Shown piece by piece: positions 1-51,364 of a stretch of 51,364 nt of DNA. The position numbers and the translations under genes are program-made. The first letter of the stretch is position 1. The number at the start of each line of letters is the position of its first letter. The notes beneath the pieces were generated by a model. The model did no database searches, was not told the DNA's origin, and saw only the letters and a list, made by a program, of their open reading frames with translations. Origin of the DNA: a virus. The stretch lies in the IMG/VR virus record IMGVR_UViG_3300037153_000387, positions 1-51,364 of that record, one strand, 5' to 3'.

Positions 1-77
1 CCGATGATGCCCCTAGAGGCCGCTGTGAGCGGGGCAAAACGCCCCACGGACCCCCAGTAAAGGCCCCCTGCTGAGAA

Positions 78-123
78 CCGCGTGAGACGGGCGGAGAACG
101 CGTTTTCGGGCCACCTCACGCGG
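78..123. repeat. CCGCGTGAG / CTCACGCGG inverted repeat
   Basis: Perfect 9-bp arms (78-86 and 115-123) with a 28-base loop that contains GCGTTTT. The GTGAG/CTCAC arms and the nearby GCGTTTT recur in the intergenic hairpins at about 24308 and 34308, suggesting one dispersed element family. Confidence 0.5.
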
Positions 124-218
124 GCGCCGCACCCGCAAGGCCAGGAGAGGAGAGGAGGATGGAGCCCAGGCCAGAGGCTGAGCCTCTTTTATCGTTTATC
201 AGGCAGAACTACGAGAGC

Positions 219-272
219 GAGCGCTCGAAGAGCGCTCGATCTCTCTCCGAGATCTCGACTCCGCGGCCGCGG
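219..272. repeat. Palindrome cluster
   Basis: GAGCGCTCGA occurs twice (219-228 and 230-239), each copy containing the perfect palindrome GAGCGCTC. It is followed by CGAGATCTCG (248-257) and the 12-base palindrome CCGCGGCCGCGG (261-272). CGAGATCTC recurs at 321-329. Four palindromes in 54 bases suggest dimeric protein-binding sites such as an origin, packaging or partition site; this is inference. Confidence 0.5.
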
Positions 273-305
273 GGACTTCCGAGAGAGAACCTGAGAAAAC
301 CGAGG

Positions 306-323
306 TCGTCGTCGAGACGACGA
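306..323. repeat. TCGTCGTC-GA-GACGACGA inverted repeat
   Basis: Perfect 8-bp arms around a 2-base centre, too tight for a stable hairpin loop, so a dimeric DNA-binding site is more likely than an RNA hairpin. It lies next to the palindrome cluster. Confidence 0.4.
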
Positions 324-386
324 GATCTCATGACGCGTCGGCTCGGACTACGATGATGAAACCTGAAAAACCCTCTCGTAGTAAAA

Positions 387-403
387 AGTACGAGACTCGT
401 ACT
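387..403. repeat. AGTACGAG-A-CTCGTACT inverted repeat
   Basis: Perfect 8-bp arms around one base (17 bp), operator-like in geometry. A related half-site CTCGTA lies just upstream at about 375-380. Confidence 0.45.
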
Positions 404-413
404 AGATACGCCC

Positions 414-619
414 GGGCGGAACATTTTGTGCTTGCGTCGAAGGCACTTTCGATGGTACACTTGCGTAGCAAGTGCGGCGGGCGGCGGAGCGAGGCGGGCG
501 GGGTCACAGCCCCGAGCGGCAAGCAAAGCCGGAGTTCTTCGACAACTGAATACGCAAGCGGCGTGGGCGGAACATCGTAGTTCGCACGCACGCAGAGCAG
601 CCTAGTATGGGCGGAACAT
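414..619. repeat. Three direct copies of GGGCGGAACAT
   Basis: The 11-mer GGGCGGAACAT is found at 414-424, 565-575 and 609-619, separated by GC-rich non-coding sequence. The copies are exact and in the same orientation but unevenly spaced (151 and 44 bases), so this is not a classical iteron array. Confidence 0.5.
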
Positions 620-640
620 GCACCGCTGGGCGCAAGCACC

Positions 641-1062
641 GTGGTAGTGATGGGCTCCTTTCTAAGAGCTTAGCTCGGTCGTTCGTTAGGGCGGTAAACG
701 CCTGATATACGGCGGCTTGGCGAAAGTTACGAGGCAGGAGGAGAGGACGAGCCAGACCACGAAGGCGCGCAACAAGGCTGATAAGGGGAAACCCGAACGG
801 CTGCTCTGAGAGTTTCAACACGGTTACTGCAACAGGAGTGCTACGGCGCTACCTGATGCCGAAGGTCTATGCCTAGGTTCGGCCCCTACCCGCGGGGCTG
901 TGGCATTTCGAATTTCGGTGTCTAGGTCAGCGCCGTAGGTCCAGTTGAACGGTCAGGTGGTCGGTGGTAGGGAATCTCTACAATCGAACGTCGGACACGA
1001 GATTGAAAGGTCCCGTATCTAGGTCTAGGTCTTGAACCGGATCGGCGAACGGGAACCTTCTT
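641..1062 (+). ncRNA. Candidate structured non-coding RNA
   Basis: Several stems can be drawn by eye. There is a GGG-GAAA-CCC hairpin with a GNRA loop near 785-795 and a GGCG-GTAAA-CGCC hairpin near 692-704. CTACGGCGC (841-849) pairs with GCGCCGTAG (930-938) and encloses ATGCC/GGCAT and a GCCCC/GGGGC hairpin. AATCTC/GAGATT lies at about 973-1004, and AGGTCCCGT (1008-1016) pairs with ACGGGAACCT (1049-1058) with one bulge. GNRA-type loops and nested stems in a long gap without genes suggest a functional RNA. Transcription and strand are not demonstrated; the + strand is assumed. Confidence 0.35.
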
Positions 1063-1215
1063 AAAATGCGTCGGCTAGTGTCGGTCCATGCGTGCATGGC
1101 GAGCAGTGCTAGCGGAATCTCGTGGATGGCGTCGGTTCCGAGGTTAAATGCCCAATGGCGTAATTCCTGGCGAGGTGCATCTACGGCCTACAATATCCTA
1201 CGATCGGAACATCGG

Positions 1216-1235
1216 CCAAGGGCTCCGGCCCTTGG
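1216..1235. repeat. Perfect hairpin CCAAGGGC-TCCG-GCCCTTGG
   Basis: An 8-bp perfect stem with a four-base loop and no following T tract. It probably belongs to the structured region rather than acting as a terminator. Confidence 0.45.
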
Positions 1236-1369
1236 TCGAGGGGACCAGGCCGCTGAGACGACATACGAGAATACGGCGGTTTTGCTCATAATGCGGGTAG
1301 GGCCGTCGTTATTGCTTATTTGCGTCTTAGCGTCCTGAGAGCCCCGATTTACTGGGGTCTTCTACCTAT

Positions 1370-1450
1370 TCTCTTTTAACTACTTATATAAGAAGTATTT
1401 AAAGAGAGTAGGGGAGGTGGTATAGATAGTAGATACATCTATACTTACTC
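1370..1450. other. AT-rich zone with inverted repeats
   Basis: A markedly AT-rich patch in GC-rich surroundings. It contains the palindrome CTTATATAAG (about 1383-1392) and TATAGAT (1421-1427) / ATCTATA (1437-1443), a perfect 7-bp inverted repeat. Such a patch next to a palindrome cluster would fit a DNA-unwinding element, but nothing here proves an origin. Confidence 0.35.
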
Positions 1451-1489
1451 TGAGAAGGTCAAGAAAAAGTACCAGTGAGATGTTATGGC

Positions 1490-1665
1490 GGTTACAACTC
1501 CGATCGACGGACTTGGCTGTAACCGGCACGCGTCTTGCAAGTCGCAGTCGTGTATTGAATCTATGCAAATCGGTGAAAAACCTGATAATTCTCGTCGATG
1601 TTGAGGGCACCGGCACATATGCAGCGGCGTCGCGCCTAGAAGCTTCGACTCTCATTGAAGCTTCT
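1490..1665 (+). promoter_or_regulatory. Structured leader of the 1705 gene
   Basis: Two strong inverted repeats precede the first gene: GGTTACA (1490-1496) with TGTAACC (1518-1524), and AGAAGCTTC (1638-1646) with GAAGCTTCT (1657-1665). A -35-like TTGC lies near 1530, but no -10 can be placed with certainty. The hairpins may shape the 5' UTR of a highly expressed gene. Confidence 0.35.
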
Positions 1666-1704
1666 CGGGGCAATATCGCCCATCCGTGTCAAAGGACAAA
1701 CATC

Positions 1705-2073
1705 GTGAGCACAAACAACTCGTCGTCGAACGTCGTCGTCAACACCGTCAACAACACCGTCAACCAGGAGCAGATCGTGGAAAACACCAACAAGACCATC
1801 ACCCTCACCTACGTCGGCGTCAAGAGCGGCTACCTCGCCTTCACGACTCCCGACCTCCGCGGCACCGTCTACGTCCCGAAGGGCTTTTTCGCGGCTAACG
1901 CCGTCCCCTCGTCCTTCTCCGTGACGTCGTCGTTCGCGGCGCCAAAGCTCGCGGCCCCCAAGGTCGCCGAGCTTCAGGCCGAGGTCGACGCGCTGAAGGC
2001 CAAGCTCGCCGCGCTCAAGTCGGCCGAGCAGCCCGCGGCCAGCGAGCAGGCGCCGGTCGAGAAGACCGCCTAG
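1705..2073 (+). CDS. Paralogue A of the RG-[ST]-[VI]-Y family
   Basis: A 122-residue protein of unknown function. The GTG start at 1705 is chosen because AAAGGA lies about 8 bases upstream and homology to the products of 9629 and 12633 starts soon after. The N-terminus is rich in Asn, Ser and Val. The middle carries the shared core, here VGVKSGYLAF then DLRGTVYVPKGFF. The C-terminal third is an Ala/Lys/Glu heptad-like helix, probably a coiled coil, then a low-complexity tail. No signal peptide or membrane segment is seen. GC and codon choice are high compared with nearby genes, as expected of a strongly expressed gene. A small beta domain joined to an oligomerising helix is inferred. Confidence 0.75.
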   Translation: MSTNNSSSNVVVNTVNNTVNQEQIVENTNKTITLTYVGVKSGYLAFTTPDLRGTVYVPKGFFAANAVPSSFSVTSSFAAPKLAAPKVAELQAEVDALKAKLAALKSAEQPAASEQAPVEKTA

Positions 2074-2096
2074 TTCGTCGAGGCACATCGCAAGTC

Positions 2097-2135
2097 GAGG
2101 AGCGCGGGCGCCGGGCCTGCGCTCCTCGCCTTTCG
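2097..2135 (+). terminator. Hairpin after the 1705 gene
   Basis: GAGGAGCGC (2097-2105) pairs perfectly with GCGCTCCTC (2119-2127), followed by GCCTTTCG. The U tract is weak; it may work together with the hairpin at 2164. Confidence 0.5.
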
Positions 2136-2163
2136 CCCTACCCGCTGAACTTCGCGGGTATGG

Positions 2164-2190
2164 GGTGAGAACTCAAGTTCTCACCTTTCT
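2164..2190 (+). terminator. Hairpin with short U tract
   Basis: GGTGAGAAC (2164-2172), loop TCAA, GTTCTCACC (2177-2185), then TTTCT. The stem is a perfect 9 bp. Its 3' end overlaps the left arm of the larger inverted repeat 2184-2263, so the two folds compete. Confidence 0.55.
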
Positions 2191-2263
2191 GCCTGCCCCG
2201 TGAGGTTCTGCGAGTAGCTACTCTACAATCACTCTGAAATGTAGAGCGGGGCAGACAGAAAGG
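2184..2263 (+). promoter_or_regulatory. Leader fold that can hide a ribosome binding site
   Basis: A 17-base arm at 2184-2200 (CCTTTCTGCCTGCCCCG) matches the reverse complement of 2247-2263 at 16 of 17 positions. Inside lie the palindrome GAGTAGCTACTC (2212-2223) and CTCTACA (2221-2227) / TGTAGAG (2240-2246), which compete with each other. The right arm ends in AAAGG, part of the Shine-Dalgarno of the gene at 2274, so closing the long stem would block initiation. TACAAT at 2224-2229 could be a -10, but no good -35 is seen. Confidence 0.5.
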
Positions 2264-2273
2264 AGATAGAAAC

Positions 2274-2429
2274 GTGAGTCAGAAAGCACACGACGAGCTT
2301 CAGCGCATCCGCGAAGAAGCTCTCCACAGGCAGGTGCTCTGCGCATGGTGTGGAAAACTCTGCAAACATGCTGATCATCTGTTTATCCACATTCTTCTCA
2401 ATCACCCGATGAAAGGACAGGATGAGTAA
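2274..2429 (+). CDS. Small Cys/His protein
   Basis: A 51-residue protein starting at GTG 2274, with AAAGGAG 8 bases upstream. It has a charged N-terminal helix, then CAWCGKLC (residues 23-30) with His residues on both sides, a plausible single zinc site. Function unknown. It overlaps the next gene by 8 bases, indicating coupling. Its ribosome binding site lies in the right arm of the leader fold at 2184-2263, so this gene opens an operon that may be translationally controlled. Confidence 0.7.
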   Translation: MSQKAHDELQRIREEALHRQVLCAWCGKLCKHADHLFIHILLNHPMKGQDE

Positions 2430-2628
2430 ATTCGCCAAGTGCGACATCTGTGGCAGAGAATGCTTCTGCCATCAGGGAGTCGACGAGAATCGTCTGGAAA
2501 GCGTCTGCGTTGGCTGCTATGGCTGGCTGCGGAGGCTCGTGTTTTACCGCGTCGGCATCAAGATCACAATCGATCTTCGGCCGACACCTACCCACGGACT
2601 GCGTGGGGCACTCGGAGGGAAAATCTGA
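2422..2628 (+). CDS. Zn-ribbon-like small protein
   Basis: 68 residues. CDICGRECFC at residues 7-16 and CVGC at about 29-32 form two Cys knuckles typical of a treble-clef or ribbon zinc site. The C-terminus is short and basic. It starts inside the end of the previous gene, and its stop overlaps the next ATG by one base. Unknown function. Confidence 0.75.
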   Translation: MSKFAKCDICGRECFCHQGVDENRLESVCVGCYGWLRRLVFYRVGIKITIDLRPTPTHGLRGALGGKI

Positions 2629-2852
2629 TGTCTGCAACCGCACGCAATCGTGAGGAAGATCAGGAAGACCTGAACGCCCTCTTCGAACTCAAGCCCACGG
2701 ACGGGGCCATCATCGACTACATCAACGACAGGCTCGAGGTCTTGACCGAATCGAACGACCCGCGCCGCGTCATCCGCGCGAAGCGTCTCCTCGAGGAAAT
2801 GGCCAAGCTCATCGACGGATACACCGCCGAAATCGAGTGGCGGAAGAAGTAG
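2628..2852 (+). CDS. Small helical protein
   Basis: 74 residues, almost wholly alpha-helical and highly charged (many Glu/Arg), with no Cys and no membrane segment. The ATG at 2628 shares a base with the upstream TGA, and GGAGGG lies 10 bases upstream, fixing the start. The family is not recognised; it could be a helix-hairpin oligomer. Confidence 0.75.
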   Translation: MSATARNREEDQEDLNALFELKPTDGAIIDYINDRLEVLTESNDPRRVIRAKRLLEEMAKLIDGYTAEIEWRKK

Positions 2853-2864
2853 GAGCATAAAGAG

Positions 2865-3044
2865 ATGCCGATGTTTGGAATCAGCGGGTGGTCCGACAAT
2901 GAAGACGAAGTCTTCGTCGTCGAGGCCACAGACGAAATCAACGCCACCCTCCAGTTTATGAAATGGCTGGACGAACAACCAGAAGAGGTTCGGATGCAGG
3001 CCATCTCCTGGTTTGTCCAGCAATTCGACACGAAGGTCCACTAA
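2865..3044 (+). CDS. Small acidic protein
   Basis: 59 residues starting at ATG 2865 behind an AGGAG 7-11 bases upstream. An acidic N-terminal half (DNEDEVFVVEATDE) precedes an amphipathic helix ending QFDTKVH. Unknown function. It fits exactly between its neighbours, with the next ATG one base after its stop, and shares their codon style. Confidence 0.65.
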   Translation: MPMFGISGWSDNEDEVFVVEATDEINATLQFMKWLDEQPEEVRMQAISWFVQQFDTKVH

Positions 3045-3045
3045 G

Positions 3046-3255
3046 ATGGAACAAGTCTTCACGCTTTGGGCAGAACGCGACGGCCAGAGGAAGCGCATCG
3101 GCGCTGTCCAAGACTTCACAGACGCGGAGCAGATGATCTGCGACGCAGAGCGGGACGGCTCGTGGCCCGAGGGCTACGAGGCGATTCTCGAAATCCCCGG
3201 TCGGTTCCGCAGCAAGTTCTTCGTCTACCAGGACGTTTGGGTCGAACACATCTAG
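3046..3255 (+). CDS. Small hypothetical protein
   Basis: 69 residues, with alternating beta-type and charged segments (MEQVFTLWAERDG..., then FFVYQDVWVEHI at the end). A compact alpha/beta fold is likely; no motif is recognised. It starts one base after the previous stop; the upstream Shine-Dalgarno is weak, consistent with coupling. Confidence 0.7.
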   Translation: MEQVFTLWAERDGQRKRIGAVQDFTDAEQMICDAERDGSWPEGYEAILEIPGRFRSKFFVYQDVWVEHI

Positions 3256-3264
3256 GAGATTCCA

Positions 3265-3492
3265 GTGCGAAAACTCGTTTTCGGAGCCATCCTTCTTTCC
3301 CTCGGAGGCTGCGCAGCTTCCCCCACTGATGACACCAAGGTCCGCTGCTACCATGACGCGGCCAAGGTCGAAACCGTCGTGACCGACGAGGCGGGTACGA
3401 GGACCACTATCGGACGCGAGTATTACGGCTGTTCGCAGAACGGCCACATCGTCACCGTCATCTTCGAAAAGCAGACTGACGAGACGAAGTGA
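3265..3492 (+). CDS. Putative lipoprotein
   Basis: 75 residues from GTG 3265, with TAGGAG 8-12 bases upstream. The N-terminus has a basic MRK, a hydrophobic stretch (LVFGAILLSL) and a lipobox-like LGGC with Cys at about residue 16, the usual form of a type II signal peptide. The mature part has two more Cys (about 29 and 51) that could form a disulphide. A membrane-anchored exported phage lipoprotein could act in superinfection exclusion or lysis; no lysis partner is seen nearby, so the role is open. Confidence 0.75.
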   Translation: MRKLVFGAILLSLGGCAASPTDDTKVRCYHDAAKVETVVTDEAGTRTTIGREYYGCSQNGHIVTVIFEKQTDETK

Positions 3493-3499
3493 CCAAGTG

Positions 3500-3530
3500 C
3501 CACCCCCGGCTGCTTTTGAGCCGGGGGTGG
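3500..3530 (+). terminator. Strong hairpin without U tract
   Basis: CCACCCCCGGCT (3500-3511), loop GCTTTTG, AGCCGGGGGTGG (3519-3530): a perfect 12-bp stem followed by GCGTCAGG. It is almost the same as the hairpin at 4915-4945. Without a U tract it may stabilise mRNA ends, or terminate inefficiently. Confidence 0.5.
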
Positions 3531-3583
3531 GCGTCAGGCCTCGTTCGAAGCCTTCAGTCATGAAGGCTTCGCAGGAGGACTGA

Positions 3584-3784
3584 ATGGAATACGGATGCAA
3601 CATCTGTGGGCTCAGCTTCAAGGCCCACGGAGACGACCCAGAGGCAGACTGCCCGAAGGCAGAATGTCCGCTGCACGGTCGTCGGCTCGTATCGGAACTG
3701 CTGAAAGACGGCTGCATAAACTGTCGTCGAGTCGCAGAACTCTACCTCAGGGAGGTCGGCTGTGAAGATGAATTCCGAGCTTAG
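3584..3784 (+). CDS. Zn-binding small protein
   Basis: 66 residues. CNICG (5-9), CPKAEC (about 24-29) with a following His, and CINC (about 45-48) give a multi-Cys zinc-finger-like pattern. AGGAGG lies 7 bases before the ATG. Function unknown. It overlaps the next gene by 23 bases. Confidence 0.75.
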   Translation: MEYGCNICGLSFKAHGDDPEADCPKAECPLHGRRLVSELLKDGCINCRRVAELYLREVGCEDEFRA

Positions 3785-4043
3785 GTCCATCCTTTTCGAA
3801 GGTTGGCGCGATCACTACTACCACCACATCTACGAGTGGTCGGAGATGGGTGACTACACCGGGGAGAATCCCTCTCTCCGGGTCCGCCTCAAGGCTGCCT
3901 GGCGCACTCTTGAGGATCGTTTCATCGGTCTTGTCTGCCTGTCTCGGGGACACGACTTTATCGTCGACGGCTGCGACGCGGAGAATGGGAGCGAAGAGCT
4001 CCACTGTCTGCGCTGCGGCTACAACCAGACCGTGAGGTTCTAA
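3762..4043 (+). CDS. Hypothetical protein with C-terminal CxxC
   Basis: 93 residues. The GTG at 3762 is preferred over ATG 3768 because GGAGG lies 6 bases before it. The N-terminal half is aromatic and His-rich (WRDHYYHHIYEW). The C-terminal half has SRGHDF, a Cys at about 72 and CLRCG (about 83-87), compatible with one zinc site. Unknown function. Confidence 0.7.
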   Translation: MKMNSELRSILFEGWRDHYYHHIYEWSEMGDYTGENPSLRVRLKAAWRTLEDRFIGLVCLSRGHDFIVDGCDAENGSEELHCLRCGYNQTVRF

Positions 4044-4044
4044 C

Positions 4045-4296
4045 GTGATCTACCAGAGGAAACTCATCGATCCCCGCGAGATCTCGACGCAGACGATCCC
4101 GCACCCGAGGGCTATCAACAAGATGAAGGAGGTTCTCACCAAACAGGGTCAGATCGAACCGCTCCAGGTGAAGGTCGTCGGATACAAGCTCAAGACCCAC
4201 GTCGAAGATGCGTGGGGCGACGAGATTGTGTTCGCGGCCATCGAACTGGGATGGTCCCACATCGACATCATCATCAACACGAGGTATGAACAGTGA
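4045..4296 (+). CDS. ParB/sulfiredoxin-like single-domain protein
   Basis: 83 residues from GTG 4045. The order is IDPREI, then HPRAINKMKEVLTKQGQIEPLQV, then a DEIVFAAIELGW segment and a closing strand. This follows the N-terminal ParB/Srx layout (position-type strand, helix with an R, G..PL.V strand, and a helix with the LGW-like end). The usual GERR box is not clear, so catalytic activity is doubtful. No HTH is attached, so it is not a full partition protein. Phage proteins of this kind often modulate host DNA functions; that is inference. Confidence 0.5.
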   Translation: MIYQRKLIDPREISTQTIPHPRAINKMKEVLTKQGQIEPLQVKVVGYKLKTHVEDAWGDEIVFAAIELGWSHIDIIINTRYEQ

Positions 4297-4421
4297 TTTC
4301 CAAAGCCACCAAAGCCGTCTGGGGCGGCTCCGTCGGGTTCTACTTTCTCTCGGATTACCGCCGAAGGTCCATCCTTCGGCCGTATCTGTCCGCTCACCTC
4401 GTCCTGCGAGAAATCGCATGA
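4293..4421 (+). CDS. Small basic protein
   Basis: 42 residues, GTG 4293 overlapping the upstream TGA. A glycine/aromatic stretch (WGGSVGFYFLS) precedes an Arg-rich helix (YRRRSILRP). The hydrophobic part is too short for a sure membrane span. It ends in an ATGA overlap with the next gene. Unknown function. Confidence 0.55.
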   Translation: MISKATKAVWGGSVGFYFLSDYRRRSILRPYLSAHLVLREIA

Positions 4422-4606
4422 CGGTCACCTTCACCAGCATGGGTGGAAAGTTCTACGAGTTCCCCCACGTCGCCCACATCTCAGAAATCGGAGGTCACAC
4501 CTACGAGATTCTGCAGACGCGTCCATTCACCGGCGAGCGGATTAAGACCCGCATCGTCGAGGTCTGTTCGATCAGCATCCAGACCATGGAGGATCTCCGT
4601 GCCTAA
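4418..4606 (+). CDS. Small beta-rich protein
   Basis: 62 residues. Alternating strands (VTFTSM, KFYEFP, TYEILQT, KTRIVEVCSISI) suggest a small beta-barrel. It is coupled through ATGA to the gene before and overlaps the next start by 8 bases. No recognised family. Confidence 0.7.
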   Translation: MTVTFTSMGGKFYEFPHVAHISEIGGHTYEILQTRPFTGERIKTRIVEVCSISIQTMEDLRA

Positions 4607-4877
4607 CTGTTTCTGCCTCATGCGCAAAGGCTCCAAGGAGCCTGTCAAGTTCTGCGACATTGACGACGAGATCTGCGCTCATCTCGGCGTCACACCTCAT
4701 CCCACGCTCTACTACGAGGGGTGGTACGACGTCATCGGGATGTGTATCGCGTGCGGGAAAGCACTCGGGTCACGCGAGCTCTACGAACATCTCCAGAGGT
4801 ATTCGCCGCGACTGCTTCCGGTCTTGGCGTATCTGGTGGAACACTACACGTCGGACGCGTGGTATCAGGTCCGGTGA
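4599..4877 (+). CDS. Cys-rich small protein
   Basis: 92 residues from GTG 4599, fixed by GGAGG 6 bases upstream. Cys pairs occur at CFC (4-6), a Cys near 21, another near 29 and CIAC (about 54-57), suggesting a zinc fold. The C-terminal 35 residues are helical (LYEHLQRYSPRLLPVLAYL). Unknown function. A strong hairpin follows. Confidence 0.7.
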   Translation: MPNCFCLMRKGSKEPVKFCDIDDEICAHLGVTPHPTLYYEGWYDVIGMCIACGKALGSRELYEHLQRYSPRLLPVLAYLVEHYTSDAWYQVR

Positions 4878-4914
4878 ACCTCAAGGTCGGCCCCACGCGC
4901 AGATAGGAATCTGC

Positions 4915-4945
4915 CCACCCCCAGCTCAAAAGCAGCTGGGGGTGG
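4915..4945 (+). terminator. Strong hairpin, twin of 3500
   Basis: CCACCCCCAGCT (4915-4926), loop CAAAAGC, AGCTGGGGGTGG (4934-4945). The 12-bp stem differs from the one at 3500 by one compensated G-C to A-T pair. CCTTCGG follows, not a U tract. Confidence 0.5.
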
Positions 4946-4975
4946 CCTTCGGCGGGGCCGTCTTGGAGGCTCGCA

Positions 4976-5074
4976 ATGGGTAGACCACTGATGATCCTCG
5001 TGCTCTATGTCGTAGTGTTCTTGTTCATCATGCTCGTCATCGAGTTCATGTGCTCGATGTCAATCTGCACCTAG
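4976..5074 (+). CDS. Single-span membrane micropeptide
   Basis: 32 residues, short enough to be missed by standard gene calling. GGAGG at 4965-4969 is 6 bases before the ATG. MGRP is followed by an unbroken hydrophobic segment (LMILVLYVVVFLFIMLVIEF, about residues 5-24) and a Cys-containing tail. One inner-membrane span is clear; the function (inhibition of a host membrane process, or exclusion) is speculation. Confidence 0.65.
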   Translation: MGRPLMILVLYVVVFLFIMLVIEFMCSMSICT

Positions 5075-5082
5075 GAGGTGAA

Positions 5083-5271
5083 ATGGATCCGTTGACTGTG
5101 AAAGAATTGATCGAACTACTCCAGAAGTGCGATCAGAAACAGAAGGTCGTGTTCTCCGACGTCAAGTATGGAGATTTCGACTGCGTCGGCTCACTCGGGA
5201 TCTCGCTCAGCGAGGACAACTTCGTGAAGGACAAGCGGCCCATCTTTCGACTTGCGAAAAGGAGAGACTAG
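5083..5271 (+). CDS. TVKEL-family small protein
   Basis: 63 residues. TVKELIELLQKCDQKQKVVF starts near residue 5: an amphipathic helix, then a strand. The same N-terminal pattern occurs in the products of 6021, 6251 and 30373, so these are likely paralogues. The AGGAGG is 4-9 bases before ATG 5083. This helix-strand module is common in phage small proteins of unknown function. Confidence 0.75.
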   Translation: MDPLTVKELIELLQKCDQKQKVVFSDVKYGDFDCVGSLGISLSEDNFVKDKRPIFRLAKRRD

Positions 5272-5601
5272 ATGTTGCACATTCAGATCATCGACCGATC
5301 CGACCTCGACGAAGTGATCGCGGTGAAGCCACTCGGGGACGGGAAGGCACTCAACATCACCCGACGTGATGACCTCGAGCGCGGCAGGATCCCTCGGAAC
5401 GACGTCATCCTGGCATACAGCTACAAGACGGAGAAGCAGTATGCGGTCTACGTGACCGCCGACGGCTTCTACGGCGACACGTGGCTCCTCGAGGTCGTTA
5501 CTGACGATCAGCTGAAGGAGATCAACCGAATCGCCGAGAAGATGCGCGCAAACGCGGAGATCTATCCGCCGTCCAAGATCCTGCTTCATGGAGTCTACTG
5601 A
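5272..5601 (+). CDS. Hypothetical protein
   Basis: 109 residues, mixed alpha/beta. The first half is beta-rich (MLHIQIIDR, ...KALNITRRDD, ...VILAYSY, QYAVYVTADGFYG); the second half is one helix (DDQLKEINRIAEKMRANAE) and a closing strand. The ATG directly follows the stop of 5083 and the stop overlaps the next start. No family recognised. Confidence 0.75.
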   Translation: MLHIQIIDRSDLDEVIAVKPLGDGKALNITRRDDLERGRIPRNDVILAYSYKTEKQYAVYVTADGFYGDTWLLEVVTDDQLKEINRIAEKMRANAEIYPPSKILLHGVY

Positions 5602-5930
5602 TGTTCCCAGACCTGTCGGTTCGCATCTACGGGGACCACAACGACACGGACATCCACTTCGAGCTGCACACATTCGATCCGGATGCCGACGACGACGGGC
5701 GTGCTCGTGACTACGGGCACGCGCTCATCGAGGGAGGCTTCATTGTCGCCGATTTGTCGACTAATGAAATTGCCCGCCTAGGTTCGCTGATCGAAAATTC
5801 GGTTCCGATGTTTGAACTCCTGAAATCGATTCGGGATGGTCGCATCGGAATGCCGGAAATTCAGAGGCGCGCGGAAACACTCGTCAACCGGATCGTCGGT
5901 GGGGAGATGATCCACACATTTCAGCTATGA
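5601..5930 (+). CDS. Hypothetical protein
   Basis: 109 residues. The N-terminal strands hold an Asp/His-rich part (GDHNDTDIHFELHTFDPDADDDGRARD given in pieces: GDHNDTDIHF, DPDADDDGRA), which could bind a metal ion. The C-terminus is helical. It overlaps the upstream stop by one base and ends in ATGA with the next frame. Function unknown. Confidence 0.72.
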   Translation: MFPDLSVRIYGDHNDTDIHFELHTFDPDADDDGRARDYGHALIEGGFIVADLSTNEIARLGSLIENSVPMFELLKSIRDGRIGMPEIQRRAETLVNRIVGGEMIHTFQL

Positions 5931-6121
5931 AACACGATTTTTGGTCGTGTGAGTGTCCGGAGTGTGAGACGCACCGGACTCGGATGGAACTTCGATATCT
6001 CAGTGAAAGGTGGTTACTGTATGACGATACGCGAACTGATCCGACAGCTCGAACAACTCGAAAGGCTCATCCAGAGCAAAACGAAGTACGAACCCCACGT
6101 CTTCGTAAAGATGGACGATGA
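5927..6121 (+). CDS. Possible small Cys protein
   Basis: 64 residues. It starts in ATGA overlap with the previous gene and opens with SCECPECETH, a plausible zinc knuckle. From 6021 it is overlapped in another frame by the better supported TVKEL-family gene, and there its composition becomes Thr/Arg-rich like a shadow frame. Either a real gene with a long overlap or a chance extension; uncertain. Confidence 0.35.
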   Translation: MKHDFWSCECPECETHRTRMELRYLSERWLLYDDTRTDPTARTTRKAHPEQNEVRTPRLRKDGR

Positions 6122-6194
6122 CACGAGCTTCGCTGTCACGTCCATCGTCCCGGACGAGAACTACGACGTTCTCATCCGCACCGACTACGACTGA
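6021..6194 (+). CDS. TVKEL-family small protein
   Basis: 57 residues from ATG 6021. It opens MTIRELIRQLEQLERL, then HVFVKMDDDTSFAVTSI and YDVLIRT strands, the helix-then-beta pattern of the genes at 5083, 6251 and 30373. An upstream GTG at 5949 is in frame, but the extra residues look unlike the family, so the inner start is chosen. AAAGGTGG lies about 9 bases upstream. Confidence 0.7.
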   Translation: MTIRELIRQLEQLERLIQSKTKYEPHVFVKMDDDTSFAVTSIVPDENYDVLIRTDYD

Positions 6195-6205
6195 TGAACA
6201 AGGTC

Positions 6206-6223
6206 GGCCCTTTGCGGAGGGCC
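6206..6223 (+). terminator. Short GC hairpin
   Basis: GGCCCT (6206-6211), loop TTGCGG, AGGGCC (6218-6223), followed by GTCTTGG. GGGCCGTCTTGG also follows the 4915 hairpin (near 4955). No U tract, so termination is doubtful. Confidence 0.35.
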
Positions 6224-6250
6224 GTCTTGGTTTATCGATCGGAGGTTAAA

Positions 6251-6409
6251 ATGACGGTGAAAGAATTGATAGAATTGCTTCTCCGAGTTCCAGAGAGCTT
6301 TGAAGTACTCATCTATCGAGGCGGAGCATATAGTTCCGTCGAGGGTGTCGAAGTAAATGAAGACACTCGTGAAGTTTTCGTTTCCAACGAGAAGGATGAA
6401 CTGCGATGA
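6251..6409 (+). CDS. TVKEL-family small protein
   Basis: 52 residues from ATG 6251, GGAGG 5 bases upstream. MTVKELIELL is identical at eight of ten residues to the N-terminal helix of the 5083 product, followed by strands (FEVLIYRG, EGVEVNED, EVFVS). ATGA overlap with the kinase gene that follows. Confidence 0.78.
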   Translation: MTVKELIELLLRVPESFEVLIYRGGAYSSVEGVEVNEDTREVFVSNEKDELR

Positions 6410-6831
6410 AAAGGCTGGTTATTATCCGGGGACTGCCCGGATCCGGAAAGACCACCGAAGCCCTCAAGCACGTAAAGGCAGCGGTAGATCTTGATCTATC
6501 GGTGGCCCACAACGAGGCCGACGACTACTTCATGGAAGGTCTGACCTACAGATTCGACCCGCGACTCCTAGGTCGCGCCCACAACCGCTGCCTCACGATG
6601 ACTATCGAAGAGATGGGTAGAGGCACGAACTTGGTGATCGTGTCGAACACATTCAGCGAGTATTGGGAAATGGCTCCGTATCGTCGAGCGGCAGAGGCTA
6701 TTGGGTACGAGCAGCGCATTATAACTCTGTTCGACGCCGGATTCAGCGACGAGCAACTCGTCGAACGAGCAAAGGGACACCAGGTGCCCCTGGAGAGTAT
6801 CCAAGCCATGAGGGCTCGGTGGGAGGAATGA
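6406..6831 (+). CDS. P-loop kinase, N4BP2/polynucleotide-kinase type
   Basis: 141 residues. Walker A GLPGSGKTT at 9-17 follows the first strand. EADDYFMEG (about 37-45), then the YRFDPRLLGRAH segment and VIVSNTFSEYWEM (about 76-88), match the order seen in N4BP2-like members of the AAA_33 kinase group, which phosphorylate nucleic-acid ends or small substrates. Substrate is not predictable here. It is coupled to the genes on both sides and lies far from the second kinase cluster at 24802. Confidence 0.75.
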   Translation: MKRLVIIRGLPGSGKTTEALKHVKAAVDLDLSVAHNEADDYFMEGLTYRFDPRLLGRAHNRCLTMTIEEMGRGTNLVIVSNTFSEYWEMAPYRRAAEAIGYEQRIITLFDAGFSDEQLVERAKGHQVPLESIQAMRARWEE

Positions 6832-7112
6832 TGAAAAAAGAGTGGACAGTCCGCGTCATCAACTACATCGGGGAAGAGAAGAGGGTCCCCAACAACACGC
6901 TTCCCGGTGTCTGGGTCGAGCAGCTCCGCTACATGAGCCTCGTTTCAGTTCTCGCTAAGAACGAACTCGTCGGGAGCTCGTCACAATACGACGACTACGA
7001 GGTGTTGGAGTTCTACGCTCCGCCGAAGGTCGACACGAAAATCTGGGCGGAGCAGAATGCCGACCGAATGAAGAGCTTCGGCATCAACGCCGTCGCCGCG
7101 CCGAAGTGGTAA
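6831..7112 (+). CDS. Hypothetical protein
   Basis: 93 residues. ATG 6831 is preferred over the adjacent ATG 6828 because GGGAGG at 6821-6826 is then 4 bases away. It has several strands (WTVRVINYI, VLEFYAP) and no Cys. It overlaps the kinase stop. Unknown family. Confidence 0.7.
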   Translation: MKKEWTVRVINYIGEEKRVPNNTLPGVWVEQLRYMSLVSVLAKNELVGSSSQYDDYEVLEFYAPPKVDTKIWAEQNADRMKSFGINAVAAPKW

Positions 7113-7114
7113 AT

Positions 7115-8005
7115 ATGCACTTCGCATCAGAAGCACTCGAAAAGAAGGTCCAGGCACGCCTGGACCTTCAACGACTCACTTCGAGTCCAGTAATCCAAAG
7201 CCTCATCCGCTCTGACGAGTTGAAGCAATGGCAGACCGACATGATCTGTCTGGCTCAAGCTCAACCCTACTACTTCTCGGCGCGCTGCACGGACCTGATT
7301 GTTCAGGCTATGCAAGACTTCAATCTCGCTGAGATTGACGCGTCGAGACACATGGTCTATACGGATACCGGCTTCTGCTGGTTCGGTGAGAAGGCGCCCT
7401 TCGAACTGGAGAGCTTCCCGGAGAAAGAGCGGTTTCCGGTGAAAGCTATCTCATGGTATGTCTTCTCTATGAGGAGCATTCCATACATTGGGATGACGGC
7501 CTTCGCGCACAACCCACTCGGCGAAGTGATGCCGACCATCTGGAGTTGCACCGATCTTGGCAACAAGATGAACTCCCAGATAGACGGTCCACGACTCTCG
7601 TTCAAAGGCTTCTTTGACGAGCGCACCAACTGGGAAATCGACCAGATGAAGAAGTTCGTCTGCGCGTCGGGAACATTCATGCGCCAAAAGCTGATGGCTG
7701 TGGAACGAGTTCCACTCGAACGGCACGCGCGGAAGCGTCTGGCCAAACTCGGCAATCCGAAGGAACAGGACCACGTGTCTGTCGTTTCGCTGCGAAGGTC
7801 CGCGTCCAAGGAAAAATCGCATCAGACTGACGTCCAGTCCTCGAGGGAGTTTGCGTGGCAGTGGACGGTCCGCGGTCACGTCCGACAGCAGTTCTACGCT
7901 ACGCTCAACGAGCATCTTCCGGTCTACATCCACCCGTATCTGAAGGGTCCGGAAGACAAGCCGCTGAAGCCTAGGTCGACGCCGATCTATTCAGTTTCTA
8001 AGTGA
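7115..8005 (+). CDS. Hypothetical protein, C-terminal WTVRGHVRQQ motif
   Basis: 296 residues from ATG 7115; GTG 7106 is an in-frame alternative and neither has a clear Shine-Dalgarno. The body is mixed alpha/beta with conserved-looking WYVFSMRSIPYIG and FDERTNWEID pieces. The C-terminal 50 residues read WTVRGHVRQQFYA, then VYIHPYLKGPEDKPL. I recall a similar VRGHwR...WI.P..KGP.d.PL ending in uncharacterised phage and actinobacterial proteins, so it may be a widespread DUF; no activity can be assigned. Confidence 0.75.
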   Translation: MHFASEALEKKVQARLDLQRLTSSPVIQSLIRSDELKQWQTDMICLAQAQPYYFSARCTDLIVQAMQDFNLAEIDASRHMVYTDTGFCWFGEKAPFELESFPEKERFPVKAISWYVFSMRSIPYIGMTAFAHNPLGEVMPTIWSCTDLGNKMNSQIDGPRLSFKGFFDERTNWEIDQMKKFVCASGTFMRQKLMAVERVPLERHARKRLAKLGNPKEQDHVSVVSLRRSASKEKSHQTDVQSSREFAWQWTVRGHVRQQFYATLNEHLPVYIHPYLKGPEDKPLKPRSTPIYSVSK

Positions 8006-8011
8006 GGTGCC

Positions 8012-8428
8012 ATGAAAACACATGACGGATTGCTCTGGAAGGATCGAACCTCAGAGCAATGGAAGGCTCTGCCCATATTCCAATGCGATTGTGGGCAGAA
8101 GTTCTATCAGCAGTGTCTTGGAATTGTCGACTGCGATGATTGCATCTCTGCCGATAAGGCCACCTACACGACCTGGTCCGAGTATTACTGGGTCACACGA
8201 GGGGAACGGGACTACGAGTGGATCTGGTCCGTCAAGCAGATGGAAAAGCTGCTCGGACGCTCGTGTTCCGAGGAATACCTCGACAACTGCACGGGAAACA
8301 TCGACACGTGTCAGAACGACGAGTGCATGATTTGTTCAATCAAGGACTGTCCTGAAGATGATGCACTCCATTACCATCACGACGGATGTCCGTCGTGTTA
8401 CGAAAAGGAGCAAGGAGCCAGTGAGTAA
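8012..8428 (+). CDS. Cys-rich Zn-binding protein
   Basis: 138 residues with about 17 Cys. CDCGQKFYQQC (25-35) and CDDC (about 41-44) form one likely zinc site; CTGNIDTCQNDECMIC (about 92-107) and CPSCYEK near the end suggest more. Central W/Y-rich helices separate the clusters. It overlaps the following gene by 8 bases. Function unknown. Confidence 0.72.
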   Translation: MKTHDGLLWKDRTSEQWKALPIFQCDCGQKFYQQCLGIVDCDDCISADKATYTTWSEYYWVTRGERDYEWIWSVKQMEKLLGRSCSEEYLDNCTGNIDTCQNDECMICSIKDCPEDDALHYHHDGCPSCYEKEQGASE

Positions 8429-8627
8429 TCTCAAAAGGGCGGCTCTAGAAAGAGCCGCCGACCATCTGTCAGAGGCCATCGAGGAGCTAATCCTCGCAGA
8501 GCAAGAAAACAGAACCAGCGGCCCAGATATCGTGGCTGCGATCCAGAACTGTGGAATGTATGTTCTGACAGTTCAGAGGATTCTCAAGGATCTTCTGAAA
8601 GGAAACGATGAAGAGCGAAGTCACTGA
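8421..8627 (+). CDS. Small helical protein
   Basis: 68 residues from GTG 8421, which overlaps the end of the previous gene; AAGGAG at 8412-8417 is close, AAAAGGAG at 8403-8410 better spaced. Mostly helix (AALERAADHLSEAIEELILAE, quoted as its first 20: AALERAADHLSEAIEELILA). Unknown function. Confidence 0.65.
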   Translation: MSNLKRAALERAADHLSEAIEELILAEQENRTSGPDIVAAIQNCGMYVLTVQRILKDLLKGNDEERSH

Positions 8628-8796
8628 GTTCATCTGTGAGTCCGGCCACAAGCTGCGGAAGTATCCGATGCAGGAAGGTCCGGGCTTCATGCTTCTTTGT
8701 CCGATCTGCGATTCCGAAGAAGTGCGTGGCTGGGTTCGCGCCCAAGCTGCGTGGGAGGCCAAACAGTGGAGCTCAAAGTTCTTTATCAAAAAATGA
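8608..8796 (+). CDS. Zn-ribbon-like small protein
   Basis: 62 residues. FICESGHKLRKYP then LLCPICDSEEVRGW place a Cys-His pair and a CxxC as in a short zinc ribbon. AAAGGA is about 5 bases before ATG 8608. Overlaps both neighbours. Function unknown. Confidence 0.7.
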   Translation: MKSEVTEFICESGHKLRKYPMQEGPGFMLLCPICDSEEVRGWVRAQAAWEAKQWSSKFFIKK

Positions 8797-9125
8797 GCGA
8801 ACTGACGGAACCCGAGTGCCGCAAGTGCCGGGTTCCACAGTCGTGCTGCGATGAATTCTACTGCAATCTCGCGGCTGCGCACGCACTCGAGGAAGGAGTC
8901 GTCCTGGAAAAAACGGGACATCCGAAGTTGCCGTTCATGGGTCCGGAGGGATGTATTGTTCCTCCGCACCTGCGACCGCTCTGCACGCTCCACGTCTGCT
9001 CGATTCAGGCATACGGATGTAAGCCTGACGACGCAGAGTTCACGAAGCAATACTTCAATCTGCGAGACATGATTGAAGATCTCGAACTACGACGACACTA
9101 CAAGGAGGATACGGATGCCAGCTAA
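8793..9125 (+). CDS. Cys-cluster protein, YkgJ-like pattern
   Basis: 110 residues from ATG 8793 (ATGA overlap). An in-frame GTG at 8766 with GGGAGG 8 bases upstream would add 9 residues and cannot be excluded. CRKCRVPQSCCDEFYC (9-24), then EGCIVPPHLRPLCTLHVC, resembles the CxxC...CC / C...RP..C order of putative zinc/iron-chelating YkgJ-type proteins. The metal and role are not known. Confidence 0.6.
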   Translation: MSELTEPECRKCRVPQSCCDEFYCNLAAAHALEEGVVLEKTGHPKLPFMGPEGCIVPPHLRPLCTLHVCSIQAYGCKPDDAEFTKQYFNLRDMIEDLELRRHYKEDTDAS

Positions 9126-9246
9126 GAAGATCTACGTCACCGAAAAGATGCTGAACAACCGGAAAAGAATTTCCTGGTTGTTGCATCACGGCTACATTCT
9201 GCAACTTCAACCGAAGGTGGCAGAATCTCGTTTCGACCGCCGATGA
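9115..9246 (+). CDS. Small basic protein
   Basis: 43 residues starting at ATG 9115; AAGGAGG at 9102-9108 is 6 bases upstream, an excellent site. Basic (many Lys/Arg), with a hydrophobic SWLLHHGYILQLQP stretch. It overlaps the next ATG (ATGA). Unknown function. Confidence 0.6.
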   Translation: MPAKKIYVTEKMLNNRKRISWLLHHGYILQLQPKVAESRFDRR

Positions 9247-9416
9247 AAGAACTAGTCTTCGAGATCTACGATAACGGTGCCTGCGAGGGCATCGGCTGGA
9301 CCGTGAGCGATGGGTTCGAAGAAGGACTGACGTGGATCGAGATTCTTGAGCTTGTCGAAGACAAGCATCTCGACAAGCGGTTCACGTGGACCATCTATTT
9401 CGAGGAACCCGCGTAG
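9243..9416 (+). CDS. Small acidic alpha/beta protein
   Basis: 57 residues. MKELVFEIYDNGACEGIGW, then EGLTWIEILELVEDK and FTWTIYFEEPA suggest a beta-alpha-beta mini-fold, acidic overall. Last gene before a strong terminator at 9430. Unknown function. Confidence 0.65.
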   Translation: MKELVFEIYDNGACEGIGWTVSDGFEEGLTWIEILELVEDKHLDKRFTWTIYFEEPA

Positions 9417-9429
9417 GGGTTCTTAGGTA

Positions 9430-9493
9430 ATCTGCCCTACTCTGAGGCCGTTTGTGCGACGAACGGCCTCGGGGTAGGCAGATAACATTTTTT
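9430..9493 (+). terminator. Long Rho-independent terminator
   Basis: ATCTGCC (9430-9436) to GGCAGAT (9477-9483) closes a stem of over 20 bp, including GAGGCCGTT/AACGGCCTC, with one bulged C and some G-T pairs, then ATAACA and T6 (9488-9493). It ends the 2274-9416 gene block before the promoter at 9514. Confidence 0.85.
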
Positions 9494-9513
9494 GACACTT
9501 CGGCGTTATCTGC

Positions 9514-9543
9514 TTGCATCGAGTTGTTATTTTGTGCTAGACT
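9514..9543 (+). promoter_or_regulatory. Promoter of paralogue B gene
   Basis: -35 TTGCAT (9514-9519), 18-base spacer, -10 TAGACT (9538-9543) followed by GTAGTCG. The TTGC plus TGTGC-TAnACT-GTA-TCG arrangement closely matches the promoter at 16664. Sigma70-type. Confidence 0.7.
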
Positions 9544-9628
9544 GTAGTCGTTGGGTCGGGGTTACGCGGAGGCCGCTTCCGCCGGGAGCGGCACTCGGGC
9601 AATCCAGCCCACAAGGAGAGTAGTTAGT

Positions 9629-10084
9629 ATGAAGAGCATCGTGATCAAGTCGCAGGGAATCAAGTCGGGTTACCAGGCCTTCGGTTCGGCCGATTACCGG
9701 GGAACGATCTACATCCCCAAGGGTTTCTTCAGCGAGGTGCCCGCGGAGATGACGCTCGAGGGCGACTTCGCGGACCCGAAGCCGGAAGCGGTTCGTGGCC
9801 CGAAGGATCCCGCAAAGGCTCAGGCAGCGGCGGCCAAGGCCCAGGAGACGGCGAGCAAGGCGCAGGCTCGCGCCGACAAGCTCAAGGAGCAGGTCGAGCG
9901 CATCAAGGCCAAGATGGCGGCGGCAGGTCAGGGCGAGGTAGTTCCGGTCACGCCGACGGAGCAGCAGACGATGGCGGCCACGGAGTCGGCGACTCCGGCA
10001 GGCGAGCCGGTCGTCCCGGCGACGCCGACCACGACGGCCGAGGCCAAGGCCAAGGGCGGACGTCGTCAGCCGACCGCGGTCTAG
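9629..10084 (+). CDS. Paralogue B of the RG-[ST]-[VI]-Y family
   Basis: 151 residues from ATG 9629, AAGGAG 11-16 bases upstream. The N-terminal 45 residues hold the shared core: GIKSGYQAFGS, then DYRGTIYIPKGFF. An Ala/Lys/Glu-rich helix with near-heptad repeats follows (about 55-105, likely coiled coil), then a Thr/Pro/Ala-rich flexible tail ending in basic GGRRQPTAV. It is a single-gene transcription unit, with its own promoter (9514) and terminator (10097). GC-rich codon choice suggests strong expression. Function unknown; abundance and the coiled coil suggest a structural or DNA-coating role. Confidence 0.82.
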   Translation: MKSIVIKSQGIKSGYQAFGSADYRGTIYIPKGFFSEVPAEMTLEGDFADPKPEAVRGPKDPAKAQAAAAKAQETASKAQARADKLKEQVERIKAKMAAAGQGEVVPVTPTEQQTMAATESATPAGEPVVPATPTTTAEAKAKGGRRQPTAV

Positions 10085-10096
10085 TTCAAAGAGATT

Positions 10097-10129
10097 GGGG
10101 GAGCCAACGAGGCTCCCCTTTTCTTTTTC
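10097..10129 (+). terminator. Rho-independent terminator
   Basis: GGGGGAGCC, loop AACGA, GGCTCCCC (10111-10118), then TTTTCTTTTTC. Textbook form, ending the paralogue B unit. Confidence 0.9.
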
Positions 10130-10135
10130 TAGGTC

Positions 10136-10351
10136 ATGCCGACCTCACTCGAGTCCTATTTCCTACGAGTGGCCACACTCGAGGGACCCGGTGCAGCCCT
10201 CACGGAATTTCGACAAATCCAAGAAGCGTTGAGAGTCTTTGTGAGAGAAGGCTCTGAAAAAGAGGCTGGGATTGCGCTGATGCTATTGGCGCAAATCTCT
10301 ACGACAGAAACCAAAATCTTAATGATGATGGAGAAACCGCATGGCATTTAA
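10136..10351 (+). CDS. Small helical protein
   Basis: 71 residues, predominantly helical (ALTEFRQIQEALRVFVREG). The ATG comes 7 bases after the terminator U tract and has only a weak AGGT upstream. It overlaps the next gene by 11 bases. Unknown function; read-through of the terminator or an unrecognised promoter must supply its transcript. Confidence 0.6.
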   Translation: MPTSLESYFLRVATLEGPGAALTEFRQIQEALRVFVREGSEKEAGIALMLLAQISTTETKILMMMEKPHGI

Positions 10352-10736
10352 GCTCTCCAAGGGCGACTTGGAAAAGAAGAAGTCCATTCGTGAAGAGCTT
10401 CAGCGTGCTTACGAGCACATGCGTAAGACGATCAATGACGCGAACGTGATCATCGCCGACGCGGTCAGCGAAACGAACGCGTCCATCCGCGAATACAGCG
10501 CGGCAGTCGAGGAAGCGAAGGCGTTCTGCAAGGAAGTGGCCGAGGAGTGGCAGGGCGACTTCGACGACAGGAGCGAGAAGTGGCAGGAAGGTGAGGCGGG
10601 TGAAGCCGTTAGCCAGGCCATTTCGGACTGGGAAGGTTTTGATCCGGACGAAGTCGAAGAAGTCGAGTTCGACGGTTTCGACACTCCCGACCCCTACCAC
10701 GAGGATTTCGAGGAACTTCCGGAAGGCACCGAGTAG
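10341..10736 (+). CDS. Coiled-coil acidic protein
   Basis: 131 residues. Residues 5-85 form a long charged helix (coiled-coil-like). The C-terminal third is very acidic (DPDEVEEVEFDGFD). The charge pattern resembles DNA-mimic or scaffold-like proteins, but no family is recognised. Followed by a terminator. Confidence 0.72.
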   Translation: MAFKLSKGDLEKKKSIREELQRAYEHMRKTINDANVIIADAVSETNASIREYSAAVEEAKAFCKEVAEEWQGDFDDRSEKWQEGEAGEAVSQAISDWEGFDPDEVEEVEFDGFDTPDPYHEDFEELPEGTE

Positions 10737-10743
10737 CAGAGGT

Positions 10744-10769
10744 GGGCCGCCAGCAATGGCGGCCCTTTT
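10744..10769 (+). terminator. Rho-independent terminator
   Basis: GGGCCGCC, loop AGCAAT, GGCGGCCC (10758-10765), TTTTC. The next start codon is only 5 bases further, so it may attenuate the following gene. Confidence 0.8.
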
Positions 10770-10773
10770 CATT

Positions 10774-11088
10774 ATGACAAAATGGGATCTGAGAGTCGGC
10801 GACATGGTAGAGGCTGACGTTCCCTACAATTATCGTATCGAAGGTATCAAAACCAAGGGGCTTCTTCGAGGTTTCATAACTCGAATCGAAGGTGACTGGT
10901 GTTTTGTGAGGCCTTCGGACAAACGACGGTCGATAGCCGTCGAAGTTTTCAAGATCCGCGTGTTAAAGGAAGCTCCACCTGAGATCGTTCAGCGGATGGA
11001 GAAGAAACCGTTCACGCGGCGCCACACCAAGTCTTGGTCAGAAGCTCGCTTCAAGGTTGATCATCCTCATTCTTGGAGGAAATTCTGA
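10774..11088 (+). CDS. Small basic protein, SH3-like N-terminus
   Basis: 104 residues. Strands in the first 60 residues (WDLRVGDMVEADVPYN, GLLRGFITRIEGDWCFVRP) look like a small beta-barrel of SH3 or KOW type; the C-terminus is basic and helical (RRHTKSWSEARFK). No good Shine-Dalgarno before ATG 10774; an inner ATG at 10804 is possible. A nucleic-acid-binding role is inferred from fold and charge only. Confidence 0.6.
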   Translation: MTKWDLRVGDMVEADVPYNYRIEGIKTKGLLRGFITRIEGDWCFVRPSDKRRSIAVEVFKIRVLKEAPPEIVQRMEKKPFTRRHTKSWSEARFKVDHPHSWRKF

Positions 11089-11567
11089 TGAATCAAAATG
11101 AGTTAAAAACTCGCGATGATCTTGAAAAGTATCTTCATGCCAAGCGAGAAGAATTCAAAGGTCAACAGATAAGAGAAGTAAATGACCTGATTGCTCAGTT
11201 CAAAAAAGTCACCACTGAGTTAGCTGATCGTTTAATCGAAGGTCTTACAGAAATCCAGTTCAACCAAATGGCTCATCGTAAGATCTTTTTTGATGAACTG
11301 GAAGCTTTTCGTGATGAGTGGATTAGAAACGTGGACAATCTTACCGAAGATTTCACAATCTATGAAAACGGTTGTCCTAATTTCAAGCACACACCTCAAC
11401 GATATCTTTTTGTCTGCGCGACCAACACTCCATGGATGAATGTGACGGCTCATCAGATTGTGCAATATTCAATCCGAAGCGGTGTATCAAGAGCAGATTT
11501 AGAAAGGATATGTCGAGAACGAGGCTATAAACTCGATACCGACATGCGACGCGATGAACTGATGTAG
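11088..11567 (+). CDS. Hypothetical helical protein
   Basis: 159 residues from ATG 11088; GGAGG (11075-11079) lies 8 bases upstream and the start overlaps the previous TGA. Residues 1-85 are long helices (DDLEKYLHAKREEFKGQQIR). The C-terminal half is compact, with FVCATNTPWMNV and a short RADLERICRERG helix. More AT-rich than its neighbours. Unknown function. Confidence 0.72.
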   Translation: MNQNELKTRDDLEKYLHAKREEFKGQQIREVNDLIAQFKKVTTELADRLIEGLTEIQFNQMAHRKIFFDELEAFRDEWIRNVDNLTEDFTIYENGCPNFKHTPQRYLFVCATNTPWMNVTAHQIVQYSIRSGVSRADLERICRERGYKLDTDMRRDELM

Positions 11568-11575
11568 GAGGGTCT

Positions 11576-11701
11576 ATGCCATTCAAGAAAGTCGGCAAAA
11601 ACAAGTATCGCTCGCCGAGCGGTAGGACCTTCACGTTGAAACAAGTACGAGCATACTACGCCACGAAAGGATTCAAGCGCAAACCACGAAAGAAGAGGTA
11701 G
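11576..11701 (+). CDS. Highly basic micro-protein
   Basis: 41 residues, about 40% Lys/Arg. AGGAGGG lies just upstream of ATG 11576. MPFKKVGKNKYRSPSGRTFT then KQVRAYYATKGFKRKPRKKR. The SPSGRxFT turn and Lys-rich tail suggest nucleic-acid binding. I believe similar small proteins occur in other phages; no function is known to me. Confidence 0.68.
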   Translation: MPFKKVGKNKYRSPSGRTFTLKQVRAYYATKGFKRKPRKKR

Positions 11702-11703
11702 AA

Positions 11704-11985
11704 ATGGCTCTATTGATCAAACCAGACGGAACAGAGGAAATCGTCAAGTCGAAGGGACGACGATGGACGATTACTGAATGGCAGACACTGATCGGCGGAT
11801 ACGTCGAGAAAATGCCTGGCATCCAGCAGACGGTGCTTTTTGATGAAGACGGTAAGAGAAAACATCTCGACTTCAATCAGAAAGCCACGGAGAGGGTCCT
11901 GCTCCTACTTTCAGGGATGCCCCTTCGATACGTGCCGCAACTCGTCGGCCCGGTTCTCTTTCTCACGCCAGAGGATAAGGTATGA
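11704..11985 (+). CDS. DUF3846-like protein
   Basis: 93 residues. The order ALLIKPDGTEEIV, then ITEWQTLIGGYVEKMPG, then VLFDEDGK, then LDFNQKAT and GPVLFLTPED follows the DUF3846 pattern (phage-associated, uncharacterised): a first strand, a helix with L.GGY.E, a DE.G turn and the N..AT helix. Start set by AGAGGTAGAA just upstream. Function unknown for the family. Confidence 0.7.
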   Translation: MALLIKPDGTEEIVKSKGRRWTITEWQTLIGGYVEKMPGIQQTVLFDEDGKRKHLDFNQKATERVLLLLSGMPLRYVPQLVGPVLFLTPEDKV

Positions 11986-12188
11986 ATGAGAAAGATATCT
12001 ACGCGAGGGCATACAAGGCGGCTCGTGCCGCCGGAATCGAAACTCACCGTGCGAATGCCATCGCCGGAAAGATCCAAGCGGAAATCCATCTCCTTGTCGT
12101 CGTTTCTCTCGAGGAGAAGATTAAGGAGGAGGTCAAGAAAAACATCCCGCCGACGTCGTCAGTCCTTCGCGTAACTACGGGAGAGTGA
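11982..12188 (+). CDS. Small helical protein
   Basis: 68 residues, two or three helices (DIYARAYKAARAAGIETHRA; EKIKEEVKKNI). ATGA overlap with the DUF3846 gene. Unknown function. Confidence 0.65.
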   Translation: MNEKDIYARAYKAARAAGIETHRANAIAGKIQAEIHLLVVVSLEEKIKEEVKKNIPPTSSVLRVTTGE

Positions 12189-12190
12189 AC

Positions 12191-12481
12191 ATGGAAAAGG
12201 TGTTCGAGCATCATTGGAGTCGACAGCTGACTCCTCGCAAAGACGGACAGCCTGACGACATCACGTGGGAGAATCTCGTCATCATGCTTCGGCAGGACGG
12301 ACCCTACATCGGATGGGCGTTCAGAGCGGGCTACGTCGGCACTCCGCAGGCCAACGCCACCTCCTACATGGCGGTGGCGTTGCATGGGGCACTCGAGCGA
12401 ATTCGAGAGCTTCAGGAGCAGTTGGCGTCGGCCAACGCCGCTTACGAGTCCCTCGCCAACAACGGTCTGGAGGAGGTGTAG
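12191..12481 (+). CDS. Hypothetical protein
   Basis: 96 residues from ATG 12191 (GGGAGAG about 6 bases upstream; GTG 12185 is an in-frame alternative). It has an aromatic N-terminal half (DDITWENLVIMLRQDGPYIG) and a C-terminal coiled-coil-like helix (ALERIRELQEQLASANAAYE). Unknown. Confidence 0.7.
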   Translation: MEKVFEHHWSRQLTPRKDGQPDDITWENLVIMLRQDGPYIGWAFRAGYVGTPQANATSYMAVALHGALERIRELQEQLASANAAYESLANNGLEEV

Positions 12482-12558
12482 TCGAAATCTGACCCCTAGG
12501 TCCGAACCTGTTTGAAGACGGCCAGGGAAAATAATCCGCCTAGTCGAGCGTTTTTCAC

Positions 12559-12587
12559 TTGCGTTCGACAGGGTGGAGCGTTATCAT
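12559..12587 (+). promoter_or_regulatory. Promoter of paralogue C gene
   Basis: TTTTTCACTTGC (12551-12562) with -35 TTGCGT (12559-12564), 17-base spacer, -10 TATCAT (12582-12587). Shares the extended upstream box with the promoters at 16664, 24756, 30310 and 34475. Confidence 0.78.
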
Positions 12588-12632
12588 TGTATTCGTTACG
12601 TGGCAAGCACGTCAGTTAAAGGAGAGAATGAA

Positions 12633-12989
12633 ATGGAGCTCAATCTTCGGAAGGTCGACAAGAACGGACTGGCAATCTACGAAATCCCGAATCTTCGTGG
12701 CAGCGTCTACATCACGAAGTCGATGTTGAAGGGCGAACCACCGGCAAAGCTCACGGTCGAGGGCGTCGAGTTCGCGGAGCCGGGGCTGAATGGATCGCGG
12801 GTCTCGATCGACCCCGAGAAGGTCCGCAAGGCCGAGGAAGCGGCAACGAAGGCTCAGGAGCGCGCGACGAAGGCCAAGGAGAAGGCCGAGGCGCTCGCGA
12901 AGCGGGCGTCGGAGATCGTCGGCGGTCAGACCCAGGGCACGGTTCCGGAGTCGGTCGGCGAGGTCAAGGAAGTTCACGCCACCGCGTGA
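12633..12989 (+). CDS. Paralogue C of the RG-[ST]-[VI]-Y family
   Basis: 118 residues from ATG 12633, AAAGGAGAG just upstream. KNGLAIYEI, NLRGSVYITKSMLKG and AKLTVEG align with paralogues A and B over about 35 residues; a Lys/Ala/Glu coiled-coil helix (EAATKAQERATKAKEKAEAL) follows. It too is a single-gene unit between its own promoter and terminator. The tail is shorter than in B. Function unknown. Confidence 0.8.
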   Translation: MELNLRKVDKNGLAIYEIPNLRGSVYITKSMLKGEPPAKLTVEGVEFAEPGLNGSRVSIDPEKVRKAEEAATKAQERATKAKEKAEALAKRASEIVGGQTQGTVPESVGEVKEVHATA

Positions 12990-13002
12990 ATGCTGAGGAA
13001 GA

Positions 13003-13029
13003 GGTCGGCGCAAGCCGACCTTTTTCTTT
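13003..13029 (+). terminator. Rho-independent terminator
   Basis: GGTCGGC, loop GCAA (GNRA), GCCGACC (13014-13020), TTTTTCTTT. Ends the paralogue C unit. Confidence 0.9.
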
Positions 13030-13060
13030 GCCGTGAGTTAACAACTCGGGAAAGGTTCCT

Positions 13061-13273
13061 ATGCAACGTCTTCACTTGAACATCACGGTTGAAGCTGTCG
13101 TGCCGCAATTCATGTTCAAATTGCTCACGCAAGATCCACCGGATCAACGCACCGTGAACGTCTTAGAGAGACTTTTCGCTGAGAAGCTAGTCTCTGCGAC
13201 GAGGCATTCAGGAATCGGTATCAGGATAAAGGATGTGACCATTAACGATGTTTCGCGACGGGAGATGCCTTGA
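13061..13273 (+). CDS. Small hypothetical protein
   Basis: 70 residues. The first strand LHLNITVEAVVP, a helix (RTVNVLERLFAEKLVSA) and a final strand (IGIRIKDVTIND) give a beta-alpha-beta shape. AAAGG lies about 8 bases before the ATG. Overlaps the next start. Unknown. Confidence 0.65.
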   Translation: MQRLHLNITVEAVVPQFMFKLLTQDPPDQRTVNVLERLFAEKLVSATRHSGIGIRIKDVTINDVSRREMP

Positions 13274-13506
13274 GCGCTGAGATCATTCCCATCACCCCAA
13301 TCACTCCTTACACTATTCAGTTTGCAACTGAAGAACCACAACCGTTGCCGCGGATTAGTCCAGCAACGGTGAGACAGGCTCGAATTGTGGCAGAGTTCCT
13401 TCTTGGAGAACTGCTGCCGATCGAACCGGGTGCCACGTTTCCAGACTTTCGTATCTTTGACGTGAATGACGAGGTAGTTTTTCATGGGTTGGGACGCTTA
13501 CTGTGA
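13270..13506 (+). CDS. Small hypothetical protein, TTG start
   Basis: 78 residues. TTG 13270 overlaps the upstream TGA and has GGAG at 13261-13264, 5 bases before; no other start fits. Pro-rich N-terminus (ITPITPYT), then a helix (SPATVRQARIVAEFLLGELL) and strands. Unknown function. Confidence 0.6.
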   Translation: MSAEIIPITPITPYTIQFATEEPQPLPRISPATVRQARIVAEFLLGELLPIEPGATFPDFRIFDVNDEVVFHGLGRLL

Positions 13507-13834
13507 TCCAATGGGATGCTCGCTTCTTGGCAACAAAGGCGAGTATCCCTATGCTCTCCGGGCCAAGAAGCTGCAAGCCGAGGGATATGTAGTCGATGGC
13601 CTCCTGAAATTTGGAGGCCTCGACTGCGATCTTTCTGGAACTATGCTTCAAAAAGCGACTGGGATGAATGTCTACGGCAATGCGTGGGATGCCGAGACGG
13701 TTGCTAAGCTCAACAAGAATGCCGACTGGGATTTCCCACTTGATCATCCTCGTGACGCGTGGGCGCGAGAATCTGCTCGCGCATTTCTCGAAGTCACGGC
13801 TACGCTAAAAAGAGGCATCCGCTTCTCTTGGTGA
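13484..13834 (+). CDS. Hypothetical protein
   Basis: 116 residues, Gly/Trp/Asp-rich (MGWDAYCDPMGCSLLGNKG; NVYGNAWDAETV). It overlaps the preceding gene by 23 bases and is followed by a hairpin. No family recognised. Confidence 0.68.
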   Translation: MGWDAYCDPMGCSLLGNKGEYPYALRAKKLQAEGYVVDGLLKFGGLDCDLSGTMLQKATGMNVYGNAWDAETVAKLNKNADWDFPLDHPRDAWARESARAFLEVTATLKRGIRFSW

Positions 13835-13844
13835 ACTTCGCGGT

Positions 13845-13864
13845 CCGCCCTTCAAGGAGGGCGG
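13845..13864 (+). terminator. GC hairpin upstream of helicase gene
   Basis: CCGCCCT, loop TCAAGG, AGGGCGG (13858-13864), followed by TCTGGG. No U tract; same style as the hairpin at 6206. Confidence 0.35.
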
Positions 13865-13903
13865 TCTGGGCAGTTCGCCCAATACAACGTGTGAGGTGTC
13901 AGA

Positions 13904-15358
13904 ATGGAATGGTCCAGTCAACAGAGGGCAATCTTCAATGCCTTCGCAGAGAACGGTAACACGCCCAGGAAGAACAAGGTCATCAGTGCCTTGGCCGGAA
14001 CGGGCAAGACGACAACCATCGTGGAAGGTGGGCGCTACGCTCCCGAAGAGCGAATCGTCTACTGCGCTTTCAACAAGCGCATTGAGCAGGAGCTCAATGT
14101 CCGACTCCCCGAGGTGAATCCGCGAGCTAAGTCTCAGACGCTTCACAGCGCGGGCTTCGGGTTTTGCCGAAAGGCGTGGACGGGTCTGACCATGAGCAAG
14201 GGCTATGATCGTTCTGACGATCTTGCCAACCAAGTCTGTCCGTCGACGACGCCCGACCCCATCCGCCGCTTGGTTCGTGATTTGAGCACCAAAGGTCGGG
14301 AGATCAATCCGTGGGCGCGCAACATGGGAGAGCTGACGGACTTGATGTATAAGTTCGATCTCCTGCCTGATGAGTCGTGGGTGGCGTCGGGATGGGACGA
14401 AGCGTTCATCGAGAAGAAGGCACTCGAAGCAATGGACCTCGCCGCTAAGGTGAAGCCCATCAAAACCGGCATCGACTTCTCCGACATGATCTATCTGCCA
14501 GTGCGGAACAACTGGTTGCATCACATGCACGATCTCGTCGTCGTCGACGAAGCGCAGGACATGAACATGGCGCAGTTGGCCATTGCTCAGGGCATGTGCG
14601 CGGGTCGGATGATCGTCGTCGGCGATCCCAACCAGGCCATCTACGCATTCCGTGGCGCCGACAGTGAATCGATCGATCGTCTGACGCGGGAACTCAATGC
14701 AGAGGTCCTTGGCCTGACCGTCACGTATCGCTGCGGCAAGCGGATCGTTGCGCTGGCGCAGGAAATCGTCCCACACTTCGAAGCGGATCCGGACAACTCC
14801 GAAGGTGAAATCCAGGAGATCGCGGCCGACAAGGTCGTGCTTGCCGCCGAAGGTGGGGACTTCATTCTGTCCCGTACGAATGCCCCGCTCGTCAGCTACG
14901 CCATGATGCTTCTGCGAAATCAGAAGCGAGCTCGGATCGCGGGCCGGGATCTTGGTAGCGGTCTGAAGTCGCTCATTCGGAAGTTCAACGCACGGTCCGT
15001 TCCGGAACTGATGAAGAAGATCACGGCGTGGGAAGAGCGTCAGGTGATTCGGTTCGCTCAGGCCGGGAAGGAAGACAAGATCGAGGAAACTCGCGACAAA
15101 GCCGAAACGCTGCGCGTGCTCCTCGAGGGAGCGAAGTCGGTCACGGAAGCGGAGAACACGATCGACGCGCTGTTTACCGATGACGGTCTCGGTCAGAAGA
15201 GCGTCATCACCTGCTCCTCGGTTCACAAGGCCAAGGGGTTGGAGGCGGATCGGGTTTTCGTGCTGAAGAGCACACTTCGGGACTACAACCAGGAGGAGAG
15301 GAACATTCAGTACGTCGCAATCACGCGGGCACGTAAGACGCTCGTCTGGATCGTGTAG
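13904..15358 (+). CDS. SF1 (UvrD/Rep-type) DNA helicase
   Basis: 484 residues. The Q-motif-like N-terminus SSQQRAIFNAF precedes Walker A AGTGKTTT (31-38). Motif II VVDEAQD (about 213-219), motif III GDPNQAIYAFRGA (about 243-255), TYRC, a VHKAKGLEADRVFVL block (motif V) and YVAITRARK (motif VI) follow in the right order. At 484 residues it is compact, without the large 1B/2B inserts of host UvrD, like phage Dda-type helicases. It unwinds duplex DNA 3'-5' or 5'-3' by ATP hydrolysis during replication or recombination; direction cannot be read from sequence. Confidence 0.93.
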   Translation: MEWSSQQRAIFNAFAENGNTPRKNKVISALAGTGKTTTIVEGGRYAPEERIVYCAFNKRIEQELNVRLPEVNPRAKSQTLHSAGFGFCRKAWTGLTMSKGYDRSDDLANQVCPSTTPDPIRRLVRDLSTKGREINPWARNMGELTDLMYKFDLLPDESWVASGWDEAFIEKKALEAMDLAAKVKPIKTGIDFSDMIYLPVRNNWLHHMHDLVVVDEAQDMNMAQLAIAQGMCAGRMIVVGDPNQAIYAFRGADSESIDRLTRELNAEVLGLTVTYRCGKRIVALAQEIVPHFEADPDNSEGEIQEIAADKVVLAAEGGDFILSRTNAPLVSYAMMLLRNQKRARIAGRDLGSGLKSLIRKFNARSVPELMKKITAWEERQVIRFAQAGKEDKIEETRDKAETLRVLLEGAKSVTEAENTIDALFTDDGLGQKSVITCSSVHKAKGLEADRVFVLKSTLRDYNQEERNIQYVAITRARKTLVWIV

Positions 15359-15366
15359 GAGGTCAG

Positions 15367-15573
15367 ATGAAAATGTTCGAGGTCTATGGGTGGGCCATGG
15401 TCCCCCAAGACTACGCGATGGTGATGGCTGACGATGAGAACGAAGCCATCAAGAAGTTCGCTGCGTTCCTCAAGAACAAACCAGAGGAAGCAGAAGTGTC
15501 AAAACCAGTGGCTGACTGGTTCGTGCTCCCCGCAGTCTTCGAAGACGATGTGCGTATCGTTCGAGGTGACTAG
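15367..15573 (+). CDS. Small hypothetical protein
   Basis: 68 residues. FEVYGWAMVPQDYAMVMADD forms a first strand pair, then a helix (ENEAIKKFAAFLKNK) and a final acidic strand. Nine bases after the helicase stop, with GGAGG before the ATG. It resembles small phage proteins with an 'A.d..eA...f' helix; unknown. Confidence 0.72.
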   Translation: MKMFEVYGWAMVPQDYAMVMADDENEAIKKFAAFLKNKPEEAEVSKPVADWFVLPAVFEDDVRIVRGD

Positions 15574-15752
15574 TGGATCTTTCTAACGTCAAAAGTCTCC
15601 TCCAGACTATCGTGGAGATTTCCTACAGTGGACATCCAGACGGGAGAGAAACCCGTCTGGAACTTATCAATCGTTATGCGAAAATCGCGCTGAAGGAGTT
15701 TCAGAATGAAGGACATGCCGGAAAGCGTGAAACTGACGATCGAAGCTCCTAA
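15573..15752 (+). CDS. Small helical protein
   Basis: 59 residues from GTG 15573, overlapping the previous TAG, with GAGGTG 5 bases upstream. Helical (VKSLLQTIVEISYSG; RLELINRYAKIALKEFQNEG). It overlaps the next gene by 47 bases in another frame. Unknown. Confidence 0.58.
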   Translation: MDLSNVKSLLQTIVEISYSGHPDGRETRLELINRYAKIALKEFQNEGHAGKRETDDRSS

Positions 15753-15936
15753 CTTCAAAATTACCTATTCGGGTTCGGAACTTCCGAATCCGAACAAGGA
15801 CGACAAAGCCTTCGTGAAGTGGTGTCGGAACAATCTCAGAGACGATTTCGTTCGGGCATTCATCTTTGCCGTGGCTGATGCCAATGCCAAGACGATGGCT
15901 GACGACGTCATCGATGGCTCTAAGGAGGGTGTGTGA
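15706..15936 (+). CDS. Small hypothetical protein
   Basis: 76 residues. Strands in the first third (VKLTIEAPNFKITYSG), then a helix with DDFVRAFIFAVADANAKTMA. A GAAGGAG stretch precedes ATG 15706. Its GTG-coupled successor is the DUF6166 gene. Confidence 0.68.
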   Translation: MKDMPESVKLTIEAPNFKITYSGSELPNPNKDDKAFVKWCRNNLRDDFVRAFIFAVADANAKTMADDVIDGSKEGV

Positions 15937-16250
15937 AGATTCAAGGAGAATTCACCGACGGCGATTACGGCCAAGTCTTTCTTGATGATGTGCCGCTTCC
16001 TCTTCGTCCCTCGCTGAAAGTCCGCCGCCATAGCCCCACCGGATTCGCGTGGGGCTATGAGGGTTCCGGACCGGCTCAGTTGGCACTCGCAATCTTGCTG
16101 GAGTCGGGCTGTGGAACAGCCACAGCCGAACTTCTCTATCAAGACTTCAAGCGGAAGTTTATCGCCCGATTCCCTCAAGGTGCGTTCGTGACTCACATTG
16201 ATGTGGATCAATGGGTCAAGGAAGAACTCGAGAGAAGAGGTTACGAATGA
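15933..16250 (+). CDS. DUF6166-like protein
   Basis: 105 residues from GTG 15933 (AAGGAGGG upstream). The block LPLRPSLKVRRHSPTGFAWG then EGSGPAQLALAILLE is the hallmark of the DUF6166 family, followed by LLYQDFKRKFIARFP and a W near the end. The family is common in phages and bacteria and has no established function. ATGA overlap with the next gene. Confidence 0.8.
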   Translation: MKIQGEFTDGDYGQVFLDDVPLPLRPSLKVRRHSPTGFAWGYEGSGPAQLALAILLESGCGTATAELLYQDFKRKFIARFPQGAFVTHIDVDQWVKEELERRGYE

Positions 16251-16489
16251 GAAATCAGCCGAAGAGCAAGATCCCCAAGATGCAGGTCAGCGCCTACGCT
16301 CACAAGAAGATCCGTGAGGCGGTGGAGCGCGACTCTATTCGGTGGCAGTGCTCCAAATCGTGGATCATTGCGACGGCACTCGCTGCGTTCTACGACATCG
16401 ACATCTTGGCCTTCGACAAGGCCGACAAGAAGAAGCATGGCAAGAATCAAAAGCAAGGATCAGCTTTCGCTTTTCGACGAACCGCCTAA
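16247..16489 (+). CDS. Ribbon-helix-helix-like DNA-binding protein
   Basis: 80 residues. KMQVSAYAHKKIREAVERDS, then RWQCSKSWIIATALAAF: a short strand, a helix, a turn, and a second helix with the S-x-S-W-I pattern of Arc/MetJ/CopG-type proteins. Basic C-terminal tail. Probably a small repressor acting as a dimer. It overlaps the next gene by 53 bases. Confidence 0.65.
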   Translation: MRNQPKSKIPKMQVSAYAHKKIREAVERDSIRWQCSKSWIIATALAAFYDIDILAFDKADKKKHGKNQKQGSAFAFRRTA

Positions 16490-16655
16490 GCCGAAGCGTG
16501 AGCTTCCGCAACTTCCATGGATTGACTGCCTGCGGGAACAAATCATCCGCGACAGCAAATCTTTACTCGACTGCGATGAATGTGATCGAACTTTTTTCGA
16601 AGAACGCATCTCATCTTACAGAATGGAGGTTTTGCGCCTAGAACAAAAATCCTAA
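16437..16655 (+). CDS. Small hypothetical protein
   Basis: 72 residues from ATG 16437 within the end of the RHH gene. It begins MARIKSKDQLSLFDEPPKPK, a basic then Pro-rich linker, then helix with CDECDRTFFEERI. The 'QLSLFDEP' piece resembles a clamp-binding or SLiM-like segment, which is speculation. Unknown function. Confidence 0.62.
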   Translation: MARIKSKDQLSLFDEPPKPKRELPQLPWIDCLREQIIRDSKSLLDCDECDRTFFEERISSYRMEVLRLEQKS

Positions 16656-16663
16656 TTTTTCCC

Positions 16664-16693
16664 TTGCGCTCGGGTTAACAACTGTGCTACACT
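16664..16693 (+). promoter_or_regulatory. Promoter before 16727 gene
   Basis: TTTTTCCCTTGC (16656-16667), -35 TTGCGC (16664-16669), 18-base spacer, -10 TACACT (16688-16693). Extended box as in the other family members. Confidence 0.78.
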
Positions 16694-16726
16694 GTACTCG
16701 GACTTACACAACAGGAGGACACAAAA

Positions 16727-16987
16727 GTGGAAACAGGAGAAGACAAAATCAAACAGCAAATCTTGAGTTATCTCAAGATGAGTGCCATTCTTGCCGACAC
16801 TATCCAGGAGATAAAGTCGGTACCATCTGGGCATCTTTATGCCATGGTGATGGGCAAGATGGACATCAACACTTACAACCACTTGATTGATACGCTTATC
16901 AAGGGTGGCGTCGTTCGTCGAGAACCGTCGCATCTACTTGTGTGGATCGGCGGGAGCAGCAAGGTTCTTCCTAGCATCGAGAGATAG
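16727..16987 (+). CDS. Winged-helix-like small protein
   Basis: 86 residues from GTG 16727 (AGGAGG 9-14 bases upstream). Helices ILSYLKMSAILADTIQE and INTYNHLIDTLIKGGVV, then RREPSHLLVWIG look like helix-turn-helix followed by a wing. Hence possibly a transcription regulator made from its own promoter. Family not recognised. Confidence 0.6.
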   Translation: METGEDKIKQQILSYLKMSAILADTIQEIKSVPSGHLYAMVMGKMDINTYNHLIDTLIKGGVVRREPSHLLVWIGGSSKVLPSIER

Positions 16988-17080
16988 AGCAGCACCGGGG
17001 CCAAACCGAAAGAATCCACCGCTGTCACGATAGGTGGTTACTCACATCTTAGGTTTGTATGACTGCCCGGTTGGGGCGGG

Positions 17081-17101
17081 GCGGAAGTCGTGACCTTCCG
17101 C
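17081..17101 (+). promoter_or_regulatory. Leader hairpin before 17125 gene
   Basis: GCGGAAG (17081-17087), loop TCGTGAC, CTTCCGC (17095-17101): a perfect 7-bp stem ending about 14 bases before the AAAGGAG of the 17125 gene. The 137-base gap 16988-17124 holds no other gene; a weaker CCACC/GGTGG pair lies near 17020-17040. Could be a leader structure. Confidence 0.4.
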
Positions 17102-17124
17102 TCCATTCCCCCGAAAGGAGACAC

Positions 17125-17325
17125 ATGGCGACGATTGGAGAGTTGACTGGAATGCGCCAGCCGCTCCCCTGTGACAGAAAGGAAGCCCATCGGTCGATGG
17201 GCAAGGCAAGAGCGGCACTACGCGCACGTCTGAAAGATGACACGAAGGTCCGGGAAGCGAAGACACTGAATGCCTATAAGTGTCCTCACTGTCCCTTTTT
17301 CCATGTAGGACACAAATCAAGATGA
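17125..17325 (+). CDS. Small Zn-binding protein, CPHCxxxHxGH
   Basis: 66 residues; AAAGGAG 5 bases before the ATG. The N-terminal half is basic and helical (SMGKARAALRARLKDD). The C-terminus YKCPHCPFFHVGHKSR has the CPxC...xHxGH zinc knuckle found in many small phage proteins. A nucleic-acid-binding role is likely but unproven. ATGA overlap with the next gene. Confidence 0.75.
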   Translation: MATIGELTGMRQPLPCDRKEAHRSMGKARAALRARLKDDTKVREAKTLNAYKCPHCPFFHVGHKSR

Positions 17326-17618
17326 TTGCTTTCACTCCAGCAGAAAAGGCCCATCTGAAAGAAAAACTCCAGAAGGGCTTCGACACCTACAAGCTCCCGA
17401 CTCATACGGAATCGAGTCTGGAAAGCTACATCCTTCAGGGAATCCCCACCGGGGGTTTCCTCCAGGCCGTTCTCAGCAACAATCTTCGTGAAGCTGTGTC
17501 GCGTGCCGATGATCAAAATCAGCGAGCACTCGTCAACATCGTGAAGTTCCTTTACAACCATGCCCCATCCGCGTGCTGGGGTAGCGAGGGCTACTACAGG
17601 GACTGGATTAAAAGATAG
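17322..17618 (+). CDS. Conserved phage protein, GIPTGGFLxAVLSN
   Basis: 98 residues. The block YILQGIPTGGFLQAVLSNNL, then EAVSRADDQNQ, then VKFLYNHAPSACWGS, is one I recognise from many small phage-encoded proteins of unknown function. All-helical. Its stop codon is within the left arm of the RNA structure that follows. Confidence 0.75.
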   Translation: MIAFTPAEKAHLKEKLQKGFDTYKLPTHTESSLESYILQGIPTGGFLQAVLSNNLREAVSRADDQNQRALVNIVKFLYNHAPSACWGSEGYYRDWIKR

Positions 17619-17784
17619 CTCCAACATCCTCTACTCTCAGAGGGGGCAAAACTGATTTCTGCCGGTCTTTTTCAGTTGTTGGAGCTACCACAAAAGACCG
17701 GCACTGAATTTAGAAATGAGTGGCAACGCAGCGCGGTAAGGAGAATCGCCCGAAGCTCTTCGGAGCTAAGTTATTCGATTCTCC
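17617..17784 (+). ncRNA. Candidate pseudoknotted structured RNA
   Basis: P1: AGCTCCAACA (17617-17626) with TGTTGGAGCT (17677-17686). P2: CCTCT/AGAGG (17628-17632, 17639-17643). P3: ACTGA/TCAGT (17651-17655, 17672-17676), directly abutting P1. The P3 loop carries GCCGGTCTTTT (17661-17671), complementary over 11 bases to AAAAGACCGGC (17692-17702), forming a pseudoknot or an alternative fold. P5: GGAGAATCG (17740-17748) with CGATTCTCC (17776-17784), enclosing an AGCTC-TTCG-GAGCT hairpin (17754-17767) with a UUCG tetraloop. The 290-base gap has no credible gene. Either a standalone RNA or a leader regulating the polymerase genes. Confidence 0.5.
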
Positions 17785-17908
17785 CTCGGGGCGTCGGGAA
17801 AAAGCGCAGACATCATCGTAGGCCGTCGACTACGAAGGATTGGCAATCTGATGTCGCCAGCGAAATGGATGAATCGCAAGACGCCTGCCACTCAGTTAAG
17901 GAGTTCTC

Positions 17909-18109
17909 ATGAGTCATCGAAAGAAACCCAAAGCTCGACCGAAGTGGTGTTACCACAAGTGTCAGAAATGTTTCCGGAGCTGGAAGCATCGTCCGGTCAT
18001 GAAGTGTGATCTGATGACCATGGCACTCTGTGGTGACTGCTTCATGGACAACAGGCGGGAAAATACGATCTACGTCGTCGATGATGTCCTTCCAGACGAT
18101 GCTATTTGA
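17909..18109 (+). CDS. Zn-binding basic small protein
   Basis: 66 residues, TAAGGAG 6 bases before ATG 17909. Basic N-terminus (SHRKKPKARPKW), CYHKCQKC (14-21) and CDLMTMALCGDC (about 33-44) give a four-to-six-Cys zinc site. First gene after the structured RNA; its end overlaps the polymerase start by 11 bases, so it is probably co-expressed with it. Unknown function. Confidence 0.72.
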   Translation: MSHRKKPKARPKWCYHKCQKCFRSWKHRPVMKCDLMTMALCGDCFMDNRRENTIYVVDDVLPDDAI

Positions 18110-19991
18110 TCTCAGGAAACGGATTCCTGAATTCACAGGAGAGTGGAAGCTGCCGGAGCTTCCCTCACTGAGCAATGTTAAGGAGCTTTATCTTAACGTC
18201 GAAGCTACAGGTCTCAAATGGTGGCGTCGCGATCAGCCGGTAGGTCTTAGTGTCATTTTCGGTGATCAAAACTATTATCTCCCCTTCGGTCATGCTGGCG
18301 GCAATCTCCCCGAGGAACAGGTAAAATACTGGGCACAGCGTGAGCTCCGCGGCAAGCGGATTACGAACATTAACATCAAGTTTGACATCCATATGCTCCG
18401 CCAGTGGGGCGTAGATCTTGAAGAGCAAGGATGTGAAGTCGCTGATGTTGCCCATCAAGCGGCGCTGCTTGACGATCATCGGCAACGTTTCGCGCTAGAC
18501 ATTTTAGTCCCAGAGTTCTTGAAGATAGCTCCCATGCCACGACTCGATGAGTCGCGTATGGCAGAACATCATGCTGGGCAAGTAGCGCCGCGTGCCATAT
18601 ATAATGTATGGGCGGTTCGGGAGCTCGAGAAAATCTTCCGTCCGGAAATGACGAAGCAGGATCTTGACCGAGTTCGTAAACTCGAAGAAGAGGTCATTTT
18701 CGTTGTTTGTGAGATGGAAAAGAACGCAGCAAAGATTGATGTTGAAAAGCTCAATCTGTGGTGTGTTCTCATTCAACAGAAGATCGAAGAACTCAAGTGG
18801 CGTATCTGGAAGAATACCGGACTCAAATTCAATCCGACGCCCCTGCATTGGGTCAAGCTCTTCCAACATGAACGTGTCAACAATACCGAACTGACTCCGG
18901 GCGGGAAGCCTAGTTTTCACGACAGCGTTCTCAAGAACATCCCAAATGAAAATATCCAGATTGCTCGTCGTATCGCTCGCCTAGCGAGTATCAATAGCAA
19001 ATATCTTCAGAAATACCAGCGGACCGTCGGCAGCGATGGCATCCTGCGATTCGCCCTGCATCAGCTTCGTACTCAAAAAGACGAATATGATTCAATGGAC
19101 GTCGGTACGATCTCTGGTCGATTCTCATCGACCGGGATTGACGACGAAGAAGGAGCGAATATTCAGCAGGTAATGAAAGTCGCTAAACAGAGAGTTTTAT
19201 TCGGATATGACGAGAACGATGGATCACACGATGATGAAATTTTCATCATCCGTGAACTTCATATTCCGGAAGAGGGAGAACACTTGTCGGCGGATGCGAT
19301 GCAAATCGAATATCGCATTTTCGCAGATAAGACGCGATCCGAAAAACTTCTAAAGAAGTATCAAGAAGATCCCAAGGCCAGCTTCCACCGCATGATTGAA
19401 GCTGACATCAAACCGCATCGACCGAAGTTCACCTATCGTCAGGTAAAAGACTTGAACTTTGCCACCATCTATGCCGCGGGTCTCTGTAAGAAGGCGTGGA
19501 TGTTGGAGTTCATTACGAAGACTCAGTTTGAAGAGTTGAATCGGGAATACAACAATCGTGTCCCGCGCTCTCATCCACTTTTAGCTGACGCCCTCGAGAT
19601 AGACAAAATCTACGCCCGTGAGCTTCCAGAAGCTGGGCCGCTAATCAAGTTGGCCAGCGACATCGCCGCTAAACGAGGGTATGTGCGAACCCTGCTGGGT
19701 CGCCGGATTCGTTTCCCTCAGAAGATTCGGTTGCATAAGGCTCTTAACGGAGTCATTCAAGGCTCCGCAGCCGACGTTGCGAAGAAGAAATCAGTAGAAC
19801 TTCATAAGGAACGGAAGTGGACGGGACTGCTTCTACGCTATCCGGTTCATGATGAGTTCGACGGTGATGCTCGAATTCCTGAAACGAAGGTTCGGGTTCA
19901 AGAAATTTTAGATACACAGTCGTTTCCACAGATGAAGATTCCTATACTTTGGGAAGTCAATACCGGAAAGACGTGGAAGGATTGCGCGTGA
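18099..19991 (+). CDS. Family-A DNA polymerase with defective exonuclease site
   Basis: 630 residues from ATG 18099 (ATG 18081 is an alternative). Motif A DAMQIEYR (about 398-406), motif B RQVKDLNFATIYAAG (about 447-461), the GxRIRFP loop, NGVIQGSAADV and motif C HDE (about 584-586) mark an intact family-A polymerase, the replicative enzyme of many phages. The N-terminal domain is the 3'-5' exonuclease, but Exo I reads LNVEATG (Asn33 in place of the catalytic Asp; Glu35 kept) and Exo III reads YNVWAV (Ala172 where Asp is expected). Exo II keeps NIKFD. Proofreading is therefore probably lost. No 5'-nuclease domain. Confidence 0.92.
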   Translation: MLFDLRKRIPEFTGEWKLPELPSLSNVKELYLNVEATGLKWWRRDQPVGLSVIFGDQNYYLPFGHAGGNLPEEQVKYWAQRELRGKRITNINIKFDIHMLRQWGVDLEEQGCEVADVAHQAALLDDHRQRFALDILVPEFLKIAPMPRLDESRMAEHHAGQVAPRAIYNVWAVRELEKIFRPEMTKQDLDRVRKLEEEVIFVVCEMEKNAAKIDVEKLNLWCVLIQQKIEELKWRIWKNTGLKFNPTPLHWVKLFQHERVNNTELTPGGKPSFHDSVLKNIPNENIQIARRIARLASINSKYLQKYQRTVGSDGILRFALHQLRTQKDEYDSMDVGTISGRFSSTGIDDEEGANIQQVMKVAKQRVLFGYDENDGSHDDEIFIIRELHIPEEGEHLSADAMQIEYRIFADKTRSEKLLKKYQEDPKASFHRMIEADIKPHRPKFTYRQVKDLNFATIYAAGLCKKAWMLEFITKTQFEELNREYNNRVPRSHPLLADALEIDKIYARELPEAGPLIKLASDIAAKRGYVRTLLGRRIRFPQKIRLHKALNGVIQGSAADVAKKKSVELHKERKWTGLLLRYPVHDEFDGDARIPETKVRVQEILDTQSFPQMKIPILWEVNTGKTWKDCA

Positions 19992-20407
19992 ACGAAGCAA
20001 CACTCAAACAAGCACTCTGTCAAGATTTACGGACTCTTACTAAGTCGGTCGTGCTCCGGCATGAAGATGTCTTCCGTGCTGGTAATCCAGACATCTCAGT
20101 TACGTGGAGTGGCCTGACGGTTTGGCTGGAAGTAAAATACGACACCAAGACTCGTCGTATGGAGAGTCGTGGCATCCAAAATCTGACATGTCGTCAGTTA
20201 GCACTCGCTGGATGGTGCTTCTATGTAATCTACGAAGACTTGGAGGAGAAGCAAACTCTCATCGTTGATCCAGAAAACTTTGAGAACGGTCGGATCGTAA
20301 ACAGAGACTTTAACAAATACTGGGGGCAGGGTATCGCCAAAGGATTTAGTCATAGCTCTGTGACAAATTTCATTAGGAATCTTGCTAATGGCCATCACCA
20401 CCGATAG
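19988..20407 (+). CDS. PD-(D/E)XK (VRR-NUC-like) nuclease
   Basis: 139 residues from GTG 19988, overlapping the polymerase TGA. FRAGNPDISV supplies PD and TVWLEVKYD supplies ExK; a later helix with QLALAGW gives the Gln of the fold. This is the compact VRR-NUC/Holliday-resolvase-like form. Probably resolves branched DNA in replication or recombination. Directly coupled to the polymerase. Confidence 0.82.
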   Translation: MNEATLKQALCQDLRTLTKSVVLRHEDVFRAGNPDISVTWSGLTVWLEVKYDTKTRRMESRGIQNLTCRQLALAGWCFYVIYEDLEEKQTLIVDPENFENGRIVNRDFNKYWGQGIAKGFSHSSVTNFIRNLANGHHHR

Positions 20408-20630
20408 AAACGAATACCTACCGTCTCATGTCACACAGCGAGTAAAACGCGCTGTACGACTGGAAGCTGCCAACCGAAGTATGTCGGCATCGGCACTCGT
20501 GTTTGAAATTCTCCAAGAACGGATGCGAGAGCTTGGCTACGAGGTGGATGCAAATGAATTCATGGATTCATCAGATTCACGAGACCACGCCGGTGCAGAT
20601 GAAAGGCCAAACCTGGTTCAAAAGGGATGA
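20388..20630 (+). CDS. Ribbon-helix-helix-like protein
   Basis: 80 residues. EYLPSHVTQRVKRAVRLEAA, then RSMSASALVFEILQERMREL match the RHH order (strand, helix A, SxSALV, helix B). The C-terminal 25 residues are hydrophilic. It overlaps both neighbours (by 20 and 77 bases). Likely a small DNA-binding regulator. Confidence 0.65.
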   Translation: MAITTDRNEYLPSHVTQRVKRAVRLEAANRSMSASALVFEILQERMRELGYEVDANEFMDSSDSRDHAGADERPNLVQKG

Positions 20631-21525
20631 CCTCTTTGCTCCACTAGGCGCGGGCGGGATCAATGGCGCGAAGCTTCGTCAGTGCATCTGGCTCGTGCAT
20701 CGGGCTTATGAAGCGAATATCCCCGGCTTGGTTTCAGGAGCTAGCGTCAAGAGTCCACAGTTGATGATGACGAGTGCCGTCGCGCATCACTTCGGCATGA
20801 AGAGTCATCATGTGATCGGTGCTACCAAAGAAAGCACGATGCGGAATCACGTGTCGGTCGACATCGCCGCGGAATACGGAGCGACCTTTACAATCCTGAA
20901 TATTGGGTTCAATCCCAATCTTCAGCGAGAAGTCACACGTCTCGTTAACTCAGACATCTCAGCCTATCAAGGCTGGCTCCATCTGGAATACGGAATCTCG
21001 CTTAACCATCTGTTTCATCCACCTGAAGACATTGAGAAGTTTCATTGGATCGGTGGACAACAAGCTCGCAACATCCCAGAAGAAGTGGAGACTCTCATTG
21101 TTCCTGCTGGCTCATGCAATTCTGCTACTTCTGTTCTTTATGGGATTGCGATGTATCCACCGCCCAATCTCAAAAAAGTGATTCTTATCGGCATCGGTCC
21201 ATCTAAGCTCCAATGGATGGAACGACGTCTTGATATTATCAGAGACATCTCTGGTGAAGATGTTGAGCATCCTGCATCCAAAGTTCGCAAGTGGAACTGG
21301 ATGTATTGTGATCTCCACGGCGCCGGGATCTACTCATACCAAGACGAAGCTGAATACTTTCTGGAAGACATCACGTTCCATCCGACCTACGAGGGGAAAT
21401 GTATGAACTACCTCATGGCTCGGATGCCGGAAGTCTTCAACCCCACGACTTGCTTCTGGATCATCGGCGGTCCTGTGGACAGGAACTACATGAAGGATCT
21501 CGCAACCCGTTCAGTGAGGGGATAA
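20554..21525 (+). CDS. PLP-dependent enzyme, tryptophan-synthase-beta fold
   Basis: 323 residues from ATG 20554, with GAGGTGG 7 bases upstream. WFKRDDLFAPLGAGGINGAK (21-40) is the signature of the fold-type II PLP group (ACC deaminase/D-cysteine desulfhydrase), with Lys40 the likely Schiff-base lysine. IVPAGSCNSATSVLYG (near 187-202) looks like the phosphate-binding loop and IIGGPVD closes the protein. PLP enzymes take part in known thymidine hypermodification pathways, where they alter the amino acid attached to the base. Its position upstream of the kinase/transferase cluster suggests such a job; the reaction itself is not predictable. Confidence 0.78.
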   Translation: MNSWIHQIHETTPVQMKGQTWFKRDDLFAPLGAGGINGAKLRQCIWLVHRAYEANIPGLVSGASVKSPQLMMTSAVAHHFGMKSHHVIGATKESTMRNHVSVDIAAEYGATFTILNIGFNPNLQREVTRLVNSDISAYQGWLHLEYGISLNHLFHPPEDIEKFHWIGGQQARNIPEEVETLIVPAGSCNSATSVLYGIAMYPPPNLKKVILIGIGPSKLQWMERRLDIIRDISGEDVEHPASKVRKWNWMYCDLHGAGIYSYQDEAEYFLEDITFHPTYEGKCMNYLMARMPEVFNPTTCFWIIGGPVDRNYMKDLATRSVRG

Positions 21526-21767
21526 TGATTGAAATTAGAATTAGTAAACGGATTTGGGGAGATAGTCCTGAATCTTTAGCTAGTATCCGTAATCACATTT
21601 TGAGCGGAAAACCATTTCTAGCTAAATGCCCAAATTGTGAAGAGGGACCAGTGCTAGGTCGTTGTACCTCAAGAGACGGCACTGAAGGACTATACTGTGT
21701 CGGTTGTGGAAAAGTTCATCCTCTTCCTGGAGATGAAATTCATCTTTTCAATGTTTTCTTTGACTAA
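21525..21767 (+). CDS. Small Zn-ribbon protein
   Basis: 80 residues from ATG 21525 (TAATG overlap). CPNCEEGPVLGRC (about 33-45) and YCVGCGKVHPLP (about 56-67) form two Cys knuckles, a zinc ribbon. It ends one base before the tRNA gene. Function unknown; could be a partner of the enzymes around it. Confidence 0.7.
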   Translation: MIEIRISKRIWGDSPESLASIRNHILSGKPFLAKCPNCEEGPVLGRCTSRDGTEGLYCVGCGKVHPLPGDEIHLFNVFFD

Positions 21768-21768
21768 A

Positions 21769-21844
21769 GTCCTTTTCGTCTAGAGGCCTAGGATATCGCC
21801 CTTTCACGGCGAAGACACGGGTTCGAATCCCGTAGAGGACACCA
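21769..21844 (+). tRNA. tRNA-Glu (anticodon TTC)
   Basis: 76 bases including an encoded CCA end. Acceptor GTCCTTT (21769-21775) pairs with AGAGGAC (21834-21840); the anticodon stem-loop TCGCC-CTTTCAC-GGCGA carries TTC; the T arm is CGGGTTCGAATCCCG. Sequence is close to the bacterial tRNA-Glu pattern. It starts one base after the upstream stop and is followed within 10 bases by the next gene, so it must be cut from a polycistronic transcript. Confidence 0.95.
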
Positions 21845-21854
21845 AGGAGGAAAA

Positions 21855-22595
21855 ATGAAAATCGCACTTGTCTGCGAGAAGTGGCGACTTCCTGTTATGC
21901 CGGGGAAAGCGGCGATTGTTCCAGGCGAAGACAAGCGAGTGCTTGGATACTACGAGTATATCAATGCGAAGTCGCACGAAGTGGGTCGAAATGCCTTCTG
22001 CATTGAGTTTCTACTTAATCGACTCCCGAAGGGACTCGCTGTGGTTGAGGCCTTCGGTGGCGTCGGCGTCTTCGCGACCATTGTGCAGAATGTCATCAAA
22101 CCCTCTTTTCATCTGATCATGGACCTCGATGACGACTGCTATCACCAACTTCAGAATGCTTTTAATCCAGATGAAGTTAACAACATCTTAGTCGAGCAAG
22201 CGGATGCTCGGCTAGTGATGACACAGGTCGCTGCGGACCTTTATCTGCTGGACTTTCCGTTTTTCACGATGGTTCAGTATTCCAAGTGGAAGGATGAATG
22301 GGACGCGATCGTCGCACATCAACCGAAGGCCATCGTCTGGATGGACGGTGCTTCCAAGTATCTCCATCTGCATACAGAACTCTATTCAAAGGTTTCAGAA
22401 TTCCCCATTTCCGACCACACCACGTATATTCAAGGAGTGCGTAAGTTCATCCTTGAACGTCACAACTATACCGTGACCGCGTGCGCGTTCTCCACTGGGT
22501 GTTACTACTTCCTCGCTGAGCCTGGCTGGCATCAAGAACCTCCGGTAATCGTTCAAGAAAAGAGACAGGGAGGTCTGAAATGGATAGCTCAGTAG
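21855..22595 (+). CDS. Rossmann-fold, methyltransferase-like protein
   Basis: 246 residues, AAGGAGG before the ATG. VVEAFGGVGVFATIV (about 63-77) resembles the SAM-binding motif I; MDLDDDCYHQL gives the acidic end of beta-2, QADARLV the motif III region, and DLYLLDFPFFT the motif IV position. No clear DPPY or PC catalytic motif, so it is not an ordinary base methyltransferase. In the modification cluster it could act on the modified thymidine or its precursor. Assignment to the SAM-dependent Rossmann group is moderate. Confidence 0.6.
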   Translation: MKIALVCEKWRLPVMPGKAAIVPGEDKRVLGYYEYINAKSHEVGRNAFCIEFLLNRLPKGLAVVEAFGGVGVFATIVQNVIKPSFHLIMDLDDDCYHQLQNAFNPDEVNNILVEQADARLVMTQVAADLYLLDFPFFTMVQYSKWKDEWDAIVAHQPKAIVWMDGASKYLHLHTELYSKVSEFPISDHTTYIQGVRKFILERHNYTVTACAFSTGCYYFLAEPGWHQEPPVIVQEKRQGGLKWIAQ

Positions 22596-23707
22596 GCCGT
22601 TGGTCCGACATCAATGAAGTAGATGAAATTTCCGATCTGGAAACGGGCATGGACTTTCGAAAGCCCGAATACCGTCGGGAAGTGTTTCTGCGCTTCTATC
22701 AGTTCCACACGAAATACAAGGCTCATCCGGGTGGCGTGTATTATCTCATCCCAGCACTATCCGAGGTCTTTGAGTGGGACATAGAAGAACAATTATGGTG
22801 GGCGTTCTTGAATGGCAATACTCAGAACCCGATCATATCCACGATCATCATGCAGAGCTTTCCGTATCTCGCGGAAACCGATCCAGTGGAGCTCCAAAAC
22901 TATTTGGATACCAACTGGCATCGTCTTCATTTTGATACGGACCGGCGCTACTGGAAGAAGGAGCTCGCAAACTGTGTCGCGAACTATCAGCGTCAGCTGA
23001 ATGGTGAGACACAGCGGAGTTTCTTTGAGAAGTATTGTCAGGCTCAAAGTAAAGCCTCAAACTTCATGATGATGTGGGACAAGGTGCGAAATGACTTCTA
23101 TGGTTTTGGTCGCTTATCCACATGGTCCTACTTGGAATATCTATTTATTCTTGGATTGCCGATCGATCCAGGAACTCTGTTCCTCGAGGACCGGGACGGT
23201 TCAAAATCACTTCGAAATGGTCTCTGTAAAGTACTCGGCAGGGACGATTTGGATTGGCACGATTCTAACCCGACCTTTAACGGAAAATACGCTCCTGAGC
23301 TTATTCACTGGCTAGATGGTGAAGCCAATCTACTTCTGTGGGAAGCTAAGGAGCGGATGCCCAACGAACCGTCCATCAGCCACTTTACCCTCGAAAGCAC
23401 GTTCTGCTCTTACAAGAGTTGGTTTCGTCCAAATCGTCGTTATCCTAACGTCTATAACGACATGATGAACGAACGCATCAAGAAAGCTGAAGCTGACTGG
23501 AAAGATGACGCGGGTTTAGATCTCGATCTCTTCTGGCAACTCCGGAAGGCTTTCTTGCCGAAAAACCTGCGGCTGGAAGACAATCCCAATGATCTCGGCA
23601 TTCACCCCACCAAGCAGAATCACTTCCGTCTGACTGGCCAGGTGATCATGATGGAACGTGATTGGAGTTGTTTCGCTAACGATTACTCAAAGAGGTTAGT
23701 GGAATGA
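22580..23707 (+). CDS. Amino-acid:DNA-transferase-like protein (thymidine hypermodification)
   Basis: 375 residues, GGGAGG 6 bases upstream. Largely helical. The string LPALSEVFEWDIEEQLWWA is not continuous here; what is seen is YLIPALSEVFEWDIEEQLWW, then NPIISTIIMQSFP, DTDRRYWKKELANCVANYQ, YGFGRLSTWSYLEYLFILG and FLEDRDGSKSLRNGL. This order agrees with the aGPT-Pplase/amino-acid:DNA-transferase group, which replaces the phosphate of 5-phosphomethyl-dU in DNA with an amino acid. The recognition is from memory of the family's L.DR.GS..LRNG region. The context (kinases, TS homologue) supports it. Confidence 0.58.
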   Translation: MDSSVGRWSDINEVDEISDLETGMDFRKPEYRREVFLRFYQFHTKYKAHPGGVYYLIPALSEVFEWDIEEQLWWAFLNGNTQNPIISTIIMQSFPYLAETDPVELQNYLDTNWHRLHFDTDRRYWKKELANCVANYQRQLNGETQRSFFEKYCQAQSKASNFMMMWDKVRNDFYGFGRLSTWSYLEYLFILGLPIDPGTLFLEDRDGSKSLRNGLCKVLGRDDLDWHDSNPTFNGKYAPELIHWLDGEANLLLWEAKERMPNEPSISHFTLESTFCSYKSWFRPNRRYPNVYNDMMNERIKKAEADWKDDAGLDLDLFWQLRKAFLPKNLRLEDNPNDLGIHPTKQNHFRLTGQVIMMERDWSCFANDYSKRLVE

Positions 23708-24291
23708 TCACGACGTTCACATTGAAAAGAGTCGATCCATTGAATGTGCGGGTTGAAGACATCGATATTGAAGACATTGCACATTCACTGTCTCTAATCA
23801 ATCGATTCGCGGGACACTCGTCGATTCCTATTTCCGTTGCCCAGCACTCGTGCTACGTGGCGTGGCTCTGCGAAGGACAAGAGCCTTACATTCAGCTACA
23901 GGCACTTCTGCACGATGCCGCGGAAGCCTATCTCGGGGACGTCACCAAATGGCTGAAACACTCGCCAGAATTCGATAACTTCCGTCTCCTCGAGGATGAC
24001 GTCCAGCGCGTCATCTTCACATGGGCTGGCTGTCCTCTAGAGTTGCATCCGTCGGTCGAAACAGCCGACAAGCTGATGGTCAAGTTTGAGGCTAAGAAAG
24101 CCTATGGTCCGAACTATATCATCGATCGTCCTGGCTACGGAGAAATTTCTGATGAAGAATACCACTGGATTCAGTCTCAGACTCTGTGGCCGTGGACCGT
24201 GTGGAACTGGAGAAGGACAGAAGAGCGATTTCTAAACCTCCACAAAGCTCTGCTAGGTCGCTGCGCGGCGCAAGGGTCGGGCATTGCGTAA
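23704..24291 (+). CDS. HD-domain phosphohydrolase
   Basis: 195 residues, ATGA overlap. IEDIAHSLSLINRFAGHSSI, then SVAQHSCYVAWL and ALLHDAAEAYLGDVTKWLK: the H...HD...D order of HD-domain 5'-nucleotidases (YfbR-like). Such phage enzymes hydrolyse dNMPs. Here it could remove dTMP or shape the pool so that hmdUMP is used for DNA synthesis; inference from context. Confidence 0.82.
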   Translation: MITTFTLKRVDPLNVRVEDIDIEDIAHSLSLINRFAGHSSIPISVAQHSCYVAWLCEGQEPYIQLQALLHDAAEAYLGDVTKWLKHSPEFDNFRLLEDDVQRVIFTWAGCPLELHPSVETADKLMVKFEAKKAYGPNYIIDRPGYGEISDEEYHWIQSQTLWPWTVWNWRRTEERFLNLHKALLGRCAAQGSGIA

Positions 24292-24307
24292 AAGGCAATC
24301 CTAGGCC

Positions 24308-24392
24308 CCTCACAGCCCCGTGAGCACGCTTTGGGGCTGCCGCCAAAGGCAATGCAAGGGGCGGTTTGCGCGGCGTTCTCACGGCCTGTGAG
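24308..24392. repeat. Intergenic CTCAC/GTGAG hairpins
   Basis: CCTCACAGCCCCGTGAGC (24308-24325) is identical to 34317-34334. CTCAC/GTGAG pairing competes with AGCCCC (24314-24319)/GGGGCT (24333-24338). A second CTCAC-GGCCT-GTGAG hairpin is at 24378-24392. The 126-base gap 24292-24417 has no gene. Confidence 0.6.
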
Positions 24393-24417
24393 CGGTTTCA
24401 CAAACAGGAGAATACGC

Positions 24418-24603
24418 ATGAGATCTGATAAATTACTAAGAAATCTTCCAGATAAAAAAGTCTTAATAGATTGTCTCTACGCAAGATGCGACTGCACACA
24501 GCATTCTGCTTATGGTAGAATTTGTGAAGAGGTATATCTACATATGGTTGATTGGTGTACTCCTTGTTTGATGAAAGCTGCAATAGATCTTTTAAGACAG
24601 TGA
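24418..24603 (+). CDS. Small Cys-rich protein
   Basis: 61 residues from ATG 24418 (CAGGAG 7 bases upstream). CLYARCDC (about 18-25) and WCTPC (about 47-51) suggest one zinc site on a helical protein. AT-richer than its neighbours. Function unknown. Confidence 0.68.
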   Translation: MRSDKLLRNLPDKKVLIDCLYARCDCTQHSAYGRICEEVYLHMVDWCTPCLMKAAIDLLRQ

Positions 24604-24615
24604 AAGAGGCTGGTT

Positions 24616-24738
24616 ATGATGATATGGCTTTTCTGCTGTAATCTATGGAATTTATGTCATGAGTTCCTGCGACGTGAACGATTTGACGTGACGCGATACA
24701 TGTCTCGCGAGTGGATTGCGGAGCAGAAGAAAAAGTAA
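24616..24738 (+). CDS. Small Cys/basic protein
   Basis: 40 residues from ATG 24616, with AGAGG about 7 bases upstream. Hydrophobic, Cys- and Trp-containing N-terminus (MMIWLFCCNLWNLCHEF), then a charged helix (RRERFDVTRYMSREWIAEQK). Could be membrane-associated. The last gene before the promoter at 24756. Confidence 0.55.
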   Translation: MMIWLFCCNLWNLCHEFLRRERFDVTRYMSREWIAEQKKK

Positions 24739-24755
24739 ACCTCAGCGTTTTTCAC

Positions 24756-24784
24756 TTGCCTTTTGTTAACTCATAGTATAGTGT
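24756..24784 (+). promoter_or_regulatory. Promoter of the kinase operon
   Basis: TTTTTCACTTGC (24748-24759) with -35 TTGCCT (24756-24761). The -10 is TATAGT (24777-24782, spacer 15) or TAGTGT (24779-24784, spacer 17). The start codon at 24802 is about 12-13 bases after the expected +1 and there is no Shine-Dalgarno, so the mRNA has a very short leader. Confidence 0.7.
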
Positions 24785-24801
24785 ATAGGTGACTGCCGCC
24801 T

Positions 24802-25362
24802 ATGATTATCAACGTTCGAGGGACGTCAGGGTCCGGCAAGAGCTTCTTGGTTCGACGTATTATGGACCAATATGAGGCCATTGTCCCTTACTTCACAGAT
24901 GGCCGAAGGAAGCCTCTCTACTACGTTTGCTCCACAAATCTCAAAAAGCCGGTAATTTCAATTGGGCATTATGAGACACCCTGTGGAGGTTGCGACACCC
25001 TCAAGACAGTCGATCAAGTATATGACATCGTTCGTGAATCAGCTCGGTCAGGTTTTCATGTCATATACGAAGGCATCATGGTCAGCGGCGAGTCTCGTCG
25101 CTGCATTCAGCTTCACAAAGACAGTCTTCCGATTCATGTGATAGCACTCGATGTGCCGCTTGAGCAGTGTCTGGAATCAGTCAGATCCCGACGCGAAGCT
25201 CGTGGTGCTAAGAGTGAATTCAATCCTGAACGTACTCAGCGTCGTGCTCGTGAAGTTCGTAGCATGATGGAACACCTCAAAATTGCTGGGGTTAAAACCG
25301 AGTGGCTTCCACGAGATGAAGCTCTGGTCCGTTGCATTGAACTTTTTAACGAGGCGATATGA
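24802..25362 (+). CDS. P-loop kinase 1, putative 5-hmdU DNA kinase
   Basis: 186 residues. NVRGTSGSGKS (4-14) is Walker A; GHYETPCGGCDT (55-66), HVIYEGIMVSG (about 93-103) and an R-rich lid follow. The GHYE...CGGCDT stretch is shared with the next gene and is, as I recall it, typical of 5-hmdU DNA kinases, which phosphorylate hydroxymethyl-dU within DNA as the first hypermodification step. The known enzymes carry an extra helical domain, absent here but apparently encoded at 25901. First gene after the promoter, with almost no leader. ATGA-coupled to its paralogue. Confidence 0.68.
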   Translation: MIINVRGTSGSGKSFLVRRIMDQYEAIVPYFTDGRRKPLYYVCSTNLKKPVISIGHYETPCGGCDTLKTVDQVYDIVRESARSGFHVIYEGIMVSGESRRCIQLHKDSLPIHVIALDVPLEQCLESVRSRREARGAKSEFNPERTQRRAREVRSMMEHLKIAGVKTEWLPRDEALVRCIELFNEAI

Positions 25363-25913
25363 TCGTAAACATTCGAGGCACACATGGTTCAGGAAAAAGT
25401 ACACTTGTCAGGAAAATTCTTGATAGTTCATCTGAGTGGGATCGAGTTTATGTTTTCGACCGGAAACGCCCCTTTGGATATCTTCATAACGAAGGTAAAC
25501 TTTGGGTCCTCGGACATTACGAACTCGAGGGCGGTTGTGGAGGATGCGATACGATTCCCATCGTCGACGACATGTTCGATTCTATCAAAGCTCAGTCAGC
25601 CGTCGGTCTAAACGTGCTCTACGAGGGCATTCTCGCACAGCACGGCGTTCCTCGAGTGATTGAGCTTCACAAGCTCTATCCAACCACCGTTATCATTCTC
25701 ACCACACCTGAGCAAGAGTGCATCGATGCGGTTAATGCTCGTCGTGCTCAGAAAGGCAAAGGTCCTCTCGACCCACCGGATAGCATCACGGGAGAATTTC
25801 GATCGGTGCTTTCTGCTGGCAAGAAACTGCTCGCAGCAGGTGTCGATGTTCGCTACCATTCTCGAGAAGAAGCCCTCCGAGTAACTAAGGAGCTTCTGAA
25901 GTGGAACTATTAG
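25359..25913 (+). CDS. P-loop kinase 2, putative 5-hmdU DNA kinase
   Basis: 184 residues. NIRGTHGSGKST (4-15), GHYELEGGCGGCDT (52-65) and NVLYEGILAQHG align with kinase 1 over the full length, so the pair arose by tandem duplication. Divergent lid (RRAQKGKGPLDPPDS). Two copies may act on different substrates (hmdU in DNA and hmdUMP, or two modified positions) or form a heterodimer. Both keep Walker A Lys and the CGGCDT block. Confidence 0.68.
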   Translation: MIVNIRGTHGSGKSTLVRKILDSSSEWDRVYVFDRKRPFGYLHNEGKLWVLGHYELEGGCGGCDTIPIVDDMFDSIKAQSAVGLNVLYEGILAQHGVPRVIELHKLYPTTVIILTTPEQECIDAVNARRAQKGKGPLDPPDSITGEFRSVLSAGKKLLAAGVDVRYHSREEALRVTKELLKWNY

Positions 25914-26782
25914 AGCAGTATTTCCGCACTGCGCGCGAGCGCGAGCGCATCCGCATACATCGGTCTCAAGGACTCGAACCGAAAGACTGGACTGTAGATC
26001 CTGTCTTTCAGTTTTGGCGCTTCTGTAACGTGCGACGAGAAGATGACAAGACTACGGTATGGTTCCGTGAAAATGTTCGAAATGCACTTCTCTCGCCATA
26101 TCGAGTTACTGCGGCCACCGTCATCTTCCGCTGGTTCAACAGAATTGAAACTGGTGAGCTAATCAAAGATCTGCTTCTCGAGGAGTGGAACACGGAAGAG
26201 GCTCGGCGACGTCTCAAGGATGTAACTCCTGTTGTCACCGGAGCCTACATCATCAAAGGCCCTGACTACATGACGAAGCTGGACGGCGTACTCTATTGCG
26301 TAGATCGAGCACTTCCTCAGTTGAAAGTCATGGTTGAGAACTGGGGACCGTCACTTCAGTCCGCGTGGGAAGATCTTTGCACGATTTACTATCTCGGCAA
26401 GTTCATGTCGTATGAGGTCGTGAGCGATCTCCGCTGGACGCCGGTGCTGAATCAAGCCAAAGACATCTGCACGTGGGCCAACGCTGGACCCGGCTGTGCT
26501 CGTGGCCTCGGTTGGGTGCTGCGGAACAATTCTAGCACTTTCAATTCTGAGTCCAAAGTGGATCAGAAGATCATGTTGGAGTTGATGGAAGCCCTGCTCT
26601 ACGCCTCGAGAGAAGACAAATACTGGCCTGTCGAATTTCCTCGGTGGGAAATGCGGGAAGTGGAGCATTGGGCTTGTGAGTTCGACAAATACAAACGAGG
26701 TGAGAGCGGCAACAAGCTCAAAAGGAGGTTCAATGGACCCTCTGCGTCAAAAGCTGATCAACGAACGATACAAGGAGTTTAG
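25901..26782 (+). CDS. Helical-domain DNA hypermodification protein
   Basis: 293 residues from GTG 25901, AAGGAG 9 bases upstream, overlapping kinase 2. FQFWRFCNVRREDDKTTVWF, then FRENVRNALLSP near residues 34-60, is the block I associate with the helical domain attached to 5-hmdU DNA kinases and related aGPT-Pplase proteins (DNA-glycosylase-like helix-hairpin-helix fold). VTGAYIIKGP and a C-terminal EMREVEHWACEFDKYKRGE are also present. As a separate gene next to two kinases that lack the domain, it looks like a split enzyme partner that binds modified DNA. Confidence 0.66.
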   Translation: MELLEQYFRTARERERIRIHRSQGLEPKDWTVDPVFQFWRFCNVRREDDKTTVWFRENVRNALLSPYRVTAATVIFRWFNRIETGELIKDLLLEEWNTEEARRRLKDVTPVVTGAYIIKGPDYMTKLDGVLYCVDRALPQLKVMVENWGPSLQSAWEDLCTIYYLGKFMSYEVVSDLRWTPVLNQAKDICTWANAGPGCARGLGWVLRNNSSTFNSESKVDQKIMLELMEALLYASREDKYWPVEFPRWEMREVEHWACEFDKYKRGESGNKLKRRFNGPSASKADQRTIQGV

Positions 26783-26930
26783 AAACGCCGGGGATGACCC
26801 GATGAACGCGGCTCTGAGACTCGACGATATTGGATCGACCGTGGATGAGACGCGAGCGGCCATGGTAGAATATGGTGATAGCTCCGAAACGATGACAGAT
26901 AACTTTGACGAATTTTGCGATGAGGACTAG
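26733..26930 (+). CDS. Small acidic protein
   Basis: 65 residues from ATG 26733, where AAAGGAGG is 3-10 bases upstream. It overlaps the end of the 25901 gene by 50 bases. Helical and acidic (DFDEFCDED-like end: DNFDEFCDED). It directly abuts the TS-like gene. Unknown function. Confidence 0.65.
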   Translation: MDPLRQKLINERYKEFRNAGDDPMNAALRLDDIGSTVDETRAAMVEYGDSSETMTDNFDEFCDED

Positions 26931-27947
26931 ATGAGAGTTCTGGAAGTGCGGAACGTCAACGAAGCTCTCCCAAAAGGACTAGACATCCTTTTCAAGCACG
27001 GAGTTCGTCGAAACAGTAGAAACGGTGAAGTCTTCGTTTATCCGACTCCCGTCACTACTGCTTACTCTCATCCTCTCGAGCGCGTCCTGTTCGACCGACG
27101 TCGCGATGCCAACCCGTTCTTTCATCTCTATGAGTCACTCTGGATGTTGAACGGTCGTTGGGATGTGCAACCACTCACTCGTTACGTGAAGCGGTTTAAG
27201 GATTTCTCCGATGATGGCGAATCTCTGCATGGTGCCTACGGGCGCAGGTGGAGAAAGCTGTTCGCCCTTCCGAATGGCGAAGGCACCGATCAGCTAGCCA
27301 TCATCGCAGAAACTCTTATCAAGAATCCCGACGATCGTCGCTGCGTCCTCCAGATGTGGTCCGCGTCCAATGATCTTGGCAGTCCCTCAAAGGATGTGCC
27401 GTGCAATTTGATGATCACATTTCAAGTCAATGCTCTGAATTGCTTGGACATGACCGTCTTTTGTCGGTCAAATGACATCGTCTGGGGTGCCTACGGAGCT
27501 AACGCGGTTCATTTCGCGTTTCTGCTCGAATACATGGCACTTTGGATAAATCGACCCGTAGGTTCCATGTATCAAATTTCAGTTAACTGGCATGGATATT
27601 TGAAAACGATTGAGCCGCTGAAAGAATTAGCGATGCCAATCGTTCCTCATAATCCATATCCTACCACGGTTCGCTACGTGCCGATGGCACTCGACGGTGA
27701 CATTAACCGAGTAAATGAACTGTTGCTCGATCTCATCGAAGATGCCGACACGCATTATCCGACGCCTGCCCAACCAGAAGATGATTCTCCGTGGGCGCAA
27801 ATGGTTTGGAGAATGCTCTCAGCTCACGAAATCTATAAGCGTGAGTCAGTCGACGCCGCCCTCCGGCATCTCTATGACGCCGATACCTCAATTGACTGGA
27901 TCAAGGCTGGAATCCTTTGGCTGGAAAGGCGGAATAAGAAGGCATGA
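26931..27947 (+). CDS. Thymidylate-synthase family enzyme, probable dUMP hydroxymethylase
   Basis: 338 residues. Catalytic Cys158 in DVPCNLMITFQV, RS at 179-180 for phosphate binding, and SNDIVWGAYGANAVHF where Asn191 takes the position that selects dUMP (Asp there would mean dCMP). The WGAYGANAVHF form, in place of the LGLPFNIASY of ordinary ThyA, is a phage-type variant. With 5-hmdU kinases next door, conversion of dUMP to hmdUMP with methylene-tetrahydrofolate and water is more likely than dTMP synthesis, but the sequence does not decide. ATGA overlap with the exonuclease gene. Confidence 0.8.
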   Translation: MRVLEVRNVNEALPKGLDILFKHGVRRNSRNGEVFVYPTPVTTAYSHPLERVLFDRRRDANPFFHLYESLWMLNGRWDVQPLTRYVKRFKDFSDDGESLHGAYGRRWRKLFALPNGEGTDQLAIIAETLIKNPDDRRCVLQMWSASNDLGSPSKDVPCNLMITFQVNALNCLDMTVFCRSNDIVWGAYGANAVHFAFLLEYMALWINRPVGSMYQISVNWHGYLKTIEPLKELAMPIVPHNPYPTTVRYVPMALDGDINRVNELLLDLIEDADTHYPTPAQPEDDSPWAQMVWRMLSAHEIYKRESVDAALRHLYDADTSIDWIKAGILWLERRNKKA

Positions 27948-28516
27948 CTCACGTGATGCTCGACCTGGAAACCATGAGTACTCGGTACAATGCGGCGGTG
28001 GCTTCGATCGGTGCGTGCATTTTTGAGCCTGCTGCTTTGGAGAGCTATACCGATTTTACTCCGGATCGTCTCTTTTATGTGAAGCTCGATCTCTCCAAGC
28101 AGAGAGGTCGAGACTTTGACGGAGACACGATCTACTGGTGGATGGCTCAGGAGCAGGAAGCTCGCGACACACTCCGGATGCACATCGTTCATCCTCACGA
28201 GGCCTTACGGCAGTTTGCTGAATGGTATCGGACGAAAGAGGGTGGCGTAACGTGGAGCTTGGGCGCTAACTTCGACCACGTTATCCTTCAGGATCTTTAC
28301 AACTGGATTGGGATGAAGAATCCCATAAATTATCGTGATCAGCTTTGCATGAGGACGGTGGTGAAAATGACCGCCGAACAGCCTCCGGCAATCCCCGAGA
28401 TCGTAGGACATCGAGCAATCGACGACGCCATTCTCCAGGCCATTTGGCTTCAGCGCGCACTCGCAGCGACCAAAGGAATGTGGAATGTTTATCAGAAGCA
28501 AGGCACGGTTCTTTGA
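27944..28516 (+). CDS. DEDDh 3'-5' exonuclease (RNase AS/ExoVIII-like)
   Basis: 190 residues. MLDLETM (5-11) holds Asp and Glu of motif I, SLGANFDHVIL (about 104-114) motif II Asp, and GHRAIDDA (about 161-168) the His and final Asp. Complete DEDDh set. Closest in feel to the Rv2179c/RNase AS group, often called exoribonuclease. Since the phage polymerase seems to lack proofreading, this enzyme could substitute in trans; inference only. Confidence 0.82.
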   Translation: MTHVMLDLETMSTRYNAAVASIGACIFEPAALESYTDFTPDRLFYVKLDLSKQRGRDFDGDTIYWWMAQEQEARDTLRMHIVHPHEALRQFAEWYRTKEGGVTWSLGANFDHVILQDLYNWIGMKNPINYRDQLCMRTVVKMTAEQPPAIPEIVGHRAIDDAILQAIWLQRALAATKGMWNVYQKQGTVL

Positions 28517-29045
28517 ACTCTGGGAAGCTGGAGTTCTTGGCAACCGAACTCGTCTTTGGCGTGATCCGGAAGAAGCGTGTGACTTCGGACGAAAGAATCG
28601 TGTAGGCATCGGATTTCGTGAAATTCGTCCGGCAGGAACTTCCGGAGCGGGTTGGTGGGAACGTGTGCATTGGTCCGAGACCATTAAAACGGCTGAAAAG
28701 TGGAAACAAGCCGGGAAAGTGTTTATCATGGACGACGGCTGTCCAGATGATAAGCGCATTCTTCAGGGTGAGGTCTGCCGAACCTACCGAGGGTTAGAGG
28801 GATGGTTAGACCAGATTAGCAAACTCCCGATGCGTCCCGCGATGGCTGCTGGGCACATGAAATACACCAGTCCTCTACAGACCTTGATGCTCTTGCAGCG
28901 GCACATGGATCCTTCTTCATTAGAAGATCTGTGGGCACTCTTAGATCTTTATCCCGACGCTGCAATCGAGTTTTCTACGTTCACTACGAACGTCGGAGTA
29001 TTTCCTGGCCGAAATACCTTATTTTGGGAGACTAGGAACTACTAA
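28485..29045 (+). CDS. Conserved protein of the modification cluster
   Basis: 186 residues. RFFELWEAGVLGNRTRLWRD (near 7-26), GIGFREIRPAGTSGAGWWE, DDGCPDDKRILQGEVCRTYR, then LLDLYPDAAIEFSTF and GRNTLFWETRNY. I recall proteins with the LGNR, QGEVCRT and DLYPDA blocks in other phages, with no known function. It overlaps the exonuclease gene by 32 bases and ends at the cold-shock gene. It may serve the hypermodification pathway by location only. Confidence 0.65.
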   Translation: MFIRSKARFFELWEAGVLGNRTRLWRDPEEACDFGRKNRVGIGFREIRPAGTSGAGWWERVHWSETIKTAEKWKQAGKVFIMDDGCPDDKRILQGEVCRTYRGLEGWLDQISKLPMRPAMAAGHMKYTSPLQTLMLLQRHMDPSSLEDLWALLDLYPDAAIEFSTFTTNVGVFPGRNTLFWETRNY

Positions 29046-29275
29046 TGGATAAGATGGAAGGAATCATTACTCGTGTCTTCCCTCGACGCGGGTTTGCCTT
29101 TGTTCAAGGCACCGACGGATTTACACGATTCATCCATTGTCGTGATATGGTGAATCCTGTAGACTGGGATTTCATGCGTGAAGGGAAAGGCGTCAAATTC
29201 ATTCCGATTGACACTAGCGATTATCCTTACGCGACTGGTAACAAGATGAGAGCAATTCAAGTGGAGGTAATTTAA
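29045..29275 (+). CDS. Cold-shock-like OB-fold protein
   Basis: 76 residues. EGIITRVFPRRGFAFVQGTD, then GFTRFIHCRDM gives the GxI...RGFaFV / FiH pattern of cold-shock domains (RNP1- and RNP2-like). MREGKGVKFIPID then ends the barrel. Probably binds single-stranded nucleic acid. TAATG overlap on both sides. Confidence 0.8.
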   Translation: MDKMEGIITRVFPRRGFAFVQGTDGFTRFIHCRDMVNPVDWDFMREGKGVKFIPIDTSDYPYATGNKMRAIQVEVI

Positions 29276-29907
29276 TGGTTCCTCGCAAGGGAAAGCCCTA
29301 TGTCTGGGTCACCTGGATTACAGGTCTTCTTGCCGGAGTCGATCGCTGTGCGTGGCGAGCTTGGATCAAGTCTCACTACTATTACGATAAGTCTCCGGAT
29401 ACGGGCGATAATGAGCAGTTAAAAACGTGGATCAAAACTCACGATGCGATGACTGCCAATCGTGTCAATCGACTTAAATCAGAGGGCTACGCTGTTCTCG
29501 TGGAAGAAGAGGGAGCTTTCAAGCTCGAGGGCACACACGCCACGCTCGGCGGAAAGCCAGATATCGTTGCAGTGAAGGAAGATGACCAATACGCCGTGGT
29601 TATCGACGAAAAATCCGGCAAGGTCAAGACTCAATACATTTGGCAGGTAAAACTCTACATCTTCGCCATGGGTTTGACTCGTTTCCAAAACTGGCGCATT
29701 CGTGGAGAAGTCGAATACAAAGATTCTGTGGTGCCGGTCAATGAGATTATCAAACCAGACATTGACCAAATCAGCTCTGTCATGAAAGTCGTTGGCGGTG
29801 ATAAAGAGCCGCCGCGAGTGCCTTCCGAATACGAGTGCGAATACTGCGACATTCTGCGCTGCCCGGATCGCTGGAAGGCCACTACCGATGCCACGAAATA
29901 CTTCTAA
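29275..29907 (+). CDS. Cas4-like PD-(D/E)XK exonuclease
   Basis: 210 residues. Cys25 in GVDRCAWRAW and the C-terminal CEYCDILRC (about 188-196) make four Cys for an iron-sulphur cluster. GGKPDIVAV (about 92-100) holds the PD, and YAVVIDEKSGKVK (about 105-117) the ExK; QVKLYIFAMG supplies the motif IV Gln. This matches Cas4/AddB-type phage exonucleases used in recombination or end processing. GGAGG before the ATG. No CRISPR array is seen in the window. Confidence 0.82.
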   Translation: MVPRKGKPYVWVTWITGLLAGVDRCAWRAWIKSHYYYDKSPDTGDNEQLKTWIKTHDAMTANRVNRLKSEGYAVLVEEEGAFKLEGTHATLGGKPDIVAVKEDDQYAVVIDEKSGKVKTQYIWQVKLYIFAMGLTRFQNWRIRGEVEYKDSVVPVNEIIKPDIDQISSVMKVVGGDKEPPRVPSEYECEYCDILRCPDRWKATTDATKYF

Positions 29908-29986
29908 AATCATCCTTTCATGGAAACCTGTCATCTTCTCTCGAGTTGTAACTCGTCGAGATGCGATCTATTACGTAGGAGGTAAG

Positions 29987-30205
29987 ATGGAGTTTCCCGC
30001 TCAAGAAATCGCCCGCCGAGACATCACGAGACGGTCCCCGCAGGAACAGGGCGAGTTTCTGCAAACTCAAGTGGCGAACTTCATGTTTAACACGAAGTCC
30101 GTTTCTTCACCGCGGCCTCAAAGCGATGACATCATGCTCATCTGGAAGGCTGATCTCGACGAAATGAAACGCCAAATCAAAGAATACGAGAAAGTCGCCG
30201 AATGA
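29987..30205 (+). CDS. Small hypothetical protein
   Basis: 72 residues from ATG 29987, where GGAGG (29978-29982) is 4 bases upstream; the reading frame is open further upstream without a better start. FPAQEIARRDITRRSPQEQG and a C-terminal helix (WKADLDEMKRQIKEYEKVAE). ATGA overlap with the next membrane micropeptide. Unknown. Confidence 0.65.
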   Translation: MEFPAQEIARRDITRRSPQEQGEFLQTQVANFMFNTKSVSSPRPQSDDIMLIWKADLDEMKRQIKEYEKVAE

Positions 30206-30288
30206 AAGAAGGAGAGCAAGCATTCGTAGGAGCCATTCTTATCATTATCATAGCGATTGCTGTGATAGCGATATTCCTACTAAAATAG
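30202..30288 (+). CDS. Single-span membrane micropeptide
   Basis: 28 residues: MKEGEQAFVG then an Ile-rich span (AILIIIIAIAVIAIFLL) and a final Lys. The ATGA overlap supports translation. Too short for usual gene calling. Last gene of the block before the promoter at 30310. Function unknown. Confidence 0.58.
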   Translation: MKEGEQAFVGAILIIIIAIAVIAIFLLK

Positions 30289-30309
30289 GTAGAGCTGAGT
30301 GCTTTTCAC

Positions 30310-30339
30310 TTGCTCTAGCTACCTGAAGTATGTTATGCT
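30310..30339 (+). promoter_or_regulatory. Promoter before 30373 gene
   Basis: CTTTTCACTTGC (30302-30313), -35 TTGCTC (30310-30315), 18-base spacer, -10 TATGCT (30334-30339). Family member. Confidence 0.78.
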
Positions 30340-30372
30340 TGCGTAGCAAGCAACACAAGAGGAGGCAAACTG

Positions 30373-30561
30373 ATGAAAGTTAAGGATCTGTTGGAAGACC
30401 TGAAGATCGCGGACCCCGACGATCCGATCGTTGTGGTTGTCGACGACGGCGTCGATGTAGAAGCTCTTCAGGAACTCGAGGAAGGTTCGGTGCTGGAAAT
30501 CGCCGAATCAGGCGGCTTCATTCCGGGCGTGGGCCGCACCATCCGTGTGAAACCCCGGTAG
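30373..30561 (+). CDS. TVKEL-family small protein
   Basis: 62 residues, GAGGAGG 9 bases upstream. MKVKDLLEDLKIADPDDPIV, then VVVVDDGVDVEALQEL: same helix-then-strand start as the 5083, 6021 and 6251 products but more acidic. First gene after the promoter at 30310. Function unknown. Confidence 0.75.
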   Translation: MKVKDLLEDLKIADPDDPIVVVVDDGVDVEALQELEEGSVLEIAESGGFIPGVGRTIRVKPR

Positions 30562-30572
30562 GAGGAAGTAGT

Positions 30573-31094
30573 ATGGGGCGTGGAAAATACGCGGAGATCA
30601 TAGACGATCTGCCGCGTCTCAAGGCAGAAAATCCAACCTACCAGAATAAGGTCAACGATCGCAAGAAGGAAATTCTGGAAGAGATTGGAGACGCACTCAG
30701 TTCTTCGTCCTTAGCTCTGTTGTATCGACAGCAGCGACAAGAGAAGGAAGAGATCGAGGCGCAACTCTCCCTCGCGAATCTGGACTTGGAAGCGATCACA
30801 CAGCTTCTGACCGACCGCTACGAGATTGACGAAATCTCTAGCGTTTCGTTGGATGACGGCGACACGGTCCGCGTGGATTTGGAGCCGTATGCCAAGATTG
30901 AAGACGCTCAGAAACTGTGGGACTGGGCGAAGGCCAATGACATGGAGCGCTCGATGCAGCTTCCATGGCAGACAGTGAACAGCATGATGAAGGAAATGCT
31001 GTTGCAGGGAATGAACGAACCGGACGGTGTCGTCGCGTACCAACGGCCGAAGATTGTTTTCACTCGCGCGAAGAAGGTAGCCGCTGCTGAATGA
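30573..31094 (+). CDS. Coiled-coil protein
   Basis: 173 residues. Basic start MGRGKYAEIIDDLPRLKAEN, a long coiled-coil helix to about residue 70 (RQQRQEKEEIEAQLSLANLD), a small beta part (DDGDTVRVDLEPY) and a helical C-terminus. Likely co-operates with the 31443 product in the same unit. No family recognised with certainty. Confidence 0.7.
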   Translation: MGRGKYAEIIDDLPRLKAENPTYQNKVNDRKKEILEEIGDALSSSSLALLYRQQRQEKEEIEAQLSLANLDLEAITQLLTDRYEIDEISSVSLDDGDTVRVDLEPYAKIEDAQKLWDWAKANDMERSMQLPWQTVNSMMKEMLLQGMNEPDGVVAYQRPKIVFTRAKKVAAAE

Positions 31095-31312
31095 AAGACT
31101 CCCGGGAAAGCTCGTTATCTCCGGTAATCGAGAAATGCCGGGGCTGTGGAAGTTGGGTTCGCTGGACGCCGATCTATGGTGACTGGTGTAGGATCTGCAA
31201 GCCGAGGGACACGACACCGGATGGCCAAAAAAGCGCCTGTTCTGGGACCAAGCCTGTTCGACGTGATCGACAGGCAAATTCGCGCCGAACGACCGAAGAC
31301 AACCCCCGATAA
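31091..31312 (+). CDS. Zn-ribbon-like protein, long overlap
   Basis: 73 residues. KCRGCGSWVRWTPIYGDWCR, then IC, gives two CxxC knuckles (about 16-19 and 33-36). From 31221 it is overlapped by another gene for 92 bases, where its own composition is Ser/Arg-rich and poor. ATGA overlap with the previous gene favours a real start. Its 3' part may be chance extension. Confidence 0.5.
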   Translation: MKDSRESSLSPVIEKCRGCGSWVRWTPIYGDWCRICKPRDTTPDGQKSACSGTKPVRRDRQANSRRTTEDNPR

Positions 31313-31424
31313 CTGTCCAGAGCATGAGTGGAAGAAAACACTTACGATTTGGACAGGAGAATACGAAGAACGACTGACATGGACCTGCGTGTGGTGCGAC
31401 CTGATACGGGGTCGCTTTTCGTAA
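31221..31424 (+). CDS. Small Cys/His protein
   Basis: 67 residues. MAKKAPVLGPSLFDVIDRQI, then NCPEHEWKK (about 31-39) and TCVWCDLIRG near the end. The C..H / CxxC spacing suggests a zinc fold. Start at ATG 31221; the Shine-Dalgarno (GAGGGA, 11 bases upstream) is weak. Unknown function. Confidence 0.6.
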   Translation: MAKKAPVLGPSLFDVIDRQIRAERPKTTPDNCPEHEWKKTLTIWTGEYEERLTWTCVWCDLIRGRFS

Positions 31425-31442
31425 GGAGAAGGAGTGCATGAA

Positions 31443-32204
31443 ATGGCTGAAGTAAAAAAGGGCGAACTCGTGGAGCAGCCCCAAAACGTCTCCCTTGAGC
31501 AGCGACCCGCTTGGATCGAGGTGGGAGACAAGACTGGCACGGAAGAGATCACGGCGAATGACATTCGGCTCCCCCGGCTGTGCATCGCGCAGGGTCTCTC
31601 CCCTGAGATGGACTCGGCAAGTTCATCTTATATCGATGGATTGAAGCTGTATGAACTGTTCAACGATCTCACGGGCGAGATCTACGGCAGGGAACAGCTT
31701 CGATTCATGGTCGTCGCTCGCAAGGTCAAGCACATCGAGTATGACCCGGACAATCGTGGCGTTGTCCTGGACATGGACGTTCCCAATGGGGATCCTCGGT
31801 TGCAGTGGACGACGGGCGACGGCGGAGAACGGTTTCCTCCCGCTGCTACCACCTACATCGACTTCGTTTCACTTCTCCTGAAGAAGGACGGCAGCTCGGA
31901 ACCGATCGTCATTTCCATCAAGACGACGAACAAGTTCCAGACCAAGGCCGCGGAGCGACTGACGGGTTTCATCAAGTTCAAGAACGCTCCCATCTACTCC
32001 GGTGTCTACACCATCCAGTCCAAGAGCGAGAAGTCGGCCAACGGACCGTTCGGTGTGTTCGCGATCGGCCAGGCAGGGTTCGTGCAAAACGAGGCGCTGT
32101 ATCGTTCGGCGAAGGCGTTCCACGAATCGCTCGCGGGCAAGACGATCATCATCAATCGCGAACCAGGGATGGAAGACGAATCGTTCGATACGGACCGCAT
32201 GTAA
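31443..32204 (+). CDS. Phage replication/recombination-associated protein
   Basis: 253 residues from ATG 31443 (AAGGAG 8 bases upstream; GTG 31434 is possible). NDIRLPRLCIAQGLSPEM, YELFNDLTGEIYG, LRFMVVARKVKHIEY, then SIKTTNKFQTKAAERLTGFI and GVFAIGQAGFV. This order recurs in phage proteins encoded near Cas4-like nucleases and helicases. A single-strand DNA-binding role seems possible from beta content and position but is not proven. It is followed by a terminator. Confidence 0.68.
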   Translation: MAEVKKGELVEQPQNVSLEQRPAWIEVGDKTGTEEITANDIRLPRLCIAQGLSPEMDSASSSYIDGLKLYELFNDLTGEIYGREQLRFMVVARKVKHIEYDPDNRGVVLDMDVPNGDPRLQWTTGDGGERFPPAATTYIDFVSLLLKKDGSSEPIVISIKTTNKFQTKAAERLTGFIKFKNAPIYSGVYTIQSKSEKSANGPFGVFAIGQAGFVQNEALYRSAKAFHESLAGKTIIINREPGMEDESFDTDRM

Positions 32205-32205
32205 T

Positions 32206-32240
32206 GAGGTGGTGCCCCATTTCGGTGGGGCACCTCTTTT
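32206..32240 (+). terminator. Rho-independent terminator
   Basis: GAGGTGGTGCCCCA (32206-32219), loop TTTCGG, TGGGGCACCTC (32226-32236) with one unpaired G, then TTTT. Ends the 30373-32204 unit. Confidence 0.85.
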
Positions 32241-32417
32241 ATGCCTATGTGGTTCGATATCTGGATTACCGTGCTCGTCTGGGCGATCATCGCCATGCTG
32301 TGGTTGATACACCTCCGTGTCCAACGCCTCAAGCGTCTCATCCGTAGGAGGAATCAATGGCTAAGCACGAAGATGGAGAGAAAGTACTCGTCTCCAAAAA
32401 GAACATCTGGGTCATGA
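32241..32417 (+). CDS. Putative single-span membrane protein
   Basis: 58 residues from ATG 32241 or 32247. MWFDIWITVLVWAIIAMLWL is a clear membrane span, followed by a strongly basic LRVQRLKRLIRRRNQW, positive-inside topology with the C-terminus in the cytoplasm. No Shine-Dalgarno, the terminator lies immediately upstream, and 61 bases overlap the next gene, so it is a candidate only. Confidence 0.45.
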   Translation: MPMWFDIWITVLVWAIIAMLWLIHLRVQRLKRLIRRRNQWLSTKMERKYSSPKRTSGS

Positions 32418-32608
32418 ACGCTGTTCAGGACTACAAAGACCTTTCCACGAACGACATCAAACAGGAGCGTAAGCTCATTCTCTGCGAGATGCAGGCAATC
32501 GAAGAAACGCTCAACGAAATTCAAAGTCGAATCGTCAATCTCAAGGCCCGTCACAAAGAGCTCACCGCAAAGTTCGAAGGACTCAACATTGTCTTAGGGA
32601 ATCGATAG
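32357..32608 (+). CDS. Coiled-coil small protein
   Basis: 83 residues. KNIWVMNAVQDYKDLSTNDI, then a coiled-coil helix (EMQAIEETLNEIQSRIVNLK) to the end. AGGAGG 6 bases before the ATG. TAGTG overlap with the next gene. Unknown function. Confidence 0.72.
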   Translation: MAKHEDGEKVLVSKKNIWVMNAVQDYKDLSTNDIKQERKLILCEMQAIEETLNEIQSRIVNLKARHKELTAKFEGLNIVLGNR

Positions 32609-32787
32609 TGCCCCATAGATCTCTATCAGACTTAATCTGGCGCTGGTGTGAGGATAAATGCAAGCGCTGGGTTCAAGTTAAACGGACCACGAGAGTTTGC
32701 CCCGGTTGTCGGAAAGACCTGTGGTGGCTGAAACCTCCTGACAGTAGACCGTCAGCTCCACCCAGGCGTTACGGAGGTGAGGCGTGA
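32608..32787 (+). CDS. Small Zn-ribbon protein
   Basis: 59 residues from GTG 32608, overlapping the previous TAG. WCEDKCKRW (13-21) and VCPGCRKDLWWLKPP (about 31-45) give a CxxxC / CxxC zinc ribbon, then a Pro-rich tail. GTGA overlap with the beta-helix gene. Confidence 0.68.
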   Translation: MPHRSLSDLIWRWCEDKCKRWVQVKRTTRVCPGCRKDLWWLKPPDSRPSAPPRRYGGEA

Positions 32788-34250
32788 ACAAAGCACTCGA
32801 GTTGGCAAAGCAGATCGAAGCGTTGGTTAAGGAACAGATCCAAGTGCTGGAGAATCCTTCTCCAGACGTCGAAACGATTTCGACAGTGGATGCGCTGGTA
32901 AAAGCTCTTTCTACCGGCGGCTCATATAAGCTCGCAGATGGCGACTATAAGGGCAACTTCGTATCGTCAAAGCCAATCAACCTCGTCGCACAGAGCACCA
33001 ACGCTCGTCTCTTGAACGCAGTTCCCACTTCTCCAACACTCGTAGTGAAGACTGGCGGCGGCTCAGTGTTTTCTGGGCTGTGGATTCAGAGCGGGGCGCC
33101 CGACCGCGAGTGCGTAGTGGTCGGGGATGATGCGGCAACAAGTGTCGATACTCAGCCAGACGGCGTGACATTCATGAATGTCGTGCTTCAGGCTCAGGCC
33201 AACGGCGGTCATCGAGGCTTTGCACTTCACGGCAAGAATATCTCGTTGAAGACTTGCCAAGTGCTCAACTTCTTTGAGCTCGGACGTGATAGCAATGGCA
33301 TCTGGATCAACAACGGTCCGGGTCCGTATATCGTCGATAACTGCTACGTAGAAGCTTCAGGTGAGGGAATCATTACCGGCGGCAGCGACGTCAACATCCC
33401 AAACTGCGTGCCTGCTGACATCCGTATCACAAACAATACGTTCTTCAAGCCCGATAGCTGGCGTCCGGTCACAAACACGAAGGGTGTCAAGGTCGTTTTT
33501 GACAAAGACGGCAATCTGACACCCGAAGCCCTCGCCGCGTTCCCAGTCGTGAAGAACGCGATGGAGCTCAAAAACGCGAAGCGAGTGCTGATGGAGGGTA
33601 ACACTGCCGATGGCTGCTGGAGGAGCGGGCAGGACGGCAATCCGATCGTGCTGACTGTACGAAACCAGTATGGCCGAACGCCGTGGGCCATCGTGGATGA
33701 CGTCATCGTGCGCGGGAATCACACGAAGCGGTGCAAGGAAGGCTGTGCGCTGTCGATCCTCGGCTACGACAACAACTACCCGAGTCAGCAGAGTCAGACC
33801 ATGCTGATTGAGCACAACCTGTTCGAAGACTCGCCGCTGGGATTCGGGATTAGCAACGGCGTGGCGACGGCGTTGTCGATCCGGAATAACACGTTGCCGA
33901 AGACGACGTATGTGATGATGCGGCTGGGCGATACGCGGAGCGATGCGTCGAAACCACCGGATTGGACGAAGGCGGTGCAGTCGCCGATCACGTTCGTCGA
34001 GAACATCGCGCTGTCCGGGTCGTACGGCATCTCGGGCACCGACAGCACGGTGGGCGAGCCCGCGCTGAACAACTACACGGATGTGCAGGACTGGCGTGGC
34101 AACGTGATCGAGAAGACGCCGGAGCGCACGATCAAGTGGCCGAACCCGGCGACGAACTGGTTGCTGGACCCCGGCGGTCTTGCGAAGATCCTCGATCCAA
34201 CGACGTTTAAGCTCCTACCAGGAACCCCTTACGGGAACGCTGGGTACTAA
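32784..34250 (+). CDS. Right-handed beta-helix protein
   Basis: 488 residues from GTG 32784 with GGAGG upstream. N-terminal coiled-coil (ELAKQIEALVKEQIQVLE), then repeated short strands with G, N and V at turn positions (VFSGLWIQSG, ISLKTCQVLN, YIVDNCYVEAS, DIRITNNTFFK, RVLMEGNTADG, MLIEHNLFED, ALSIRNNTLP). This is the pectin-lyase-like solenoid of tailspikes and polysaccharide lyases. It lies in the replication half on the + strand, apart from the tail genes. GC rises towards the 3' end, as if the last part had another origin. No signal peptide. Could be a receptor-binding or capsule-degrading spike. Confidence 0.75.
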   Translation: MNKALELAKQIEALVKEQIQVLENPSPDVETISTVDALVKALSTGGSYKLADGDYKGNFVSSKPINLVAQSTNARLLNAVPTSPTLVVKTGGGSVFSGLWIQSGAPDRECVVVGDDAATSVDTQPDGVTFMNVVLQAQANGGHRGFALHGKNISLKTCQVLNFFELGRDSNGIWINNGPGPYIVDNCYVEASGEGIITGGSDVNIPNCVPADIRITNNTFFKPDSWRPVTNTKGVKVVFDKDGNLTPEALAAFPVVKNAMELKNAKRVLMEGNTADGCWRSGQDGNPIVLTVRNQYGRTPWAIVDDVIVRGNHTKRCKEGCALSILGYDNNYPSQQSQTMLIEHNLFEDSPLGFGISNGVATALSIRNNTLPKTTYVMMRLGDTRSDASKPPDWTKAVQSPITFVENIALSGSYGISGTDSTVGEPALNNYTDVQDWRGNVIEKTPERTIKWPNPATNWLLDPGGLAKILDPTTFKLLPGTPYGNAGY

Positions 34251-34271
34251 TTTCTCACACCTTTTGCGCCC

Positions 34272-34397
34272 GGTCCGGCGTGCCGCCGGACCACGCGCAG
34301 AAGGCACGTGAGGGGGCCTCACAGCCCCGTGAGCGCGTTTTGCCGTGTGTGGGGTTAAGACACTATGGGCGCCGTTTTGAGCCGCTTAAAACGGCGC
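34272..34397. repeat. Intergenic hairpin array
   Basis: The 298-base gap 34251-34548 holds GGTCCGGC-GTGCC-GCCGGACC (34272-34292, perfect 8 bp), GTGAGG-GGG-CCTCAC (34308-34322) overlapping the 18-mer CCTCACAGCCCCGTGAGC (34317-34334, identical to 24308-24325), and GCGCCGTTTT (34369-34378) with AAAACGGCGC (34388-34397). None has a U tract. The first may end the beta-helix transcript; the others belong to the dispersed GTGAG family. A promoter follows. Confidence 0.6.
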
Positions 34398-34474
34398 TCA
34401 CAGGGTCGTCCGAGAATCATAGTGAGCAGGTCGTGTACTGTTTTAATACGTCCGGTTTATTCTGCAAATTTCCC

Positions 34475-34503
34475 TTGCCTGAGATTTACACAGGTGTTAG
34501 AAT
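34475..34503 (+). promoter_or_regulatory. Promoter of the primase operon
   Basis: AATTTCCCTTGC (34467-34478), -35 TTGCCT (34475-34480), 17-base spacer, -10 TAGAAT (34498-34503). Family member with the CCC variant. Drives 34549 and the coupled SNF2 gene. Confidence 0.78.
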
Positions 34504-34548
34504 AACAAGGCTTTTCACGAGAATGGCCATTTCGACTTTTCACGGAGC

Positions 34549-36699
34549 GTGCGTGTTTTGGAGAAGCTGCCAGCAAATATCAAAGATGCTGCTGCGCTCT
34601 ACATTTCACGAGGATGGGAAGTTGTTCCACTAGCGTCTAGCTCAAAGCTATGTAACGAACCCAACTGGCCTGAGCGGACGTTTGGTGTCGAGCACTTTAA
34701 GCCCAACAGTAACATTGGGCTCAAAACTATCAACGGCCTCGTTGATGTAGATTGCGACTGTCCAGAAGCTGTAGCGATGGCCTCAGTTTTTCTGCCGCCT
34801 ACAGGTCTCGTTTTTGGGAGAAATGCTCAACCTCGTCATTGGTTTTACAACTCCGAATTTTCTAAAGGTCAGTTCTTTCGGGACTTGACACAGGAAGAGG
34901 CTAAGAAGGCCACTATCCTAGAAATTCGCGTCAACAATCAGACGATGGTCCCTCCCTCGATTCATCCGAGTGGGGGAGAAATAAGATGGGTAAGCGACCT
35001 CGGTGAACCGGCAGCAGTAGAAGCAGAAGTACTGCTGCGAGCCGCTAAGCTCGTCGTCACCGCAGCCCTCGTTGCTCGCCACTACAATCCTCCCGGCAAT
35101 CGACATGACTGGGGTTTGAGTCTTGCAGGCTTCTTTCGTGCGCTCAAGATTACGGAAGAAGAGATGTTCAAGATTATCAAAGCTGCCGCGTATTATGTCC
35201 ACGATACCGAAGTCTTGGATAGAATGGGCGCCATTCAGTCTACGTACCGTCGTGGAGAAGATTTGCCGGTTCGAGCAGCGAGTGGTCTCAAAGAGTTGAT
35301 GATTGACGGTGACAAGTTCGTCCTTACCCTTCAACGTATCTGGAACACCGGAAATTCAATCTTTGTCCAAGACCAAAAGAATGATAAAGTCTTGGCCAAC
35401 AGTCAAGAGAACATTCGACGGGCCTTAGACAAGCTCAACGTCAAGCTGTATTACGATGCCTTCTGTCAACGACCTCAAGTTCAATATCGAAATTACCACG
35501 GACCCCTTGAAGACCGAATCCGGAATAGAATATGGCTGGACATTGACCGCGAATTTCACTTTCGCCCAATGCCGGACTTTTTTGACGTGGTGCTATCTGA
35601 TATTGCCGACAAGAATCAGGTGCATCCCGTTAAGACCTACCTCAACGATCTCCAGTGGGATGGACAGCCCCGAATCGATACGTGGCTGATTCGCAGCGCC
35701 AAAGCCGCCAACACAGAATTCGTTCAAAAAATTAGCAGTCTAGTTCTTATAGCCGCTGTGGATCGTATCCTCATGCCAGGCTGTAAGTTCGACGAACTGC
35801 TGGTTCTTGAGAGTCAACAGGGGCAAATGAAGTCGTCTGTGCTTCGTGCCCTGTGCCCCGAAGAGAGTTGGTTTTCCGATGACCTGCCCTTAGACGTCGA
35901 TGCTAAGCAAATCATCGAGCGCACGCAGGGGAAGTGGATCATCGAAGCAGCCGAACTGTCTGGTATGCGAAAGGGTCAGCGAGAGCACTTAAAGTCCATG
36001 CTCTCGAGGCAGGTGGATGGTCCTGTAAGAATGGCTTATGCGAGATTGCCGTTGTCGCAGCCTCGGCAATTTGTCATCGTCGGCACCACCAACGACTATC
36101 AATATCTACAAGACCCAACCGGGAACCGTAGGTTCTGGCCTGTTCGATTAGAGAGATTTGACATCGAGCTTATCATCAGTGAACGGGATCAGATGTGGGC
36201 GGAAGCAATGGTGAGGGCTAAACAACATGAGTCAATCAGACTTCCTCAACATCTATACGATCACGCCACGCTCCAACAAGAACGACGCCGAACTGTCGAT
36301 CCGTGGGAACCTATTCTCGAATTCCACTTTGCTGACACCGCTCGTCTTGCTCCTGACGAGCTCTGGGAAACTCTTGGAGTGCCGGTGGAGCGACGAACGT
36401 CACAGCATCAGGAACGCGCTCAAGCCATACTCCAGCGGATGGGATTCCGGGTCATGAGCGTGCGTGACCGAAAGGGAACCACGGTCAAAGGCTGGGGCAA
36501 AGGCCCCACTACACTCGGTCTGTCGTCAGACTTTACCAAACCGGACTTCATTGAGAAAATCGTCAAAGAAGAAAAGCAGGAAGAAGAGCGTCGTCGGCGG
36601 GCAGCGGAAGCTGGCATTTCAGCTGATGAAAACTACGTAGACCGACTTCAAAAAGAAATCGACGAAGAAAATCGTCGACTTTCGGAGACAGACATGTGA
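34549..36699 (+). CDS. Primase-polymerase / VapE-type helicase
   Basis: 716 residues from GTG 34549; a weak GGAG precedes it closely. N-terminal primase-polymerase-like part: YISRGWEVVPLASSS, then LVDVDCDCPEA (64-74) with the metal-binding Asp residues and QPRHW. The central and C-terminal part is VapE/SF3-like: YLNDLQWDGQPRIDTWL, the P-loop variant LESQQGQMKSSVLRAL (the GxxGxGKS glycines partly replaced, as often in VapE proteins), GKWIIEAAELSGM, then PRQFVIVGTTNDYQYL and GNRRFWPV. Makes primers and unwinds DNA at the fork. C-terminal charged tail. Overlaps the SNF2 gene by 4 bases. Confidence 0.88.
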   Translation: MRVLEKLPANIKDAAALYISRGWEVVPLASSSKLCNEPNWPERTFGVEHFKPNSNIGLKTINGLVDVDCDCPEAVAMASVFLPPTGLVFGRNAQPRHWFYNSEFSKGQFFRDLTQEEAKKATILEIRVNNQTMVPPSIHPSGGEIRWVSDLGEPAAVEAEVLLRAAKLVVTAALVARHYNPPGNRHDWGLSLAGFFRALKITEEEMFKIIKAAAYYVHDTEVLDRMGAIQSTYRRGEDLPVRAASGLKELMIDGDKFVLTLQRIWNTGNSIFVQDQKNDKVLANSQENIRRALDKLNVKLYYDAFCQRPQVQYRNYHGPLEDRIRNRIWLDIDREFHFRPMPDFFDVVLSDIADKNQVHPVKTYLNDLQWDGQPRIDTWLIRSAKAANTEFVQKISSLVLIAAVDRILMPGCKFDELLVLESQQGQMKSSVLRALCPEESWFSDDLPLDVDAKQIIERTQGKWIIEAAELSGMRKGQREHLKSMLSRQVDGPVRMAYARLPLSQPRQFVIVGTTNDYQYLQDPTGNRRFWPVRLERFDIELIISERDQMWAEAMVRAKQHESIRLPQHLYDHATLQQERRRTVDPWEPILEFHFADTARLAPDELWETLGVPVERRTSQHQERAQAILQRMGFRVMSVRDRKGTTVKGWGKGPTTLGLSSDFTKPDFIEKIVKEEKQEEERRRRAAEAGISADENYVDRLQKEIDEENRRLSETDM

Positions 36700-38216
36700 C
36701 AAATCCGGCCCTAGAACTTTTACAAAACTGTCGCATCAAACCGTTCGATCATCAGGTTATCGGTGTAGAACAACTAGTTCAGCGACCCTTCTTTCTCCTC
36801 GCAGATGAGATGGGCGCTGGAAAAACTAAACAGGCGATTGACGCCGCGATAGTCATGTTCCTGATGGGCGTGATCAACAAAGTGTTGGTCGTTTGTCCGG
36901 CTCCAGTTCGTGGCGTCTGGTTCGATCCTGAATTAGGGGAATTGACCAAACATCTATGGGAAGGAGTCAACGTTCGTGTGATCGAGTTTCACGCCACTAA
37001 TCGAGGGTGGTGGCACGGCCAAAAAGAGCAGAAACCGTTTCTGCCGTGGATTATTACGAACTACGATTTCATCCGTCGGCCCGATCGTCTCGCCCAAATC
37101 AAGTCCTACTGCTCCCCTAAGACCCTACTAATCTTGGATGAATCGTGGGCCATTAAGAACCATACGGCTCTTCAGACTAAAGCCTGTCTCATCTTGCGAC
37201 GAAAATGCGGACGAGTCGTTCTGCTGAACGGCACGCCCATCGCGAACAGTCCAATGGATATGTATTCGCAAGGCAAGATGATGGATAGCACGATTCTAGG
37301 CTGCCCGACGTTCGCGGCTTTTAGATCGCGTTACGCGGTTATGGGCGGATGGCAGGGAAAGGTCGTTGTCGGCTGGGTAAATCTCGAAGATCTTCAGAAA
37401 CGATTTGCGCCGTATGTCCTCCGTCGTCTAAAGGAGGATTGTATCGATCTTCCTCCGAAAATGCCCCCAGTCACGCTGACCGTGCCGATGACGAGTAATA
37501 CTTGGGGACACTACAAGGAGATGCGAGACGAGTTCGTCACTTGGCTCGGAAAGGAATACTGCACGGCGCCTCAGGCTATCGTTAAGGTTATGCGCCTAGC
37601 TCAGTTGACGTCCGGATTCCTCGGCGGGCTGCAAACCTTCGATGAAGAAGACCCAGAAAAGGAGTCGCAGATTGAAGCGGTTCGCGATGTGGGCCGCGAG
37701 AAACTCGATTATTTCCTCAACTGGCTGGATGAGCAGTTGCTTGAAGACAAACTATTGAAGATGGTAGTTTTCAGTCGATTTCGTCCAGAAGTGGAACGAC
37801 TCTACAAAGCTCTTCAAGATAACAAGTACTACAATGTTCGGACTGGTTTGATCTGGGGAAATCAGAAGCGAATGGAGCGCAGTGCTTCACTTACGCTTCT
37901 CGATCCTAGGACGTCGCCTAGCCAACCTGTAGTAGTCATCGCGACGCCTGGAGCTGGGGCAGTCGGCATTAATCTATCGGCCGCAAAGATCGCTTACTAT
38001 ATGAGTAGCGATTACAGTCTCTACAAACGGCTTCAGAGCGACGACCGAATCCATCGGCCGGGGCAGAAATCGCCTGTTAGCTACTTCGACTGTGTGGCGA
38101 CCGGACCCCAAGGTCAGAAGACGATTGACCACATAATCATCAAGGCGATTCGAAATAAGGAAGAGATTGCGAAGTGGACCACTCAGGGTTGGGTGGCTGC
38201 GCTGACTGAGGAATAG
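36696..38216 (+). CDS. SNF2-family helicase
   Basis: 506 residues from GTG 36696. FDHQVIGVEQLV (Q-like), Walker A DEMGAGKT (37-44), LLILDESWAIKN for motif II (DESW replacing DEAH, near 144-155), GTPIANSPMDMY (III), VFSRFRPEVERLY (IV), ATPGAGAVGINLSAA (V) and QSDDRIHRPGQ (VI). Complete SF2 SNF2 set. Phage versions are thought to act in replication start or branch migration. It is co-transcribed with the primase. Last + strand gene. Confidence 0.92.
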   Translation: MTNPALELLQNCRIKPFDHQVIGVEQLVQRPFFLLADEMGAGKTKQAIDAAIVMFLMGVINKVLVVCPAPVRGVWFDPELGELTKHLWEGVNVRVIEFHATNRGWWHGQKEQKPFLPWIITNYDFIRRPDRLAQIKSYCSPKTLLILDESWAIKNHTALQTKACLILRRKCGRVVLLNGTPIANSPMDMYSQGKMMDSTILGCPTFAAFRSRYAVMGGWQGKVVVGWVNLEDLQKRFAPYVLRRLKEDCIDLPPKMPPVTLTVPMTSNTWGHYKEMRDEFVTWLGKEYCTAPQAIVKVMRLAQLTSGFLGGLQTFDEEDPEKESQIEAVRDVGREKLDYFLNWLDEQLLEDKLLKMVVFSRFRPEVERLYKALQDNKYYNVRTGLIWGNQKRMERSASLTLLDPRTSPSQPVVVIATPGAGAVGINLSAAKIAYYMSSDYSLYKRLQSDDRIHRPGQKSPVSYFDCVATGPQGQKTIDHIIIKAIRNKEEIAKWTTQGWVAALTEE

Positions 38217-38267
38217 AGATCCGTGCGCCACTCTTGCTATGGACGGGAGTCGCGTACGGCCAGGAGG

Positions 38268-38295
38268 AAGGGAGCATCCCCGTGCTCCCTTTCTC
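38268..38295. terminator. Terminator between convergent operons
   Basis: AAGGGAGCA (38268-38276), loop TCCCCG, TGCTCCCTT (38283-38291), then TCTCC. T-rich on the + side and partly on the - side, so it can serve both convergent transcripts. Confidence 0.7.
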
Positions 38296-38298
38296 CGC

Positions 38299-38388
38299 CT
38301 ATCGCTTCTTTCGATCTCTCCAATAGAGATCCCAAAATGCAAAGCCTATCAGTATAAGAACACCGATAAGCTCAAGAGTTATGGTCAT
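38299..38388 (-). CDS. Single-span membrane micropeptide
   Basis: 29 residues on the - strand. MTITLELIGVLILIGFAFWD is a membrane span, followed by LYWRDRKKR, a positive cytoplasmic tail. Its ATG overlaps the TGA of the large tail gene (ATGA), the coupling used everywhere in this genome. Last gene of the tail operon, where holins or other lysis proteins are often found; too small to classify. Confidence 0.6.
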   Translation of the reverse strand: MTITLELIGVLILIGFAFWDLYWRDRKKR

Positions 38389-41216
38389 TGATTCACAGAC
38401 CAGACACAACATCGTGGAGTCACGTAAACGACCGTCGGATGATAGCCGTCACGCCACTTCACGGAATTCCAGTCTCCTTCTCCGTAGGCTACCGTCCAGG
38501 CTTGGTTTCCTCGGACAAGGGAACGCATCTTACCCGTCTTCCCGGTCCAAGTAATTCCGTTAGTTGGTGATCCAGCCCAGGAATCATTCCGATACGACCA
38601 ATCTGACGACACTGGAATATGCGGGAGAAAGTCCGGTTTAACACCGGGTAAACTTCCTGAGTTGAGTCCCTCCTCAACAATCCAGTGGTACGTATAACCC
38701 ATGGTCGTGCAGAGGCCGACCGTTTGTGCCGCCACGAACGCGTCTGGATCGTTGTCACGACGACCGTCAATATACTCGGGTCCGGCCCCCATCGGTTCGT
38801 CAAGGACGATGGTAGCCTGACCAGATAGCTGTGAAAGGACATCCGTAAAGCCTTCCAAGTGATCGATCCATCGGCGCCATCGCGACTGATCTCCATGCTG
38901 GCTTCGATCAGGATGCATCGGCACGATGTTGCTGCGTTTTGAGAGTTCAATGCAAGCTGCCGTCGTCTCCGCGCTGGCATCCGGGTTGTCACCATCTTGT
39001 GGGTCACCAATGCTAAAATCACGGTGACCGAGGGCCGACGCTAGTCGTTCCGCAAGATCAAGGAGTGCTGGATCTAGCGCCCCGCTCCAGCCATTTTTGA
39101 AAGGCTCGTTGGCAATCTGCGGAATCACACCTTCGTGACTCTTGATGAAATTCGCAAACTGATCCAGCCAAGCCTTCCGTTCGTTCGGATCGGGCACGAT
39201 GATCTGAGCGTCTGCAAACATGCAGAGCTCCATATACATGCTTCGAGCCGTGATAAGGCTGTAGGTATCCTCGAGCCACTGCCAGTAACCCGACTCCCTA
39301 GGCGAGAAGTCGTTGCCCGACCACGAGAGCATCCCGCAACACCGGACTACTGTTCTGAAGGACGATCGGTAGTTATCGAGGCGTTCTGCCAGCTGGGTCG
39401 GCACTCCGCGCTTGACGTAAGAAATGGCGCTGAGGTCTGAAATCCCGCGCCACGGGAACCAGCCTGCTTCATGCTGAAAACGTCGACTGACTACCCGTAT
39501 CCTTCCCTCGATGGGCGGACCGGGAGGCGGCGGATAAGGATCGGGAAGACCGGCTTCGGCGCACATGTCGCGTTCCATCTGCTGCATGGCACGCTCATGA
39601 TCCTTGCCAGCTTCGCGCTGGCGCGCGTAGTCGATCGCGTAGTAGGTTTGATCCCGACCGTTTTCAAATCGGCTCTGCTGCTGATAGTGACCGATCTCCT
39701 TGTAGCGATCGCAGAACCGCTGCGACACGTCGATCACTTCATCGTTGGTGAACATGCCCGGTGGGAGTTGATCGTAATACGCGTCGCGTGACGCTGCGTA
39801 TTCGTATTGGTCGCGAGCCGTCGGATGATCCAGATACGTGCGATTACGAGCATAGCCGAGGCCATAATACTCGTTATCGCGGAAGTAGTCTGAATCCTTC
39901 TTCGGTTGATTCACTGGTTGCGAATCGTAAATCTCCGCAAGCTCGATGATCTCATCATCGCCAATGGGTGGGATCTTACCGGGAGTCGTTGGAGGTATCG
40001 GCACTGGCTCAGGCGGCACGATAGGTTCAGTGACGGTGACAACCCTCTGACGCCCAGTTTCAGCATTGTTTCCCTGGGTATCCTTACCTGAGAGTTTGAT
40101 TTCATAGTCACCGGCCTTGTCGAAGTGATAGGTGTGATCCAGATCATATGCTGGATTCGTGACGGCAAAGATCCAGTCTGTCGCACCCAGTGGACGATAC
40201 CACCACGTTAAGGTTCGGAAATCACCCTTGATCAGCTCAGCGAGGGCGTAGCACTGAAGTGGGCCTGTGACCTCGTAGGACGCAATCGTCAGAACCGGCT
40301 GTTCGACGATCGGCGGCGGTTCGGGATCTGGAGGCTTCGGCTGGCTGAATCGAGTCCAACGAGGGACAACTCGGTTGGGATCAACGTCACGCAGATATGT
40401 GACGCCTCCACGTCGACTGGCCTTGAGCAGAACGATATCGTTTGGCCCTTCGCCCTGAGTCCACGAGGACGCGACATATATCTCGTTGCCGATTGCGACG
40501 GCATCGTGATTGAATGCTACACCGCGCTCTTCGAGCACGAAACCTTCGTCGGCGCCGTCCGGCTGAAGGATCAGTCCGGGACGTCCGTTTGACCAATAGC
40601 ATATCCAAACCGTTCCATCCGACGTCGTGATGAGCTTTGTGCCCATCGCATCGAAATACGGCTTGATCATTGGAATGCCATAGGCTCCATAACGCCACAG
40701 AGCCTTACCACCAGGGAGAGCCTGAAGATCGTAAGGAACGAACGCATCGGGCAAATTGATCCAGTCCGGTGGGATTTCGTAAGGCCAGTTCAACGAGGGT
40801 GGCCGAAAGGCACCCGGCGGAATGATTGTGATTCCGTTGTTGGACTGGTAAACCGATTTGAAGGCGATTGTCCCGTCGAATGCGACGTCGCCGAAGCCTG
40901 CGTAGCGAAGATTTGGAATGGTTCCGAAGAGATACGAGTCGCGAGACCCGTCGGGAACTTCTCCCATTGCGATCCATTGATCACCTCCACCTGCGACCGC
41001 GTTCGCGTAAACGAGGGGTTGGATGGTCTTGCAAATAGGAGTTCCACGATCCCAGAAGCCGAGTGCTGCTGTCGGAGACTGCGCGACGATGAGCTTATTG
41101 GGATTGATAAAAGCTCCTCGACCGTATGTTGGAAAAGGATACGATGTTCCGTTGAAGGATCCGGGCACTCCACCCGCGCCCATGATCACATCCGCTTGTT
41201 CATTCATCTTGGGCAT
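38385..41216 (-). CDS. Tail-associated protein with PKD and glycoside-hydrolase-like domains
   Basis: 943 residues from ATG 41216, with AAAGGGGG just upstream and TAATG overlap to the previous gene. Residues 1 to about 300 look like a beta-propeller (repeats such as DGTVWICYWSNG, HDAVAIGNEIYVA). A PKD-like domain (about 315-410, ...HTYHFDKAGDYEIKLSG) and a Pro-rich linker follow, then a Tyr/Asp-rich helical section and a second Pro-rich joint (PPPPGPP). The C-terminal 320 residues look like a (beta/alpha)8 glycosidase: IPQIANEPFKNGW (Glu near 702) and TIVLDEPMG (Glu near 806) are the likely acid/base and nucleophile positions. Probably degrades host surface polysaccharide. Confidence 0.72.
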   Translation of the reverse strand: MPKMNEQADVIMGAGGVPGSFNGTSYPFPTYGRGAFINPNKLIVAQSPTAALGFWDRGTPICKTIQPLVYANAVAGGGDQWIAMGEVPDGSRDSYLFGTIPNLRYAGFGDVAFDGTIAFKSVYQSNNGITIIPPGAFRPPSLNWPYEIPPDWINLPDAFVPYDLQALPGGKALWRYGAYGIPMIKPYFDAMGTKLITTSDGTVWICYWSNGRPGLILQPDGADEGFVLEERGVAFNHDAVAIGNEIYVASSWTQGEGPNDIVLLKASRRGGVTYLRDVDPNRVVPRWTRFSQPKPPDPEPPPIVEQPVLTIASYEVTGPLQCYALAELIKGDFRTLTWWYRPLGATDWIFAVTNPAYDLDHTYHFDKAGDYEIKLSGKDTQGNNAETGRQRVVTVTEPIVPPEPVPIPPTTPGKIPPIGDDEIIELAEIYDSQPVNQPKKDSDYFRDNEYYGLGYARNRTYLDHPTARDQYEYAASRDAYYDQLPPGMFTNDEVIDVSQRFCDRYKEIGHYQQQSRFENGRDQTYYAIDYARQREAGKDHERAMQQMERDMCAEAGLPDPYPPPPGPPIEGRIRVVSRRFQHEAGWFPWRGISDLSAISYVKRGVPTQLAERLDNYRSSFRTVVRCCGMLSWSGNDFSPRESGYWQWLEDTYSLITARSMYMELCMFADAQIIVPDPNERKAWLDQFANFIKSHEGVIPQIANEPFKNGWSGALDPALLDLAERLASALGHRDFSIGDPQDGDNPDASAETTAACIELSKRSNIVPMHPDRSQHGDQSRWRRWIDHLEGFTDVLSQLSGQATIVLDEPMGAGPEYIDGRRDNDPDAFVAAQTVGLCTTMGYTYHWIVEEGLNSGSLPGVKPDFLPHIPVSSDWSYRNDSWAGSPTNGITWTGKTGKMRSLVRGNQAWTVAYGEGDWNSVKWRDGYHPTVVYVTPRCCVWSVNQ

Positions 41217-41566
41217 TATTCCCCCTTTGCTGAACACAGCCAATCGAGAGCGTCGTCGACATCGTCGCTATCCTGAGTGGGGAACGGAGCAGCTTCTACG
41301 TATTTCTTGAGAATCTCGTATTGCTTAGCATCGAGTTGGATCTTCCCCGGTCCGCCGTTGAGCGCACGCATCCCTAAGTCGAGGGAAGTAGGTGCTTCCA
41401 CGGAAACGGATTTGAGTTGACGAAGAACGCCAGCTTCCTTCGCACGATCATCGCGCGTGCGAGACTTGTCCTGATGGAGAATATTTCCTCCAATGATGAA
41501 GCCGACGTAGAGCTTCTCGAAACGGGTCTTTGCTCGATCGCCGACGAATTCTAATGTGAATGTCAT
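41216..41566 (-). CDS. Hypothetical tail-region protein
   Basis: 116 residues. An N-terminal strand-rich part (TFTLEFVGDRAKTRF, KLYVGFIIGGNIL), then helical, with GKIQLDAKQYEILKKYVEAA and an acidic DSDDVDDALDW end. ATGA overlap with the 41563 gene. Unknown; possibly a small tail accessory protein. Confidence 0.7.
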   Translation of the reverse strand: MTFTLEFVGDRAKTRFEKLYVGFIIGGNILHQDKSRTRDDRAKEAGVLRQLKSVSVEAPTSLDLGMRALNGGPGKIQLDAKQYEILKKYVEAAPFPTQDSDDVDDALDWLCSAKGE

Positions 41567-41913
41567 GGCACCACCGCTGGCATGTTAGAAGACAGAAAAT
41601 CCCAGTCCGACATGAGCTGAGATTCGATGTCTGGATCGCCGCTTGCTGTGACTACTGAAGCCATTTTGAAATCGAACGACGTGGCAAAAGACATCAAATT
41701 GGGACGCATGACGAGCCACGGTGCGATATTCATGGAAACGTTCGTGAGATTGTCGAGCACCATGCGAGCGTAAGCAGAACGCTTGTCATGATTTGGAGTC
41801 GTGTCTGCTTCGGCTGATACCTGCCACGCGACGGAAGACAAAGCTGCTCGGACTCGAAGCAGAAAGTTTTTGTCCGCAGCGAGCATCTGCTGCGTGTAGG
41901 AATCATTGGCCAT
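41563..41913 (-). CDS. Hypothetical tail-region protein
   Basis: 116 residues from ATG 41913 (GGAG 8 bases upstream); a TTG at 41919 is in frame. SYTQQMLAADKNFLLRVRAA and SSVAWQVSAEADTTPNHDKR are helical, with the F..RV..A....A..V pattern seen in small phage tail-region proteins. Overlaps the end of the S74 fibre gene by 11 bases. Confidence 0.7.
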   Translation of the reverse strand: MANDSYTQQMLAADKNFLLRVRAALSSVAWQVSAEADTTPNHDKRSAYARMVLDNLTNVSMNIAPWLVMRPNLMSFATSFDFKMASVVTASGDPDIESQLMSDWDFLSSNMPAVVP

Positions 41914-43855
41914 TTTCAAGTCTCCTCAGTCGTTGATCTAACTCCTGCCAACCCTTAACGAGTGCCGCTGTGAATGATGCATAGTTCAGGCCCACTGCCT
42001 CACCTTCATCATTCAAAGATAAGCCTCCAAAGTCTGGTGCTACAGCTTGAACATCTTGAGCGATAAGACCGTGACCTCGAGCTGAATCCTTAATCCAGCG
42101 ATAGTCTACTGGTTTGAGCAAACGCAAAAACCACGAGCCATAAATTGTTTCTTCAATGTCTTTCTTTTCTCGACGATTTGACGTATTGATCGTGCCAGTC
42201 GCCGCGTAAACTACAGACCACCGAAGTGATGGATGTCCGCACCAATGCGTATTGTCTCCACCTGGATGTATATAAGCTCCAGAGCCCATATACATAATAA
42301 TTGACCCACCACAAACAAACATAAGGCGATTCGCCGTATCGTTCTTGATGTATGTGTCTCCATCAATCTGCCAGCTATAAGCCGTAGCGCCTTGAGCTCC
42401 TGTAAGATAATGAGTGGATGAATACAGCGGTGCCGCAGAATCAAAATAACAGCCGGTGTTAGAGTAGAGTCCATAAGTCTGATGCGAAGCAAGATAAGCA
42501 CTACTTTGCCATGCACCATAACCACTTATGGAGCCAGGATAGATATAGTAACCAGCGTTTTGATAAATACCCGTCCCTGAGTAAAAGCCACCAACAGCAT
42601 GGATATTCGTATTTGTTTCTAAGCCCCACGTGGAATTAGATGTCAGATACCATGTCGTTTGATAATTCCCGCCTGCATCATTACGTCCGGGGTAGATATA
42701 TCCACCCTGAACTTGTTGAATACCCGCACCACTGAAAGTGCCTGTAACCGTCATCGGACCAGCGCATGTGATGCCTCCATTGACTTGAAAAGCACCTGCG
42801 TTCGTCAGTGCCATTATAGTTGCACTATTCGCCTGATTATTCCAAACAAAGCCTGACGTGCCGCAAGAGAAGATTAGCGTATTCGATGACGGAAAGATTG
42901 ACATACCACTGATGTTCGCCACCGTGCCAGTAAAGGCGAGACCATTACTCGCAATGGTAGTTTTCAGATTCTGAAAAGTTGCATTGCTAGCAGTTATCTG
43001 CAAAGAAGCACTACTGCCTGTGCCAAGTGTGAGAGTTCCCGTAGAAGCAGCTACTAGACTCAAGTCTGCAGGAGCAATTAAAGCCGTGGCACTATCTCCA
43101 TTGCCAAACGCACTCGATGCTAGCTGAAGTTTCGCCACTTTTGTAGCATCGTTTTGTAAATTGATTTGTATATTAGTATTGACTGCCGAACTAAGATTTA
43201 TTAGTCGAAGACCTACCATAGAACCACTCGTATTTGTACTTCCACTAAACCAGACAACACTGCTGCCAACACACGTCACGCCTCCACGTGGTAATGTTAA
43301 AATTCCTGAATATAATTGCATATCCGAGCCGCCAGAAAGGGCTCGCCAGTCCATACCTCCAGCACCGATAACCATGTTAAAGATATTACCACTCGCTAGT
43401 CTTGGATCATAATTTGGATTTTCTTTTGACAAACTAGAACCGTCCCAAAGATACATAGTTGGCCCAGTTATTGTAGGATTAGTCGCTCGACTAAAAAATG
43501 TTAATACCTCCATAGACTGAGTTGTACCCGCAGCAAACGTATTCGATGCATTTTTCAACACCACATTTGAAATAGCTACACCACTATCTGCAATTAACTT
43601 GCCAGTCGTATCTCCAAAAGACGCTAAATTACTCGTAACTGATGAACCTGGTCCGACCACGTTTCCAGTCCCACTCGCTGTAGAGGAAATAGTCACATCT
43701 CCCGTGCCAGAATCTGCTCCAGAAGACACCAGTGAAATATTCGTCCCCGCAATAAGTCGAGTAACAACAGCCTGACCAGAGGTCGCGATAATCAAGTCAT
43801 CGCGACCTACCGTCGTATCTCGAATCTGACCGCCACGAACTTCAGTGCGAGGCAT
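41903..43855 (-). CDS. Tail fibre with S74 chaperone autoprocessing domain
   Basis: 650 residues, AGGTG 4 bases before the ATG. N-terminus MPRTEVRGGQIRDTTVGRDD and TGDVTISSTASGTGN are typical of phage fibre starts. The middle is Ser/Thr/Gly/Asn-rich beta structure with similar segments (IYPGRNDAGG, IYPGSISGYG, IHPGGDNTHW). The C-terminus (about 555-650) has SNRREKKDIEE, LKPVDYRWI and GHGLIAQDVQAVAPDF, the S74 intramolecular chaperone: the Ser near 559 and nearby Lys form the usual catalytic dyad for self-cleavage after trimerisation. Confidence 0.85.
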   Translation of the reverse strand: MPRTEVRGGQIRDTTVGRDDLIIATSGQAVVTRLIAGTNISLVSSGADSGTGDVTISSTASGTGNVVGPGSSVTSNLASFGDTTGKLIADSGVAISNVVLKNASNTFAAGTTQSMEVLTFFSRATNPTITGPTMYLWDGSSLSKENPNYDPRLASGNIFNMVIGAGGMDWRALSGGSDMQLYSGILTLPRGGVTCVGSSVVWFSGSTNTSGSMVGLRLINLSSAVNTNIQINLQNDATKVAKLQLASSAFGNGDSATALIAPADLSLVAASTGTLTLGTGSSASLQITASNATFQNLKTTIASNGLAFTGTVANISGMSIFPSSNTLIFSCGTSGFVWNNQANSATIMALTNAGAFQVNGGITCAGPMTVTGTFSGAGIQQVQGGYIYPGRNDAGGNYQTTWYLTSNSTWGLETNTNIHAVGGFYSGTGIYQNAGYYIYPGSISGYGAWQSSAYLASHQTYGLYSNTGCYFDSAAPLYSSTHYLTGAQGATAYSWQIDGDTYIKNDTANRLMFVCGGSIIMYMGSGAYIHPGGDNTHWCGHPSLRWSVVYAATGTINTSNRREKKDIEETIYGSWFLRLLKPVDYRWIKDSARGHGLIAQDVQAVAPDFGGLSLNDEGEAVGLNYASFTAALVKGWQELDQRLRRLENGQ

Positions 43856-43862
43856 AAGTCAC

Positions 43863-44783
43863 CTATGCGATAATGTAAGACACTCGCAGACGATCTCCAG
43901 ACACCGGCGCTGTCAGATACGTGATGGTTCCTGCACTGATCGTATAGTCGTTACCACCGCCCGGCTCCTGAAGCAGACCATTGAGATAGACCTGCTCAGT
44001 TCCTGCGATGGGCGTGTTCGCGAGGGTAAAAGCAGTGTTGGCTCCGTCGATAGTTCCTGAGGGAGTCTCGCGCACGATGAACTTCGCCGGGTTGACCTTC
44101 AAGCCATTCGTGCCGACGGAAAGTGATGTGCCGTCGAGCTTGATGTTGAGGTTGTCTGACGTGATCTGGATGCCACCCGTGGTGGATACGTTCACGTCGA
44201 ACACGTTTCCCGTCAGTGTCAAACCGTTGCCACCCACATACGCAGCACCAGCCGAAAACTGCGCAAAGGTCAGTGCCGTGGTTCCAAGCGTGATAGGATT
44301 CGGCGTGCTGAGAACCCAGCCTGTTCCTACTTGCGTTGTCCCTTCCTCGACGAAGGTGAACATGCCTGAGGTTACTTCTGCCGATGTATCTGCATCGACA
44401 CTTCGTGCCCATGCACTGGCAGAGACAGTGTAGATGCCGTTTTCTGTGCCGGTAGTCTGATTCTTGAGCAGAACTCGGTCACCAGCAATCAGCGCTACAC
44501 CGTCAATTGTCTGAGTACCAGTCAGCGAGACGTTGGCTACAGAAGCCGCTCTGACTGAATTTTTGACGTCCAAGCCAGACGCCACAGAGTCAACATACGC
44601 TTTCGTCGCTGCATCATTCGCAGACGCAGGCGCCAAAAGATTCGTCAACTTGTGGCTGTTCATGGACTGATCAGCCGTGAAGTTACTTGTCCCGTCAGCC
44701 TTGATGATCGTCCCGTCGGCCTGCGCAGCAGTGACCGTCGCGTTGATAATCTGCTGATTACCACGAATCTTTGTAACGGCCAT
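43863..44783 (-). CDS. Tail fibre protein
   Basis: 306 residues. MAVTKIRGNQQIINATVTAA, then the fibre module MNSHKLTNLLAPASANDAAT plus KAYVDS, a central beta region (DRVLLKNQTTGTENGIYTVS), and a C-terminal module TIDGANTAFTLANTPIAGTE plus QVYLNGLLQ, which also occurs twice in the 48757 protein. Trimeric fibre piece; no enzyme motif. Confidence 0.82.
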   Translation of the reverse strand: MAVTKIRGNQQIINATVTAAQADGTIIKADGTSNFTADQSMNSHKLTNLLAPASANDAATKAYVDSVASGLDVKNSVRAASVANVSLTGTQTIDGVALIAGDRVLLKNQTTGTENGIYTVSASAWARSVDADTSAEVTSGMFTFVEEGTTQVGTGWVLSTPNPITLGTTALTFAQFSAGAAYVGGNGLTLTGNVFDVNVSTTGGIQITSDNLNIKLDGTSLSVGTNGLKVNPAKFIVRETPSGTIDGANTAFTLANTPIAGTEQVYLNGLLQEPGGGNDYTISAGTITYLTAPVSGDRLRVSYIIA

Positions 44784-44795
44784 GATAGTCCTCTC

Positions 44796-47018
44796 TTACG
44801 GTTGCGTTTCTTTCCAAGAACGAAGAGTAACGATCACCGGATAATTCGGTGTCGCGTTATTATTGCCTTCGCAGAAAAAGCCAATCTGTGTGGCTGTAAG
44901 AAAATCTGTGCGACTACCAGAATACATCGACATCCAATGCGCGCCATCTTCAGAAATCCAAAAGGAACGATTCGTTCCATCATCCACGATTCGAAACCAT
45001 CGAACAAGACGCTTCACTGGAATTGTATCGATATAGACAGAAACAAACACCGTCGGACTCGTCATCTTCGCGACTTGACACATATAACCAGTGCCGCCAT
45101 AGACGGTATGACGAATGATGTTGCCGCTACCATCTCGCAAACACATTCCATATGCGAGATAGTTCTTGTCCATCAGCGCGCACTCGAGGTATGCAGTCGC
45201 AGTGTAAGGAGCAGTCAACACATTCTTGACACGCATCCTCATGTTGTTGTTGGTGTCAGCCGGTGACGTGATAGTAATTGAATCCGGCAATACGTCGATC
45301 GTTGCGGTGCCCTGATTCACCCACGAGAAGGCGCCATCAGTTGGCGGGGTGAAGAGTGGATTCGTCGGGACGGTCACAGCGGTTCTCGCAAGGCCATACA
45401 TCCGAGCCCATCCACTCGCAATATTCCCAATGTCCAACTTGACACGTATCGCATTCACCGTCTGTGGAATCGTGCCCATGAAGTCGAAGCGATAGCGATT
45501 GCCGTTCGTATGTCCGCCTACAATGAAGCCATAAGCATAGAGATGTCCCCCACTGATGTGCAGGCGAATCGTTCCATATCCACCGGGGACACCCGCTGTC
45601 GTAGAAAAATCACCATAGAGCAAAAACTTGCTATCATTTGCTGAATTTCCGCCGGAGCCACTATCTGCCGCATCTCCAAAGTAACGGAGCGAGTAGCGAT
45701 ACCCGGAACTAAGCCACGTTGCCCCATTATCTGTCGAGACAAGGATGATGAGCTTCGTGGCGTTTGTTGCGGGCATCAGGCCATTCAGCGTAAGTTCATA
45801 CTCGTCATACGCAGACGTGATGACTGATGTGAAGTCCAGCGTAGCTGATGCTGCTGCGATCTGCTCTTTAAGAAAGACCAGCGCACCAGTCCCCGCTACA
45901 CCAGGTGTGAGCTTCGCTACGCCATAGAGACGAAAAAGACCAGACGCAATACTGCCAGAAGAGAAAAAGATCCGAACGGCATTGATGACGCTGTTTGATG
46001 AATATCGACCCGCGCCGATTTGATTATAGAAGTTTCCATCCGTCGAAAGTGCGCCAAAGTGCTGCAATGTCCGCTTCTGCACGGCGCTCGCCGGACTATA
46101 CAGCGTCACACGACCATTCGCTGCTCCAACCCCCGCCGTGTTGATCACGCCATTCGCTAGCGTGAATAGTGTCGTTGCCCCAAGATTGAGGTTGGCAGAG
46201 AAACTACCTTCATTAGTTTGATAAACGGAAGATCGATAATTCGATCCAGTATCAAACGTTGCTCCACCATCCGAAGACACGCGCATCTGCAAACTGCCGT
46301 TCGATACTGGTGCCGCGTCGATGACTTCAATCACGTATTCATCATATGCCGCTGTAATGCCGGTCAGATCTACCTGAGCAACGTTTGCAGCTACGACTTC
46401 ACTGATGAAAATCATCGAGCCGCCGGAGCCGCCACCCCCACCGCTCGATGCCACAGTGCCCCATGAGACACCGTCAGCATTCGTGCTATCTGACTTTAGG
46501 GCTGTTCCATCAGCTCCTACCGCCTTACGCTTCCACGTGGTTCCATCTGAGACTAGCACATCGCCTTTGACCATGGTGGTTGGAAGCGTAGTGCCGCCCC
46601 AATCTAATCCGTCTACTTTTGAACTGTCAGCTATAAGAGCTCTTGTATTAGCTCCAGCTGACTTTCGTTTCCACGTGACACCGTCTGAAACGAGAATGTC
46701 GCCCTTCGCGGGCGCATTGACATCAGCGGAGATGTTATGAAGCGGAAGTTTTTCGAGCTTACTGAGGGCGATTGCCGCCGTCGGCGAGATCTGTGCGTTC
46801 TTAATCGTTTCGTTTTTGATCTGCGTATCACCGCGGATCTGTCGAGAGTAAGTAGGTGGCGGAGGCGGAACGTAAAGCGTAGCTCGATATTGAGGAGCCC
46901 ACACGTCAGGAAATGTTCCAGGCACGGAAGGGCCGGGCACACCATGTTCGTATGCCACGCGCATTACACGCGAGTAAGACTTCGCAACGTTCAGAGTATC
47001 AACTTTGTAGGTGGGCAT
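44796..47018 (-). CDS. Tail fibre protein with internal duplications
   Basis: 740 residues, TAATG overlap with the upstream gene. Pro-rich segment YVPPPPPTYSRQIRGD, then two copies of KGDxLVSDGxTWKRKxxGA (near 105 and 150), a Gly-rich linker (SSGGGGGSGGS), and two copies of a domain beginning xAYDEYxxx and ending SxDxGATxx (near 225 and 400). The C-terminal 190 residues resemble a lectin-like beta-sandwich (FSWVNQGTATIDVLP, then YLECALMDKNYLAYGMCLRD). Carbohydrate binding is inferred. Confidence 0.8.
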   Translation of the reverse strand: MPTYKVDTLNVAKSYSRVMRVAYEHGVPGPSVPGTFPDVWAPQYRATLYVPPPPPTYSRQIRGDTQIKNETIKNAQISPTAAIALSKLEKLPLHNISADVNAPAKGDILVSDGVTWKRKSAGANTRALIADSSKVDGLDWGGTTLPTTMVKGDVLVSDGTTWKRKAVGADGTALKSDSTNADGVSWGTVASSGGGGGSGGSMIFISEVVAANVAQVDLTGITAAYDEYVIEVIDAAPVSNGSLQMRVSSDGGATFDTGSNYRSSVYQTNEGSFSANLNLGATTLFTLANGVINTAGVGAANGRVTLYSPASAVQKRTLQHFGALSTDGNFYNQIGAGRYSSNSVINAVRIFFSSGSIASGLFRLYGVAKLTPGVAGTGALVFLKEQIAAASATLDFTSVITSAYDEYELTLNGLMPATNATKLIILVSTDNGATWLSSGYRYSLRYFGDAADSGSGGNSANDSKFLLYGDFSTTAGVPGGYGTIRLHISGGHLYAYGFIVGGHTNGNRYRFDFMGTIPQTVNAIRVKLDIGNIASGWARMYGLARTAVTVPTNPLFTPPTDGAFSWVNQGTATIDVLPDSITITSPADTNNNMRMRVKNVLTAPYTATAYLECALMDKNYLAYGMCLRDGSGNIIRHTVYGGTGYMCQVAKMTSPTVFVSVYIDTIPVKRLVRWFRIVDDGTNRSFWISEDGAHWMSMYSGSRTDFLTATQIGFFCEGNNNATPNYPVIVTLRSWKETQP

Positions 47019-47893
47019 TAGCTTTCGTATCGCATCAAAAGTCCGCCACCACTAACTCGTTGAATCGGTCCGGGGAGAGTCGTGCCCATTGGAAGAAACG
47101 TATGCACAGATCCATACAGACTCAAACTGATGGTAGACAATGCCGTAATATCACCCGTGCAATATCCCATTACGTTCATTATTGGATTATAGAATTCTCC
47201 TTTCGTAAACAGCACTGGAAAGATACCGATTTGTCCACCACCCGAAGCTGAAGAGGCTGCTGGTCCTAAACAGCCCATGCTTCCTTCTTGCGCGGTAATC
47301 GGACCCAGAGGAGCCCACGCTTGCTGATACCATCCTCCGCTAACTTGGCCCTCGCGTGCGCACACGAGAACCGCTTCTGACGTTGGATTACCACCCGCGT
47401 CTACGGTCCGTTCGATTGAAAAGAACATACCAGCATTGGCACCCTGTGAACTACCAATCCAAAGTGACATGCAGAAACGTCCGGTATCTCCACAAAAATA
47501 GCAAGCCGAGGCAGCGGACGCTGGTGAGTAGCCACGGACAGACATTCGAGTCGTCGTCGTTCCCGTTAGTGTTCCGCTCCCATTGCTTCCGCTACTGATT
47601 GTTACGAAGATACCAGGAAAGCTCGTATTGTTTCCACAACCGTATTCTATCTTAATGAAGACCGGTGTCGTCGACTGAAAAGAATCGTTGAAACGCCAGA
47701 TTTCATATCCGGATACAGCATTAGCTGATACGGGCGGTTTAGTGACGGTCACCCAATCAATTTGTCCAGTATCTGTTGTTTGCACGAGTCCGCACTGACC
47801 TAGCTTCGTGCTAATCATTGAACCCCAGATGCGGAAAGCCGCATCTGTGCTCACGTCATTATTCGACAGGGCCATTCCAAAGTAACCCATCAT
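47018..47893 (-). CDS. Tail fibre/tip protein, tandem paralogue 2
   Basis: 291 residues from ATG 47893, directly after the stop of its paralogue; a second ATG follows at 47890. FRIWGSMISTKLGQCGLVQT, then DTGQIDWVTV, GYEIWRFND, a beta-rich middle, and LYGSVHTFLPMGTTL near the end align with the 47894 product along the whole length. A receptor-facing fibre or tip protein is likely. Confidence 0.72.
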   Translation of the reverse strand: MMGYFGMALSNNDVSTDAAFRIWGSMISTKLGQCGLVQTTDTGQIDWVTVTKPPVSANAVSGYEIWRFNDSFQSTTPVFIKIEYGCGNNTSFPGIFVTISSGSNGSGTLTGTTTTRMSVRGYSPASAASACYFCGDTGRFCMSLWIGSSQGANAGMFFSIERTVDAGGNPTSEAVLVCAREGQVSGGWYQQAWAPLGPITAQEGSMGCLGPAASSASGGGQIGIFPVLFTKGEFYNPIMNVMGYCTGDITALSTISLSLYGSVHTFLPMGTTLPGPIQRVSGGGLLMRYES

Positions 47894-48757
47894 TCACTCC
47901 CATCGAACAAGAAGACTGGTCGCCGTTGCCGCACGTATTGCTCCTACCGACCAAAGTCCAGTTCCAAGTGGATAGTATGTATGAGCAGATCCATACACGG
48001 TCACTGAAATCGGTGTGCCTGCCCCGACGTCGCTGTTAAAGTAAACAAGAGCATTCATGCCGGGATTATGAAAGACACCTTTGCTATGCCAAATCGGATA
48101 AAAGCTAATTTGTGAGCCAGATGCGCCAGTTCCCACTGCCGGAAGTAACGCACCACATGAACTTGCACTTTCTGTCGTAGCTCCGGTTGAAGTATTCCAT
48201 GCAAATTGTGCCCAGCCTGCGCCAGAAGACCCCCCTTGAATGCCAAGAATAGCTTCTCCTGTATCGTTACCCGATGCATCTTTGCTACGCTCAAAAGATA
48301 CGCCGCCCCACACGTTTCCTGAATTATATCCGCCAAGAAGACAAAAGAATCGATTCGGGCCTCCCGCAAAATAGTGGGTGAATGAACCAGCAAAATTCGT
48401 AACGTGATTGACGTTATACTGCGGTGAAACAGAACCTTGAAGTGCTCCCGCACCGTTTGTCGCACGTCCAAATTGAAACCAGACAGACGGACGGATATTG
48501 AGAGCTGCAGACCCGTAGTCTACTTTTAAGAAGACAGGCGCCGTCGTTTGTAGGACGTCATTAAAACGCCAGATTTCATATCCTGCTGATGTGTTGGTAC
48601 CAGACGGAGGAACTACGGTTGTCCAATTGATCTGTCCGGTGTCTGACGTCTGCACGAGGCCCATGGCAGCAAGTTGAGTGCTAACCATCAAACCCCAAGT
48701 TCGAAAGTCAGCAGTCGTGCCGTTCCACATGACGCCAGAAACAATCGCTGTAGCCAT
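47894..48757 (-). CDS. Tail fibre/tip protein, tandem paralogue 1
   Basis: 287 residues. FRTWGLMVSTQLAAMGLVQT, then DTGQINWTTV, GYEIWRFND, FFCLLGGYNSGNVWG, and VYGSAHTYYPLGTGL. Paralogue of the next gene, with the ends best conserved and the middle different, as in receptor-binding proteins under diversification. TAATG overlap with the collagen-like fibre gene. Confidence 0.72.
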   Translation of the reverse strand: MATAIVSGVMWNGTTADFRTWGLMVSTQLAAMGLVQTSDTGQINWTTVVPPSGTNTSAGYEIWRFNDVLQTTAPVFLKVDYGSAALNIRPSVWFQFGRATNGAGALQGSVSPQYNVNHVTNFAGSFTHYFAGGPNRFFCLLGGYNSGNVWGGVSFERSKDASGNDTGEAILGIQGGSSGAGWAQFAWNTSTGATTESASSCGALLPAVGTGASGSQISFYPIWHSKGVFHNPGMNALVYFNSDVGAGTPISVTVYGSAHTYYPLGTGLWSVGAIRAATATSLLVRWE

Positions 48758-51364
48758 TAGCTCTGCTCGTAGTCTACGGTGATAGAATCACCTGTTATCG
48801 GCGCATTGACCATCGTGAACGTATTCCCGCTTGTGACGCTGTAATCTGACACGTTATGCTGCCGAAGTCCATTCAGAAATACTCGTAGATTTATGAAGTT
48901 CAACGACGTGGTATAAATCTTGTTCGTGCTGTCAACTGCTCCCGTCGGAACTTCATCCCAAGTCGTAAGAACTGTAGAACCACCGCCTCCACCCCCACCA
49001 CTTCCGCCCGCCGCATTAACTGCCAGCATCCGGAGAAAACACGCGCCCTGACCCGACAGCGCGTTACGAATCGTTGCCGCATTCTCACCATTGAGGAATA
49101 CCGCATCAACAAAATCTCCAACAGTTAGATTGACATACGTCGTGCAGTTGCCACCACCGCCGCCAAGTCCACCAATCGCATCCGCAATAACCAGCGATCC
49201 ATTCTTCCGGAGTTGAATGCGAAAGATGCCGGTAGCAGTTTGCTGCTCACTCATGTATTGGCCGGTTACGGCATAGCGACCTGACGCCATACAGGTGAGA
49301 CGTGTAGGAAACGAACTAGAGTACGACCCATCAGGGTTATATTCGACACCGTCCCACGGCATCGCCGTCGGCACACCCGACGTAAGCGGATACGGTGTGG
49401 CCCGATAGACAAATGCACCCGTCGCTCCCGCACCAACCGATTTCCAGTCTAAACCGTCTGTTTTCGAACTATCAGTGGTGAGAATTAAACCATCTGCTCC
49501 TACAGGCTTCCGAAGCCAAGTAGTTCCATCCGATGTAATAAGAGCACCTTTAGTTGGCGCTGCCGGAGTCGTATCGGTATGAGTTGTTGACAGTAAGTTA
49601 TGAGGACCAGAACCGCTATGAGAATCTACGTAGGCTTTCGTCGCTGCATCCTGTGCAGATGAAGGATCAGTTACATTGGTGAGCTTATGACTCCCCATCG
49701 ACTGATCCGCAGCAAATGGCACCGTTCCGTCCGAACGAATATCGCCAGTTCCACTACTGCTATGAGCATCTACATAGGCTTTTGTCGCCGCATCCTGTGG
49801 ACTACCAGGATCCTGAACATTGGTGAGCTTATTACCTCCTAATGACTGAGACGCTGTGAACGGCACGGTGCCGTTCGCCAAGATAGCTCCAGATGGCGTG
49901 TGAGAATCTACGTAGGCTTTCGTCGCCGCATCTTGAGCATTTACCGGATCGGCAAGGTTGGTGGCGTTAAATCCCCCAAAAGACTCGTTAGCAGCAAAAG
50001 GAACTGTACCATCAGAACGAATATCCCCACCACCCCCAGTGCCACCGCCGCCACCACTGATAAGGCCGTAGTCAACTCGAATGATGTCACCAGGAACTGG
50101 CGGGTTGACAAAGGTAAAGGAAGTCGTTGTAGTCTCGTTGTAATCACCGCCGAGAGTCTGTCTGACGCCGTTAAGATACACTGCGAGGTCAGTGTAGTCA
50201 TCCGCGGTCGCATAGACGGTATTCGTTCCATTGATGGCTCCAGTAGGTGTTTCCCCTAATACGAGGGGTGTGCCAACACCATCGGCGCCATCAGCTCCAG
50301 GAGGACCAGCTGGTCCAGCAGGACCTGTTGCACCTGGAACACCAGCTGGAATCGTAAAGTCGAGAATAACAGCAGTCGTCGTTCCGGAGTTAACGACATC
50401 TGCTGGTGTTCCCGGAGCACCGGTCGTAGTCGTTCCAACATCAATTGTCGTGGGTCCACCCGGACCAGTAGGGCCGGTAGGACCTGTTGGTCCTGGGGGA
50501 CCAATAGGACCTTGGGGTCCAGTTGCTCCAGGCGGTCCTTCAGATCCTGTCGGCCCTGCTGGTCCGGGGGAGCCCTGGGGACCAGGAATACCAGGACTAC
50601 CGGATTTCCCAAATCCCCCTCCAGGGTTATGAGGAACTCCCCCGGATGTCGAATAACTGCCGGTCTTAGTTCCGTCCCCGCCTCCGCTTCCGGATACAGT
50701 GGTATTCTTTTTGCCGATTAACAGATCTTCAAAGCTCACCTTTTTCTTCGGTAAAATCTCTACCGAATAAACAGGAGAACTCTGCTGTTCAAATCGACCA
50801 ATGTTGACCGTCTGAATGTCAAAATCACCGTTAATGGCATCCGGCGGACCAAGATAGAATGGAACAATCTGGCCCACGTGACTGTTCGTATCACGTGTGT
50901 TATACGTGATTTTCGTGGTAATGCTGATATTCTTTGCTAGATAGCGAAGTGCCGCTTCGTGAAGATCTAACGCATAAAAGCCATCATCCTTTGTATAACC
51001 CTGAACAACACCATCATCTCCATGACCCAGAAAATCTCGGAGTTCAGCCTGAGATGCAGCGTCATATTCGATGATGTAGATGTTTACCGGATCTCCCTCG
51101 AAGACTGGAGCCTTAATTCCCACTACTCCGGTTAAAACATAACCTAGTTCATCCGCTGTATTCTCAGTGGGTAGCAGAGGAACCGACTCGTCTGATAGAA
51201 GACCGTCAACGAGAAGAACCTTGTCACTCAGTTCTTGATCTGAAGCACCATCGACGATTGTTCCACCTGTGGGAGGAACACTACCAATAAGAACAGACTC
51301 TTTCGGATTAAATTTCGCCGGAACCGCAGGATCGTTTATCTGTCGATAAACGTTGACACGAGTA
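48757..51364 (-). CDS. Collagen-like modular tail fibre, 5' end outside window
   Basis: At least 868 residues; the frame stays open to the window edge, so the true start is beyond 51364 (GTG 51123 is in frame but has upstream coding-like sequence, such as [15 protein letters not shown]). A globular N-terminal part precedes two Gly-X-Y collagen blocks (about 50453-50612 and 50277-50345). Then come a [20 protein letters not shown] module, three [12 protein letters not shown] fibre repeats, a [20 protein letters not shown] module, a C1q/TNF-like beta-sandwich section ([13 protein letters not shown]..., [12 protein letters not shown]), a Gly-rich hinge and a final [10 protein letters not shown] module. 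Trimeric host-binding fibre. Confidence 0.85.
49617..49938 (-). repeat. Three AATKAYVD fibre repeats
   Basis: Three near-identical DNA copies encoding [12 protein letters not shown] (about 49617-49655, 49762-49798 and 49901-49938), each preceded by a variant of GTVPFxAxxSxGxxxxTN. A related copy is in the gene at 43863. They could recombine with one another. Confidence 0.8.
50277..50345 (-). repeat. Second collagen-like block
   Basis: Encodes [20 protein letters not shown], a shorter Gly-X-Y stretch about 36 residues after the first block in the 48757 fibre. Confidence 0.8.
50453..50612 (-). repeat. Collagen-like Gly-X-Y block
   Basis: Encodes about 50 residues of Gly-Pro-X / Gly-X-Y triplets (for example [20 protein letters not shown]) inside the 48757 fibre. 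Such stretches form triple helices in phage fibres and differ in length through repeat slippage. Confidence 0.88.

Follow-up and report, generated by a model that had tools for sequence, protein, structure and literature searches.

The window analysed here is the whole 51,364-nt stretch of the viral record IMGVR_UViG_3300037153_000387. In its polymerase region, a gene for a 98-aa protein is followed by an intercistronic gap, a gene for a 66-aa Cys-rich protein and the gene for a family A DNA polymerase (polA), all of them listed in Table 1. The neighbouring genes all lie on the + strand. A first-pass annotation had placed a structured RNA before "the DNA polymerase genes". The location is right, but there is a single polymerase gene, and the 66-aa gene stands in between. 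The reading frame at 20554–21525, considered as a second polymerase gene, was rejected: its kin are phage proteins, and the annotation of one of these reads putative PLP-dependent lyase. It lies in an apparent thymidine hypermodification cassette that extends over 20554–29000. Two small Cys-rich, zinc-knuckle-like proteins, encoded at 17125–17325 and 17909–18109, flank the 98-aa gene; the 66-aa protein, whose N-terminus is basic, is a candidate RNA-binding partner.

The gap between the 98-aa and 66-aa genes is non-coding. Its codon score is negative in six of six frames, and the frame that stays open across it scores −0.146 bits per codon, whereas true coding pieces have their median at +0.152 and their 1st percentile at −0.122. 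Since gaps of 150–570 nt in the simple gene model exist elsewhere in the window, some of them hiding missed small genes, a gap of this length is unremarkable by itself. The GC content is 0.52, and no promoter- or terminator-like site was found on the + strand at the element. By eye, a hairpin-rich gap at 9430–9560 with promoter-like TTGACA and TTGCAT/TAGACT was noticed upstream of the gene at 9629.

Table 1 Genes and predicted RNA helices in and around the intercistronic gap, with the genes of the apparent hypermodification cassette
Feature	Coordinates	Strand	Remarks
98-aa gene (upstream)	17322–17618	+	ATG 17322, UAG 17616–17618; coding score within true-gene range
P1, 5′ strand	17616–17626	+	pairs with 17677–17687; 11 bp, all Watson-Crick (inverted-repeat search)
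Intercistronic gap with element	17619–17908	+	290 nt; non-coding codon score; gap in gene model
P2 hairpin	17629–17642	+	CUCU-6 nt-AGAG; pair probability 0.7–0.76 in full fold
P3, 5′ strand	17651–17655	+	pairs with 17672–17676; 5 bp; weak, probability ~0.15
PK (pseudoknot helix), 5′ strand	17660–17671	+	pairs with 17692–17703; 12 bp, perfect
P3, 3′ strand	17672–17676	+	abuts P1 3′ strand
P1, 3′ strand	17677–17687	+	partner of 17616–17626
PK, 3′ strand	17692–17703	+	partner of 17660–17671
P4, 5′ strand	17717–17725	+	long-range helix closing the 3′ domain; pairs with 17886–17894, probability mostly 1.0
P5	17740–17784	+	9 bp, 17740–17748/17776–17784 (probability 0.95–1.0), over cUUCGg hairpin 17754–17767
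P6	17790–17885	+	17790–17795/17880–17885; probability ~0.6–0.93 for P6/P7 region
P7 and hairpin	17809–17815/17849–17855; hairpin 17816–17835	+	enclosed by P6
P4, 3′ strand	17886–17894	+	ends 3 nt upstream of AAGGAG ribosome-binding site
66-aa gene	17909–18109	+	Cys-rich (zinc-knuckle-like) ORF; SD AAGGAG just upstream
DNA polymerase A	18081–19991	+	PF00476, E 1.2e-26; likely start overlaps 66-aa gene
PLP-type enzyme	20554–21525		apparent hypermodification cassette
Amino acid:DNA transferase	22580–23707		PF18724; apparent hypermodification cassette
dNMP phosphatase-like	23704–24291		apparent hypermodification cassette
Thymidylate synthase-like	26931–27947		apparent hypermodification cassette

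Helices and their interleaving

The 5′ half of the element (17616–17703, + strand) has the order UAGCUCCAACA-[P2]-ACUGA-UUUC-UGCCGGUCUUUU-UCAGU-UGUUGGAGCUA-CCAC-AAAAGACCGGCA (RNA letters, 5′ to 3′), and within these 88 nt P1 and PK are interleaved. P1 had been noted to begin in the stop codon of the preceding gene; its first pair in fact involves the U of that UAG. The helices of the first-pass annotation are genuinely present in the sequence, among them the 5-bp P3 abutting P1, which is predicted at a probability of just 0.15, and the 9-bp helix over a UUCG-capped hairpin. Two of them proved longer than described in an inverted-repeat search: P1 has 11 instead of 10 bp, and the complement between the P3 loop and the downstream sequence has 12 instead of 11 bp. 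The proposed extent, 17617–17784, ends too early, as predicted pairing continues to about 17894. In the predicted full fold P4, P5 and P6 are well-defined helices of this 3′ domain; the search for inverted repeats also returned 17714–17725/17886–17897 (12 nt, 92%). The hairpin in P5 is the single cUUCGg hairpin with a stem of at least 4 bp on the + strand of the window.

The primary complementarity is beyond chance. The interleaved perfect helices P1 and PK have a summed length of 23, whereas the maximum in 1,478 dinucleotide-preserving shuffles over the whole 51 kb window was 22, which occurred in two of them. Likewise, 373 kb of unrelated real loci contained no interleaved pair in which both helices have at least 10 bp. 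The earlier judgement that such an arrangement is unlikely to arise by chance is therefore upheld for the P1/PK interleaving. There are many weak look-alikes once G-U pairs and unequal helix lengths are permitted, so the claim depends on the two long perfect helices; a first descriptor scan with G-U pairs was too permissive for use.

Folding energy had been suggested as a further check, and we dropped it as support after a genome-wide window survey. Compared with shuffled sequences, the minimum free energy (MFE) has a z of −2.32 for 168 nt and −3.18 for 306 nt, i.e. the element lies below nearly all shuffles. It is nevertheless ordinary for its own genome: in the survey of 290-nt windows z had a mean of −1.6 and a standard deviation of 1.6, the element scored −2.4, and many other stretches were more extreme. 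Energy thus does not mark the element as a special RNA. The strongest value of the survey (−8.0) belongs to 15616–15905, which is coding and contains a 10-bp hairpin at 15635–15661. Since both strands fold about equally well (minus strand z −3.68 vs −3.18 for the + strand), the strand was deduced from the direction of the operon and the cUUCGg cap, which is oriented that way on the + strand only. On the minus strand at 17605–17689, P1 lengthens to 13 bp, one of them G-U, and UUUU comes next, an arrangement reminiscent of a terminator with a large loop.

A nested model of the growing transcript predicts that P1 forms before PK. P1 has a probability of 1.00 in transcripts ending at 17687–17696 and of 0.97–1.00 at 17700; when the transcript reaches 17703, P1 falls to 0.01–0.09 and PK climbs to 0.91–0.99. 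In the full nested fold most of PK stands at ~1.0 and P1 at 0, because nested algorithms cannot hold P1 and PK together. The helices had been called mutually compatible. For P1 and PK this is true only in a genuine pseudoknot; otherwise they are alternatives. The geometry would be that of an H-type pseudoknot with connecting segments of 33, 5 and 4 nt, P2 lying within the 33-nt segment. According to a rough estimate, in which the pseudoknot penalty is a typical value and the loop geometry is itself estimated, P1, P2 and P3 (−21.8) together with an 8-bp PK core (−14.5) minus the penalty give an energy similar to that of the best nested fold (−28.1). Of the original description as a pseudoknotted structured RNA, the non-coding, non-random interleaved complementarity upstream of polA stands, and the pseudoknot itself stays a prediction. 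As a whole, the reading as a pseudoknotted regulatory RNA is plausible but unproven.

Search for relatives

At the gathering score, Rfam 15 reported a tRNA alone in the whole window (21769–21841), in agreement with ARAGORN (tRNA-Glu, 21769–21844). When the region was searched at a permissive E value, chance-level snoRNA matches and a 17-bit fragment of archaeal RNase P (cut-off 84) appeared. Group I introns, RNase P, tmRNA and known riboswitches were excluded on the basis of Rfam and ARAGORN.

No homologue of the element was found at the DNA level in INPHARED phages or plasmids. Viral collections were scanned with protein anchors (polA, the PLP-type enzyme, the 66-aa gene, the 98-aa gene, a helicase and the open frame of the gap). 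These scans yielded a few diverged relatives, none of which carries the element apart from one contig, IMGVR_UViG_3300036857_000177, where it is 100% identical. This contig evidently represents the same virus population, and because it is identical it provides no covariation information. Its identity to the window is 100% across the 13,959 bases compared (window 12030–25988). By its coordinates it reaches ~13.6 kb beyond the left edge of the window, so the phage genome is probably larger than the window. Bacterial genomes scanned with polA gave no relative. Scans for exact 17-mers in viral and bacterial collections led, on blastn, to short chance-like matches only, and covariance-model searches of the viral loci with 17-mer patterns revealed nothing convincing. 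Single-sequence covariance models (R1 and R2) run on 16 records were significant only for the window and the identical contig; the best weak match, at 2789–2847 of record L003, falls within a 488-aa reading frame.

The nearest polymerase relatives share 39% and 24% identity with the polymerase, and annotated phages ~25%. In these relatives a comparable gap before polA is absent, coding sequence running up to the gene. Homologues of the 98-aa protein are present in records L013–L015 and in two distinct annotated phages, where other reading frames follow in place of the element. No homologue of the 66-aa protein was found. Taken over Rfam and the phage, plasmid, viral and bacterial genome collections searched, the element appears to be an orphan, lineage-specific candidate.

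Possible functions and comparison with known systems

Tentatively, we favour the reading that the element is a lineage-specific, cis-acting structured mRNA leader between the 98-aa gene and the 66-aa/DNA polymerase A cistrons. The 5′ half would then act as a two-state element. P1 would form first behind RNA polymerase, in keeping with the computed folding order, and once 17692–17703 emerges, PK would either lock P1 into an H-type pseudoknot or displace it. A ribosome terminating at the UAG would cover the 5′ strand of P1, so that a translated upstream gene would tip the switch towards the P1-off state. One of the states could be fixed by a bound protein, for which the polymerase and the 66-aa protein, basic and Cys-rich, are candidates. 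The 3′ domain (17717–17894), which closes directly before the SD, would relay the state to translation of the 66-aa gene, and polA output would follow that gene through the overlapping start.

This proposal draws on the interleaved helices of 11 and 12 bp, the non-coding gap, the computed folding order from P1 to PK and the roughly estimated, near-equal pseudoknot energy, as well as on the cUUCGg orientation, an operon on the + strand with neither a promoter-like nor a terminator-like site there, and precedents in T4. Against it stand the missing homologue and hence missing covariation, polymerase relatives that lack a comparable gap, an ordinary fold stability, a minus strand that folds at least as well, and the weak P3. 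Moreover, the pseudoknot would lie ~200 nt before the start codon, farther than in known phage translational operators.

Other readings of the locus have to be considered. The two compact domains span the gap, and with the cUUCGg cap and a length that suits a phage ncRNA they could constitute a standalone or processed RNA of ~280 nt (17616–17894) that is cut from the operon mRNA and acts in trans. We consider this unlikely, as the + strand has no promoter- or terminator-like site, P1 overlaps the preceding stop codon, and neither a homologue nor, in Rfam, a known ncRNA family was found. Far less probable still is a barrier to 5′-to-3′ exonucleases, i.e. an mRNA stabiliser with an xrRNA-like P1/P2/P3 junction that shields the polymerase mRNA after upstream decay. 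The order of P1, the P2 hairpin, the P3 hairpin, P1′ and the partner of the P3 loop is that of the xrRNAs of mosquito-borne flaviviruses; bacterial RNase J1 is stopped in vitro by one such xrRNA (PMC5760640). The likeness is in topology only: when the three-way junction was tested, the complementary segments occurred in the right order, but P3 is weakly predicted, P1 and PK are much longer than in xrRNAs, and there is no Rfam match. In addition, xrRNAs reside in a 3′ UTR whereas the element here lies in a phage mRNA, and the host may lack RNase J.

The main helices consist of Watson-Crick pairs throughout, and the two strands fold equally well, as would be expected of an inverted repeat in DNA. 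The interleaved repeats might thus bind proteins or belong to a replication origin; however, the region has no direct repeats of at least 9 bases and is not AT-rich, and the cUUCGg cap favours RNA, which makes a DNA element quite unlikely. A hidden coding function, either a structure that stimulates readthrough of the stop codon or a decayed gene in the gap, must be weighed because past its UAG the 98-aa gene has 97 further open codons in frame (17619–17909), closed by a TGA that overlaps the next ATG (ATGA); the chance of such an open frame is 0.028. Yet three other genes in the window have still longer open frames after their stops, the codon score falls under the 1st percentile of coding pieces, the open frame has no protein homologue, and 98-aa homologues terminate near the same place. 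Known readthrough pseudoknots leave a spacer of ~8 nt after the stop codon, whereas here P1 starts with the stop codon. Readthrough, while possible, is therefore disfavoured, and a coding extension, with its non-coding codon usage, is likewise improbable. Finally, the gap may be a non-functional spacer whose helices are coincidental or a relic of something else. The lack of conservation and the ordinary MFE z agree with this, but interleaved helices of 11 and 12 bp were reached neither in the shuffles nor in the 373 kb of control loci, and we deem a mere spacer rather unlikely.

If the element is a cis-acting leader, the closest precedents are found in T4. The mRNA of T4 gene 32 has a pseudoknot in its leader that serves as a translational operator, overlaps segG, comprises ~28 nt and adjoins a less structured UUAAA/UAAA tract and the SD (PMC535899, PMC3014915). 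With gene 32 of T4 and RB69 the element shares the association with a phage replication gene, a leader pseudoknot (here predicted) and the overlap with the end of the preceding reading frame. It differs in size (88 nt, with helices of 11 and 12 bp) and in position, as the pseudoknot would lie ~200 nt before the next start. None of the hallmarks of a T4-type gene 32 operator, namely an adjoining SD, UUAAA/UAAA repeats and an SSB gene, is found here: the intervening sequence is structured and devoid of such a tract, and the downstream genes are the 66-aa Cys-rich ORF and polA. The DNA polymerase of T4 (gene 43) autoregulates through an RNA hairpin of 18 bases located ~40 bases upstream, without a pseudoknot (PMC3014915). 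In both phages a structured RNA, in our case a predicted one, would precede a DNA polymerase gene; the T4 enzyme, however, belongs to another family, and here, with family A, the 66-aa gene intervenes.

For now the element counts as an orphan candidate, strong in its primary complementarity; a new class is not established. It would be a bold step, and one that we regard as improbable, to propose a new class of phage regulatory RNA in which a translation-coupled, co-transcriptionally reshuffled pseudoknot, its first strand placed in the upstream stop codon, sets the output of a polymerase operon, with the zinc-knuckle protein as a possible ligand. If the case of this family A polymerase, in a phage that apparently hypermodifies thymidine, proved true, such control would not be peculiar to T4-like phages.
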